In this document: positions 1 through 64,000 of the stretch, in pieces
How positions within the stretch are numbered: the stretch's first letter is position 1
Layout: each line of letters opens with the position of its first letter
Origin: Stomoxys calcitrans
Lineage: Eukaryota; Arthropoda; Insecta; Diptera; Muscidae
DNA: 64,000 nt
Assembly (NCBI RefSeq): GCF_963082655.1
Contig: NC_081553.1
Span: 156,527,441-156,591,440, forward strand
Reading direction: 5' to 3'
Notes under the pieces: generated by a model
Told to the model about the DNA's origin: nothing
The model's database searches: none
What the model saw: only the letters and a program-made list of their open reading frames with translations
Position numbers and translations under genes: made by a program

Positions 1-186
1 GTCGGAATCGTGTCAAAACTGTTCGACTCTGCAGTCCTAGTTTGGTTTTACCAGAATTTCTTTTTTGCCTCTGCAGGAGGAGCTTGCACCAAAGCCATCG
101 GTTTGCTGCTTGATTCTTTGGTTTCGCACTACATTCTGATGCCTTACATCTCAATTCGCTCACACTCATGTCTTTTAATTTACTTT
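1..186. other. No recognisable feature
   Basis: I see no convincing coding sequence, splice structure or repeat here. It ends where a HINE begins. Confidence 0.5.
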
Positions 187-668
187 TTATACCCTCCACC
201 ATAGGATGTGGGTATACTAATTTTGTCATTCTATTTGTAACACCTTGAAATATGCGTCTGAGACCCCATAAAGTATATATATTCTTGATCGTCATTGTCA
301 TTTTAAGTCTTTCTTGCCATGTCCGTCCATCTGTCTGTCGAAAGCACGCTAACTTTTCAGAGAAGTAAAGCTAGGTCGGTTGGGATTGTAATTGGGTCCA
401 TGTTTTGGTCTAAATTCAATCAATGTATGGTCAATCAGTTGATAACCTGATATAGCTGCCATATAAACCGAACTCCCAATTTGACACTCTGATCCACTGG
501 GGTGCGCAATTTTTACTCGGTTTGCCTAAAATTTTGGATGGCTTTTTTTCTATGACTGTGTGCTATGCCTGTAAGCATGGCAAGTACGGCCAGTCGCTCA
601 TATATAAATTGAAAGAGCCTTTCAAAGAGCTTGACAAATGCAATCCATGGTGGCACGCTTTTACTTGT
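187..668 (+). mobile_element. Short DINE-1/HINE-like element (non-autonomous Helentron)
   Basis: It opens with the family 5' hairpin module (TATACCCTCCACCATAGG...GGGTATAC), followed by the conserved AAAGTATATATATTCTTGATCG core, a short GTCC/GTCT tract and the AAAGCACGCTAAC block. It ends in GCACGCTTTTACTTG. The internal repeat array is reduced to about one decayed unit. The GGCCCGGCC hairpin that normally precedes the 3' end is missing, so this is a deletion derivative. Membership in the Helentron-associated DINE-1 family comes from the general architecture known in Drosophila. Confidence 0.8.
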
Positions 669-707
669 TTCTTATTCGATTTGGCTAAAATTTGGAACAA
701 GGAACCG

Positions 708-1370
708 AGTTTATTGAAGTCTAAATAGAATTTAGAGTAGATAGAATCAGAGTTTTGGAATGTTTTATATATCGTTGGAGAGGTATGGTATTTCCCTTAA
801 AATGAGGTTTATTGTGTAAATTAGGTTTTCTTGTGTGATGGTAAATTCGACTTTTTTGAAAAGTTTACTTTTATGTAGGCGGTTACATAAAAACGGATAA
901 GAAAGAAATATTTTCTTAATTCTTTCTGTGTTTTGTTGAAAAAGCGATACTGAAAAAAAGTTCTTCTCACATATGTGTAACAAAATGTGATGTAGACTTA
1001 GTACTTAACAGTGAAAAAAGCACTACTTGAAATTAGATTTTTTAAGTATTTTGGCTGCTTCGACCTTATGTCTGGCTAGGATAGGCATGCATTACATTGT
1101 TGGGAACATTTAAAGCTTTAACTGAAAGTGAAAAATCACCATGGAACTGTTTGCCAGTGTGAAACTTTTGAAACTTTGTAGAAATATTGGCTATATTGTT
1201 CTTGAGATAATGGGGTGGTTTAATATCTAAATGAGTCCAATAAGCATTTAAAACTTTAACTAGTACCATCGCTTCATGAAAATGGAAAGAAATTATAATA
1301 CTTTGATGGCCGAAGTTTACGACAGCTTATAATAAGTGTATCTTTTTTAAAAATTTTGCAAATTTTTTCA
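708..1370. mobile_element. Decayed Transib-type arm, related to the right arm of the 53.9-59.2 kb element
   Basis: This stretch aligns without rearrangement to the right inverted arm of the Transib element, roughly 57995-58715 read on the same strand. Shared landmarks include TTTAGAGTAGATAGAATC, the block around AAATGTTTTATA, AGCACTACTTGAAA, ATGTTGGGAACATTT and ATGAAAATGGAAAGAAAT. It carries many substitutions and small indels. No transposase or terminal heptamer is present next to it, so it is a fragment of an older family member. Confidence 0.75.
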
Positions 1371-1837
1371 ATTTGGGAATGTTGGGAATGTTGACCTTAA
1401 GCAAATTTTGTAATTTTTGTATGGTTTTGGCTGAAGGTCAATTGAAAAGAATTTCTCTTGAGCTTTTCATCTGTCTTTATTCTAATATTTTGGCTGACGC
1501 TGTTTTCAAGGACTAATAATTAAACAAATTTCAAAAGAAAAATTAAATTTTAGTAAAAAATCACAAAATTGAGTTTTGAAAGAGAAGTAAGTTTAAATCT
1601 TTAAACATTGATAAACACGTGTCCATGTCGTCCGGGTTCCTTGCGCACTCACATAAACGACTGACAATTTGACATTCCTTCCATCTGTTAGGGTTTCTTG
1701 TTTGAACCGTTGAGTGGAGCGGCCGATTTGTTATTTCAGAATTTTGTTATTTCAGAATTTTCCTATAACTCGTAATAGGTCATTATTTTTGGAATAAAAA
1801 TTGAAGTCACTCAAGGATAGCTGCGATAGAGGTATCC
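1371..1837. other. AT-rich spacer, nothing recognised
   Basis: No gene, long repeat or terminal motif was identified. A short direct repeat (TTGTTATTTCAGAATTT, twice near 1730-1762) is the only local structure. Confidence 0.4.
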
Positions 1838-2225
1838 ATTAGGCGGTTGATGATCTGCGTCTGTTTTCAGTGGAGCGGCAGATCCAGAGCCCGGAGAAGG
1901 CTTATAATGGACTTCAAAGACCCAACAGCTGCGGTGGCGGTATCAGCACGTAGCATATTGTCTGCTACAGAAAGCTCGACTGGTGGAGCGGTTGCTCCAG
2001 TCTCCACTAGCCGACTGAACAATGCCGAGTCTTAAGGACAATGCCGAACCAATTCTTTCTTCGCATGCCTATAATTTGCCTAGGCCATCGGCCTTCCGCA
2101 GCAAACCAACACGCTAAGGGGTTGAAATATTAGAAGACGCATCGCTCTTCTATTATTTCAAATGCACCGCAGTCAGCCACAAGGCTGCTGTCACCTGGAG
2201 GGCATCCCATGCCTAAAAAACTAGG
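1838..2225 (+). mobile_element. LINE fragment, ORF1 N-terminal region
   Basis: The segment around 1990-2140 (AGTCTTAAGGACAATGCCGAA, TCTTCGCATGCCTATA, GACGCATCGCTCT) resembles the reverse complement of 43950-44200, which lies at the 5' side of a minus-strand LINE. It is therefore the start of the same LINE family in plus orientation. Short open stretches are interrupted by stops and nothing of ORF2 follows. Confidence 0.5.
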
Positions 2226-2344
2226 GCGAACAATAGTAAGATGGGTCCAAGAACCTTTGCTAATTGAAATTTCACAAACTTCTTTTGTTATTACTGAATT
2301 AGAATAATTATTGATTTACTTTGAGATAGTAAAGTAAAAAAAAA

Positions 2345-3970
2345 CAAGTAAAAGCGTGCTAAGTTCGGCCGGGCCGAATCTTATATACCCTCCACCATGG
2401 ATCGCATTTGTCGAGTTCTTTTCCCGGCATCTCTTCTTAGGCAAAAAAGGATATAAGAAAAGAGTTGCTCTGCTATTAAAACGATATCAAGATATGGTCC
2501 GGTTCGGACCACAATTAAATTATATGTTGGAGACCTGTGTAAAATTTCAGCCAATTCGTATAAGAATTGCGCCCATTGGGGCTCACGAGTAAAATAGAGA
2601 GAACGATTTATATGGGATCTGTATCGGGCTATAGAACGATTCAGACCATAATAAACACGTTTGTTAATGGTCATGAGAGGATCCATCGTACAAAATTTCA
2701 GGCATATCGGATAATAATTGCGACCTCTAGGGGTCAAGATCCCAGATCGGTTTATATGGCAGCTATATCAGGTTATGAACCGATTTGAACCTCATTTGAC
2801 ACAGTTGTTGAAAGTAAAAATAAAATACGTCATGCAAAATTTCAGATAAATCGGATAGGAATTGAAGCTAGAAGCTCAAGAAGTCAAATCCCCAGATCTC
2901 TTTATATGACAGCTATATCAGGTTATGAACCGATTTCAACCATACTTGGCACAGTTGTTGGATATCATAACGAAATACTTCGTGCAAAAATTCATTCAAA
3001 TCGGATAAGAATTGCGCCCTCTAGAGGCTCAAGAAGTCAAGACCCAAGATCGGTTTATATGGCAGCTATATCAGGTTATGAACCGATTTAAACCATATTT
3101 GGCACAGTTGTTGGGTATAATAACAAAACACGTCGTGCGAAATTCCATTCCAATCGGATAAGAATTGCGTACTCTAGAGGCTCAAGAAGTCAAGACCCCA
3201 GATCGGTTTATATGGCAGCTATATCAGGTTATGGACCGATTTGAACCATACTAGGCACAGTTGTTGGATATAATAACAAAACACGTCGTGCAAAATTTCA
3301 TTCCAATCGGAAAAGATTTGCGCACTCTAGAGGTTCAAGTAGTCAAGGCCCATGATCGGTTTATATGGCAGCTATATCAGGTTATAGACCGATTTGAACC
3401 ATACTTGGCACAGTTGTTGGATATCATAGCAAAACACGTCGTGCAAAATTTCATTCCAATCGAATAAGAATTGTGCACTCTAGAGGCTCAAGAAGTCAAG
3501 AGCCAAGATCGGTTTATATGGCAGCTATATCAGGTTATAGACCGATTTGAACCATACTTGGCACAGTTGTTGGATATTATAGCAAAACACGTCGTGCAAA
3601 ATTTCATTCCAATCGAATAAGAATTGCGCACTCTAGAGGCTCAAGAAGTCAAGACCCAAGATCGGTTTATATGGCAGCTATATCAAAACATGGACCGATA
3701 TGGCCCATTTACAATACCAACCGACCTACAATAATAAGAAGTATTTGTGCAAAATTTCAAGCGGCTAGCTTTACTCCTTCGAAAGTTAGCGTGCTTTCGA
3801 CAGACGGACGGACGGACGGACGGACAGACGGACGGACATGGCTAGATCGACATAAAATTTCACGACGATCAAGAATATATATACTTTATGGGGTCTCAGA
3901 CGAATATTTCGAGTAGTTACAAACAGAATGACGAAATTAGTATACCCCCCATCTTATGGTGGAGGGTATA
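2345..3970 (-). mobile_element. DINE-1/HINE-like element with 153-bp repeat array
   Basis: Read on the minus strand it runs from the hairpin start TATACCCTCCACCATAAGAT at 3970, through the TATATATTCTTGATCG core, a GTCC/GTCT microsatellite, and about six 153-bp units. It ends in the TTCGGCCCGGCCGAAC hairpin and TTAGCACGCTTTTACTTG at 2345. Unit starts recur 153 bp apart at 3051, 3204, 3357 and 3510. It is nearly the same as the copies at 38595-40232 and 44713-46193. It has no coding capacity; mobility would depend on a Helentron Rep/helicase in trans. Confidence 0.85.
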
Positions 3971-4166
3971 AAAATAAAGCAACATTTGATTTTGGAAATT
4001 TATGAGAATGCCATAAATTGTTTGGAAAATGGTTGATTATTTTGAACTTTCAAACGGATAAGACATTAATTATGAAAAAGGACAATTTTCATTTTCAAAC
4101 GGTGAAGACACATTTCTTTTCCTCGGATGAAGGAAAGCTAAAGGGAAATGTTATAAGAAAAGTTTA

Positions 4167-5014
4167 GTTTTTATTCCCTCCATCTTAGGATGGGGAATAT
4201 AATAATATCGTCATTCTGTTTGTAACACTTCGAAATATGCGTAAGACCCCATAAAGTATATATATTCTTGATCGTCATGACATTTTAAGTCGAACTAGCC
4301 ATGTCCGTCCGTCCGTCTGTCTGTCGAAAGCACGCTAACTTTTGAAAGAGTAAAGCTAGGAGCTTGAAATTTTGCACTAATACTTTTTATAAGTGTAGGT
4401 CGGTTGGGATTGTAAATGGGCCAAATCGGCCCATGTTTTGATATAGCTGCCATATAAATCGATCTTGGTCCTTCACTTCTTGAGCTTCTAGAGGGCGCAA
4501 TTATCATCCGATTTGACTGATGGTGGTTTGGTATCACTTCCAACAACTGTGCGAAGTATTGTCGAAATCGGTCTACAACCTGGTATAGCTGCCATATAAA
4601 CCGATCTTGGATCTTGACTTCTTGAGCCTTGAGGGTCCAATTCTAATCCGATTAGGCTAAAATTTTGCACGAGGTATTTTGTAATGACTTTCTACAACTG
4701 TTAAATCGGTTCATAACATGATATATCTGCCATGTAAACCGATCTTAGATCTTGACTTCTTGAGCCTCCCGTGGGCGCAATTCTCACCCGACTTGGCAGA
4801 AATTTTGTACCACGGCTTCTCCCATGACCTTCAATATACGTGTCCGATATGGTCTGAATCGATCCATAGATTGATACGACTCCCATATAAACCGATTTTG
4901 CTTCTTGAGCCCCCACAAAGCGAATTTCTTACACAATATTCAATTCACTTATCGTCCGAATCGGACCATAGCTTGATATATCTCCAAAAGCATAACAATT
5001 CTTATCCATTATTC
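4167..5014 (+). mobile_element. HINE copy, 5' part, interrupted by an LTR retrotransposon
   Basis: Starts with a slightly altered hairpin (ATTCCCTCCATCTTAGGATGGGG), then the TATATATTCTTGATCG core, a GTCC tract, and several 153-bp-type units. The element stops at the LTR start and resumes at 12334, after the 3' LTR, with the CAAAGAACTTGACAAATGCG block and a 3' end at about 12425. The LTR element therefore inserted into a pre-existing HINE. Confidence 0.8.
5011..5014. other. Target-site duplication ATTC, left copy
   Basis: ATTC directly precedes the 5' LTR and is repeated directly after the 3' LTR at 12330-12333. Four bases is the duplication length usual for Ty3/gypsy integration. Confidence 0.85.
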
Positions 5015-5270
5015 TGTAGTGTGTATATGTGTGAGACAATTGTCTGGCCTTGGTCATGACCATTGTCTGGCTTAGGTAATCTGATTCGCGCATATGGACA
5101 CCCATCCGCGTTGCCGTGTGAATATACATACGTTGCATATTCACACAGGTGAGCAACCCAACAGCATGGGAACATGCTGGCTAGGCTTAAGCTAGCTTAG
5201 AAATATTTTGTTAAAATAAAATTGAATTCAAGAACAACAGCCAATTGAAGTGGTCCTCAATTCTTTCACA
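5015..5270 (+). repeat. 5' LTR (256 bp)
   Basis: Begins TGTAGTGTGTATATG and ends TTCTTTCACA. It matches 12080-12329 except for an extra six bases (within GTGAATATACATACG) near its middle. It is followed at once by the primer-binding site. Confidence 0.92.
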
Positions 5271-5281
5271 TGGCGACCGTT
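5271..5281 (+). other. Primer-binding site
   Basis: TGGCGACCGT starts directly after the 5' LTR. A TGGCGACC start is used by some insect Ty3/gypsy elements (tRNA-Arg type, from memory). Only about 10-11 bases are available before the inserted HINE context begins. Confidence 0.65.
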
Positions 5282-5293
5282 AAAATAAAAAAC

Positions 5294-6650
5294 AAGTAAA
5301 AGCGTGCTAAGTTCGGCCGGGCCGAATCTTATATACCCTCCACCATGGATCGCATTTGTCGAGTTCTTTTCCCGGCATCTCTTCTTAGGCTAAAAAGGAT
5401 ATAAGAAAAGAGTTGCTCTGCTATTAAAACGATATCAAGATATGGTCCAGTTCGGACCACAATTAAATTATATGTTGGAGACCTGTGAAAATTTTTAGCC
5501 AATTCGTATAAGAATTGCGCCCATTGGGGCTCACGAAGTAAAATAGAGAGAACGATTTATATGGGATCTGTATCGGGCTATAGACCGATTCAGAACATAA
5601 TAAACACGTTAGTTGATGGTCATGAGAGGATCCGTCGTACAAAATTTCAGGCATATCGGATAATAATTGCGACCTCTAGGGGTCAAGAAGTCAAGATCCC
5701 AGATCGGTTTATATGACAGCTATATCAGGTTATGAACCGATTTGAAACTTATTTAAAACAGTTTTTGAAAGTAAAAATGAAATACGTCATCCAAAATTTT
5801 AGCCAAATCGGATAGGAATTGCGGCCTCTAGAAGCTGAAGAAGTCAAATCCCCAGATCTGTTTATATGGCAGCTATATCAGGTTATGAACCGATTTAAAC
5901 CATACTTGGCACAGTTGTTGGATATCATGACGAAATACTTCGTGCAAAAACTCATTCAAATCAGATAAGAATTGTGCCCTCTAGAGGCTCAAGAAGTCAA
6001 GACCCAAGATCGGTTTATATGGCAGCTATATTAGGTTATGAACCGATTTAAACCATACTTGGCACAGTTGTTGGGTATCATAACAAAACTCGTCGTGCGA
6101 AATTCCATTCCAATCGGAGATGAATTGCGCCCTCTAGAGGCTCAAGAAGTCAAGACCCAAGATCGGTTTATATGGCAGCTATATCAGGTTATGAACCGAT
6201 TTGAACCATACTTGGCACAGTTGTTGGATATCATAAGAAAACACGTCACGCAAAATTTCATTCCAATCGGATAAGAATTGCGCACTCTAGAGGCTCAATG
6301 AAGTCAAGACCCCAGATCGGTTTATATGGCAGCTATATCAGGTTATGAACCGATTTGAACCATACTTGGCACAGTTGTTGAATATAATATCGAAACACGT
6401 CGTGCTAAATTTCATCCCAATCGGATAAGAATTGCGCAGTCTAGAGGCTCAAGAAGTCAAGACCCAAGATCGGTTTATATGGCAGCTATATCAAAACTTG
6501 GACCGATATGGCCCATTAACAATACCAACCGACCTACACTAATAAGAAGTATTTGTGCAAAATTTCAAGCGGCTAGCTTTACTCCTTCGGAAGTTAGCGT
6601 GCTTTCGACAGACAGACGGACGGACGGACATGGCTAGATCGACATAAAAT
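5294..6650 (-). mobile_element. HINE inserted in the LTR element's leader, lacking its 5' hairpin end
   Basis: The HINE 3' terminus (CAAGTAAAAGCGTGC and the GGCCGGGCC hairpin on the plus strand) lies about 13 bases after the primer-binding site. Seven or so 153-bp units and a short GACG tract follow, ending at GGCTAGATCGACATAAAATT. The normal 5' end (TATATATTCTTGATC core and TATACCC hairpin) is absent and replaced by an A-rich stretch. This HINE was truncated, or was captured as part of the retrotransposon. Confidence 0.85.
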
Positions 6651-7441
6651 TACAAAAAAAAAAAATACAAAAAACTCCATTAAAAAAAAAAAACTAAAAA
6701 AAAAGCAAAAAAAAAATTAAACAAGAAAAAAACATTAAAACACAACAGCAACACCAAAAAAAAAAAAAGATGAGAACTGAAGCACAATAAAAAAGGATCT
6801 TCTTAAGCAAAATCAAGCAGCAATTATAAAATGAAACACTGCACCAACAACAACAACCATCATTTGTTGCTAAACCAACAATCAGTTAATTGTATCTTTT
6901 CCAATCCTTTATTATTACCAACAACAAGTAGCAGCAACAACAATACAAATAGAGGGACCGCATCTACAACTTCCACCACAACCAGAATCGTAAAGATGTT
7001 CCAGCGTAAGCTAATTCTAATTGTTAGTTTAACTGCTTCCATCGCAAAGAGTTTCGCAGGACAACAACAACAATAACGCATTCAAAAGTTAAGTAAAATC
7101 CATATATTAAATATACATATATGTATAGATTTTTCTTTAAGGAGAAAGACTATTTTTGTCTCGAAAAAAAAAATAAAAATTTTAATTTATATTATGTACA
7201 ACTCCGAGAATAAGCTTCTGTAGGTGGACTGTAAAGCAATTAATATAGAGCTCCCAAGAGCAAGACGTATATCAGTTTGGAAATAGAACAAAAATAAGAA
7301 AAGACCATGTTTCAGTTTATGTATTTGTGGACACAGTTTATTAAGCCTCTTCTTACCGCCTTTGGTTGTTGACGCTGCACAAGTGATTCGTTCAACATAT
7401 TTAGACTTTAATCGGCGTAAGCATTTAAGAGTATAGTAATC
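6651..7441 (+). other. A-rich and CAA-rich 5' leader of the LTR element
   Basis: 6651-6790 is almost pure A with scattered C and T. 6830-7075 holds CAA/CAG trinucleotide runs that give a low-complexity Gln/Asn reading frame, which I do not accept as a gene. No splice structure is obvious. Confidence 0.6.
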
Positions 7442-7654
7442 ATGGGTGGTACGGAATCAAAGATAGAGGATCCCAATGCCAATGTGATTAACGACATTGT
7501 GGTAAAGGTAGAAAGTCCTACCAACTACTTCTTAATCATAATTAGTTTATTGGCAGCCCAGCTATTGGTAACTCTTTACCAACTGCATAAGAGGGCTCTA
7601 CGGAAGAATTATATAAGGGCCGCTTCTGTTGCAAACGATCTTGAAAAGGTATAG
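7442..7654 (+). CDS. 70-residue predicted myristoylated single-pass membrane protein upstream of gag
   Basis: Starts MGGTESK, which fits an N-myristoylation signal (Gly2, Ser/Thr at position 5 or 6). Residues about 28-45 form a hydrophobic segment (NYFLIIISLLAAQLLVTLYQ), followed by a basic stretch (HKRALRKNY) and a short tail. It lies 93 bp before gag, in the same direction, inside the Ty3/gypsy element. The arrangement suggests a membrane-anchored accessory protein with a cytosolic basic face. I recall comparable short ORFs ahead of gag in other insect gypsy elements but cannot confirm it here. The function is unknown. The frame is intact in an otherwise damaged element. Confidence 0.6.
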   Translation: MGGTESKIEDPNANVINDIVVKVESPTNYFLIIISLLAAQLLVTLYQLHKRALRKNYIRAASVANDLEKV

Positions 7655-7747
7655 GAATCAATATGTCAAAAAATAACTTAAAAAAAAATCTTGACCAGCC
7701 ATACCAGCACACAAAATAAATGAAAATCTTTAAATTTTAGAACTCAC

Positions 7748-8914
7748 ATGGACTGGATCGACATAATCGGTGTAGCCAGAATAATCAAAGAGCAGAACTT
7801 TGATAGGTCATACAAAAGTCTGAAAGTAGACAGACCGATAGGAAATGAGACATTAGGTCGACACCTTAAAATATTATTTGAAGCCCTGGAAAAAATTCGG
7901 ATATTTTTAAAAGGGTACTACGATAATCTTACCCCCTCCCACAAAATAGCAGCAGAAGCATATTTTTTGGATGTACGAAATAAACTAGCAAATTTATTGG
8001 AATCTAAGGGCATAGAAAATAGATTGTCAGTGAGTTTCCATGACGAGGTCGTTTTCTACATTAAATTAGAGGAAGTTGGCGAAAACATTGATTGTGAATC
8101 ACTTACCAAACTCTTTGACTTTGCAAATGAGGCAGGAAACATGACACAATCGGTTACGGACTTTCTGGGTTTGGCCACAAGGGTCATACCGGATTTTAAC
8201 GGAAGCTCCGAAAATCTGCAGAGTTTTCTTGATGCACTGGACCTTATAGATTCAGTAAAAGAAACTCATGAACAGATTGCAGTGAGAGTCATTAAGACAA
8301 AATTAAAAGGGACGGCGAGAAACCTTATCAGCTCAGAAGGGACCATCAAGGACATAATAATAACATTGAGAAAATCTGTCAAAGGCGAATCAACTGAAGT
8401 TATCACAGCAAAAATTTTAAATATTAGACAAGGAAATAAGACGGCAAACTCGTTTGTGAGTGAAATTGAGGAGCTTACGAAAGCACTGTCTAACGCCTAC
8501 ATTTCTGACGGAGTACCTGTAGAATTAGCACAGAAGTACTCAACTCAAGTAGCCGTCAAAACGATGTCGAAAAACGCATCCAGCGATATAGTTCGGCTTA
8601 TAATGGAGTCTGGGAACTTTAGGACAATGAATGATGCGGTGTCGAAATTTGTATCATCTTGCACCGAGGGCATGCCCACCTTTGATGTAAGATACTACAA
8701 TTCGAATTGGTATGGACGCGGAAATAGTCGTGGACGGGGTAACGGCCACTATAGAGGACGAGGTCGTTACTATGGAAACAATCGAGGACGTGGCTCCAAT
8801 AACCACAATTTCGACAGTCGAAACAATAAAGGTAATAGGAACCGCAACGTGCGTGTCCTTACCGAAGAAAATAGTGATTCGGGAAACCTGAATCTTCCCT
8901 TGGGAGAACAATAG
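7748..8914 (+). CDS. gag: Gag polyprotein of the Ty3/gypsy element
   Basis: An intact 388-residue frame. The first 300 residues are helical and capsid-like, with a gypsy-type central segment (residues about 150-260, including FNGSSENLQSFLDALD). The C-terminal tail from about residue 325 is rich in Arg, Gly, Asn and Tyr (repeated GRG). It has no CCHC zinc knuckle, so RNA binding is presumably by the RGG-like tail. It should assemble the intracellular particle and package the RNA. The stop lies at 8912-8914, and the pol frame, offset by -1, is already open across it. That is consistent with a -1 frameshift for Gag-Pol. ATG at 7748 is chosen because stops lie upstream. Confidence 0.85.
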   Translation: MDWIDIIGVARIIKEQNFDRSYKSLKVDRPIGNETLGRHLKILFEALEKIRIFLKGYYDNLTPSHKIAAEAYFLDVRNKLANLLESKGIENRLSVSFHDEVVFYIKLEEVGENIDCESLTKLFDFANEAGNMTQSVTDFLGLATRVIPDFNGSSENLQSFLDALDLIDSVKETHEQIAVRVIKTKLKGTARNLISSEGTIKDIIITLRKSVKGESTEVITAKILNIRQGNKTANSFVSEIEELTKALSNAYISDGVPVELAQKYSTQVAVKTMSKNASSDIVRLIMESGNFRTMNDAVSKFVSSCTEGMPTFDVRYYNSNWYGRGNSRGRGNGHYRGRGRYYGNNRGRGSNNHNFDSRNNKGNRNRNVRVLTEENSDSGNLNLPLGEQ

Positions 8915-9468
8915 TCCAAAATCCAACTATACATCATATAAATCTAAGTCAGAGCATATTTGTGAAGGCAAAAAACAAATTTTCTAATAACATTCTCACA
9001 TTATTAGTAGATACAGGAGCGGACATATCTTTATTAAAGCAATTTAATAAAGAATATAGTCAATTAATCAAGTCTAATACCACAATAATAAGTGGTATAG
9101 GTGAAGGAACAACCAAGTCATTTGGATCAATTGATTTATATCTCCAAATTGACAAATTCTTAATACCCCATGATTTTCAGGTGGTGGATAGAAATTTCCG
9201 TATACCTTGTGATGGTATTCTTGGCATGGATTTCATTAAGAAATACAACTGTATTTTGGATTTCAATGAGCACCATGATTGGTTGATTCTAAGACCTAAC
9301 AACTTTTATTGTAATATTCAAGTCCCTATTATATTTTCTGACGTTGACCATAACATTTTTTTACCTGCTTGTTCTGAAGTAATTAGAAAAGTACATATGT
9401 ATAACAACAAACGAAAAAGGGTTTTTAGTGATGAATCAGGAACTTCAACCTGGTGTTGTAGTTGCTAG
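8908..9468 (+). CDS. pol: Pol N-terminal part: retroviral-type aspartic protease
   Basis: The frame is open from before the gag stop and has no proper start codon, as expected for a frameshift product. It carries the protease active-site motif LVDTGADISLL at about 9007-9040 and the C-terminal GILGMDFI block near 9214. This enzyme would cleave Gag and Gag-Pol in the particle. The frame is lost near 9415 at an A-rich run (AACGAAAAAGGG): reading continues 53 bases to a stop at 9468, while the authentic pol sequence continues in the neighbouring frame. Confidence 0.85.
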   Translation, partial: TIVQNPTIHHINLSQSIFVKAKNKFSNNILTLLVDTGADISLLKQFNKEYSQLIKSNTTIISGIGEGTTKSFGSIDLYLQIDKFLIPHDFQVVDRNFRIPCDGILGMDFIKKYNCILDFNEHHDWLILRPNNFYCNIQVPIIFSDVDHNIFLPACSEVIRKVHMYNNKRKRVFSDESGTSTWCCSC

Positions 9469-10005
9469 CTCTATAGTAAATGCTAAAAACACATTTGTTC
9501 GAATTTTAAATACAACTACAGAAAATGTTATACTAAACACCAAGAGTATTGCGACTGAGAGTTTGACAAATTATGACTTGATTGAACAAAAATATCTACA
9601 AAATGACAAAAAAGAGGAAATTATTTCAAGGTTGGAAAAGAATTGTCCCAAAGAGTTTAAGGATCAACTTCACAAATTGTGTTCTGACTACACGGATGTT
9701 TTTGGTTTAGAAACAGAACCAATCACAGCTAATAATTTTATAAACAAAAGATAAAACTCAAGGACTCTGACCCGGTATATATAAAAAACTATAGGATTCC
9801 ACATACACATAGAGCAGAAATAAACGAACAAGTAAATAAACTTTTGGCTGATGGTATAGTTGAACCATACGTATCAGAATTTAATAGCCCACTACTTCTT
9901 GTTCCAAAAAAGGCGCTTCCAAATTCTGAACAAAAGCATTGGGGTTTAGTTGTTGATTATCGCCAAATTAATAAAAAGGTAATAGCAGACAAATTTCCCC
10001 TCCTG
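9416..10005 (+). pseudogene. pol: Pol: reverse transcriptase N-terminal remnant (frameshifted, truncated)
   Basis: After the first frameshift the sequence encodes the protease-RT linker to 9747. A second frameshift at AACAAAAGATAAAAC near 9748 moves to another frame, which holds the RT fingers: a YRIPHTHR-type start, the KLLADGIVEP block, the SPLLLVPKK block and VDYRQINKK at about 9950-9980. The coding similarity stops at about 10005, before the catalytic YxDD palm. Palm, thumb and RNase H are deleted, so no polymerase activity is possible. Confidence 0.85.
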
Positions 10006-10043
10006 AGTATATAAAGTCGTGACAAGTATATAAAGTCGTGACA
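10006..10043 (+). repeat. 19-bp tandem duplication at the RT deletion junction
   Basis: AGTATATAAAGTCGTGACA occurs twice in tandem exactly where the RT reading frame ends and the post-RNase H linker begins. It looks like a scar of deletion repair or template switching during reverse transcription. Confidence 0.8.
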
Positions 10044-11492
10044 AGATCTGAAACTCGTCGAAATAGTCCAAACCACGTTTATGACGATACTCGTGGAAAT
10101 ATTTCAATCGAAGAGCCCAACGTTTATGACGTCATTAATTTTAATGATGTTAAAAAATTCGTTAAATTAAAGTTATTTTTAAACCAGTGTTGCTAAAAAC
10201 ATGGCAAAGTGATTTTGAAACGAATTCATGTTGTGGATTTGTGTGCTAACGGGAATTTTGATTTAGATCAATTTTTCCACAGGCTTAATAGAGAAGCTGG
10301 CGCACTGAAAATCTCCCAACTTCAGATGGCACCAAGCGAACAAATATTTAAATTTGTTCCACTTGATTTATTCAAGAAAACGGGCAAGAATATATTAAAT
10401 AGGGTAAAAGTAGCGCTACTACCTATGGTGACCATTATAAACGGAAATAATGAGAAAGAAAAAAAGACTATTTTGACAAGATACCATGATGATGCCGCTG
10501 AAGGAGGTCATGCTGGTATTACACGTACTTACGGGAAGATTAAAAGGCACTATTATTGGAAAGGTATGGTTCGGGATATTACCAGATATGTTAAGGCATG
10601 CAAGAAATGTCAACTCTCAAAGGTAACCCGACATACCAAAACTCCGATGACGTTGACACATACGCCACCACAGCCCTTTGATATTGTGTTGATTGACACC
10701 ATTGGACCCTTCCCGAAGTCCGAAACAGGCAATGAGTATGCAGTAACACTTATTTGTGATTTCACAAAATACTTAGTTGCTTTGCCAATACCGGACAAAA
10801 ATTCCAAAACTGTAGCTAAAGCAATCTTTGAGTCTCATATATTGGATTATGGGCCTATGAGAACTATAGTTACTGACATGGGTACTGAATATAAAAACAG
10901 TTTGATTGAACACTTGTGCAAATATTTGAAAGTGAAAAACATTACTTCCACAGCCTACCATCATCAAACTCTTGGGACAGTAGAGAGGAGCCATCGGACT
11001 TTCAACGAATATGTAAGGTCTTACATATCCATTGACAAGGACGATTGGGATGTGTGGTTAAGGTACTTCACGTATTGTTACAATACGACACCTTCAGTTT
11101 CTCACGGATATTGCCCTTATGAACTGTTATTCGGCAGGGTTCCGAACATGTTTCAGGTATTTAATCAAATTAAGGATATTCAACCATTGTATAATCCTGA
11201 GGATTACTCCAAGGAAGTAAGATACAGAATGGAAATGGCGTATAAAAGGGCAAGGCAATTGCTAGAAACGGCAAAAATAGAGCGTAAAGAAAGGCATGAT
11301 AAAGGAAAAATCGAACCAATTTTCAATATAGGTGATACTGTGCTTTTTCGTAATGAAACTGGTCACAAATTAGATAGTAAATATTTAGGCCCTTATAACA
11401 TAATTGACGTGATGAAAAATGGTAATTACGTTATAAAGGGCAAAAAGACTATTACTGTTCATAGCGATAGATTAAAAATATTTAGAAAATAG
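10034..11492 (+). CDS. pol: Pol C-terminal part: integrase
   Basis: From 10034 the frame encodes a linker, with one stop (TAA at 10194-10196), and is then open to 11492. Order in the open part: the H2C2 zinc domain (GGHAG ... CKKC near 10506-10613); the catalytic core with Asp in LIDTIGPFP, Asp in VTDMGTEYKN and Glu in GTVERSHR (DD35E spacing); the GYCPYELLFGR block; and a basic C-terminal domain. It inserts element cDNA into host DNA with a 4-bp stagger, matching the ATTC duplication. The integrase core looks intact although the RT ahead of it is lost. Confidence 0.88.
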
Positions 11493-12069
11493 ATTAGAGA
11501 CAGGCCTGTTCACCAATTTATTTTGATAGTTTTTTTTTTGGTATTTCTTTTAAATATATTCAAATTCGTGTACCTTAATTAAGTTAATTTTAGCATTTAT
11601 TATTAATTTTTTTTTGTAATATTGTTAAATGTATATCCTGTCACTTTAAGAAAATTAATCTAACTAACACATAACATTTAATTAAATTGTAGAATTAATA
11701 ATTAATGTTTTTTTTAAATTAATTTTTTTTATTCATAAATTTTAATAAATAATATAAAATAAAAAAACTTTTGTCATATACTTTTTTTTTTAAATATAAA
11801 TGAATAATAAGGAATCTTACTAATTTTAAAATCTATTAATGTTTGTTTATATATAAATCAAATTAATTTTATAACATAATTTTAAATATTTTCCTCTCCT
11901 TTTGTAGTAATAAATAAATATTAAGTCATTTTGTATTTCATACAAAACAAAAATTATTTAACTTTAAGATTTTATTAAAAACGTTTATATTTTCCATAAG
12001 AAATAATTATCTATTAAGTAATTTTGTTACATATTAAAAAATGATTAGCAAGTAATCATTTTTTTTGTG
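11493..12069 (+). other. AT-rich 3' untranslated region of the LTR element
   Basis: Very A/T-rich with no reading frame and no env-like sequence between integrase and polypurine tract. Confidence 0.75.
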
Positions 12070-12079
12070 AAAAGGGAGA
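12070..12079 (+). other. Polypurine tract
   Basis: AAAAGGGAGA directly precedes the 3' LTR and would prime plus-strand DNA synthesis. Confidence 0.85.
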
Positions 12080-12329
12080 TGTAGTGTGTATATGTGTGAG
12101 ACAATTGTCTGGCCTTGGTCATGACCATTGTCTGGCTTAGGTAATCTGATTCGCGCATATGGACACCCATCCGCGTTGCCGTGTGAATACGTTGCATATT
12201 CACACAGGTGAGCAACCCAACAGCATGGGAACATGCTGGCTAGGCTTAAGCTAGCTTAGAAATATTTTGTTAAAATAAAATTGAATTCAAGAACAACAGC
12301 CAATTGAAGTGGTCCTCAATTCTTTCACA
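12080..12329 (+). repeat. 3' LTR (250 bp)
   Basis: TGTAGTGTG...TTCTTTCACA. By eye it is the same as the 5' LTR apart from six missing bases. The ATTC target duplication follows at 12330-12333. Confidence 0.92.
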
Positions 12330-12333
12330 ATTC

Positions 12334-12425
12334 TTTGTTTGCCTTAAAAGAGATACCGCGCAAAGAACTTGACAAATGCGATCCATGCGATTCGGCACAT
12401 CCGAACTTAGCACGCTCTCACATGT
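12334..12425 (+). mobile_element. HINE copy, 3' remainder
   Basis: Continuation of the element begun at 4167: AAGAACTTGACAAATGCGATCC, a shortened hairpin region (GATTCGGCACATCCGAAC), then TTAGCACGCTCTCACATG as a mutated terminus. Confidence 0.75.
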
Positions 12426-12755
12426 TTTAAAAAAGTCGCCAATTGAATTTAAATCTTCGCTTGGAAAATATAATCCGAGACGAACTTAGAATCTCTGCTG
12501 ACCAAGAGAATAAATCAAATTCAAAATTTCATTATGTCCGGTTAAAACAAAATACGTCCATGGTGGACTAAGACAACAAACTTCGCTTATTGTTCATGGT
12601 TTGGAATTCTATTTTGGAAAGCAATGAATTTTTGCCAATTGAGCACGCAAAATCCGAAAAAACAATTATTTTTAAGTCACATTTCACAAGTTGGAGTCTG
12701 GAGGCTTTTGTTCTCAAATTGCTAACAATTTGAACATTTTAATATTTTAATTTGG
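12426..12755. other. No recognisable feature
   Basis: I see no coding, terminal or repeat motif before LINE sequence begins. Confidence 0.4.
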
Positions 12756-14580
12756 CGATGTATTACCGGTTGAATTACAAGCTGTGTCTGATAGACTGGT
12801 TCCCTAGCTAAGGGAGATGTACTCTGCTTGTATCAGAATGTCATATATACCTGTGTGATGGATGGACACGAAGTTCACTTTCATTCCGAAAGCAGGAAAA
12901 TCCTACCATGCGAATGCGAAAGATTTTCATCCTATTAGTCTTTCGTCCTTTATGCTGAAGACTTTTGAGAGATTGATAGAAACATATGTTAGGGCAAAGA
13001 TCCCTGGAGATTGCCTGTCGCGGCAACAGCATGCACATAGTAAAGGCAAATACACTGAAACAGCCCTTAACGACCTGGTCGGCTACATAGAGAATTCTGT
13101 CGCTGTCAAGGAATATACAATGGTAGCATTTATTGACAGTGAAGGGGCTTTCAATAATGTAAAACCGACGTCAATCATGAAGGAGTTGGAGTTTCTAGGC
13201 ATCAACTCTACCGTAAGACAGTTTATTAATAACTTACTTACTAAAAGATGCATTCCGGCAGGCTTGGTATATGTGGATCTAAAAAGATGGGTCGGCAGAG
13301 GATGTGTGTACTGTCTCCACTACTTTGGAATATAGCCACTAACTATATATTGTATTATTGTCTCCTGAAGAAAAAGGTGTACAAGTATGCTGATGACGTG
13401 GCAATTGCGGTTAGGGGAAGGTTTCCCAGCACTCTAAGAGATATACTTCAGGAAGCTCTACGTACAACAGCAAAGTGGTGGTCTGGGTATAAATCCGTGC
13501 AAGACAGAAGTAGTTCTTTTCAGCAGGAGGTACAAGTTGCCTACAGTGGCAACTGTCTCCTTGGGAGGAGAGAATGTTCCATTTACAGAAAGCGCAAAAT
13601 ACCTGGGTGTTTTGCTGGACAGGAAATTGAACTTCAAATCCAACATTTTGGAAAGGGCAAGTGAGGCAACTCGTGCCCTATACACCTGCAATAGAGCCAT
13701 TGGCAATAGTTGCGGATTAAGAGCGCATGTCATGCATTGGGTACATACTGCAGTTGTCAGACCTATAATGCTATATGGTGTTGTGGTCTGGTGGACAGCG
13801 TTTCCAAAATCCACCTACTGCTCAATACTTAACCGTACTCTTAACATCTAGAACTGTTCATATCGAAAAGATTACCCGATCACTGCAGTATATATCAAGC
13901 GGAGATCCTTGCAATTAAGGAAGTTATGGAATGGCTAAGATATAATGTCATTACGACGATAGGCATAAATATCTTCTCAAACAGCCAGGCAGCCACTAAA
14001 CGTATTTCTGAACACATAAACCGCCCTCGACTGTCGCAGATCTCTCAACGAGATGGCTGAACAGTTCAAAATTCACCTGTTTTGGGAATTGTAAAGCGGA
14101 TGAGCATGCGAGACTAGGAACTACCCTAAACATTCCAATGATACTGGAATCTGTGGGTATGCCTCTAGTGGCATGAAAGCTAAGATTTCAGGATCAGGCC
14201 CGAAGGACAACGAATGATAGATGGTCACAAAGAGGGGGCTGTGATCATTCCAAAACTATGTGGCCTAATCTAGACTTGAAGGTCTGCCGCTTTGCTGTCA
14301 CTGGCTAGAACAGACGTCTCAGTCATTGTGTCCGTCATGACAAGTCACTGTCTAATCGGAAAACATGCTGACAAACTGAAGGTTGCCTGCAACGACTTTT
14401 GCAGAAGCTGTGAGGACATCGAAGAAGAAGAGACTATAGAACATCTTCTGTGTGTGTGTACCGCAGTAGCAGTCAGAAGGAGTTCCACTTTAGGTTCTCA
14501 TTTCTTTGAGAACCTGTCTGATTGTAACATATTGTTATGAGTCTATAGAATTCCTTACTAAATCAGAGAAACTTTAATAT
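12756..14580 (+). pseudogene. LINE ORF2 fragment (RT and C-terminal zinc motif), frameshifted
   Basis: A 5'-truncated non-LTR retrotransposon. It starts with an ILPVELQ-type block just after the RT GPD region. Then follow FIPKAGKSYH (12880), the RT motif IDSEGAFNNV (about 13130) and the polymerase motif KYADDVAIAV (13383-13412). The SAKYLGVLLD block is near 13590 and a C-terminal CRSCEDIEEEETIEHLLCVC zinc-type motif is at 14392-14451. Frame changes near 13320, 13530 and 13850 and internal stops make it non-functional. The style (IEGAFNNV, RNase H in relatives) fits the I/LOA-like group. It lies in the intron 3' of the SV2-like exon at 14661. Confidence 0.8.
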
Positions 14581-14660
14581 TTTTAGATTCTCGCATACAA
14601 AATGATTGATATTAATACTGAATATATGTATTTAGTGTAACTTATTTCAATTTCACTTAC

Positions 14661-14780
14661 GAATCTCCGACAAAGACAGGTGAAACGTCACACACTGAGG
14701 CTTCAACTCCCGGATGCATTCGTTCGAAGTCATCGAATCGATGAAACAATTCTGGAAACCACACCATCAGCGTATAGTAG
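14661..14780 (-). CDS. SV2-like MFS transporter gene, exon e (most 3' seen)
   Basis: Acceptor TGTGCAG precedes it and donor GTAAGTG follows on the minus strand. It joins the previous exon in phase (AG + C) and encodes a segment starting YYTLMVWFPELFHRFDDF, followed by an acidic/His region with VEASVCDVS. This matches the transmembrane-7 and luminal-loop region of insect SV2-like proteins. The exon ends inside a codon (phase 2). The next exon was not found in the window, so the 3' part lies beyond position 1 or was missed. Confidence 0.82.
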
Positions 14781-14839
14781 CTGCACATTTTGGAAAAAAT
14801 TTTCGTAAATAGAGAAATTTCATTACAAAAACTGCTAAC

Positions 14840-15036
14840 CTTGTTGTCAAGCAAAATTGAATCCCGCATGTCAGAGCAGTATTTCGAAGATATGGTCTTT
14901 TACAAAGAGTTTTCGTATGTAACCAGATTTCAGAAATCAATATCTTCAGCTCATCAGGTTTTCGTAAGCTCAACGACCTCACACTTTTGTCTCGAGATCT
15001 GTCGGTATTCCGCATAGGTTCGATCAGACTTTTGCA
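14840..15036 (-). CDS. SV2-like gene, exon d (cytosolic loop)
   Basis: 197 nt between acceptor CATATTTCAG and donor GTTAGC. It starts on a codon boundary and ends in phase 2. It encodes a polar, basic central loop (SRDKSVRSLSLRKPDELK) rich in Ser and Arg, as expected for the large cytosolic loop between transmembrane segments 6 and 7. The 59-bp intron to exon e is typical for a fly. Confidence 0.8.
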
Positions 15037-15095
15037 CTGAAATATGGCAACACTTTGATGTTATGTATATAACAGTATATTAATGAGAAACTTAC

Positions 15096-15234
15096 TGGAT
15101 ATTCCTCTGGTTTTCGACCTGTATTTCTTACGAACATATACACAAGTATTTGCAGTGCCTTTTCGCATTCTCCATGCTCGAGCAAAAACTTCGGACTTTC
15201 GGGAAATGCAAGCAGCCACAAGCCAAGTAATAGA
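15096..15234 (-). CDS. SV2-like gene, exon c (transmembrane 6 and PESPKFLL motif)
   Basis: 139 nt from an ATTTTAG acceptor to a GTAAGT donor. The peptide LLLGLWLLAFPESPKFLLE followed by a GECEKALQILVYMFVRNTG segment and EEYP is the hallmark stretch of SV2-like major facilitator transporters (membrane helix, then PESP and the ALxxL(R/K)xx..NTG..P loop). It joins exon b in phase through a split Ser codon and exon d after the Pro codon. The product would be a 12-helix vesicle or plasma membrane transporter. Substrate is unknown from sequence. Confidence 0.87.
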
Positions 15235-15284
15235 CTAAAATTTGTTTTAGTAGATTTTTAATACAAAATATTGGTTATGCATAC

Positions 15285-15384
15285 CTGGGTACCGCACAAA
15301 TTGCAACAAAAAGGTTCCAACTATGGTAGAATAAAATTCCATACTCTAGTTTTAGTTCAAGTGGAATAACGAACCACGCTATAC
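15285..15384 (-). CDS. SV2-like gene, exon b
   Basis: 100 nt from acceptor TATCTTTTAG to donor GTATGC. It encodes IAWFVIPLELKLEYG and a hydrophobic FYHSWNLFVAICAVP segment, matching the transmembrane 5-6 region of SV2-like proteins (an SWxxFxxxCxxP signature). Its first two bases complete a Gly codon started by the exon at 30791, so the two join in phase across 15.4 kb. Confidence 0.85.
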
Positions 15385-15895
15385 CTAAAAGATAAAAAAG
15401 TACAAAACTATAATATCACACAAATATAATATCAGCAACATAATTTCATAGTAAGATGTGTTTTGAATTGGCTCGTAATAAATTCATATTTAAGGGTAAT
15501 AGCAGTGAACCGTGATACTTCAAATTTCTCACAAGTTTAATGTATTTTGTGCGGAAGCGTTGTATGCAGATAACAATCGTAATAAGAAAGTTAATATTGC
15601 TTTACAACCTGCAAAAGTTTCGCTTATTTGAGTGAGTACAAAGCAAAAAAACTAAACAAACTTTAAAAGTGAAGCAAATAAAAGCAAAGAGAGCTTGATA
15701 TAGCTCTACTGAGCAAGCGAAACTATGAACGATTCTCACATCCCATATCACATTGACACTTATAAATATTTAGGGTAGGTTGAAAAGAGGGTGCAGATAT
15801 TAATCCGCCCCATGCCACTATGGACGTACACCTAAGCCAGTAATCGGCTTGTTGTGCGCTCTAAAAACTATAAAGTAACCTCTAAAAAGAAAATT

Positions 15896-16570
15896 TTAAG
15901 TTAGTAATTCCGTGCTACTTACAATATCCTTAATTGTTTTCAATACCACTCCCCTAAGTTGGTTCATGTCTGATATTGTGGCTACACCTAAGTACCGGTA
16001 TCTGTTGGACGCGAAAGCCGGGCAATGACAAAGGAAATGCTCCAACGCCTCATCATCTTCCCCGCATGCCCTACACATGCTATCACTTGCCGCACCGATT
16101 TTACACAAGTGGGCTCGTAGTCCCATGTGTCCCGTTATGATGCAATAGCTATACAGACCTCTTTCTTCCTTCCAGCAATAGCCTCGTCTTCTCATGATCT
16201 GCATCACCCCCATAGGATTTTCGCTGTCCTACCGACCGTTTCCCGACCTTCCACAATGTTGCATGCGCATTCGTCACCCTCTCCCTTAAATCGGACTTCG
16301 TCGACCCGAAAGGATTTTAGTTAACAAAGTTTATTAACGGCAGTCCTCTGGCCTTCACCGCCAAATCCGCTGCCCTTTCATTCCCCCTTACTCTGCTATG
16401 GCCCGGCACCAACCAATGTGGATTTGCGATCCTCAGAGAAGGCGTTAATCTCCTTCTTACACTGCAAGACTGTTCGTGACCTTACCGTCCTGGTTGTTAT
16501 TGCTTTTATGGCAATTTTTTATGGCACACCACCTCACAAATTCCGTCCGCCTGTAATACCCTATTATAAT
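15896..16570 (-). pseudogene. LINE ORF2 C-terminus: RNase H tail and zinc motif
   Basis: Contains the RNase H end block (WLVPGHSRVRGNE with following ADLAVKARGLP around 16320-16415) and, at 15896-16213, the segment MCRACGEDDEALEHFLCHC. This is a C-x2-C...H-x4-C motif like those at the C-termini of I-group LINE ORF2 proteins. Stops and frame changes between these blocks show it is dead. Confidence 0.7.
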
Positions 16571-18203
16571 CAGACAGTCTCAGTCCTTGGGTTCTCGATG
16601 TAGACCCTAGGTCCACTCTGTCCTCTAGCTTTGATCCATTCGTGTAACATGATCTTCCAGAAGGCAATACTAGATTCGACTTCAAGGTTCCGATCGGGAT
16701 CCTCTTCCCTTCCTTCCAGCTCTCCTATCGTCACCTTGATTATACCGCGATGGTTTGAGATGCTTCCATTCTCAATCCATTCTACCATCGCCTTAAGTCT
16801 CATAGCCGCAGTGGCTGCCTCACACTTAATCTTTATGTCAATGGGTCGGATATCTAGAATAGTCTCCAGTGTCCTAGTGGGCGTGGTCCTCATCGCTCCG
16901 CCTATGCCAAGACAACATGTTCTCAGAACCTGTTGTATGGTCCTTATGTTGCACTTTTTCTCCATAGCAGTCCACCAAACTACTGACTCCTGTAGAGCCA
17001 GTGGATTATCCTCATATTCAGGCCCCATTTCGAGACTACGGCCCGTCTACATAGTGCCCAACATCTGTGAGCTTTCTCAGTACGCTCCTGAATGTGACAC
17101 ATCCAATTCAGAGTCCTGTCCATGATCACACCTAAGTATTTAACCTGGTCAGATATGGTGCGTTAAACTGGCCCTCCTTCGTTTTCCTCGTGAACAGGCA
17201 TATTTCAGTCTTCTGTAGGTTAACATTGAGACCTCTGGGTCTAGCCCAGTCATATGCCATATGCAAGACCCTTTCGGCCCTTCTGCATAGCTCGCTTGGA
17301 TCCTTACTCCTTAGAAGTATTATAACATCGTCTGCTACGCAAGACGGGTTCAAATCCTTGCTCCGTCAGCATTCGTAATAGGTCATTTATGGAGGTCACC
17401 CATAAGAGTGGCGATAAAATGCCCCCCTGTGGCGTTCCCTGTGCCACTTTCTCCCTTATATTTTTGCCATGAGACACACAATTTATACCTTAGCATATGG
17501 TTTATCCAGTCTCTCAGGACCGGGTCCACCCGGTACTGGTCTAAGACAATCCTTAGACTAGTACCGGGTGGACCCGATCAGTGTGTCGCTCCGCACATTG
17601 TTAAAAGCCCCCTCGATGTCAATGCATGCCGCCAGTGTGTACGTTTTGGCATCGAAGTATTCTTCTATTTTATGCACAACCTCGTGCAGGACAGTCTTCA
17701 CGGACCTTCCCTTGACATAGGCATGCTGTTTGTATTTGAGCAGTTCGTTGGATGTCTTATTCTTTATCATGGTGTCCACAACTCGTTCCATGGTTTTGAG
17801 TACAAAGGACGTAAGGCTTTGGTGTCGCATAACTTGCCTTGCCGGGTTTGGGTATAAACACCACCCTTCCCTCCTGCCAGGGTTTCGGAGTATGTGCAAG
17901 CCCTAGGCACGCTGTGAAAGTTTTGGCCAGACGAGGCGTCAGATAGTCTGCCTCTTTCTCTAGTAACGCCGGAAATATTCCATCAGGTCCAGGCAACTTA
18001 CATGGTTTGAAGCTCCTCAAGGATTCCTTCATCATAAATTCCGTAATTATAAACCTACTATCAACGTCATTATTCCAAGATTCCGGTGTCTTCGTGAATC
18101 CCTTCGTATCCCGTGGAAAATGGGTTTTTCTTTCCCAATATTGCGAATTTCCTTGGTCATCCAGTGTTTTTTTGGAGCTGATTTCCTTTTCCGAAGAGGA
18201 CAA
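16570..18203 (-). pseudogene. LINE ORF2 reverse transcriptase region
   Basis: Successive frames hold KLPGPDGIFPALL (18000 region), VVFIPKPGKASYATPK (about 17840), the finger/palm block KQHAYVKGRSV, the catalytic-side motif CIDIEGAFNNV (17600 region), a VADDVIILL block (17330) in place of the usual F/YADD, and the thumb/connector SVVWWTAMEKK (16970). Frameshifts at about 17890, 17560 and 17130 and a local palindrome at 17521-17576 interrupt it. The protein would copy LINE RNA at a nicked target. Confidence 0.78.
17521..17576. repeat. 25-bp inverted repeat with 6-base loop
   Basis: CGGGTCCACCCGGTACTGGT continues to CTAAG (17521-17545). It is mirrored at 17552-17576 with one mismatch, around the loop ACAATC. 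It disrupts the RT frame. Confidence 0.9.
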
Positions 18204-18539
18204 CTATCTTCGAAGGACCCCACCAGTGCAGTCGTAATCCTGTTGATATTTTCGTCAATGATGCCAGGTATGCTCCACGGTCTCCCTCTCTCACCACTGT
18301 TGCATCCGATGTTGACAACTCTGGGGAAAATATATAATTAAAATTTTTATGGCATCTTGGGAGTTGGAGATGATCTCATCGTCTGCTTCCTGTTCTTCTG
18401 ACTGCAGTGACTTTCCTGTCACTGCACTGCCTGATGTCATCGTTTTAGGTTCTTTGTCTCGTCCAGTCGGTAATGGTTTCATCGTCGGGTCCCTGTTCTT
18501 TAGGCTGTATTGGGTTTCCATTCCCTGTACTGCCTGATG

Positions 18540-18584
18540 TTTGGAAGGCTAAGATAGGATCTTTGCCTATCTTAGCCTTCCAAA
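18540..18584. repeat. 19-bp perfect hairpin with 7-base loop
   Basis: TTTGGAAGGCTAAGATAGG (18540-18558), loop ATCTTTG, then its exact reverse complement (18566-18584). It lies within the LINE ORF1/ORF2 boundary region. Confidence 0.9.
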
Positions 18585-18586
18585 TC

Positions 18587-19496
18587 TTAAGTAAATGGGC
18601 TTCTTGGGAGTAGGCTCCCTGTTCGTTGGGTTGCTTTGATACTTGTCGCTGCGCTGCCTAATGTTTCAATATTAGGATCTTTACCTATCCCAGTATTCCG
18701 AATGTTTGACAGGATCAATACATTCCGCCGACGCAAAACGCAGCGTAAAGATGTCCCCTCAAACTCGCATCTCATCATTTGAATATGGAATCCTACCGGA
18801 TGCACAGCCGATATTGATGACAGCATAGGTCAGCTCATCTCTGTTGTGCTTTCTTGAAATTCTGGGGTATGAGGGCGGCTCCTTCCCTTCTTCCCCTTCC
18901 GTGATGGCTGTGGCCTCCTATTGGAAGTCACAGTCCTCCATAAAGACACAGAGGCCGTGCGCGCTTCTTTCGTTCCTGTTCCAACTTTGTCTACCTCCGC
19001 AGGACACTGTTTGGAGTCTCCATTGCTCGCTTGGTTTTCCAAGAGTACTTGAAAGCGGGGAGCTCTTTTTCTTCTTCAGTATTTTAGCAGTGTTATGCTC
19101 TTTGGGAGATCTGATTCTTTTTCAGCTTCCGTAGAAGTGCTTGGAAAGTCAGTTTTATCCCTTTTAGCATCCAGCACTTTTGCCTGATTACGCTGCCGGT
19201 ACATACTCCTTTGTCTCCTTCGTCGTGCACCGGATCGCTTTCTCGGTCTGATTGTGAGCTTAGCAAAGCCATCGCTCACTTCTGCTGTCATCCCGATGCC
19301 CTCATCTCTCGACTCGGCTGCGATGACTGTTTCATTGACACAGTCGCTGTCTGAATCCGAATTAGAAACACCACCTTTACTTAAGGGCTGGGGAAGAACT
19401 GTGCATCCCTCTGGTTTATCCGTCCCTTCCTCATTAATTAGTCTGCGCTTGAAGCATTGCTCTCGACTACAGATGCCTAGGCACCCACACCTTTAG
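18587..19496 (-). pseudogene. LINE ORF1 (gag-like) remnant
   Basis: Minus-strand frames show a SGARRRRQRSMYRQRN-type basic block (about 19240) within a Ser/Thr/Glu-rich region, and downstream charged low-complexity sequence. The basic SGA(R/Q)RRR start is common in ORF1 proteins of LOA/R1-like LINEs. No zinc knuckle is legible, and several stops interrupt the frame. Confidence 0.55.
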
Positions 19497-19689
19497 GAGG
19501 GGAAGACAACACGCTACGGTCTGACGCCACCACCGCAGATGTTGAGTCTCTGGAGACCATTTCTAGCCTACTCCGAAAGGCTTTAAAATTCGTAATAGGT
19601 AGTACCTATTCCGAGATACGGATATATAAATATATATATTTGTTTGTTCTTTGAGGAGCGAAATAAAAAGACGTCCGCTTCACCCAGCG

Positions 19690-20312
19690 GTTACAATAGA
19701 ACGGATAGAGATATCTCAAACATTTTCGCTGATTTATTTGGTACTACTACTAGAAATTCTATTAATATAGATGTTCCTTTGATATATCAAGAAACTAGTG
19801 AGCAAAATTTAAGATTATAAAAATATACATTTCTTGCTGGTCCGGACGGTGTCCCGACTAACATCTTGAAACAGTGTGCTGATCAACTTTCCTAACCTTT
19901 ATTGATACTGTTTAATAATTCATTAAAGTCTGGATATCTACTTAAATATCTTTTATTATGCTATTGTTTAAATCTGGAAGTCGTAATGTTGCCAGTAATT
20001 ATTGGGGTATATCCATACTTAGTACTTTTCCCAAGTTAATGGAAAAGATATTGACTAAATCTATTTCTCATCAGGCTTCCTTATTGCTCTCTTCATATCA
20101 ACACGGACTCAGAAAATCACCTTCAACCATAACAAATCTGTTGGAATTTACATGTCTTGTCAACGATGCTTTCAGGGGCAATAGACAGACTGATACCTTA
20201 AACACGGATTTTTGTAGAGAGTTCCATAAGATTAATCATACACTGATGATGAAATTAGATTTATATGGTTTCAGTAATGTAGCCATCTCGGCCCGATCTT
20301 GTTTTATCTTTT
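19690..20312 (+). pseudogene. Second LINE (jockey-like) RT, first part
   Basis: Encodes an AGPDGVPTNILKQCADQL block (about 19838), then after a frame change FKSGSRNVASNYWGISILST, the classic jockey-clade RT palm entrance, followed by FPKLMEKIL and a HGLRKSPSTITNLLEF block. The sequence breaks at a T run (20308-20312), where a HINE is inserted, and resumes at 21078. It is a different LINE from the IEGAFNNV family. Confidence 0.8.
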
Positions 20313-21077
20313 TATACCCTCCACCATAGGATGGGGGTATACTAATTTCGTCATTCTGTTTGTTACTCCTCGAAATATTCGTCTAAAACCCCATAAAGTA
20401 TATACATTCTAGATCGTCATGAAGGAGGAGTAAAGCTAGCCGCTTGAAATTTTGCACAAATATTTCTTATTAGTGTAGGTCGGTTGGGATTGTAAATGGG
20501 CTATATTGGTTCACGTTTTGATATAGCTGTCATATAAACCAATCTGGGGTCTTGACTTCTTGAAACTCTAAAGGGCGCAAGTATTATCCGATTTGGCTAA
20601 TATTTTGCATGAGGTGTTTTATTATGACTTCCAACAACTGTGCTAAAATAGTTCAAATCGGTCCATAACCTGATATAGCTGCCATATAAACCGATATGGG
20701 ATCTTGACTTCTTGAGCCTCTAAAGGGGGCAAGTATTATCCGATATGGCTGATTGTGTACAACGGCTTCTCTCATTACCTTTAACATACGTGTCGAATAT
20801 GACATGAATCGGTTTATAACCTAACACAGCTCCCCTATAAACCGATCTCCCTATTTTACTTCTTCAGCCCCTAAAGTGCGGAATTCTTACTAGATTTGGC
20901 TGAAATTTTACACAATGATTTCTACTATGGTCTCCAATATTCAGTTCAATTATGATCCGAAATTAACCATAACTTGATATTGTTCCAATAATATAGCAAT
21001 TCTTTTCTTGACAAACGCGATCCATGATGGAGGTTATATAAGACTCGGCCTGGCCGAACTTAGCACGCTTTTACTTG
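20313..21077 (+). mobile_element. HINE inserted into the jockey-like RT gene
   Basis: Complete termini: TATACCCTCCACCATAGGATGGGGGTATAC at the start and ACTCGGCCTGGCCGAAC hairpin plus TTAGCACGCTTTTACTTG at the end. The GTCY microsatellite is deleted and about four array units remain. It sits between T residues directly before the codons of the RT INDLP motif, with no evident target duplication, as expected for Helentron T^T insertion. Confidence 0.87.
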
Positions 21078-21600
21078 TTATTAATGATTTGCCTAACATA
21101 ATAATGCATTATAATATTTTGATGTTTGCCGATGATGTGAAAATTATTAGGCCTTTTAATGACCCAGATAATCAGTATTATCTCCAGTCCCATATTGATC
21201 TATTTTATGAATGGTGCAAAATTAACGTAATGCAACCGAATATTTCCAAATGCAAAAATAATGCATTTTTCAAAACGAAACTCTTATATCACAAATTATG
21301 TTATCCGATCCAACGAGCTTGAATCAGTCGATTCATTTAAAGACCTTGGGCTACTTATGGATCCACGTTCAAACTTTCGTAACCATATCTCTAACGCATT
21401 TGGTAAAGCTTACGGCGCCCTTGGATTTGTGAAATGTTGGAGCAGAGAATTTAATGATACTTCTATGACAAAACATTTATACACTTCTTTAGTATGTTTC
21501 AACCTTAAATACGGTTCTATAGTATGGGATCCATACTATACTCTTCACTCTAATCTGATCGAATATGGTCAAAAGCAATTCCTTTTATTTTGCCAAATCA
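21078..21600 (+). pseudogene. Second LINE (jockey-like) RT, second part
   Basis: Resumes with INDLPNII, then the polymerase active-site box MFADDVKI (21122-21145), a FYEWCKINVMQPNISKCK block, and in another frame FKDLGLLMDPRSNF followed by LKYGSIVWDPYYTLH. These are the ordered palm-thumb motifs of jockey-type RT. A frameshift lies at about 21290. The copy ends abruptly against mariner sequence. Confidence 0.82.
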
Positions 21601-21964
21601 GGACTATACGACGATGTTGTTGTTTCGTATTTTTGGAGCATTTCTTTCGACCAATCGACACGAGCCTTTTTTTGAGCGATTGACAAATTGTGTGGGATCC
21701 AACGCGAACAAAAACGGTCATATATTCCTACAATATTGAATGTATGCTGGTCCCATTAATGCCTAAGGTTGTCTCAATCCCACGATAAGTCACATGACGA
21801 TCTTGCAATATCAGTTGGCGCACAGTATCAATGGTTTTTGGAACAACTGATTTTGGACGGGATTTCGGAATTTTTTCCAAAAATGCTGCGGAAAATATTG
21901 TTTCCTGAATAAAGAAAGGAATACATAGTAGCGAGGCGGGTTTAGGTCTAGTTACCGACATCAT
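21600..21964 (-). pseudogene. mariner transposase N-terminal fragment
   Basis: The minus strand encodes a helix-turn-helix DNA-binding region (TVRQLILQDRHVTYRGIE and LGINGTSIHSIL). After a frameshift near 21728 comes the linker SRWIPHNLSIAQKKARVDW and KEMLQKYE. The WIPHNL block is the mariner-specific motif (WVPHEL type) between the DNA-binding and catalytic domains. The DD34D catalytic domain is absent, so it is inactive. Confidence 0.85.
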
Positions 21965-22849
21965 TATCAGTAGTTAAATATTTTTATTACAGTAACTTTA
22001 TGAATTACATACATTGGGGAAGTAAAGCCAATTTAATGAAAACATTTTTTCCCTTTATAGAATCAGCTGTTTTCAATGTAATGACAGTTATTGTGAAAGA
22101 TAGTATTTTCAATAACATTTTATTTATAAATTTTTTTAAGATTCAAGTAAAACAATTTTTGAGTCAATTAATATTTTTAATGAAAATTTTAAAAATTTAA
22201 CTGACTGTGTCGCTAATTTTTTGTCACTTAAAATGAATGACTACCGTTCGCCCTTGTGTCAAAACCAAAGAAGAAAAAACAGATGTTCGAGTGAGTGACC
22301 CAACTCACTTGAGTAAAAAAATTAGTGAAGCATGCAGTTAATCACTATCATAATTGAAAAAAATGTTCAGATTCAATAAAAAAATTCTTGAATCAATTAA
22401 TTTTTAATTTGAAAATTGCCTAATATCAATCACGACGGTAATTGACAAAAAAACAAAAATACGATTTCAATTATTCTTTTAATTGAAAACATTTTTAATT
22501 TCAATTAAATTTTTAATTGAAAAAATTTTTGTGATATTTTTTCTTGTGTCGTATAAATTTTGAACCGTTGCAGAAGTAGGCTCAAAACGGATTTCAAAGA
22601 CATATGGAGTAAAAAAATATCTGCTCAATTGGGAGATCTGAGCTTTGGAATTTTTTAACTCAAGGGGTTTTTCCAATGCTTCAATAAATAATTGCCTATT
22701 TTAAAGCACATATTGCACCCGATTAAGTAGATATTTCTTTTTTAGAAAGCATCAGCAGTATGTCCTCTTCACAAGCAAAAACAAAAAATTAAGGAACATG
22801 AGCAAGTTTTCTTAATAAAGACTTATCAATGAAAATACTTTTTTGGAGG
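21965..22849. other. AT-rich intronic DNA with AATTGAAA/TTTCAATT tracts
   Basis: No gene seen. 22340-22560 is built of repeated AATTAAAAA/TTTTTAATTGAAAA motifs, similar in style to 47930-48230, and may be a decayed MITE. Boundaries are not clear. Confidence 0.4.
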
Positions 22850-23460
22850 ATTGGAGGGTCTCCGTGGAGCATTCCTTCTTAGACCATCGCTACATTAGGT
22901 TTAGGATAGCACGGCCAGCGCCGAATCCGATAAGCTTCCGAATAAATTGAAAACCAACTGGACAAAATTCGGAAGACTACTTATAAGAAGACTTGGGTAA
23001 AGTTATTTAGGTTGTACATGCATAAAAGACTTTGACGATAATGTCCTCAGGTTTACGACTGCACTAGTGGGATCTTTCGAAGATAGATGACCTCTTCGAG
23101 AAAGGTAATCAGCCCTATGATGACCGCAATGATGATTCGCAACATTGGGAAAGAAGTTCTCATATTTTACAAAAAATCACGTGGTTCAAGGAGTACAATT
23201 AGATTAGATTTTTTTTTGTTTGATGAAAACGCATTTTCCACAGGATACTACGGGACTTACGGAGACTCCGGAATCTTGGAATAATCAGGATGAACGAAGG
23301 CCTATCATTACGGACATTATGGTCAAGGAAATCTTCAGGAGCTTGCAACCATTCAAGTCACCCGGACCTGATGGAATATTTCCGGTAGAACTTTAAAAGG
23401 AGACGGACTATCTGGCGCCCCAATCTGGCCTCTGTTTTTACAGCGTGCCTAGAACTTATA
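22850..23460 (+). pseudogene. LINE fragment interrupted by an errantivirus derivative, 5' part
   Basis: Contains EN-RT linker-like sequence and, at about 23330-23400, FKSPGPDGIFPVEL, the RT entry block of the IEGAFNNV LINE family, followed by a stop. It ends at TATA (23457-23460), the target duplication of the inserted element, and resumes at 26707. Confidence 0.72.
23457..23460. other. Target-site duplication TATA (left)
   Basis: TATA precedes the 5' LTR and recurs after the 3' LTR at 26707-26710. Gypsy-type errantiviruses favour alternating pyrimidine/purine targets such as this. A 5-bp TTATA reading is also possible if the LTR ends in GTTAAC. Confidence 0.75.
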
Positions 23461-23937
23461 TGTTAACATCAAAGATGTTTGCTGGGATGTCAGCCAAACA
23501 AAAAATTCTTTATATTGGATTTCGATACCAAAAAATTGCTGATTCTATTGATTAATTCATTGACCGCTGTCAGTCAACATTGTCCGCCTGCAACAACAAA
23601 CAGTGAACCATCATGATTTGTAAGCAACAATATGAAATGGTAATGGTAATGAAATGTAAGCATTTCTACAGCTAACGCAAGGGTCAACAATCCGTATCCA
23701 CCAGTACCGCAGATCAACAGCAAACACAGCAAAGCGGGTAACCTGACACCTCATGACGACAACAATAACAAAATCGTCAATCAGCAAGAAACCAATAGCA
23801 GCACCAGCAACAGCACCAACCAACAGCAGCAGCGCCAACAGCAGCACCAACCAACTTCAACCTAAGTTTAAGATTTTTGATTTAGTTCTGTAAAAGCACT
23901 CAAATTAATAAAAACAGAAATGTAGTAACTGTTAACT
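23461..23937 (+). repeat. Errantivirus 5' LTR (477 bp)
   Basis: Starts TGTTAACATCAAAGATG and ends TAGTAACTGTTAACT. Contains CAG/CAA-rich stretches and AATTAATAAAAACAG near its 3' side (possible polyadenylation region). Same length as the 3' LTR. Confidence 0.92.
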
Positions 23938-24024
23938 GGCGCCCAACAATCCATCAACGCACCCGGAGGCTGTGACCAAGGACCAAAAAAACAGAAATGT
24001 AGTAACTGTTAACTGGCGCCCAAC
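23937..24024 (+). other. Primer-binding site, present twice
   Basis: TGGCGCCCAAC (tRNA-Lys type, as in gypsy) occurs at 23937-23947 and again at 24014-24024. A 77-bp block that includes the LTR's last bases, the site and the following leader is tandemly duplicated. Confidence 0.85.
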
Positions 24025-24254
24025 AATCCATCAACGCACCCGGAGGCTGTGACCAAGGACCAAAAAAACACCCTAGAAGACCACAGAGGCTGTAGCTACA
24101 ACTACCGGCTCAACACACGTCAACAAGTAAGCGGACGATTCTCCAAGTAGATTTAACGAAAGGACAACGAAATCGCCTCCATGGACGTATGGAAAATCTT
24201 TATAGGGATACATTTGTAAGTAGGCAGTGAACACAAAAAAAAATTTGTGAATCG

Positions 24255-25014
24255 TAGATTTAATAATTAAGAAGAATTTAAGTACAAAAGTGAAAAAAAT
24301 GTGAAAACTCTGGTAGAGAAAAAAATTTTGGTGAATAATTAAAGAATTTAAAAATTGTAACTTCAGGAAATAGAAAAATCAATAGAATTAAGAAAAGTTG
24401 GAAAAAGTTAGATTTAATAATTAAGAAGAATTTAAGTACGAAAGTGAAAAAAATGTGAAAACTCTGGTAGAGAAAAAATTTTGGTGAATAATTAAAGAAT
24501 TTAAAAATTGTAACTTCAGGAAATAGAAAAATCAATAGAATTAAGAAAAGTTGGAAAAAGTTAGATTTAATAATTAAGAAGAATTTAAGTACAAAAGTGA
24601 AAAAAATGTGAAAACTCTGGTAGAGAAAAAATTTTGGTGAATAATTAAAGAATTTAAAAATTGTAACTTCAGGAAATAGAAAAATCAATAGAATTAAGAA
24701 AAGTTGGAAAAAGTTAGATTTAATAATTAAGAAGAATTTAAGTACAAAAGTGAAAAAAATGTGAAAACTCTGGTAGAGAAAAAATTTTGGTGAATAATTA
24801 AAGAATTTAAAAATTGTAACTTCAGGAAATAGAAAAATCAATAGAATTAAGAAAAGTTGGAAAAAGTTAGATTTAATAATTAAGAAGAATTTAAGTACAA
24901 AAGTGAAAAAAATGTGAAAACTCTGGTAGAGAAAAAATTTTGGTGAATAATTAAAGAATTTAAAAATTGTAACTTCAGGAAATAGAAAAATCAATAGAAT
25001 TAAGAAAAGTTGGA
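24255..25014 (+). repeat. Five tandem copies of a 153-bp AT-rich leader unit
   Basis: TAGATTTAATAATTAAGAAG recurs at 24255, 24409, 24562, 24715 and 24868 (spacing 154, 153, 153, 153). Copies are nearly identical, indicating recent expansion. The unit is unrelated in sequence to the HINE unit of the same length. Confidence 0.95.
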
Positions 25015-25016
25015 AA

Positions 25017-26189
25017 TGGATCGCCGGAAATCCAGATCACGACGATTTCGAGATAATAGAGCAAAAAATTAACAATGTTTTGTCAAGCAATAATAGGCAG
25101 GTTGTAATAAATAATCTGTCTCTAAAAAAAATAGATGAACTCACAGAAAATACCAACAAAATTATAAAAATTGTAAAAACCAATGAAAATTTTATAACCA
25201 TGCTCAAAATGAAAATTGACCTTTTAAAGGAAGAAATTGTTAATGTAAATTATGCCATTCACTGGGCAAAGTCCGGCATAATAAATTCATTTGTATTGTC
25301 GAACACTGAAGTGAATATTGCAAAAGAGCTTTTCGAGAAAGATTCAATTCCCTTTGTAAACATAGAAGAAATATTCGAATTCTCTGAAGTAAAAATTGCA
25401 TCAAATGAAAAATCACTTATTTATATCGTCAATGTACCGACTACGAATTTAGATTCCTGCAGTAAACTCTTGATTAAACCCACTAAGAGTGGGGATCTTA
25501 TTAATAAAATTGATTATAATGAAATACTAGTTTGTAAAAATGAATCCTATGGGATCCTTAAACCATGTAAATCTTTCAATAATCTGACTGTTTGTAATTT
25601 AAATAATGTCAAAAGAATAGAAAAAGAAAATTGTTTGTTAAATCTTTTAAAAAGCGTAGAAGCAAACTGTACTTTATTGAGACATAGCACCACCCCTACA
25701 GTAGAGGAAGTCTTGCCTGGGATGATTCTACTAAATCAATTCGATGGTACCATTCTCATCAACGACGAGCAGTACAATCTTACGGGAACCTTCATAATCA
25801 AGTTTCAAAACGCTTCCATAACAATTGACAACGAGACATACAACTATTTCCAAACAACGTATGCCGAACCATTACCTGCAATCCTACAACCTAGATCTCC
25901 TGGATCAAAAATAGAAGAAGTAACCACTTTGGAATTTGTAAAAAGGATCCATCTAAACAATACAAAAGCGATAGAACTGTTGAACATTAAAAACAAATGG
26001 AGTGCGGCCGTGCATTTACTCACAATAGCTGCAGCTCTCATTCTGGTATTGTTCTTGATAAGAAGAAAGCAGCGCCCATTGATTGAAACCGTTAATCTAG
26101 CACCTCCCAATCAACTATCAGTTCCGACATCGAATTCAACAAACTTTCCAAGAGACGTACCAAGATTATCTCAGATACCTTACTTCTAA
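25017..26189 (+). pseudogene. env: Errantivirus Env, C-terminal part (5'-truncated)
   Basis: An open frame of about 390 codons joined directly to the leader repeats, with no convincing start codon of its own. It shows features of the transmembrane-side portion of gypsy-type Env: heptad-like region (INNVLSSNN, LSLKKIDELTENTNKI), conserved Cys residues, several N-glycosylation sites (NLT, NCT, NAS, NET), and a C-terminal membrane anchor (LLTIAAALILVLFLI at about 26018-26062) with a short cytoplasmic tail. The surface portion, cleavage site and fusion segment are not present. In full errantiviruses Env is made from a spliced RNA and mediates cell-to-cell transfer; this copy could not supply that function. 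Confidence 0.85.
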
Positions 26190-26219
26190 CGGTATTACGA
26201 TCGAGGACGCTCGTAACTA

Positions 26220-26229
26220 AGAGGGGAGG
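26220..26229 (+). other. Polypurine tract of the errantivirus derivative
   Basis: AGAGGGGAGG immediately before the 3' LTR start TGTTAAC. Confidence 0.85.
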
Positions 26230-26706
26230 TGTTAACATCAAAGATGTTTGCTGGGATGTCAGCCAAACAAAAAATTCTTTATATTGGATTTCGATACCAA
26301 AAAATTGCTGATTCTATTGATTAATTCATTGACCGCTGTCAGTCAACATTGTCCGCCTGCAACAACAAACAGTGAACCATCATGATTTGTAAGCAACAAT
26401 ATGAAATGGTAATGGTAATGAAATGTAAGCATTTCTACAGCTAACGCAAGGGTCAACAATCCGTATCCACCAGTACCGCAGATCAACAGCAAACACAGCA
26501 AAGCGGGTAACCTGACACCTCATGACGACAACAATAACAAAATCGTCAATCAGCAAGAAACCAATAGCAGCACCAGCAACAGCACCAACCAACAGCAGCA
26601 GCGCCAACAGCAGCACCAACCAACTTCAACCTAAGTTTAAGATTTTTGATTTAGTTCTGTAAAAGCACTCAAATTAATAAAAACAGAAATGTAGTAACTG
26701 TTAACT
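26230..26706 (+). repeat. Errantivirus 3' LTR (477 bp)
   Basis: Same sequence as 23461-23937 in every block I compared, followed by the TATA target duplication. Confidence 0.92.
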
Positions 26707-28339
26707 TATATACACTCCGAAAGTCTGTTTAGAGGCAAGGGTGGTATTTATACCCAAGGCCTTTAGCGAACTGCTCAAGTACAAAGAGCATGCTTATGTC
26801 AAGGAAAGGTTGGATTGCCCTGCGAGAGGTTGTGTAATAAACAGGAAAATTCTTCGATTCCAAAACGTACGCATTGGTGGTATGCATCGACATTGAGGGG
26901 CTTTCAACAATGTGCGGACCGACACACTTATCCAATCATTGAACCAGTACCGCGTGGACCAGGTCTTTAGAGACTGGATGATCCATATACGAAGGAACCG
27001 ATGGATAAATGGTGGGTCCCATGACATAAATATAAGGGAGAATGTGGCACAGAGATTGCCATAAGGGCGCATTTTGTCGCCACTCCTATGGGTGACCACC
27101 ATAATTAACATATTACGGATGCTGATTGAGGAGAGATTTGAACCCGTCTGCTAGGCAGACGTTGTTATAATACTTCTAAGGGGTAAGGACCCGAATCAAC
27201 TATGCAGAAGGGCCGAAAGAATCTTGCAGATGACACACGACAGGGCTAGACTCAAGGGTCTCAATGTTAACCCAGAGAAGACTGGAATCTGCCTGTTTAC
27301 GTGGAAGACGAAAATGGGCTAATTTGACGCACCACGTCTCCTAAATAGAAAGAAATCGATATCTGACAAGGTCAAATACTTGAGTGTGATCTTGGACAGG
27401 TCACATTCAGGAGCGTACTGAGAAGACTCGCAGATGTTGGGCACTATTAAGACAGGCCGCAGTCTCGAAATGGGGCCTGAACCAAGGATAGTACACTAGC
27501 TTTACAGGAGCGTGATTAAACTAATACTTACTTAAGCCTCAGTAGTTTGGTGGACTGCTATGGAGAAAAAGTGCAACATAAGGACAATACAACAGGTTCA
27601 GAGAACAAGTTGTCTTGGCATAGGCGGAGAGATGAGGACCACGCCCACTAGGGCACTGGAGATTATTCTAGATATCCGACCCATTGACATACAGATTAAG
27701 TGTGAGGCAGCCATTGCGGCTATGAGACTTAAGGCGATGAATGGATTGAGGATGGAAGCAACTCATATCATTGCGGTATATTCGAGGCGGCGATAGGAAA
27801 CCTGGAAGGAAGGGAAGAGATTTCCGATCGGATACCTGATACGACACTTGAGGTCGAGTGCGAGATACTGCTGCCAGAGGCAGCGTGAGTTGATGTGGTG
27901 TGAACTCGAGGGAGTCGAGTGTGAACATCTTTGCGGATAGTAAACTGGCCATCAGGACAATAATAGTAATTGTTCTAACAATCAAGACGGCAAAGTCTCG
28001 AAGATTAACGCCTTTTCTGAAGATGGCATGCGGATCATGCGTTTGGGTGCCGGGCCGCAGCGAAGTAAGGGGAATGAAGGAGCAGATGATTTTTCATTTA
28101 AGGCCAGAGGACTGCCGTCAGTAAACTTGGTTAACTCGATGCCGTTCGGGGCGACGCAGTACAAGTTAAGGGCGTGGGAGATGAACGTACTATTGTGGAA
28201 CAGCGAAACGGTCGGTAGGATGCCGAAAATCCTTTGGGGAGATCCGGATCGCACAACAAGCCGTTTACTGGCTTGAGTGTATGTCCATGGTGACATGGGG
28301 CGGTCTCATATCCTCTCCCTCTTTCAACTTAACCTAACC
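26707..28339 (+). pseudogene. LINE fragment (IEGAFNNV family), 3' part with RNase H
   Basis: Continues the copy broken by the errantivirus. Readable pieces are an ACLCQGK-type HAYVKG remnant, CIDIEG-like sequence near 26885, the SVVWWTAMEKKCN connector (27540-27580), LDIRPIDIQIKCEAA (about 27670), and RNase H pieces FADSKLAIRT (27932) and VWVPGRSEVRG (28045). The 3' end is CAACTTAACCTAACCT at 28339, which abuts a minus-strand LINE. Many frameshifts are present. Confidence 0.78.
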
Positions 28340-30350
28340 TGATGGGAAGCAAGTCTTTCGCCTTCGTATGGAAAGGTTTTCCTGCTTTTGGAAGGAAAGT
28401 GACCTTTGTGTCGCTTCATCCCTCAGGTATATATGCCATGCTGATACAAGCAGGGCAAGTCTCCCTAAGCCAAAGAGATAGTCTATCGTACACAGTTTGT
28501 TATTCAACCGGTAATATATCATCAGGGCATGGCGATTTAAAAGAGTCGAAACTTGTTATCGCCCAAACGCTCAGATACAATTTCCCAATAATATCCGACG
28601 GATGCATATCATTGAAAACCTCTTCAGGCGCAACGTTGTCCTTTGTAGAGTTTCTTTGGAAATGTATATTAGCGAGTAGTTTAAGTTTTTTCTCATAAGA
28701 CATTATCCATACATTCTCTGACTTCTGAATATATTCCACTGTAATAGGTTTCGAGGATAGCGTCTTCGTTTGCATCGTGGCCTAAGATGTATCCTATAAG
28801 GATCTGCAGAATTTCACCCATGATTTGTTCAAAGCTTTTCTCAGTTCGCTGTTGTATTTTCTAAACTCATCCATTTGGACGTCAAAATCGTTTGGTGCCC
28901 TTGTGGCTTTCGCCCTGTAGAAGTGTTTTCTGCAGCCCTTCCATAGACCAACCTGTTCTGGGGTATAAAATTGGATCGTCGCTGTTTGCACATTGTCTTT
29001 GCTCTAGGCGTCACTTGTTGAGTTATTAAGGGCCTTCGAGGTCCGTTTGAACATTATGTCAATGTCCTCCGCATTTTCCACATCCTTTTCTGGTCTAGAA
29101 AGGTAGTCGTGCAGAATGTGTGCCGACATCTATCCCACTCCGACTTTCTTCTGTTTAACCGGGGGACCACTTCTGCTGTATTCCAAGGCTGAAACTACTA
29201 TAACGATAATCAGAGGAGCTGTAGGCATCTAACACTTATCAGTCGCACATCCTTCCCCTTATATATACCGATACAATGGTAATATCTAGCACCTCTTGCC
29301 TGTTTCTGGTAATAAAGGTCGGTTTACTCCCTATATTACAAACCGTCAGATCGCAACTTTCCGATAAGCAGCTCACCAGTTTCGTTGATATCCGGACTTC
29401 CCCATATCTGGTGATGTGCATTAGCATCACTTCCTACAATGAGGTACTTTTACCCCCAAAAACGGTTTCAACAAGCGACTTAAGGCTTGAAGGCGGCATC
29501 TCTGAATCGTTCGACATATATATGAAAGCCAGTCAATAATTTCAAGGCCGGCTACTACGGAATCTTCAGTGCTAAGCGACGGAAGAAGAAAATCATTTTG
29601 ACTTCCCTTTGTAAGAATACAGGCTCAGGGCTTGTCGGGTCCCATTTCGACGCCTTATCCTCCTGTTTCGAACATGATAGGGGGATTTTCGGTCTCCTAC
29701 AATCCTCCAAACTTTAGAGATGTGGTCGATAGTTTCTCAGACAAGTGTTCACCAACGACTGCTGAGTCGTCTTCTGATTCCCCACCCATACCACTGCTAC
29801 ACACCTTCTGTCTCAATTTGTTGAATCCATAGGATACAACTCCATCAGACTTGTTTAGGTCTGGGAGGCAGCCGGAGTTTAGCACGAACACTGCATGTCG
29901 GTGACTGAAAGATTGCGATAACAGTCCCTTAGTATCTTAAGTGTGGATTCAGGATCTGAGGTAATTCTTGGTATCCTAGCGTGTGTTATTGGTAGAGAAG
30001 AAATAGAATATTTTTCTTCTTGACTAAATCCAGTGCTGAGTCTGGCTAGATCTCGCATTGGCGCAAGCATACATTTCAATTGAGCTTTGATCCTGAAGGC
30101 AATTAGCAAAAGCCTGCATCGTCACAAACTGGAGGAGGCCCATGTAATTCCTCAAGAATATCGGTGTATACAGATGAAAGTCCATTGACTATCCTACTCG
30201 AATTGTTCCTTCGTGTGCAGCTCTGTTCTTCTCCCTTGTCGACAAAGTCGGGGTAGCCTGTGCAGCGAATCTCCGAGTCGAATTAAGGGAGCCTCTCTCC
30301 ATATCGGTGAGATATGAAAGTGAAAGTGCTGCTGAATAGTCGACTGTCGG
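28340..30350 (-). pseudogene. LINE fragment (second IEGAFNNV-type subfamily): ORF1, endonuclease and RT start
   Basis: Minus strand, from 5' to 3': ORF1-like pieces near 30350-29700; an endonuclease-type block (ANAHHQIWG-like sequence, SCDLTVCNIGSKPTFI and TRNRQEVLDITI at 29270-29350); a linker GLWKGCRKHFYRAK (28930); then EEVFNDMHPSDIIG and FKSPCPDDILPVE at 28500-28640; and finally TKVTFLPKAGKPFH at about 28370, where it is cut by the end of the plus-strand LINE. It matches the family of the copy at 12756-14580. The plus LINE probably inserted into this one. Confidence 0.72.
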
Positions 30351-30439
30351 CTTGTGGATCCTGGCACAGTCACTCCACCAGTCTAGGTCAAACCCTATGG
30401 AAATATTTTCAAAACACATGATGTTGGTTCTGGAGATTG

Positions 30440-30640
30440 CGACTTGACTTCGTGATTTCCTTGAAGCCGTAGTTGTTATCTGATTGGGCTGATTTTGCAG
30501 GAAGTATTTTGTTAAGACTTCCATCAACGGTTATAACCTTTGACAACTTAATCGCTTGGATGCCGCAATTGTTGTCCAATTTGGCTGAATCTTTGCAGGG
30601 AGTATTTTGATTTTCAATATATATGGCATTTTTAAGATAA
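30440..30640 (+). mobile_element. Degenerate HINE array fragment
   Basis: Two decayed units with the CCGATTTGGCTGAAATTTTGCA...GTATTTTGTTA...TTCCAACAACTG style (for example TGATTGGGCTGATTTTGCAGG and GAAGTATTTTGTTAAGACTTCC). No termini. Confidence 0.55.
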
Positions 30641-30790
30641 GATTGATATTTTTTTAAGATAAGATTAATAAGTAAGTTACTTCACACCCTAATTACAATA
30701 GTTTATGCTAGGTGACATATTTATGAAATTATCACATATTAACTCTTGCTTAGTAGTAATTATGTGAAATATTTGTAATTTTTTATTTAC

Positions 30791-30912
30791 CTGGAAGTAT
30801 AATTACGCCAAAAGTCCAGAATAATTCCATCCAACATAAGATTTTTTCTCTGTATTTTGTGGGCTGAAATTCACCTAAGTATGGAAACACTATCCCCATT
30901 GTGCCAGCTACG
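30791..30912 (-). CDS. SV2-like gene, exon a (most 5' seen)
   Basis: 122 nt from acceptor TTTCCTTACAG to donor GTAAAT on the minus strand. It encodes VAGTMGIVFPYLGEFQPTK, then YREKILCWMELFWTFGVIILP. This is the transmembrane 4-5 region of SV2-like transporters, with the YLGEFQPTKYRE loop signature. The last G joins GT of the exon at 15384 to give Gly, keeping the frame. Upstream exons, including the start codon, were not recognised in 30913-64000, so the gene is partial here. Confidence 0.85.
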
Positions 30913-31499
<587 letters not shown>

Positions 31500-31528
31500 T
31501 ATATATATATACGATATATATATATGAC

Positions 31529-31947
31529 TGATGTTGGACGTCATCCGAGAAGTCCTTGTGCAAAATTATAGCCAAACCGGAAAATAATTGCATCCTTTAG
31601 GGGTTCAAGAAGTTAAATCGATGGATCGGCGTACATCCAAATCTGAATCGATATAGTCCATTTGCAATTTCTAATGACACACATCATTAAGAAATATCTT
31701 TGCAAAAATTGCAAGTGTCTAGCTTTATTCGTTCGACCTTATTTCGGCAGACTGACGGAAGCACATGGCCAGATCGACGTACTCTTTCGAAAGTTAGCAT
31801 GCTTTCGACAGATCGACTTATAACGACGTGACGATCAAGAATATATATACTTTATGGGGTCTCAGATGAATATTTCGGGGAGTTACAAACAGAATGACGA
31901 AATTAGTATACCCCCTTCCTATGGTGTATATGTATAGGGTATAAAAT
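31529..31947 (-). mobile_element. HINE, truncated copy
   Basis: Has the 5' module on the minus strand (CATAGGAAGGGGGTATACTA and the TATATATTCTTGATCG core), a short interrupted GACAGATCG tract in place of the long microsatellite, and one or two units. The 3' hairpin end is missing. Confidence 0.78.
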
Positions 31948-32450
31948 GTCCGACTAAAATTTTACAAAAAATTTACCAAACTCCCTCCCAACCGTCCGAA
32001 ATTGTAAACTAGATCAAAATACACGTAAATTTCTTGTAACAGTTATTATTTATTTAGGAATATATAATAATATAACATAAAAATAACAAAAATGAAATAA
32101 AAACGAATAACTTCGGCCCACGTTTTATTCAAATTTTGTTAACAATTTCCGGGATACTGGTCATTATTGCGTAAGAATGTTGAGGGAACCAAAACCAACC
32201 ACAATTGTAAATTTGGTCAAATTCGGGAAATAACAGAGGCTTTTACGAGTCTGTTGCCTTATTAGGGTCTAATAGAACATATCATTTATATCCAAGTATA
32301 ATTCGCTCTTGACCATACTCGGCACAGGTATTGGGAGCCTAATGCAACTCGCTGTACCAAATTTCAACAAAATCTGGTCAAAAAATGCGCTCAGAACCTC
32401 AACAGCGGATCGGTTAATGTGACAGCTATATTTAAATATGGTTCGATATT

Positions 32451-32690
32451 GAGGCCACCGTAGCGCAGAAGTTAGAATGTCTACCTATGACGCATAACGC
32501 TTGGGTTAAAATTCTGGGGAGAACACCAGAAAATGTCAGCGGTGGTTTGTGAGGTACTTAGCCATGTAAAAAATTCTTCCTAAAGAAGTGTCGCGGCACC
32601 CCGTTTAGACTCTGCTATAAACAGGATCCTTAATGGAATGTTCATTGAATGAATTGATATTTGAGAGGTTTGTTCTAGTTTCTTAATGGA
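32451..32690 (+). mobile_element. tRNA-derived SINE
   Basis: A-box-like TAGCGCAGAAGTTAG (32461-32475) and a decayed B box GGGTTAAAATTC (32503-32514), followed by GTGAGGTACTTAGCCATGTAAAA and GCACCCCGTTTAGACTC. It matches the better-preserved copy at 53415-53690. It lies inside a HINE-like unit. Confidence 0.72.
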
Positions 32691-32903
32691 ATGTATTCGG
32701 TCCGAATATCTGGGATCTTATTGCATCCCATTGTTTCAAAATTCAGCTTTTACCTAAATATTGTCTGATAGAGACCATACTCGGCTCAGATACGATTGGA
32801 CGTTGTGCAAATCAATGATCCAAATTTTAGCGAAATCGGATGAAAAATGCGTATGCTATGGGCTTAAGACCCTCAATAGCCATTCGGCAACTATATCCAA
32901 TAG

Positions 32904-33075
32904 TAGGATTTGACCTATGCGAGAACTTAACCTGCGTGTTGAAAATTAGTATACCCCCTTCCTATGGTGTATATGTATAGGGTATAAAATGTCCGACTAA
33001 AATTTTACAAAAAATTTACCAAACTCCCTCCCAATAGGATTTGACCTATGCGAGAACTTAACCTGCGTGTTGAAA
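32904..33075. repeat. 90-bp templated insertion flanked by a 41-bp direct duplication
   Basis: 32945-33034 is a copy of 31902-31991 (from ATTAGTATACCCCCTTCC to CTCCCTCCCAA). The 41-bp sequence TAGGATTTGACCTATGCGAG...GTTGAAA flanks it at 32904-32944 and 33035-33075. Confidence 0.9.
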
Positions 33076-33305
33076 TACTATGGTTTTGTCACAAATTTCA
33101 GTTCAATATCACAAATTTTGAAGGATGTAGAGTGATTACAATAGACGAACACACAGACGGGCGGACAGACACACGGACATCATTAAATCATCTTAAAACT
33201 TTACGACAATGAAGTGAATATACATAACTATTTTCATGTTTCGATGTGTTGCAAACGGAATGACTATATTAATAAACCCTTTATCCTATTGTAGTGGGTA
33301 TAAAA

Positions 33306-34060
33306 TGCAATTTCGCTGAAAATATACCAAAACTCGAAATGGGCCGTCCATCCGACCAAACCATTAAAGTTGGAAGTAAACTATACCAAATTTGGTAGAA
33401 AAGCACAAAACGGGAACGCTGTTATCTGATATTTTTTTTTAATTTCCTCATAGGTAGAAAATCTGCAAGCCATTTTAAACCTTTAAGAAAGTTCTGCTAG
33501 GTAAGAGCTTACTATAGGTTGCTTAGAGATCTCGTGCAAAGTACGAGTTGAGAATCTATTGTACTTGTCATCCATGTGTCATTAACGGGTGAATACACAT
33601 TTGGTACAGCAAGATTTTGTTTTCCGGTATCAGCAATGACCATTTATTTATGAGAAGATAGCCCTGCCGCATTTGACTGCTTTGACAGCTATATACGTAA
33701 TATGATGCTTAACATTTAGTTTTTCCAAATATTTGACTGAATAATGCCAAGGGATATCAGAATCGTTAACTGAGAGCGCTATTGATGGTATTGTCCTAGG
33801 TGAATTGCTAAACTAAAATATAATAACCCGTAGAAGGCTAATCGTGAAATAGGTTTATGTGAGAGCTATATCAATTAACGGATATTCAAACGAAAATTGT
33901 CAGGCGAAACATAGAACGATCAGAAAAAAAAAATCTGATTACATCGTCTAAACAAAAAAATACAATAATTGATAAATATTAAAGTTGTAACTTCAATTCT
34001 TTGAAAAACTTTAATTTTTGAAAGCTTATGAATAGGTTCGGTTTAAGTGGCTGTCTGCCA
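33306..34060. other. No recognisable feature
   Basis: I found no gene, terminal motif or clear repeat. Confidence 0.4.
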
Positions 34061-34069
34061 ACAGACTCA

Positions 34070-34790
34070 CTTAGACGTTATCGTCCATTCTAGTTCCTAC
34101 TGACAACTATCTACAAAGCTCTACAACTTGCGAATATTCACATCCGCTAAATCAGACAGGTTTTCAATGAAATGAGAACCTAATGTGTAACTCCTTCTTA
34201 TTGCCAGTGCGTGACACACACACACAGAAAGTGTTCTACAGTCTCTTCTTCTTCGATGTCCTCACGGCTTCGGCAAAAGTCGGCACTTGCAGCCTTTACT
34301 CTGTCAGCATGTTTTCGGACCAGACCTGTTATGATGGACACAATGACTGAGACGTCTGTTTTAGCCAGCAACTGCAAAGCGATAGACCTCTTCAAGTCTA
34401 GATAATGAATTGGAATGCCGACAACCCCCCCTTTATGACCATCTATCATTCGTTGACCTTCGGGTCTGACTCTGAAGACTTAGCTTTTACATCGCTAGAG
34501 GCATACCCAGAGATTCCAGTTTCCCTGGAATGTGTGAGGTAGTTCCTAGTCTCGGAAGCTCGCCCGCATTGCAATGCCCTGGAATATATCTGTGGCTCGG
34601 CACCTAGAACAGGTGAATTTTTAACTGTTCAGCCATCTCGTTGGGGGATTTGCGACAGTCAAGGGCGGTTTTTGAATTCAGAACGACGTTCTCCAGGGGT
34701 TTAATGGCTAAATGGCTGTCTGGGAAGATATTTATGCCTCCTGCCTGTTCGATGTTATAAAGGTCGGTTTATTCCCTTTATTAAAAATCA
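34070..34790 (-). pseudogene. LINE ORF2 C-terminal fragment
   Basis: Minus strand encodes LAKTDVSVIVSIITG, RKHADRVKAA, then CRSREDIEEEETVEHFLCVC, the same C-terminal zinc-type motif as the LINE at 12756-14580 but with the second Cys changed to Arg. The rest is frameshifted. Confidence 0.75.
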
Positions 34791-34798
34791 AAACTTAT

Positions 34799-36130
34799 AA
34801 TATACTAGCTGAACCGGGCCCGCTCCGCTGCGCCTTCTTTTACAATATATGGAGCAAAATTATCCTTTGAATATTTATTTTTGACAATTAAAGACCTTTT
34901 AGTGAAATATCATGCTTCGAAAATGGTATATTTTGACTAACAGTATAACAATATATAGAAGCCTCTATTTAAATCCCATATAATCTTTATTGTTCTATGA
35001 AATCGCTCGGAGGGTTTGCGGTCACTTAAGTTTGAATGTTAGATGTACTCTATTCTTGAAAGAATTTATTTGTGATCGATATTCTCATAAGAGTGGAAAG
35101 TCTCCAATGGTGGTGGTTGGTTGGTATAGGCGGTGGTGTGGACCCCCAGAAACGTGGTCCCAAATGTGGGTATCAATTCCGTACTCCACTTTCAAATACC
35201 TTTCATTTGAGCCTAAAATTACCATGGCCGGTAAATATGTCCGATTTAGGGGTGTTTTGGGGAGTGGGGTGGTCCCCCAAACACTTGGTCCCATAATTGG
35301 ATATCAGATACGTTTTCCTATCTAAAATACCTATTATTTCAGTCCAATACTGTCAAAATTCGTCTATATATATTTGGTGTGTTTTGGTGGTGGGGCGGCC
35401 CCCAGGTACCCCATCCGAAATTTGGATGCCTAATTTTTGTTTTTAGGTTACTTATAGAGGGCACACAAAATTTAGCTTAAATCACACCACCCATCTCCGA
35501 GATCTGCTGTTCTGAAAATTAGGGTAAGGGGGATATCAGATATCAAAAATGTTAGTACCCTATTTTCATATTTCAAAATTCGGTTCAGCGATTTTTAAGT
35601 CTATATGGAACTTACATACAAACAAACAAACACAAAATAATTTTTATATATAAGACTAGCTTTCATACTTTTATTTTATCTGAGCCCTATTCTGGCACGG
35701 TAAGGAAATAAGCCCTGTTTGGGGGTGCTGAGACGGATATTTCGCCCCAATGTGGATATTATATTGGTGCTCTACTCCCAAATACATTTCATTTGAGCCT
35801 TGTATTGCTATGGTCGGTAAATATGTCCGGTATGGGGGTATTTTTGGGGGTCAGGTGGACCCCCATATATCAGTTTCGTGCTCTAGTCTCAAACATCTAC
35901 CATTTTAGCCTCAATTTGTCATTATTGGCTTATATTTCCATCCCACCCTAAATAAGGTACCAAATTTCTGTTTTTGAGTTATTATAAAAAATTTCGCTTA
36001 GATTGTCCCACAGATCTCCGAGATTAGGAGTTTTTGAAAATAGGTTAAAGTTGGTCATTCTTTTGGTTTTTATTGGTGGATTGGAGAAGCCAAACCCTTT
36101 GCCCCGAAAGTGGATATCATATTCATACTA
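34799..36130 (+). repeat. Unclassified interspersed repeat (AGCTGA family)
   Basis: Begins ACTAGCTGAACCGGGCCCGCTCCGCTGCGCC. The interior repeats a phrase of about 140-150 bp (CAAATACCTTTCATTTGAGCC, ATTGCCATGGCCGGTAAATATG, GGGTGGTCCCCCAAACACTTGGTCCC). The first part ends GAGTCTATATGG, ACAAACAAACAAACACAAAA and TTTTTATATATAAGACTA at about 35656. A second partial copy follows to the mariner-like insertion. No coding sequence. Class unknown. Confidence 0.65.
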
Positions 36131-36132
36131 TA

Positions 36133-36719
36133 TAAAGGGTGATTTTTTTGAGGTTAGGATTTTCATGCATTAGTATTTGACAGATCACGTGGGATTTCAG
36201 ACATGGTGTCAAAGAGAAAGATGCTCAGTATGCTTTGACATTTCATCATGAATAGACTTACTAACGAGCAACGCTTGCAAATCATTGAATTTTATTACCA
36301 AAATCAGTGTTCGGTTCGAAATGTGTTCATTCACCGTAACGTTGCGTCCAACAGCATCTTTGAAAAAATACAAACCACACCAAACAGTGCATTTTTCGGG
36401 ATGCATGGGCAGTTCTTGAACGGCTTCTGGTTGCTCTTCACTCCAAATGCGGCAATTTTGCTTATTTACGTAGCCATTCAACCAGAAATGAGCCTCATCG
36501 CTGAACAAAATTTGTCAAAATTTGAACACATTTCGAACCGAACACTGATTTTGGTAATAAAATTCAATGATTTGCAAGCGTTGCTCGTTAGTAAGTCTAT
36601 TCATGATGAAATGTCAAAGCATACTGAGCATCTTTCTCTTTGACACCATGTCTGAAATCCCACGTGATCTGTCAAATACTAATGCATGAAAATCCTAACC
36701 TCAAAAAAATCACCCTTTA
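36133..36719. mobile_element. Palindromic mariner/Tc1-like derivative
   Basis: Two 197-bp arms (36133-36329 and 36523-36719) are inverted copies of each other and appear the same throughout. Each starts AAAGGGTGATTTTTTTGAGG and encodes the transposase N-terminus (MNRLTNEQRLQIIEFYYQNQ). The 193-bp centre carries, on the minus strand, part of the catalytic domain (FSDEAHFWLNGYVNKQNC and PMHPEKCTVWCGL). The termini sit in TATA...TATA, consistent with a TA target. It cannot encode a transposase. Confidence 0.85.
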
Positions 36720-36721
36720 TA

Positions 36722-37197
36722 AAAACAACATTTGAGCTACATATTTCTATAGTCCGTATATGTGTGTGGCTTAGAGGGAGTTTATGAAGTGAGGCGTCCA
36801 TGAAACATTTGGCCATAAAACAGATATAAGATTTGAGTTTGAGGGGTATGTCGGGTCGGGCGACCACTTAGCCCAAAAAAATATCAAAATATCTCAAATT
36901 TCTTTTACTTGAGCCCCAATTGCCATTGATTTAGGGGGAGTTTATGGGCTGAGACGACCTCTAAACACTTGGTCTCAAAATTGGATATCAAATTTGTTTT
37001 CTACTACCAAATACCTATTATTTATTGCCATCGCAGGCAAATGTGGTAGATTTGAAGGGAGTTTAGGGGCGGGCCCTGAAATAATATCAGCATCGTGTTA
37101 GAACGCGTTTTTGTTTGAGCCACATAATGCCAAGCATTTTGAAGGTGGCTGTCAAGATTTTCAGGGCTGGGGTATCGTTCAAGTCCACACAACTATT
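36722..37197 (+). repeat. AGCTGA-family repeat, continuation
   Basis: Internal phrases GGGGGAGTTTATGGGCTGAG, ACACTTGGTCTCAAAATTGG and TTTGAGCCACATAATGCC recur as at 62880-63110. No coding sequence. Confidence 0.55.
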
Positions 37198-37198
37198 T

Positions 37199-38594
37199 TT
37201 ATACCCTACACCATAAGATGGGGGGTATACTAATTTCGTCATTCTGTTTGTAACTACTCGAAATATTCATCTGAGACCCCATAAAGTATATATATTCTTG
37301 ATCGTCGTGAAATTTTATGTCGATCTAGCCATGTCCGTCCGTCTGTCCGTCCGTCCGTCCGTCCGTCCGTCTGTCTGTCGAAAGCACGCTAACTTCCGAC
37401 GGAGTAAAGCTAGGCACTTGAAATTTTGCACGAATACTTCTTATTAGTGTAGGTCGGTTGGTATTGTAAATGGGCCATATCGGTCCATGTTTTGATATAG
37501 CTGCCATATAAACCGATCTGGGGTCTTGACTTCTTGAGCCTCTAGAGTGCGCAATTCTTATCCGATTGGGATGAAATTTAGCACGACGTGTTTTGTTATG
37601 ACATCCAACAACTGTGATAAGTATGGTTCAAATCGGTCCATAACCTGATATAGCTGCCATATAAACCGATCTTGGGTCTTGACTTCTTGAGCCTCTAGAG
37701 TGCGCAATTCTTATCCGATTGGAATGGAATTTCGCACGACGTATTTTGTTATTATATCCAACAACTGTGCCAAGTATGGTTCAAATCGGTCCATAACCTG
37801 ATATAGCTGCCATATACACCGATCTGGGGTCTTGACTTCTTGAGCCTCTAGAGTGCGCAATTCTTATCCGATTGGAATGAAATTTTGCACGACGTGTTTT
37901 CTTATGATATCCAACAACTGTGCCAAGTATGGTTCAAATCGGTTCATAACCTGGTATAGCTGCCATATAAACCGATCTTGGGTCTTGACTTCTTGAGCCT
38001 CTAGAGTGCGCAATTCTTATCCGATTGGAATGAAATTTTGCACGACGTGTTTTCTTACGATATCCAACAACTGTGCCAAGTATGGTTTAAATCGGTTCAT
38101 AACCTGATATAGCTGTCATATAAACCGATCTTGGGTCTTGACTTCTTGAGCCTCTAGAGTGCGCAATTCTTATCCGATTTGAATGAGTTTTTGCACGTAA
38201 TATTTTGTTATGATATCCAACAACTGTGCCAAATATGGTTCAAATCGGTTCATAACCTGATATAGCTGCCATATAAACCGATCTTGGATCTTGACTTCTT
38301 GAGCTTCTACAGGTCGCAATTATTATCCGATTTGCCTGAAATTTTGTACGACGGATTCTCTCATGACCATTAACATACGTGTTTATTATGGTCTGAATCG
38401 GTTTATAGCCTGATATAGCTCCCACATAAATCGATCTCTCTATTTTACTTCTTGAGCCCACAAAGGGCGCAATTCTTATTCGAATTGGCTGACATTTTAC
38501 ACAGGTCTCCAACATATAATTTAATTGTGGTCCAACCCGGACCATATCTTGATATCGCTCTTATAGCATAGCAAATCTTTTCTTATATCCTTTT
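37199..38594 (+). mobile_element. HINE copy 1, interrupted by another HINE
   Basis: 5' hairpin (TATACCCTACACCATAAGATGGGGGGTATAC), TATATATTCTTGATCG core, GTCC/GTCT tract at about 37332-37378, then about eight 153-bp units. At the CTTATATCCTTTT run a second HINE starts. The last part of copy 1, with its own hairpin and CTTTTACTTG end, is at 40233-40334. Confidence 0.85.
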
Positions 38595-40232
38595 TATACC
38601 CTCCACCATAAGATGGGGGGTATACTAATTTCGTCATTCTGTTTGTAACTACTCGAAATATTCGTCTGAGACCCCATAAAGTATATATATTCTTGATCGT
38701 CGTGAAATTTTATGTCGATCTAGCCATGTCCGTCCGTCTGTCCGTCCGTCCGTCCGTCCGTCCGTCCGTCTGTCTGTCGAAAGCACGCTAACTTTCGAAG
38801 GAGTAAAGCTAGCCGCTTGAAATTTTGCACAAATACTTCTTATTATTGTAGGTCGGTTGGTATTGTAAATGGGCCATATCGGTCCATGTTTTGATATAGC
38901 TGCCATATAAACCGATCTTGGGTCTTGACTTCTTGAGCCTCTAGAGTGCGCAATTCTTATTCGATTGGAATGAAATTTTGCACGACGTGTTTTGCTATAA
39001 TATCCAACAACTGTGCCAAGTATGGTTCAAATCGGTCTATAACCTGATATAGCTGCCATATAAACCGATCTTGGCTCTTGACTTCTTGAGCCTCTAGAGT
39101 GCACAATTCTTATTCGATTGGAATGAAATTTTGCACGACGTGTTTTGCTATGATATCCAACAACTGTGCCAAGTATGGTTCAAATCGGTCTATAACCTGA
39201 TATAGCTGCCATATAAACCGATCATGGGCCTTGACTACTTGAACCTCTAGAGTGCGCAAATCTTTTCCGATTGGAATGAAATTTTGCACGACGTGTTTTG
39301 TTATTATATCCAACAACTGTGCCTAGTATGGTTCAAATCGGTCCATAACCTGATATAGCTGCCATATAAACCGATCTGGGGTCTTGACTTCTTGAGCCTC
39401 TAGAGTACGCAATTCTTATCCGATTGGAATGGAATTTCGCACGACGTGTTTTGTTATTATACCCAACAACTGTGCCAAGTATGGTTTAAATCGGTCAATA
39501 ACCTGATATAGCTGCCATATAAACCGATCTTGGGTCTTGACTTCTTGAGCCTCTAGAGGGCGCAATTCTTATCCGATTTGAATGAATTTTTGCACGAAGT
39601 ATTTCGTTATGATATCCAACAACTGTGCCAAGTATGGTTGAAATCGGTTCATAACCTGATATAGCTGTCATATAAAGAGATCTGGGGATTTGACTTCTTG
39701 AGCTTCTAGCTTCAATTCCTATCCGATTTATCTGAAATTTTGCATGACGTATTTTATTTTTACTTTCAACAACTGTGTCAAATGAGGTTCAAATCGGTTC
39801 ATAACCTGATATAGCTGCCATATAAACCGATCTGGGATCTTGACCCCTAGAGGTCGCAATTATTATCCGATATGCCTGAAATTTTGTACGATGGATCCTC
39901 TCATGACCATTAACAAACGTGTTTATTATGGTCTGAATCGTTCTATAGCCCGATACAGATCCCATATAAATCGTTCTCTCTATTTTACTCGTGAGCCCCA
40001 ATGGGCGCAATTCTTATACGAATTGGCTGAAATTTTACACAGGTCTCCAACATATAATTTAATTGTGGTCCGAACCGGACCATATCTTGATATCGTTTTA
40101 ATAGCAGAGCAACTCTTTTCTTATATCCTTTTTTGCCTAAGAAGAGATGCCGGGAAAAGAACTCGACAAATGCGATCCATGGTGGAGGGTATATAAGATT
40201 CGGCCCGGCCGAACTTAGCACGCTTTTACTTG
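38595..40232 (+). mobile_element. HINE copy 2, nested in copy 1
   Basis: Complete: TATACCCTCCACCATAAGATGGGGGGTATAC at the start; core; long GTCC tract (38728-38778); about six 153-bp units; CGGCCCGGCCGAAC hairpin; TTAGCACGCTTTTACTTG end. Near-identical to 44713-46193 and to 2345-3970 (inverse strand). Confidence 0.88.
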
Positions 40233-40334
40233 TTTTGTCTAAGAAGAGATGCCGGGAAAAGAACTCGACATATGCGATCCATGGTGGAGGGTATATAAGA
40301 TTCGGCCCGGCCGAACTTAGCACGCTTTTACTTG
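40233..40334 (+). mobile_element. HINE copy 1, 3' remainder
   Basis: TTTTGTCTAAGAAGAGATGC through GGTGGAGGGTATATAAGATT, the hairpin and CTTTTACTTG: the expected 3' end of copy 1, displaced by the nested copy 2. Confidence 0.8.
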
Positions 40335-40514
40335 TTTTTGTATTGGTTATCTATATTCCAAATCATATTTCAAAGCTTCCACTTGGGATATAATATTTTT
40401 AAAGATCCGCGGGTCCTCCTGTGTCTATCCCAATTTACAATTAAAAGGTATACTCTACTACCAAAGACCTTTTATTGTTTTCCTATTCTATCCTGATCGC
40501 TCTTTATATATTAT

Positions 40515-41552
40515 TATACCCTCCACCATAGGAGGGGGGGTATACTAATTTCGTCATTCTGATTGTAACTACTCGAAATATTCGTCTGAGACCCCATAAA
40601 GTATATATATTCTTGATCGTCGTGAAATTTTATGTCGATCTAGCCATGTTCGTCCGTCTGTCCGTCCGTCCGTCCGTCCGTCTGTCTGTCGAAAGCACGC
40701 TAACTTCCGAAGGAGTAAAGCTAGCCGCTTGAAATTTTGCACAAATACTTCTTATTAGTGTAGGTCGGTTGGTATTGTAAATGGGCCATATCGGTTCATG
40801 TTTTGATATAGCTGCCATATAAACCGATCTTGGGTCTTGACTTCTTGAGCCTCTAGAGTGCGCAATTCTTATCCGATTGGAATGAAATTTTGCACGACAT
40901 GTTTCGTTATTATATCCAACAATTACGCCAAGTATGGTTCAAATCGGTCCATAACCTTATATAGCTGTCATATAAACCGATCTTGGATCTTGACTTCTTG
41001 AGCCTCTAGAGGGCGCAATTCTTATGCAATTTGAATGAATTTTGGCTCGTAGTATTTTGTTATGATATCCAACAACTGTACCTAATATGGTTCAAATCGG
41101 TTCATAACCTGATATAGCTGCCATATAAACCGATCTGGGATCTTGACTTCTTGAGCCTCTACAGGTCGCAATTATTATCCGATTTGCCTAAAATTTTGTA
41201 CGACGGATCCTCTCATGAACATTAACATACCTGTTTATTATGGTCTGAATCGGTCTATAGCCCGATACGGCTCCCATATAAATCGATCTCTCTATTTTAG
41301 TTCTTGAGCCCACAAAGAGCGCAATTCTTATTCGAATTGGCTGACATTTTACACAGGTCTCCAACATATAATTTTATTGTGGTCCAAACCGGACCATATC
41401 TTGATATCGCTCTAGTAGCAGAGCAAATCTTTTCTTATATCTTTTTTTTTTTTTGCCTAAGAAGAGATGTCGAGAAAAGAACTCGACAAATGCGATTCAT
41501 GGTGGAGGGTATATAAGATTCGGCCCGGCCGAACTTAGCACACTTTTACTTG
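40515..41552 (+). mobile_element. HINE
   Basis: Complete termini, core, GTCC/GTCT tract (40651-40690) and about four units, with a slightly altered 3' end CACACTTTTACTTG. Confidence 0.87.
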
Positions 41553-41559
41553 TTTTTTA

Positions 41560-42101
41560 TTCCTTTTTGTTTGGGTACAATAGGGAGAGGGATTGCCCTC
41601 TGACACATCCTATCATTTGAGAACAATATATTCCCGGTCGTGCTACATGACAGTTTGGTGTTATTTTTATTGGGAGAAGAATGACGGGCCCCCCACGCTT
41701 AGGAAATTTAGTTGAATCCTTTATTGTCGCTGTCTACATGTCCTGCTGAACGGCAGGACGTGACCTAGATACTTGAATCCTTATGTCAACATTAGTACCG
41801 AACTCTACTGACATAGACCTTTCCTTTAATTCACATGTTATACCGCTCGAACTACACGTGAACTACTAGTGCCAAATGTGTATACTAGATTCGTGGTCAA
41901 CTCCCAATGACCTTCCATTTGAAACCCATTTTATGACGTTGGACATTCACGCCTGTTTTGGGGGGTTTGGTGGAGAACCGCCCCCTCCCCCCATTCGGAT
42001 ATCAAAAAATGTAGTACCATATTTTCATCGGGGGCTCAAACTCTACCATTTTGGAAAAATTTCATGAAAACCGGCTCAGCCGTTTTTGAGTCTATATACT
42101 C
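41560..42101 (+). repeat. AGCTGA-family repeat fragment, interrupted by a MITE
   Basis: Contains TTTTGGGGGGTTTGGTGGAG, GCCCCCTCCCC and the end phrase CGTTTTTGAGTCTATA. After the MITE (42102-42792) it resumes with CGGAACAGGCAAACAAACTAAC and TTTTATATAATAGA to about 42855. Confidence 0.6.
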
Positions 42102-42792
42102 TGAGAAAAGTTGGTACGTACTCATTTCAGTACCATACGGTATTGATAGTAAAGCAACACTATCAATACTATCAATAGCTAGCCTTATTACCGAACTGGT
42201 TTTGGTGTTAATACTAAACTCTTATTAGTTTTAGCACCAGACCGTTGGTTATTCCACCCCCCCAATGAAACAAAAAAAAAAAAAAAAAAAACATTAAAAA
42301 CAATGTTAATATAATTTTATACGATTATTTATGTTAAAAATTACAAAAAGCAAAGTTATACTGTGACCAACCTCAATTCAGCAATTGATTCCATATCCAT
42401 TGATACCCATAAGTGGTTATTATATGAATGCACCAACACAGCAACGTTTTCCATACAAGAGATTATCATGTTCTTGATGTAGAATGTCCTGAGAATTTTT
42501 ACTATTTCTATTTTCATCGCCGTCGAGTCTTTGGACAGATTTTTACACGCACTCAAATTGTATTAATTTGTTTAACAAATATTTTATAATGGCGTCAATA
42601 TTTTAAGTACAAAGCTTTACAACACTTCTGGCGCGATGACAAGAATACAAATGTGACGCCGTCAATTCTTAATAGCCTCCTTTGCCTGGTATTGCACTGA
42701 TATCAATGGTATTAAAAATCTTTGTCAATGACGCGAACAAAATAATACCAGGTGGTATTGGCAAAGTAACGTAATTTTTCTATCAGTGTACG
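42102..42792. mobile_element. Probable MITE inserted in the AGCTGA-family repeat
   Basis: The ends (ACTCTGAGAAAAGTTGGTACGT at left; ACGTAATTTTTCTATCAGTGTA at right) are imperfect inverted repeats. The flanks join as one AGCTGA-family phrase with a TA at the junction. Inside are GGTATTGATAGT-type motifs, an A(18) run and a 66-codon minus-strand frame I do not trust. Confidence 0.5.
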
Positions 42793-42859
42793 GAACAGGC
42801 AAACAAACTAACAATCAAACAAAGCGCTGCAATTTCATTTTTATATAATAGATTGAATA

Positions 42860-44204
42860 AGCAGCAATTAGGTTCTTTTTCCCTGCAGAAGCGGCTTTTC
42901 AAGCAACTTAAGGCTGGAAGGCGGCAACCCCGAATCATACACTATATGTGGGGAAGCCAGCCAGAAATGAGACCTTTTAATCTCAAGGCTGGTTACTACT
43001 GAGTCTTCAGTACTTGGCGACGGAAGAAGAAAAACATTTAAAAGACTTTTTGCAAGAATACAGGATACGGGGAGTGGGATCCCCGTATCCTTGAGTACTC
43101 CCAAGATTCGTTCGACCTTGAAATAATGAGTTTCCTTACACATCGAGGTTCAGTTGAGAAAGCAGTGGAACCACTCCTCCTCCGCACACTGGAAATTTGC
43201 GTTGTGAACCATTATTCCATAGATGCTTCACTAGCTGCTCCTGCCAAGGTATCTTTTGAGTTCCGTCCTTCCCCGCTGTCGCACAAATTGAACTCAATCC
43301 AACCGGATGACCCACCCACACAGTACTTGTTGGGTACCGTCTCGACGCCTTACCTTCCTGTTTTGATCGTGGCAAGGGGATTTTCAGTCTTCTACAATCC
43401 GCCAGAGGTATGCGCGAAGTCGGAATTTAGTACGAATCCTGCATATCTCCGGCCATCATTAGCCTCATCCAATTTTCCAGTCAATGGTTGAAAGATTGGG
43501 GTTACAGTCCCTTCGTCTCCCAAGTATGGATTCAGGATCTGAGGGAATTCTTGGTATCCAAGCTTGTACCATTGGTGCCGCGCCTGACCAGATGTTACCA
43601 ATCTGTTAAGGACACAACGACACATTTCAACTGAGCGTTGATCCCCGAAAGCAATATATTTGTAACGGCCTCGATACCAGCCTGCATCGCCAACAACTGC
43701 CGAAGGCCCCGGCAATTCCGCAGGGTCATCAGAGTATACAGATAACAGTCTATTGACTATTCTACTTCAATTGTTCTTAGGTTTGTAGCCTCTTCTTCTC
43801 CCTTGTCGACAACTACCATCACCAAGCTGTCCTGACATTTCCAAAGGTCCTAAGACCCATATTAATTTTGTTTGCCTAAGTTCTTTTGGGCATGGCATGA
43901 CCTCTAGGAGACTGCAGCTTTTTAACTGGATCTAGACGTGTAGCCTTTGGGGTAGTCCGTACAGCGATTCTCCGAGCCCAATTAAGGGAGGATCATTCGC
44001 GCCAAACCTCCCAATAAACCTGAGAGCGATGCGCCTTCTATTATTCCAACCGCTTAAAGAGCGTATTGGTTTGTCAGAGAAGGCCGTTTGCCTAGACAAA
44101 ATATAGGCATGCGAAGATTGAATAGCTTCGGCCTTGTCCTTAAGACTTGAACCAGGTGTCATCGTTAAAAGCACCTGCTGAACAGTCGTCTGTCGGTTAG
44201 TGGA
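42860..44204 (-). pseudogene. LINE fragment: ORF1 and endonuclease side
   Basis: Minus strand: a 5' block near 44200-43930; then ORF1-like WYRGRYKYIAFGDQRSVEMC (43640-43700) and QEFPQILNPYLGDEG; then endonuclease-side sequence with STEDSVVTSLEI and SGLPPSSLKLLEKPLL (42880-43000). It contains an 11-bp hairpin at 43062-43091 and several stops. Related to the LINE at 28340-30350. Confidence 0.65.
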
Positions 44205-44685
44205 GAAGTCGTTGTGCAAAATTTCATCAAAATTGGTAAAGAGTTCCGCCCTCTAGGGGTTCAATAAGAACAATCGGGAGATCGGTTTACATAGGAGCTA
44301 TATCAGGTTATGGACCGATTCACACCATAATTGGCACATTGTTGGAGGTCGTAGGAGAAGTCATTGTGCAAATTATAGCCAAATTATTATTGAGTCCCAG
44401 AAGCCCAAGAAGTTAAACAGATGGATCGGTTTACATGGGGCTATATCCAAATCTGAGTAGATATGGTCCATTTTCAATCGAATGACGTACATCTTAAAGT
44501 ATCTTAGCAAAATTTTAAGTGGTTACATATATTCGGTCGACCGCTATCGTGATATCGGCAGACAGACGGACACACTAATATATAAACATTATAGGATCCT
44601 AGACCAATATTATAGGATCCCAGATCAATATTGGAATGGAATGGCTAGATTAGTATACGATCATCCTACGCTGGGTATAAAAATT
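44205..44685 (-). mobile_element. Divergent HINE-like element
   Basis: Units with GATCGGTTTACATAGGAGCTATATCAGG spacing, a short GACAGACGGACAC tract and a diverged terminus TATACCCAGCGTAGGATGATCG on the minus strand. The TATATATTC core is replaced by a duplicated TATAGGATCC phrase. Confidence 0.65.
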
Positions 44686-44712
44686 TTAATTTAATGAAAA
44701 ATTGTTGCTAAT

Positions 44713-46193
44713 TATACCCTCCACCATAAGATGGGGGGTATACTAATTTCGTCATTCTGTTTGTAACTACTCGAAATATTCGTCTGAGACCCCATAAAGT
44801 ATATATATTCTTGATCGTCGTGAAATTTTATGTCGATCTAGCCATGTCCGTCCGTCTGTCCGTCCGTCCGTCCGTCCGTCCGTCTGTCTGTCGAAAGCAC
44901 GCTAACTTTCGAAGGAGTAAAGCTAGCCGCTTGAAATTTTGCACAAATACTTCTTATTATTGTAGGTCGGTTGGTATTGTAAATGGGCCATATCGGTCCA
45001 TGTTTTGATATAGCTGCCATATAAACCGATCTTGGGTCTTGACTTCTTGAGCCTCTAGAGTGCGCAATTCTTATTCGATTGGAATGAAATTTTGCACGAC
45101 GTGTTTTGCTATAATATCCAACAACTGTGCCAAGTATGGTTCAAATCGGTCTATAACCTGATATAGCTGCCATATAAACCGATCTTGGCTCTTGACTTCT
45201 TGAGCCTCTAGAGTGCACAATTCTTATTCGATTGGAATGAAATTTTGCACGACGTGTTTTGTAATGATATCCAACAACTGTGCCAAGTATGGTTCAAATC
45301 GGTCTATAACCTGATATAGCTGCCATATAAACCGATCATGGGCCTTGACTACTTGAACCTCTAGAGTGCGCAAATCTTTTCCGATTGGAATGAAATTTTG
45401 CACGACGTGTTTTGTTATTATATCCAACAACTGTGCCTAGTATGGTTTAAATCGGTTCATAACCTGATATAGCTGCCATATAAACCGATCTTGGGTCTTG
45501 ACTTCTTGAGCCTCTAGAGGGCGCAATTCTTATCCGATTTGAATGAATTTTTGCACGAAGTATTTCGTTATGATATCCAACAACTGTGCCAAGTATGGTT
45601 GAAATCGGTTCATAACCTGATATAGCTGTCATATAAAGAGATCTGGGGATTTGACTTCTTGAGCTTCTAGCTTCAATTCCTATCCGATTTATCTGAAATT
45701 TTGCATGACGTATTTTATTTTTACTTTCAACAACTGTGTCAAATGAGGTTCAAATCGGTTCATAACCTGATATAGCTGCCATATAAACCGATCTGGGATC
45801 TTGACCCCTAGAGGTCGCAATTATTATCCGATATGCCTGAAATTTTGTACGATGGATCCTCTCATGACCATTAACAAACGTGTTTATTATGGTCTGAATC
45901 GTTCTATAGCCCGATACAGATCCCATATAAATCGTTCTCTCTATTTTACTCGTGAGCCCCAATGGGCGCAATTCTTATACGAATTGGCTGAAATTTTACA
46001 CAGGTCTCCAACATATAATTTAATTGTGGTCCGAACCGGACCATATCTTGATATCGTTTTAATAGCAGAGCAACTCTTTTCTTATATCCTTTTTTGCCTA
46101 AGAAGAGATGCCGGGAAAAGAACTCGACAAATGCGATCCATGGTGGAGGGTATATAAGATTCGGCCCGGCCGAACTTAGCACGCTTTTACTTG
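44713..46193 (+). mobile_element. HINE, one unit shorter than its near-identical relatives
   Basis: Complete termini, core, GTCC tract (44846-44890) and hairpin. It matches 38595-40232 closely but is about 156 bp shorter, consistent with loss of one 153-bp unit between homologous positions (the junction lies after CTGTGCCTAGTATGGTT). Confidence 0.88.
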
Positions 46194-46256
46194 TTTTTTT
46201 TTTTAAATAAGCAAAACAAATTAAAATTACCACCACATCAACCATTTGAAAACGAA

Positions 46257-46811
46257 AATACCATACTTTACATTACTTACGCCTCAGTAGTTTGGTGGAC
46301 TGCGATAGGAAAAACTGCAACGTTAGGACCATGCAACAAGTTCAGAGAACATGTTGTCTTGGCATAGGCTGATGGATGAGGACGACGCCCACTAGGGCGC
46401 TGGAGACTATTCTAAATATCCGCCCCATTGACATACAGATGGGAGAATGGACTGAGGATAAGAGCAGCTCATACTTTCGAGGCGACGATAGGAAGGAATG
46501 AAATAGGTTTCTGAACGGATACCTGAGACGACACTTGAGGTCGAGTGCGAGGCACTGATGCCAGCGGCACAGTCTTGGATTGACGGAACCCTAGTATTGC
46601 CGTCTGGAAGATCATGTTACATGGATGGATCAAAGCAAGATGACAGAGTTGGCCTGGGGGTCTACATTGAGAACCCAAGGACTAAGATCTGTTTTTGATT
46701 GCCTGACCATAATACGGTCCTGCAGGGGGAGATCAGGGCGATCCGGAATGCGTGTGGTGGTATGGTACTAACGCGAGGACGTGGAGTGTGAACATCTTTA
46801 CGGACAGTATG
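46257..46811 (+). pseudogene. LINE ORF2 fragment (connector to RNase H)
   Basis: Plus strand shows SVVWWTA and RTCCLGIG blocks, an LDIRP-like NIRPIDIQ block, then MDGSKQDDRVGLGVYIENP-like RNase H sequence with frameshifts, ending at NIFTDS. It is cut by the 3' end of an opposite-strand LINE. Confidence 0.7.
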
Positions 46812-47760
46812 TAAGTTTAGGTTAGGTAGAAAAGAGGGGAGGGAGATATTAATCCGTCCCATGCCACTATGGACATACACCTAAGCAAGTAATCGGCTTG
46901 TTGTGCTCTCTAAAAACTATAAAGTAACCTCTAAAAAGAAAATTTAAAATAAGGAATTCCGTGCTACTTACATATTCCTTAATTGTTTTCAATATCACTC
47001 CCCCAAGTTGGTTAATGTCTGGTATTGTGTCTCCACCTAAGTGCCGGCATCTGTTAGACGCGAAAGCCGGGCAATAACAAAGGAAATGCTCCAACGTCTC
47101 ATCATCTTCACCGCTTGCCCTACACTTGCTATCACTTGTCACACCGATTTTACATAAGTGAGCTCGCAGTCCTATTTGTCCCGTTATGATACCAATAGCT
47201 ATACATGGGATCCCCCCATAGGATTTTCGCCGATTTCCGATTTAAGGGCGTGGCGTTTGTCGCCCACGCCCTTAAATCGGACTGCGTCGACTCGAAAGGC
47301 TTCGGGTTAACCAAGTTTATTGATGGCAGTCCTCTTGCCTTCACCGCTAAATCGTCTGCCCTCTCATTTCCCCTTACTCCGTTATGGCCCGGCACCCAAA
47401 CGATGCGGATTTTGCCATCCTCCTTTTTACACTGCAAGACTTCGTGACCTTACCGTCCTGGTTATTATTGCCCTTATGGCAATTTACTGTCGGTAAAGAT
47501 GTTCAGACTCGACGTCCTCGTGTTGGCACCACACCACTTCACGCATTCCGTGATCGCCCGGATCGCCACCTGCAGGATCGTATTATGGTTAGGCAGTCTA
47601 AAACTGATCTCAGTCCCTGGGTTCTCAATGTAGACACCCAGGCCAACTCTGTCCTCTAGCTTTGATCCATCCGTGTAACATGATCTTCCAGATGGCAATA
47701 CTAGGGTTCCGTCAATCCAAGACTGTGCCAATGGCAGCAGTGCCTCGCACTCGACTCAGG
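46812..47760 (-). pseudogene. LINE ORF2 C-terminus: RNase H and zinc motif
   Basis: Minus strand: SCYTDGSKLEDRVGLGVYIE and a LNIFTDSK block (RNase H catalytic Asp positions) at 47474-47731; VWVPGHNGVRGNERADDLAV at about 47340-47400; CRASGEDDETLEHFLCYC at 47060-47125 (second Cys of CxxC is lost). The 3' end is at 46812 (CCTAACCTAAACTTA). An inverted repeat at 47236-47281 disrupts the middle. Confidence 0.78.
47236..47281. repeat. 18-bp perfect inverted repeat, 10-base loop
   Basis: TCCGATTTAAGGGCGTGG (47236-47253) and its exact reverse complement (47264-47281) within LINE coding sequence. Confidence 0.9.
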
Positions 47761-48240
47761 AACATGTTCTTTTGTATATTTTGGGAAACAATATTTTCCT
47801 TTGCATTTTAAGGAGTTATCATGGAACCTCATAAATCTCAAAATTTTGTTCCAGGGGTTTTATATATGTAAACCATTTTGCACTGAAATTGAGGGTGCGC
47901 CCTATATAGCACGCTTTTCGCACAAATTTTTTATATAGCATTTGATTATTTTCAAATCAATTTTTAATTGATCCAATTAAAAATCCAATTAGTTGGATGT
48001 TTTGGATATTTCAATAAATTTTTTAATTGAATCAATAAAAAAAATAGTTGGACATTTAATAAATTTTCAATCATTTTTTAAATGAATACACAATTGTTTT
48101 CATAGCATTTTTTCAATCTCCATCTTCAAAAGCTTTGATTGATATTATCATTTTCGTGATTGAAGCAGTTTCAATTAGAAAATGAATCGAATCAAGTAAT
48201 TTTGTGATTGAAACCGATTTTTTTCTGTGCAAGAAGTGAT
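47761..48240. repeat. AT-rich AATTGAAA/TTTCAATT tracts
   Basis: Repeated AATTAAAAA, TTTTTAATTGA and TTTCAATTAG motifs similar to 22340-22560, ending TTTTTTTCTGTGCA. Possibly a decayed MITE; no gene. Confidence 0.4.
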
Positions 48241-49434
48241 ACATTTTCTTTCGCACCATTTGTTTCTCTTCTTCTCACCACTAATACGAATTACGAATGC
48301 TTTAGAAAAATACCTACAACAATTTGCTGTGTTTATGATTCTTCTTCTTTTATTAAAAATTATTTTCTCATTTTCGTGGCTTCTCTTTCGAAAAATTATT
48401 GTACTTTTATAAATATATATTTGTCAATTTCATTAAAATCTGAGCCTCATTGCCTTGAGCCTCATCTCTTCGTTGTCGGCGACACCGTCTATAAAGAGTA
48501 TTACAAACAAAATAATTTATATACACATTTTAAATTAATCTTAATAAACAACAATCTTAGTATTTTGCGTAAAAAGCCGTCTTTAGCGCCCAATAAGACG
48601 GATTTGTACGCAATACAATCTTAGTATTTTGCGTACAAATCGGTCCTTAGCGCCCTTCTTTTGATAATTTTTCGGAAATATGCCATTCTTGAAAAAGCCA
48701 CTTTTCGAACATCGGCTCATACTAAAAATTTATTTAAAAAAAGTCTTTTATGGGACTCATTTCTATTGGGCTTGGGCTAAGAATCCAAAATAATAGCCTG
48801 TTTGTGAATGTAGAACAATAATCTAGTCAAACAAACAACAATCGCTGGAAATCGAATCTTTTTCGGTTTGTGTATGTCGAATTCAACTTTTCGCCTGCAC
48901 ATACGTAAGTCAATGTTGTTATTTTTTGTGGTTACCATAGGGGTGTTTACCTTTTTGGCGGGTGAGGGGGAGCCCAACATTCTTCGAGGCACCTCGGCAC
49001 GGAATAAATATTAGCTGAAGAGTCTCAGTGAGAAGCCGGCACCGGGGATCCCGGAACTTGCTGGCACATCAATGGAGCCTTACGAGGATGATCACCTCTA
49101 CATACAGATATGGGGGTACAACAACAACACTGAGGCACAAAGGAACAATTTTTACTATTGGAAATCCTAGAAGTTCTAATTTGTATCCAAATTTGCAGAA
49201 GTACGCTAATGAGAGATATCCGTAAATTGTTACAGACAACATTTTTTGGCCCCTTATTTTTTTCATAGCATCCGTGGTGGGCATCTAAGAATCTTAAGTG
49301 TAAATACATGTATAAATCAATTTTATAAAATCAATTGTTTTTTGCTTTCTAGTTTTGCTAAAAAATTCTTGCTCAAAAGCAAATTATTGGTTTAGACATT
49401 TGCTTCGCATTGTTACGATGTACATGAACCCATG

Positions 49435-49437
<3 letters not shown>
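48241..49437. other. No gene recognised; local direct and inverted repeats at 48548-48660
   Basis: ACAATCTTAGTATTTTGCGT(A) followed by TTAGCGCCC occurs twice about 70 bp apart. GATTTGTACGCAA and TTGCGTACAAATC form a 13-bp inverted repeat between them. The remainder shows open frames without any recognisable domain. Confidence 0.45.
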
Positions 49438-49465
<28 letters not shown>

Positions 49466-49890
49466 TATATCTAAATCTAAACCGATTTGTATCAAACTCC
49501 CCAGTATTGTCGAGAGTCAAATTTCGAGAGAATCGGTTAAGAAATGCCTATTTTATTGCATTACTACTGCAAATCGGACGAACATATATATGGGAGCAAT
49601 ATCGGTTCAGATATTGCTCCCATATATATATATACAATTTCAATAGGCTTCGTCTCTTGGCCGAAAACCATGCCTGGACCAAATTTTAGGACGATCGGAT
49701 GAAAACTGCAATCTGTACTTTGTACACAAATTAACATGGACAGACGGACATATCTAAATCGATTCAGAAAGTGATTCTGAGTCGACCGGTATACTTATCA
49801 ATGGGTCTATCTCTCTTCCTTCTGGGTGTTACAAACAAATGCACTAAGCTACAATACCCTGTACCACAGGGTATTGTTTAGGGTATAATT
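49438..49890 (-). mobile_element. Divergent DINE-1-like element next to a short (TA)n
   Basis: A TA run (49438-49459) is followed by GATGGCTATATCTAAATCTAAACCGATTTG-type units, a GGACAGACGGACATATCTAAAT tract and a terminus TATACCCTAAACAATACCCTGTGG on the minus strand. A 20-bp palindrome lies at 49584-49629. A different DINE-1-type subfamily from the main one. Confidence 0.6.
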
Positions 49891-49904
49891 ATACATTAAA
49901 TACT

Positions 49905-50075
49905 ATTGTTCCCTGTATTCGCAAGAAGTCACATCGGAAGGCCGGTTTATATGGTAGCTATATCTAAACATGAACCGATTTGGCCTATTTTGTATCCAAA
50001 CCGACCTACTTTAACAAAAAAAAAAAAATTGTGCAAAATTTCGAGCTGCTAGCTTTACTCATCCGAAATATACAT
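49905..50075 (-). mobile_element. HINE fragment
   Basis: AGAAGTCACATCGGAAGGCC, GGTTTATATGGTAGCTATAT, AAACCGACCTACTTTAAC and GCAAAATTTCGAGCTGCTAG: one unit plus the start of the 5' module; no ends. Confidence 0.65.
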
Positions 50076-50489
50076 GTACATATATCGTGCAGGACACATG
50101 TCACAGAACCGGTGGATGCGTGTTGATCGATCATCAAAAAATTCCAAAGATATTTAACGATGTCTGTCTGTTCACCAGTTTTAATCACGCGGCTATCTTT
50201 TCAAACTGAAGCATTGAGCTGAAATTATATATGCTGCTAAGTAGACCAATCTCCTAATTTAGTAGACCAATCTCCTCTTAACCCTAGGATGGGCGAATAT
50301 TTTTTACTACTTTGTTAAGCGGACGTGGTCTGTCCAAACTTTAAAACAGCTATAAAATGTAAACTGATTTTTGGCTTTAATATTTACTCATTTTTATTTT
50401 GTAATTGTTTAAAATGAAAATTAAGGACAAGCAAACATAATTATAGAGTTATAGTTAAGAAAACAGCAGAATTCCGTCAAATGCGACAT

Positions 50490-50945
50490 AAATTGATGCT
50501 TCTAGGGGCCGTAGAAGACTAATCGGGATATGTGATCTATATCAGCTTATAGACCGATTTGAAAAATACTTATTATGGATGTTGGAAGTCATAACAATAC
50601 ACTCAGTGCAAAATTTCACCCAAATCGGGTAATAATTGCGGCTTTCAGGGACTTAAGATACTAAATCGGGAGATCAGTTTATATAGGAGGTATATCAGGT
50701 TAATGCAAAATTTCAGCCAAATCAGGCAACAACGGCGGCTTCTAGAAGCTCAAGAAGTCAAATCGCAGGATTGGTTTATATGGGGCTATATCCAAATTTG
50801 AAAATCAGGCCCGAATCTGAACCAATAAGGAAATCCCCAGCGACTTACATCAACAAGAAGTTCGTGTGCAAAATTTCAAGTGAATATCTTTATTCGTTCA
50901 GCTGCTATCGTGATTCCTACCCTTCTTTGATGGTGATTATAAAAA
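50490..50945 (-). mobile_element. HINE array fragment
   Basis: About three decayed units (TGATCTATATCAGCTTATAG, AAATTTCACCCAAATCGGGT, GGTTTATATGGGGCTATATC). No complete terminus. Confidence 0.6.
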
Positions 50946-50961
50946 CGTAAATATATAAAAA

Positions 50962-53232
50962 CAAGTAAGATCGTGCTAAGTTCGGCCGGGCCGAATCTTA
51001 TATACCCTCCACCATTGATCGCATTTGTCGAGTTCAATGCGCGATATCTCTTTTTAGACAAACATAGAATATTGAATAAGAACTGTTATCCTATTGGAGC
51101 TATATCAAGTTATAGTCCGATTCGGACCATAATTGAATGCTGATTGACATTGTAGAAGTCATTGTGTAATATTTCAGTTCATTCGGAAAAGAATTGCGCC
51201 TTGTAAGGGCTCAAGAAGCAAAATCGGGAGATAGGTTTATGTGGGAGCTGTATCAAGCTATTGATCGATTCAAAACATACTAGACACGTATGTTGAAGGT
51301 CATGAGAGAAGGCCTTATACAAAATTTCAGCCAAATCGGATGAGAAATGCGCCCTCTAGAGGTTCGAGAAGTCAAGATCCCAGATCGGTTTATATGGCAG
51401 CTATATCAGGTTCTATATCGATTTGCGCCATACTTAGCACAGTTATTGGAAGTCATAACAAAACACCTCATGCAAAATTTCAGCCAAATCGGATGAGAAT
51501 TGCGCCATCACTTGGCTCAAGAAGTCAAGATCCAAGATCGGTTTATATGTCAGCTATACCAAATTATGAACCGATTTGAATAATACTTAGCGTAGTTGTT
51601 GAAAGTAATACCAAAACACTACGTGCAAAATTTTAGTTAAATCGGACGATAATTGCGCCCTCTAGAGGCTCAAGAAGTCAAGACCCAAGATCGGTTTATA
51701 TGACAGCTATACCAGATTATGAACCGATTTGAACCATACTTGGTACAGTTGTGGGAAATCATAACAAAATACGTCGTGCAAAATTTCATTCCAATCGGAT
51801 AAGATTTGCGCCCTCTAGAGGTTCAAGAAGTCAAGACCCAAGATCGGTTTATATGGCAGCTATATCAGGTTATGGACCGATTTAAACCATACTTGGCACA
51901 ATTGTTGGATATCATACCAAAACACGTCGTGCAAAATTTCATTCCAATCGGATAAGAATTACGCTTTCTAGAGGCTCAAGAAGTCAAGACCCATGATCGG
52001 TTTATATGGCAGCTATATCAGGTTATAAACCGATTTGAACCATACTTGGCACAGTTGTTGGATATCATAACAAAATACGTCGAGCAAAATTTCATTCCAA
52101 TCGGATAAGATTTGCGCCTTCTAGAGATTCAAGAAGTCAAGACCCAAGATCGGTTTATATGGCAGCTATATCAGGTTATAAACCGATTTGAACCATACTT
52201 GGCACAGTTGTTGGATATCATAACAAAGTACGTCGTGCAAAATTTCATTCCAATCGGATAAGAATTGCGCACGCTAGAAATTCAAGAAGTCAAGACCCAA
52301 GATCGGTTTATATGGCAGCTATATCAGGTTATAAACCGATTTGAACCATACTTGGCACAGTTGTTGGATATCATAACAAAGTACGTCGTGCAAAATTTCA
52401 TTCCAATCGGATAAGATTTGCGCCTTCTAGAGATTCAAGAAGTCAAGACCCAAGATCGGTTTATATGGCAGCTATATCAGGTTATAAACCGATTTGAACC
52501 ATACTTGGCACAGTTGTTGGATATCATAACAAAGTACGTCGTGCAAAATTTCATTCCAATCGGATAAGATTTGCGCCTTCTAGAGATTCAAGAAGTCAAG
52601 ACCCAAGATCGGTTTATATGGCAGCTATATCAGGTTATAAACCGATTTGAACCATACTTGGCACAGTTGTTGGATATCATAACAAAATACGTCGTGCAAA
52701 ATTTCATTCCAATCAGATAAGAATTGCGCACTCTAGAGGCTCAAGAAGTCAAGACCCAAGATCGGTTTATATGGCAGCTATATCAGGTTATGAACCGATT
52801 TAAACCATACTTGGCACAGATGTTGGATATCATAACAAAACACGTCGTGCTAAATTTCATCCCAATCGGATAAGAATTGCGCAGTCTAGAGGCTCAAGAA
52901 GTCAAGACCCAAGATCGGTTTATATGGAAGTCAAGACCCAAGATCGGTTTATATGGCAGCTATATCAAAGCATGAACCGATTTGGCCCATTTACAATGCC
53001 AACCGACCTACACTAATAAGAAGTATTTGTGCAAAATTTCAAGCGGCTAGCTCTACTCCTTCGGAAGTTAGCGTGCTTTCGACAGACAGACGGACGGACA
53101 TGGCTAGATCGACATAAAATTTCGCGACGATCAAGAATATATATACTTTATGGGGTCTCAGACGAATATTTCGAGTAGTTACAAACAGAATGACGAAATT
53201 AGTATACCCCCCATCCTATGGTGGAGGGTATA
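50962..53232 (-). mobile_element. Long HINE with about twelve 153-bp units
   Basis: Minus-strand element with 5' hairpin at 53232, core, short GTCC/GTCT tract, then the longest array in the window and the GGCCGGGCC hairpin and CAAGTAAGATCGTGC terminus (one unusual base change in the conserved AAAGCGTGC) at 50962. Units between about 52000 and 52720 are almost identical to each other (shared AGAGATTCAAGAAGTC and ACAAAGTACGTCG variants), showing local homogenisation. Units at the edges are more diverged. Confidence 0.88.
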
Positions 53233-53414
53233 ATAAAATATTTACTTCAAAGTATATATTTTATATTTGCAAATTAAGTCAACTTTGTTATTAGCTAAAA
53301 AAGAATATAAACAAATGTTTCAAATCTGGTGGCAGAACAAGAATTTGAGAAATGTAAGTTGTGATCCAGCCAAAAATCCGTAGGTATGAATTTTATTTGT
53401 TTGCAAATGCGAAT

Positions 53415-53690
53415 TTTGAAGGAACAGGGGCAAATTTCTCACATATCAATGAGTGTAGTCCGATTAAAGTTTAAGCTCAATGATAGGGGGCCTCCTTTTT
53501 ATAGTCGAGTCTGAACGGCGTGCCGCTGTGCTACACCTCTTTGGAGAGAAGTTTTACATGGCGTAGTACCTCACAAATGTTCCCAGCATTACTTTGAAAA
53601 TTTTTTCTGATGGTCTCGCCACGATTCGAACCCAGACGTTCATCGTCATAGGCGGACATGCTAACCTCTGTGCTACGGTTTATTCGTTTA
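53415..53690 (-). mobile_element. tRNA-derived SINE
   Basis: On the minus strand: A box TAGCACAGAGGTTAGC (53661-53676) and B box GGGTTCGAATC (53624-53634), correctly spaced for an RNA polymerase III promoter. A tail family-specific region follows (GTGAGGTACTACGCCATGTA, GGCACGCCGTTCAGACTCG, TTGAGCTTAAACTTTAATCG). The parent tRNA is not clear. A diverged copy is at 32451-32690. Confidence 0.8.
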
Positions 53691-53873
53691 ATGTCCAAAA
53701 TAATTCAAAATTTTATAAATTTCTTTTCTTATATACTTAGAACCCTTCGTTTCACTTATAAATTAATTTCACTTTTCATAAAAATGCTAGGGAAGTCATA
53801 AACGTCAAAATTGGTCTGGCCAAACCAATCTGCGCTTCATAGGGTTAAATTTGCAACAATAATATGTACAAGA

Positions 53874-53878
53874 CGCCG
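53874..53878. other. Transib target-site duplication CGCCG (left)
   Basis: CGCCG directly precedes CACAGTG and recurs at 59240-59244 directly after CACTGTG. Five-bp GC-rich duplications are characteristic of Transib and RAG-mediated transposition. Confidence 0.93.
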
Positions 53879-55321
53879 CACAGTGGGCCAAATGGCAAAA
53901 AAATTGGAAATAAGTCTACAACTTTTTATCTGTTGATTTTAGCCATACAAAATGTTCTAGACATTTGTAGAGGAGGACATAGGCTTTCAGAAAAGTGCTG
54001 TTGTTGGTCCATATCTTTAATACAGGGTGAGCTACAGGGTGTCAAAGTTGACCACTTTTGACTTCTCCAAGCTTCTGGGGGCCATAACTTTTGATCTACT
54101 CAACCGATTTACATGATTTAGGACTCTAGAGAAAGAGCTTGACAAGATCTAAAAAACTTATGCATAAAGTACCATGCCATCGTGTACTGTTAAGGAGTTA
54201 TGAATTGTTTAATTTTAAAATATGAAAATTTGGCCTTGGTTTTTTTCAGTGTTTTTTAAATAACTCCGTCAATTTTAAAGCTATAAACTTCATACTTCAC
54301 ACAAATTATGCCAGCATATGTGTGCATAAAATACAAAAGGAATCACGTGAATATCTTTGGCGGTTTAAAAATGGCATCGTTTTCAATATGAAAAATATTT
54401 TTTTTGTCAAAAAATTGCAAAATTTTTCAAAAAAGATACTCCCATTTCCTTTAAGTTTTCGCAAACTTTGGCCGTCAAAGCATTATCATTTCTTTCCATT
54501 TTCACAAAGTCGAGGTATTAAGAAAAGTTTTAAGTGCTAATTTGGCTAATTTCGATATCAAACAACACCGTTATCTTAAGACCAAAATGGCCAATTTTTT
54601 TACTAAACTTCAAAAGTTTCTCACTGGAAAAAAAGTTCCACGGGGATTTTTTCGCTTTTTTTGAACTTAAATGAAAGCTTAAAATGTTCCCAACATTTTA
54701 AGGTATGTCTCGCCATATCCTAGCCATAAATGAGATCGTAGCGATCAAAATACTGAAAAAAGTCAATTTTCAAGTAGTGCTATATTCATTGCTAAAAAAC
54801 AAGTATTACGTCACATTTTATTGCAAAGATGTTAAATAAACTTTTATTTGGTAACACTTCTTCTACAAAACACAAAAAGAATCATGGAAATATCTCTATT
54901 CTATTCCATTTTATGGAACCGGCAATAAAAAAGTCAATTTTTCAAAAAAGTTGAATTTCCCAAATTTTGTTTTTGTTGTCCTAATTGCACATGACACACT
55001 ATAGCCATATTTACCTTATCGTAAAGGAAACATACCTTATCGTAAAGGAAATTTTCATACCTTTCCAACAATGTATAAAACATTTCTCAACTCGGATTCT
55101 ATCTACTCTAAAATTCATTTACACTTCATTAAACTCTATATAAAAATGTCTATTTGTGAAATGGAACCTTATATGGGGCCTACACTAAAACATTGATAGA
55201 TTTGCCCAGGGTTTACAATACAAATGTGTTAGAATAAAAAAAGGTCTCCTGCCAAAGTTTAAAAAAATTGGAATAAAAATATGTGTTTTAGAGCGAAAAC
55301 ACTTCGCATCGGCGTGCGTTT
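53879..55321 (+). repeat. Transib left inverted arm (1443 bp)
   Basis: Reverse complement of 57809-59239. It starts with heptamer-like CACAGTG, then GGCCAAATGGC and a run of seven A. Both arms end inward at GGCGTGCGTTT. Differences noted: CTTATCGTAAAGGAAA here versus GCAA in the other arm near 55021, and single-base changes such as GTGTTAGAA/GTGATAGAA. Confidence 0.93.
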
Positions 55322-55717
55322 GTATAGTACCTACATCTATTTTTAATGTAAGCTGATGATTTTTGAATAAAAAGTAACCTAGAAATATACCTGCATATAT
55401 ATATATATTTGTGTTAAGATTTGATGCAGACAAATGTTACCTGTTTCGCTATGTCGAATTCCCAGGAAATCCACCGTATCAATGAATGTGAAAAAACCTA
55501 CCCATAAAAAATTCATTGTCATTTTTTTTAACCAAATTCGAGTCCAGGTAAATAATTATAGAAGAGTAAGTAAAAAGAGGCACTTTGGACCCCTTTTTAC
55601 GATTGCGTCTGATACCTGAAATGGGTCATTAATTGTGAATATATTGCATAAATATTTGAACAAAATCCAAATTTTCTTCATTATATTTTGTAGAGGCGTA
55701 AAGGACATTTATAAGTT
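55322..55717 (+). promoter_or_regulatory. Probable 5' leader/promoter region of the Transib transposase
   Basis: Unique AT-rich sequence between the left arm and the start codon. It holds a TATATATATATA stretch (55396-55408). A donor-like CAG|GTAAAT (55547) and an acceptor-like TTTTGTAG (55686-55693) bracket a possible small leader intron, but joining them adds no coding sequence to the main frame. No promoter can be assigned with certainty. Confidence 0.4.
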
Positions 55718-57760
55718 ATGGAAGTCATACTGAAGTATTCCACTCTTTCGAAAATTGTATGGGACATCAAAAATGATTCCAAATCATACACGGAGTCATT
55801 TAAGGAACTTGTTTACACTTTGGACCACATATATGGAATAAGGCTAAATAAAGACGCTTTAGACAAACTTGAAAAATTCTACAAATCATTTGAGAGAAGG
55901 TTGCCAGAATGTTCATTCGCAAAAATCAAGTTTTTCAAAATGTATGAGAAGTGGCTGAAATCGGATCTACTTATTGAAATTAAACCGCTGATTCCCGGCC
56001 GGCCTAGCAAAGCATACGACGAAGTTACGGAGAAAACCAAAAAGAAAAAACAAGAGGAACTATTGGCGGCACATCCGCCAAATTTAATAAAAGATACGTT
56101 CAAAACAGCATTGTTAAAAACACAACCAAAAAATGTTGGACGAATTGTCGATGTTTTACCATTAGCATCTCCGAAAAGGGTAAAGAGAATGGTAGAAAGT
56201 ATTCCAACTCCAAAATCGACTACAGAATTCACGGAGGAAGATGCACTGGCCCTGATTTTGAACCTAGGCCTCTCAAGAAACAAATACTCAACAATGAGGA
56301 AGGCTCTTCGTGAAAAAGGATGGGGTTGTTTACCCTCAAAACATAAATTGTACAACACCAGGACGAAAATGGTGCCATCAAATATATACGTGGACGAATT
56401 AAAAGCAAGAGTGAAACTTGCTGATCTTGTTGAAAATACAGCTGTTAGAATTATTTCTAATTTTACTGAAGAACAGTTGAACACATGTAATAATTCCGAA
56501 GTGGTTTTGATCAGCAAATGGGGTTGTGATGGATCATCTGGATTTTCCGAATATAAGCAACAAACAGAAATAGATACCAACTTCGCATCAATTTTCATGG
56601 CATCATTAGTACCATTGAGAATGAGATTGTACAAGGACCAATCTTCATCATCGAAAGAAAATGCATTTCAAGATATATGGATAAATAGAACACCTGGGTC
56701 AAAATATTTATGTCGCCCAATTCGGTTTGAGTATACAAAGGAAGACCGGAACACAACACGATCTTTGGTGAACGAAATAAAGGAAGAAATTGCTGCATTA
56801 CCCATGATTGTTATAAACCAATTGGGAAGAAATATAAAAGTTTCGTTTCAACTACAACTCACTATGATCGATGGAAAGGTGGCAAACGCATTAACTGGCG
56901 TTATGTCCAATTGGAGATGCAATATTTGTGGCAAGAAGAATGGGCAATTCGAGGACAAGTCTGATGAAAATTTAGTAAACGAAAATGCGCTCAATTTCGG
57001 TATTTCGCCCCTGCACTGTAGAATTCGATTCATGGAGTATTGTTTGCATTTATCGTATGACCTTAAATATCGGACTAGCCCTGGAAACCGCGATGTCTCT
57101 GCTAGAAACAACCAAGATCTTCACAAAATGAGGCAGGAAGAGAAGAATCGAATCCAGTTGGAGTTTAAACAAAAGGGACTTATAATAGATAAACCTCTTT
57201 ACGGATACGGAAGCACAAATGATGGCAACTCGGCAAGGCGGTTTTTTGAGGACCCCGTATCGACATCTAAAATAACCGGTCTTGATGAACACTTGCTAAG
57301 ACGATTCAAAGTGATTTTGGCTGTAATCAATAGCAAAAAGATGATAAATTCAACCAAATTTGAAGCTTATAGTAATGACACAAAAAACATTTTATCTGAT
57401 TTATATTCGTGGAAAGCTTTAACACCGACAGTACATAAAGTCTTACATCATGGCAAGGAAATTGTGGAATACAACATACTTCCGTTAGGAGAACTTACAG
57501 AAGAAGCTCAGGAATCCCGTAATAGAGATGTTAAACAGTTCCGGCTTTTCAATACCCGAAAGAGCACCAAATTTAACCAAAATTATGATTTACTTCAATA
57601 TTTATTGTTATCGTCTGATCCGGTACTATACAGCATCAGAACTAAATGGCTACCAAAAATATGTGAGGATATAGATAAGGACGATCCCGATGCCATTCAA
57701 ATTAAAGAGCTTTTAAATTTTGATACCTTAGATTATTTGGTAGAGAATAAAATCAAATAA
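55718..57760 (+). CDS. Transib transposase (RAG1-like DDE recombinase), 680 aa, apparently intact
   Basis: Cuts at the CACAGTG ends and inserts the element with a 5-bp stagger. Seen in order: an N-terminal basic/linker region including PGRPSK (93-98), which resembles a GRP-type DNA-binding motif; KWGCDGSSGFSEYKQ with predicted catalytic Asp271; LTMIDGK with Asp385; zinc ligands Cys401 and Cys404 (CNICGK); SPLHCRIRFMEY (430-441); a NDGNSARRFF block (501-510); His573 and His578 (VHKVLHHG); LTEEAQESRN with predicted catalytic Glu596; a final DLLQYLLLSSDP block. The D, D, CxxC, HxxxxH and E order, and the ungapped similarity around Glu596, mirror RAG1 (D600, D708, C727/C730, H937/H942, E962), as I recall it. 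The ATG follows an in-frame stop two codons upstream. No frameshift or stop occurs. The length fits full Transib transposases. Confidence 0.93.
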   Translation: MEVILKYSTLSKIVWDIKNDSKSYTESFKELVYTLDHIYGIRLNKDALDKLEKFYKSFERRLPECSFAKIKFFKMYEKWLKSDLLIEIKPLIPGRPSKAYDEVTEKTKKKKQEELLAAHPPNLIKDTFKTALLKTQPKNVGRIVDVLPLASPKRVKRMVESIPTPKSTTEFTEEDALALILNLGLSRNKYSTMRKALREKGWGCLPSKHKLYNTRTKMVPSNIYVDELKARVKLADLVENTAVRIISNFTEEQLNTCNNSEVVLISKWGCDGSSGFSEYKQQTEIDTNFASIFMASLVPLRMRLYKDQSSSSKENAFQDIWINRTPGSKYLCRPIRFEYTKEDRNTTRSLVNEIKEEIAALPMIVINQLGRNIKVSFQLQLTMIDGKVANALTGVMSNWRCNICGKKNGQFEDKSDENLVNENALNFGISPLHCRIRFMEYCLHLSYDLKYRTSPGNRDVSARNNQDLHKMRQEEKNRIQLEFKQKGLIIDKPLYGYGSTNDGNSARRFFEDPVSTSKITGLDEHLLRRFKVILAVINSKKMINSTKFEAYSNDTKNILSDLYSWKALTPTVHKVLHHGKEIVEYNILPLGELTEEAQESRNRDVKQFRLFNTRKSTKFNQNYDLLQYLLLSSDPVLYSIRTKWLPKICEDIDKDDPDAIQIKELLNFDTLDYLVENKIK

Positions 57761-57808
57761 TACAAAACTAAAATGCTTTTTTATTTTGGGAGTAGCTAAT
57801 ATACATAT

Positions 57809-59239
57809 AAACGCACGCCGATGCGAAGTGTTTTCGCTCTAAAACACATATTTTTATTCCAATTTTTTTAAACTTTGGCAGGAGACCTTTTTTTATTCTA
57901 TCACATTTGTATTGTAAACCCTGGGCAAATCTATCAATGTTTTAGTGTAGGCCCCATATAAGGTTCCATTTCACAAATAGACATTTTTATATAGAGTTTA
58001 ATGAAGTGTAAATGAATTTTAGAGTAGATAGAATCCGAGTTGAGAAATGTTTTATACATTGTTGGAAAGGTATGAAAATTTCCTTTACGATAAGGTATGT
58101 TGCGTAAATATGGCTATAGTGTGTCATGTGCAATTAGGACAACAAAAACAAAATTTGGGAAATTCAACTTTTTTGAAAAATTGACTTTTTTATTGCCGGT
58201 TCCATAAAATGGAATAGAATAGAGATATTTCCATGATTCTTTTTGTGTTTTGTAGAAGAAGTGTTACCAAATAAAAGTTTATTTAACATCTTTGCAATAA
58301 AATGTGACGTAATACTTGTTTTTTAGCAATGAATATAGCACTACTTGAAAATTGACTTTTTTCAGTATTTTGATCGCTACGATCTCATTTATGGCTAGGA
58401 TATGGCGAGACATACCTTAAAATGTTGGGAACATTTTAAGCTTTCATTTAAGTTCAAAAAAAGCGAAAAAATCCCCGTGGAACTTTTTTTCCAGTGAGAA
58501 ACTTTTGAAGTTTAGTAAAAAAATTGGCCATTTTGGTCTTAAGATAACGGTGTTGTTTGATATCGAAATTAGCCAAATTAGCACTTAAAACTTTTCTTAA
58601 TACCTCGACTTTGTGAAAATGGAAAGAAATGATAATGCTTTGACGGCCAAAGTTTGCGAAAACTTAAAGGAAATGGGAGTATCTTTTTTGAAAAATTTTG
58701 CAATTTTTTGACAAAAAAAATATTTTTCATATTGAAAACGATGCCATTTTTAAACCGCCAAAGATATTCACGTGATTCCTTTTGTATTTTATGCACACAT
58801 ATGCTGGCATAATTTGTGTGAAGTATGAAGTTTATAGCTTTAAAATTGACGGAGTTATTTAAAAAACACTGAAAAAAACCAAGGCCAAATTTTCATATTT
58901 TAAAATTAAACAATTCATAACTCCTTAACAGTACACGATGGCATGGTACTTTATGCATAAGTTTTTTAGATCTTGTCAAGCTCTTTCTCTAGAGTCCTAA
59001 ATCATGTAAATCGGTTGAGTAGATCAAAAGTTATGGCCCCCAGAAGCTTGGAGAAGTCAAAAGTGGTCAACTTTGACACCCTGTAGCTCACCCTGTATTA
59101 AAGATATGGACCAACAACAGCACTTTTCTGAAAGCCTATGTCCTCCTCTACAAATGTCTAGAACATTTTGTATGGCTAAAATCAACAGATAAAAAGTTGT
59201 AGACTTATTTCCAATTTTTTTGCCATTTGGCCCACTGTG
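57809..59239 (-). repeat. Transib right inverted arm (1431 bp)
   Basis: Begins 48 bp after the transposase stop codon. Ends TTGCCATTTGGCCCACTGTG. Mirrors the left arm almost exactly; a decayed relative is at 708-1370. Confidence 0.93.
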
Positions 59240-59244
59240 CGCCG
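59240..59244. other. Transib target-site duplication CGCCG (right)
   Basis: Matches 53874-53878. Confidence 0.93.
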
Positions 59245-59605
59245 ATATTCTTGTTGAATATAGTCAAGATTAACCCATATTTGGTTAAAGCGGTCGCAGA
59301 ATCCAATCTCCCGATTTATGATACTCTGCGATAGCCGTGCCAAATATGGTCCATTTTTGGATATACGTAGCTGCGATATAGATCGGTCTACCGACTAAAG
59401 TTCCGTCACACATTAAATGCTTATTTACTACCCGTTTTAGCCGAAATTGGGATGAGTGTGTTTTATTAAGCATATGATCTGTATCGGGATATTTTCGAAA
59501 ATTGTTGCCACATAAAAATATCTAGCGATTTTATGTCTTCGCCTTAGACATATACACATATATTGGAATATCCGAGCGAGTTTTATTAATTTTTACTTAT
59601 TACTA
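59245..59605. other. Mostly unassigned; faint HINE-like phrases
   Basis: Phrases such as CCCATATTTGGTTAAAGCGG and TTTTTGGATATACGTAGCTGCGATATAGATCGG recall the HINE unit but are too diverged to delimit. Confidence 0.35.
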
Positions 59606-59960
59606 GCTGAGCCCGGCCCGCTCTGCTGCGCCCGACACCAGGTCCCAAAAGTGAAAGTCAATTGCGTGCTCTATTCCCAAAGACCTTTCATTTAAGATCC
59701 ATATTCCCAAGGTCGGTATATATGTCCGATTTGAGGGTTTTATAGTGGTGGGGTGACCCACGAAACACTTAGTTCCGCAATTGGTTATCAGATTCGTTTT
59801 CTACAATACTTTAAAAAACCTTTAATCTGAGCCCCATATTTTGTAGATAAATCCGTTTTGCCGGGTTTTGGGGGTGGGCGGCTCTCCTAAGTATCCCACC
59901 CCAGAATTTGATACTAAATTTTTTGCTTCAAGATCCTTCCTATATTCCTATATTTTATTT
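59606..59960 (+). repeat. AGCTGA-family repeat, truncated
   Basis: Starts CTAGCTGAGCCCGGCCCGCTCTGCTGCGCC and continues with GACCTTTCATTTAAGATCCATATT and GGGGTGACCCACGAAACACTTAG. The TATATATAAGACTA end is not present. Confidence 0.65.
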
Positions 59961-60210
59961 TTCTTCATTCAAAGGACCGATAGGTTGTCATAACAAAGAT
60001 ACATGCTGATGATTAATTTTTACCACTCTGCCTTCTCTCTGTTCATGTTGGTATGTTTTTAATTGGGTCAACTAAATCCAATTGGATCAAACAATTTCAC
60101 TTGAAGACTGCCATATGACGCTAATTTAAATGTTAGTGCAACTCGCTTAGAGTGGATCATATGGTATGGTGGTTGACTACCTATTAAATAGTCATCATTT
60201 AGTCTTTTTT

Positions 60211-61066
60211 TATACCCACCACCGAAGGATGGGGGTATATTAATTTTGTCATTCCGTTTGCAACACATCCAATATCCGTCTGTCTGTTGAATTCACGCTA
60301 CAATCTTTAAAAATGGAGATATTGAGTTAAAACTTTGCACGGATTCTTTTTTTTGTACATAAGCAGGTTAAGTTCGAGGATGGGCTTTATCGGACTATAT
60401 CTTGATATAGCCCCCATATAGACCGATTCGCCGATTCAGGTTCTTAGGTCCATAAAAGCCACATTTATTATCCGATTTTGCTGGAATTTGGGACAGGGAG
60501 TTGCGTTAGGCCCTTCAAAATCTTTCGCCAATTTGGCCCAGATCGGTCCAGATTTGGATATAGCTGCCATATAGACCGATCCTCCGATTTAGGGTCTTAG
60601 GCCCATAAAAGCCACATTTATTATCCGATTTAGCTGAAATTTGGGACAGTAAGTTGTGTTAGGCCCTTCGACTTCATTCGTTAATTTGGCCTAGATCGGT
60701 TCAGATTTGTTTATAACCGCCATATAGACCGATCCTCCGATTTAGGGTCTTAGGCCCATAAAAGCCACATTTTTATCCGATTTTGATGAAATTTGGAACA
60801 GTGAGTTGTCTTAGGTCCCTTGACATCTTTCTTCAATTTGGCCCTGATCGGTTCAGATTTGGATATTGCTGCCATATAGGCCTTTTTCCCGATTTAAGGT
60901 TTTTTTTATAGTATTTGGTCCACATCGGATCATATTTCGATATAACTCCTACGGGACATAAGGTATGAAATTTTCACCGAGTTTTGATGAAAGGTGGTTT
61001 ACATATATACCCGAGGTGGTGGGTATCCAAAGATCGGCCCGGCCGAACTTAACCCTTTTTTACTTG
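60211..61066 (+). mobile_element. HINE of a second subfamily
   Basis: 5' module TATACCCACCACCGAAGGATGGGGGTATAT, a short GTCTGTCTG tract and about four units of 151-154 bp (AGATTTGGATATAGCTGCCATATAGACCGATCC at 60551, then 60702 and 60856). The 3' end is GGTGGTGGGTATC, GATCGGCCCGGCCGAAC and TTAACCCTTTTTTACTTG. Sequence differs from the main subfamily, but unit length, hairpin and the ATCGGT...ACCGAT dyad are retained. Confidence 0.8.
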
Positions 61067-61290
61067 TTTTTAAATTATATTAAATTGTCATATTAAACGA
61101 CTTTCTGTGGTAAAAAAACTAATCTGCCAGTCTATATATTTGGTACGGTGGCGATAGTTCTTACCGTGTAAAACTCTTGAACAAAAAAGTGTTGCCTAGC
61201 AACACGTCGTTTGGTCTCGTCTATCGGTGAGCTAAAAATGGTTGCAACCTTATCGTTAAGGTTTGCAACTCCTGCTTTCACGCTGAATGT

Positions 61291-64000
61291 TATAATTTCG
61301 GGGCTATGGCGGCCTACACATTAATTAAATCACAGAGTGTCCCGTTATTGATCGACTGTTTTGGGGTGAGGTGTACGCTAGATATATGAGCAGAATAACC
61401 TTATACAGATTCGCAGTACACAACCTTATACCTTTAATTTAACCTCATATTGTCATGATTGGTGTATACAGCCGTTTGGTGGAGGGCGTCTATGAGGGTT
61501 GTGCTCCACACTGCCACTTGAGCACAAATTTGAATGACGCACTCAACTCAATAAAATCTATCACTTGATGCCCCATTTTTTTTGATAGGTCAAATAACCT
61601 ATTGGAGGCGATTTTAGGAGGTAAAACACCACCTAGGTTCTTGGCCACAAAGTTTAATGTCATATTCGTAATCTGCTCTCAAATGCCTATCATTTGAGCT
61701 ATGATTGAGTAGTATTCCCATTTAGGGAGCTTATCGGGGATAGAGCAACTATCAATTATGTCATATTCGTAGTCTACTCACCAATACCTTTCATTTGAGT
61801 CCTATATTGATATATACGTCCAATATGTCTATTTGGAGCAGTTTTCGGGCTTTGGCTACCGCTTGGATACTTGAAACCAAGTTTTTATAACACATTCACT
61901 TTCTACTCTCCAATATCTTTCATTTGGTACCCATATTGTCCCTATCGGGCAACTTTTGATTTTGGGTGGCGTTTTTGTGGTAATGGGGGAGGATTCGCCC
62001 CCTTCAAACATCAACAAATTACATAGCCTATACCCCCATGCTGACCATATTCGTAATCTACTCCCGAATACCTTTCATTCGAGCCCCATATTGTCATTAT
62101 CGTTCAATATACCAATTTGGGGGGTTTTTTGGGGTCGGGGCGGCGCCCAATGACTTGTGCCCAATTTTTAATATGGAATTTGTACTCTACTCTTGAATAC
62201 ATTTCATTTAAGTTCCATATTATCCCAATCGGTCCACTTTTATTTTTGGCTGGTACTTTTGGGGTAAGGGGGAGGGCGCACGCCTAATGCGATATCAAAA
62301 AATTATATAGCCCACTGCTAATAATGTTTTTGAGTCTATACTAAACAAACAAATTTACAAACCCACAAACAAACAAACACAAATTCATTTATATATATAT
62401 AGATATATTTTGTAAGAAAAATCCTCTCTTCTCTTCTTATTTTATCTGAGCCTTATACAGGTACGGTGAAGAAATAAGTCCTGTTTGGGGGTACTGGTAA
62501 GGCCTTTCAGATATTTCGCCCCAATGTGGATATCATATTGGTGCTTTACTCCTAAATACCTTTCGTTTTAACCTTATATTGCTATGGTCGGTAAATATGT
62601 CCGGTATGGTGGTATTTTTGGGGTGAGGTGGACCCCCATATATTAGATTCACGCTCTAGTCTCAAATACATTTCATTTGAACCCCATATTGTTATTATTG
62701 GTTTATAGTACGATTTGGGGGGCTTTGGTGGTGAGTCCGGAGCCGCTCCCCTTGCTTATACCACCCTAAATAAAGATACCAAAAATTTCGCTTAAATCGC
62801 TCTACCCATCTCCGACACCTGGCGTTTTTGAAAATGGGGTAAGGGGAGGGTCCGCCCAATAAAGTTTAGGTGTTGGTAGCCAACAAAATCAGCATCGTGC
62901 TATACTCTCAAATTTCTTTTGTTTGAGCCACGATTGTCATTGGTTTAGGGGGAGTTTATGGGGTGAGACGACACCCAAACACTTGGTCTCAAAATTGGAT
63001 ATTAATTATTATTGAGCCCTTAATAGCAGGCAAACATGGCCGGTTTGAAGGGAGTTCAGGGGGCTGACCCTGAAATAATATCAGCATCGTGCTAGAACAC
63101 GATTTTGTTCGAGCCCCAGATATTCAGGGCTAGGGGTATCGTTCAGATCCACACTAATTATTTTTTTTTTGTATTGGTTATCTGCATTCAAAATCGTATT
63201 TCAACGCTACTACTTGGGATACCATTTAAAGATCCGCGGGTTCTCCTGTGTCAATGCCAATTGGAGGGTAAAAAGCGTACTCTAATACCAAAGACCTTTT
63301 ATTCTTTTCTTTTTTTTTTTTTGATAGGATAGGGGAGGGGAATTGACCTCTGACAAATCCTTTCATTTGAGTACAATACATTCTCTGTCGTCGTTTGGTG
63401 TTATTTTGATTGAGAGGACGGTAATTTTGATGCAGTTTTTGACTTGGGGCGGTGCCCTAGGTACTTGGATATTTTTGATGTCATATTCGTCCCATATTGT
63501 CCCGATCGTCCCACTTTGATTTTGGGAGGTTTTGGGCTTGGGACGGCTCTCTAGAAACTTGGATCCAATTTTTAATATCATTTTCATACTCTACTCTCAA
63601 ATACCTTATATTGGGGTCCTATATTGTCCCGAATGGTCCACTTTTTATTTTGGGCGGTACTCTAGAGGGACGCCTTAGGTATTTGGATACAAGTTTGACT
63701 CCATATTCGTATTCTACTCCCGAAAGATTAGGGTACCATATTGTCCCGATGGGTCCACTTTGGTTTTTGACGGTACTTTTTGGGAGGTTTCGGGCTTGGG
63801 ACGGCTCGCTACGTACTTGGACCCAATTTTTAATATCCTATTCATATTCTACTCCCAAATACCTTTCATTTGAGTCCCATATTTCCTCGTCCACTTTCGA
63901 TTTTGACGTTACTTATGGAGCGGATAGGGCCTGTGTCGGCCTCTAGTTACTTTGACCCAATTTTTAATACCAAATTCGTATTTAAATCCCAAATAACTTC
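61291..64000 (+). repeat. AGCTGA-family repeats, several copies to the window end
   Basis: Phrases recur throughout: AATACCTTTCATTTGAG(C/T)CC, ATATTGTC(A/C)(T/C)(T/G)AT, GGGG(T/C)GG(G/C)GGCGCCC, TTGGATA(T/C)CA and TACTCTACTC. One copy ends with ACAAACAAACAAACACAAATTC and TTTATATATATA at about 62404. No open frame has a recognisable domain. 61140-61290 before it holds only short palindromes (GTGTTGCCTAGCAACAC). Confidence 0.6.

Follow-up and report, generated by a model that had tools for sequence, protein, structure and literature searches.

The question raised by this locus is whether a 64,000-nucleotide stretch of the stable fly (Stomoxys calcitrans) genome, hereafter the window, carries an intact and recently mobile relative of RAG1, the enzyme that shuffles antibody genes and to which the Transib transposase is related. 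We conclude that it very probably holds an autonomous Transib transposon of the cut-and-paste type, bounded by inverted repeats of roughly 1.43 kb, the product of a very recent and possibly ongoing multiplication in Stomoxys calcitrans. An earlier, sequence-only reading had placed the element boundaries, a CGCCG duplication and a 680-codon frame, and all three proved exact on re-check (Table 1).

Table 1. Coordinates of the Transib element and its parts in the window.
Feature	Position	Strand	Remarks
Transib element (window copy)	53879..59239		both termini CACAGTGGGCC; coordinates exact
Left 5-bp target duplication, CGCCG	53874..53878	.	
Right 5-bp target duplication, CGCCG	59240..59244	.	
Left long inverted repeat arm	53879..55325	+	opens with CACAGTGGGCC; from inverted-repeat pairs
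12-bp insertion, left arm	55015..55026	+	only in the window copy among 28; duplicates neighbouring sequence
Transposase gene, 680 codons and stop	55718..57760	+	ATG-to-stop frame
D271 codon, first catalytic Asp	56528..56530	+	by alignment; position computed from gene start
D385 codon, second catalytic Asp	56870..56872	+	by alignment
E599 codon, catalytic Glu	57512..57514	+	by alignment
Right long inverted repeat arm	57805..59239	-	CACAGTG at its end, minus-strand reading

The element is 5349-5361 bp long, and the 'perfect termini' that had been ascribed to it were an understatement, as the inverted repeats run far into the element. In copy L032 the arms extend for 1431 bp without a mismatch, the first arm-to-arm difference falling at base 1432, and in the window copy they form an inverted repeat over 1141 nt (printed as 100% identity) plus 297 nt (99%), two blocks split by the 12-bp insertion in the left arm, which looks like a templated repair scar. 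When up to three mismatches were allowed, a 17-base end motif was found at two places in the window, whereas 100 shuffles averaged 0.04. Transib termini open with a CAC heptamer, and CACAGTG, which we take to be the full consensus RSS heptamer, was found at both ends of all 28 copies examined (described below). A RAG-type nonamer was rejected as a candidate: against ACAAAAACC, assumed here as the RAG nonamer for comparison, five of nine bases match by eye after a 12-bp spacer and four of nine after a 23-bp spacer. For human immunoglobulin genes, one source gives CACAAAG as the commonest heptamer (PMC8355894).

Sequence alignment identified the product of the gene as a homologue of Transib transposases. 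Alignment to RAG1, with catalytic and zinc positions placed by the RAG1 residue numbering, recovered a DDE triad and C2H2-type zinc residues at RAG1-like positions; across 38 aligned sequences, D271, E599, C401, C404, H573 and H578 are invariant and D385 is conserved in at least 90%. The kinship with Transib and RAG1 put forward by the sequence-only reading is thus supported by sequence, conserved catalytic and zinc residues and fold, and a match to the Pfam RAG1 profile is present, but at 24.4 bits it lies just below the 25-bit cut-off. Transib transposases are described as having an N-terminal, NBD-like region that contains a GRP motif (Tao et al. 2022), and GRP occupies residues 94-96 of the fly transposase (G94 and P96 invariant in the 38 aligned sequences); a fold search with residues 1-166 against the PDB returned no significant match. 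No second gene was detected within the element, where other ATG frames of at least 60 aa overlap the transposase gene or are short, and the RAG1L and RAG2L gene pair that characterizes RAGL transposons is absent from this single-gene element. Relatives of the transposase were not found among viral contigs, in a search from which records of the fly's own genome may be excluded.

Near-identical copies are abundant in the stable fly genome (G000, a 1.07-Gb assembly in 297 contigs, with the window at 156527441-156591440 of contig C2), where the 36-base end yielded 771 forward and 765 reverse exact matches, rising to 814 and 814 with up to three mismatches (94% of all matches exact), against zero for the reversed control. 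The first 100 end places, all exact and situated between 0.3 and 65.7 Mb of contig C1, resolved into 48 pairs and four single ends; 41 of the pairs span 5.2-5.5 kb (25 of exactly 5349 bp), five are shorter than 4.5 kb and two are longer (7024 and 14584 bp). We examined 28 copies, comprising 27 of these 48 pairs (the 14.6-kb pair was left out) and the window copy, a sample biased towards young copies, since they were located by exact ends within the first 66 Mb of a single contig. The 680-aa frame is kept in 23 of the 28, with 675-680 residues identical to the protein of the window copy, and the generalization that intact copies are uncommon therefore fails within this genome. Of the five copies without the full frame (L036, L039, L040, L046 and L051), one is free of indels; L039 and L046 have each lost a large segment, the break being filled by a short stretch of non-matching sequence, and L040 and L051 account for a deletion of 29 bp and an insertion of 82 bp within the gene, changes in four copies that would fit interrupted gap repair. 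In a protein search, the 65 places scored were all at 100% identity (rounded) and without a stop, although as the best 65 of 1494 candidates they give no frequency of intact frames. One of them (G000:C2:213480463-213482502) scored 1534.5 bits, equal to the window copy, with the other 63 at 1533.2, and these two copies may descend from one recent parent. That the host has domesticated a Transib gene which is no longer a mobile element would agree with the intact frame, but it is contradicted by the hundreds of copies that possess ends and perfect duplications, which leave this reading a negligible probability.

The sequence-only reading had named two findings that would refute it, the lack of a profile match to Transib or RAG1 and the lack of CGCCG-type duplications in all genomic copies, and neither occurred. 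A 5-bp, CG-rich target duplication of consensus CGnCG, as is characteristic of the Transib superfamily, flanks 28 of 28 copies (by position, C in 20, G in 22, mixed, C in 22 and G in 27), which excludes a chance origin of the duplication. Among the window and the 27 fetched loci, the joined flanks of nine copies align across the insertion site, and the remaining 19, including the window copy, have no empty-site relative. Seven relatives were inspected base by base (those of L032, L035, L037, L040, L047, L048 and L054), and all of them align uninterrupted through the target, with identities of 73-91%, the L047 match covering 58 columns only and the L040 relative gapped just upstream of the target.

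Divergence among the copies is very low. Substitutions clustered where the deletions of L039 and L046 begin and end are alignment artefacts, and with these excluded (13 of 118 differences) the 28 copies differ pairwise by a mean of 0.12% (maximum 0.23%) and carry private substitutions at 3.0e-4 per site; with the edges included, the values are 4.2 substitutions per copy from the majority and 0.14% pairwise (maximum 0.48%). The fly mutation rate is about 3e-9 per site per generation, and we place the age of the family, as an order of magnitude, at 1e5 generations, which may correspond to 1e4 years, an estimate biased young by the choice of copies with exact ends. Recent movement, as the sequence-only reading had supposed, is strongly supported by this low divergence, the perfect duplications in 28 of 28 copies and the seven related empty sites. 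We consider a burst that is still running roughly as probable as one that has just been silenced, and the family may be active today. A burst confined to roughly the last 10,000-100,000 years and then shut down (through piRNA, for instance, or siRNA made from the 1.4-kb hairpin), with frames intact because too little time has passed for decay, is a real possibility to which we give somewhat less than even weight. The long, hairpin-forming arms would be plausible siRNA sources and the mean distance of a copy from the column majority, 3.75 substitutions (deletion edges excluded), indicates that most of the copies sampled have existed for some time, but L032 matches the majority throughout and only 0.019% separates the two most similar copies, so that some copies are very young.

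Variation within the arms revealed a further property of the family. Nine variable sites are shared among the 28 copies, eight of which form four mirror pairs within the arms, and the two arms of a copy agree at these pairs in 27, 27, 27 and 23 of 28 copies (Fisher p = 0.008, 6e-5, 2e-5 and 0.002, shared ancestry of the copies being ignored). Private arm changes comprise five mirrored pairs and 16 single-arm changes, one of the latter adjoining the 12-bp insertion of the window copy and possibly part of it. At arm position 380, the minor form has 234 and 224 exact matches across the genome; in the first 100 places listed, with arms paired when less than 15 kb apart (two of the 45 pairs are 13-14 kb apart), 45 copies carry it on both arms and 10 on one, the last single-arm carrier possibly having its partner beyond the matches listed. 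Carriers on both arms thus make up 45 of 55 (82%), compared with approximately 18% under independence (p = 4e-25, again ignoring shared ancestry). As the same variants occur on both arms of a copy, the two arms appear to homogenise each other, and arm-to-arm copying is the simplest reading. Long identical arms are difficult for short reads, and shared variants could conceivably be an assembly or polishing artefact with no gene conversion, but correction towards the majority would have wiped out private changes, whereas mirrored pairs and single-arm changes both remain; we regard this as improbable. Descent from a few founders with like arms and no continuing exchange is also unlikely, if not quite to that degree: copies do share ancestry, and the arm tests overstate independence for that reason, yet the four shared variants and the five private mirrored pairs would each still require one lineage to have acquired an identical change on its two arms, and the discordant copies (1, 1, 1 and 5 of 28) represent intermediate states.

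A mechanism can be proposed from the family. The transposase would bind the CACAGTG ends and cleave by DDE chemistry via a hairpin intermediate, and the ends would be joined 5 bp apart in the target. Copies could be gained through repair of the donor gap from a sister copy, or through movement during replication, and the likeness of the arms would be maintained by gene conversion between them, perhaps within the same repair. More tentatively, and on balance rather doubtfully, this may be a horizontally acquired Transib invading the stable fly now, with insertions segregating, in which a RAG-family transposase and the consensus RSS heptamer are combined with 1.4-kb arms of Galileo type, whose conversion of each other keeps pace with the burst.

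Other repeats were noted in the window and elsewhere in the genome. An abundant element with internal arrays of 153-bp tandem units, which resembles Helitron/DINE-like elements, lies in both orientations at 2341-3969, 5291-6629, 37201-41386, 44714-46202 and 50960-53099. A 1701-bp copy of it, 87.8 and 88.7% identical over its full length to two window copies, sits inside an arm of L056, one of the young Transib copies, where no target duplication is obvious, and this family has therefore also moved recently. Frames read by eye include gag-, protease- and integrase-like frames of an LTR retroelement (7724-11492), a 412-aa stop-to-stop stretch resembling insect retroelement envelopes (24951-26189, preceded by a short tandem repeat, opposite strand) and broken LINE-type reverse transcriptase-like frames (12859-13851 and 16570-18203), at or near which lie repeats matched by the flanks of L032, L035 and L040. 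Elsewhere in the genome, an older and decayed Transib family was detected through the Stomoxys protein P0042, at G000:C1:75871568-75872368 and three other places. These four places show 70-97% identity with stops (97% over residues 142-410 of P0042), accompanied by one short fragment at 63%, and the present family matches at 49%, which separates the two families among the best 102 of 1174 candidates; relatives of intermediate divergence may exist.

Young, near-identical RAG-family transposons with intact genes offer a natural matched set of enzyme and ends for the chemistry behind V(D)J recombination, and how fast and by what mechanism arms become alike can be measured in a family whose hundreds of copies share arm variants. 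Should its insertions be segregating still, a relative of RAG would be caught here while invading a genome. Among the open-licence papers searched, we found no paper joining Transib with Stomoxys calcitrans or with 'long terminal inverted repeats'; the stable-fly genome paper (PMC7944917) points to supplementary repeat tables, in which the family may be listed.

The element is a new member of the known Transib superfamily. HzTransib of Helicoverpa zea (PDB 6pqn, 6pqx) is likewise credited with 'long TIRs', a precedent for the long arms, but that element measures 3518 bp with a 489-aa product, compared with 5349-5361 bp and 680 aa in the fly, where N-terminal residues 1-164 fall outside the HzTransib match. 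RAG1 and RAG1-like proteins (mouse, zebrafish and amphioxus ProtoRAG) share 18-19% identity with the fly transposase in the fold alignment, and unlike those systems the fly element has no second gene and no convincing nonamer. For Galileo of Drosophila (PMC2775673), arms as long as 1.2 kb are reported to resemble each other more closely within a copy than between copies, a precedent for arm homogenisation in an element that differs in its transposase superfamily (P) and its 7-bp duplication. The Mariner-2_DF burst of the fire ant likewise produced hundreds of young copies, 857 with a diversity of 0.0051 (PMC6307670), but of a 1.3 kb mariner, as opposed to a 5.35 kb Transib with a mean difference of 0.12% among 28 copies; expression and polymorphism were documented for the ant burst. 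What stands out in the stable fly against these known systems is how young, numerous and intact the copies of a RAG-family element are.
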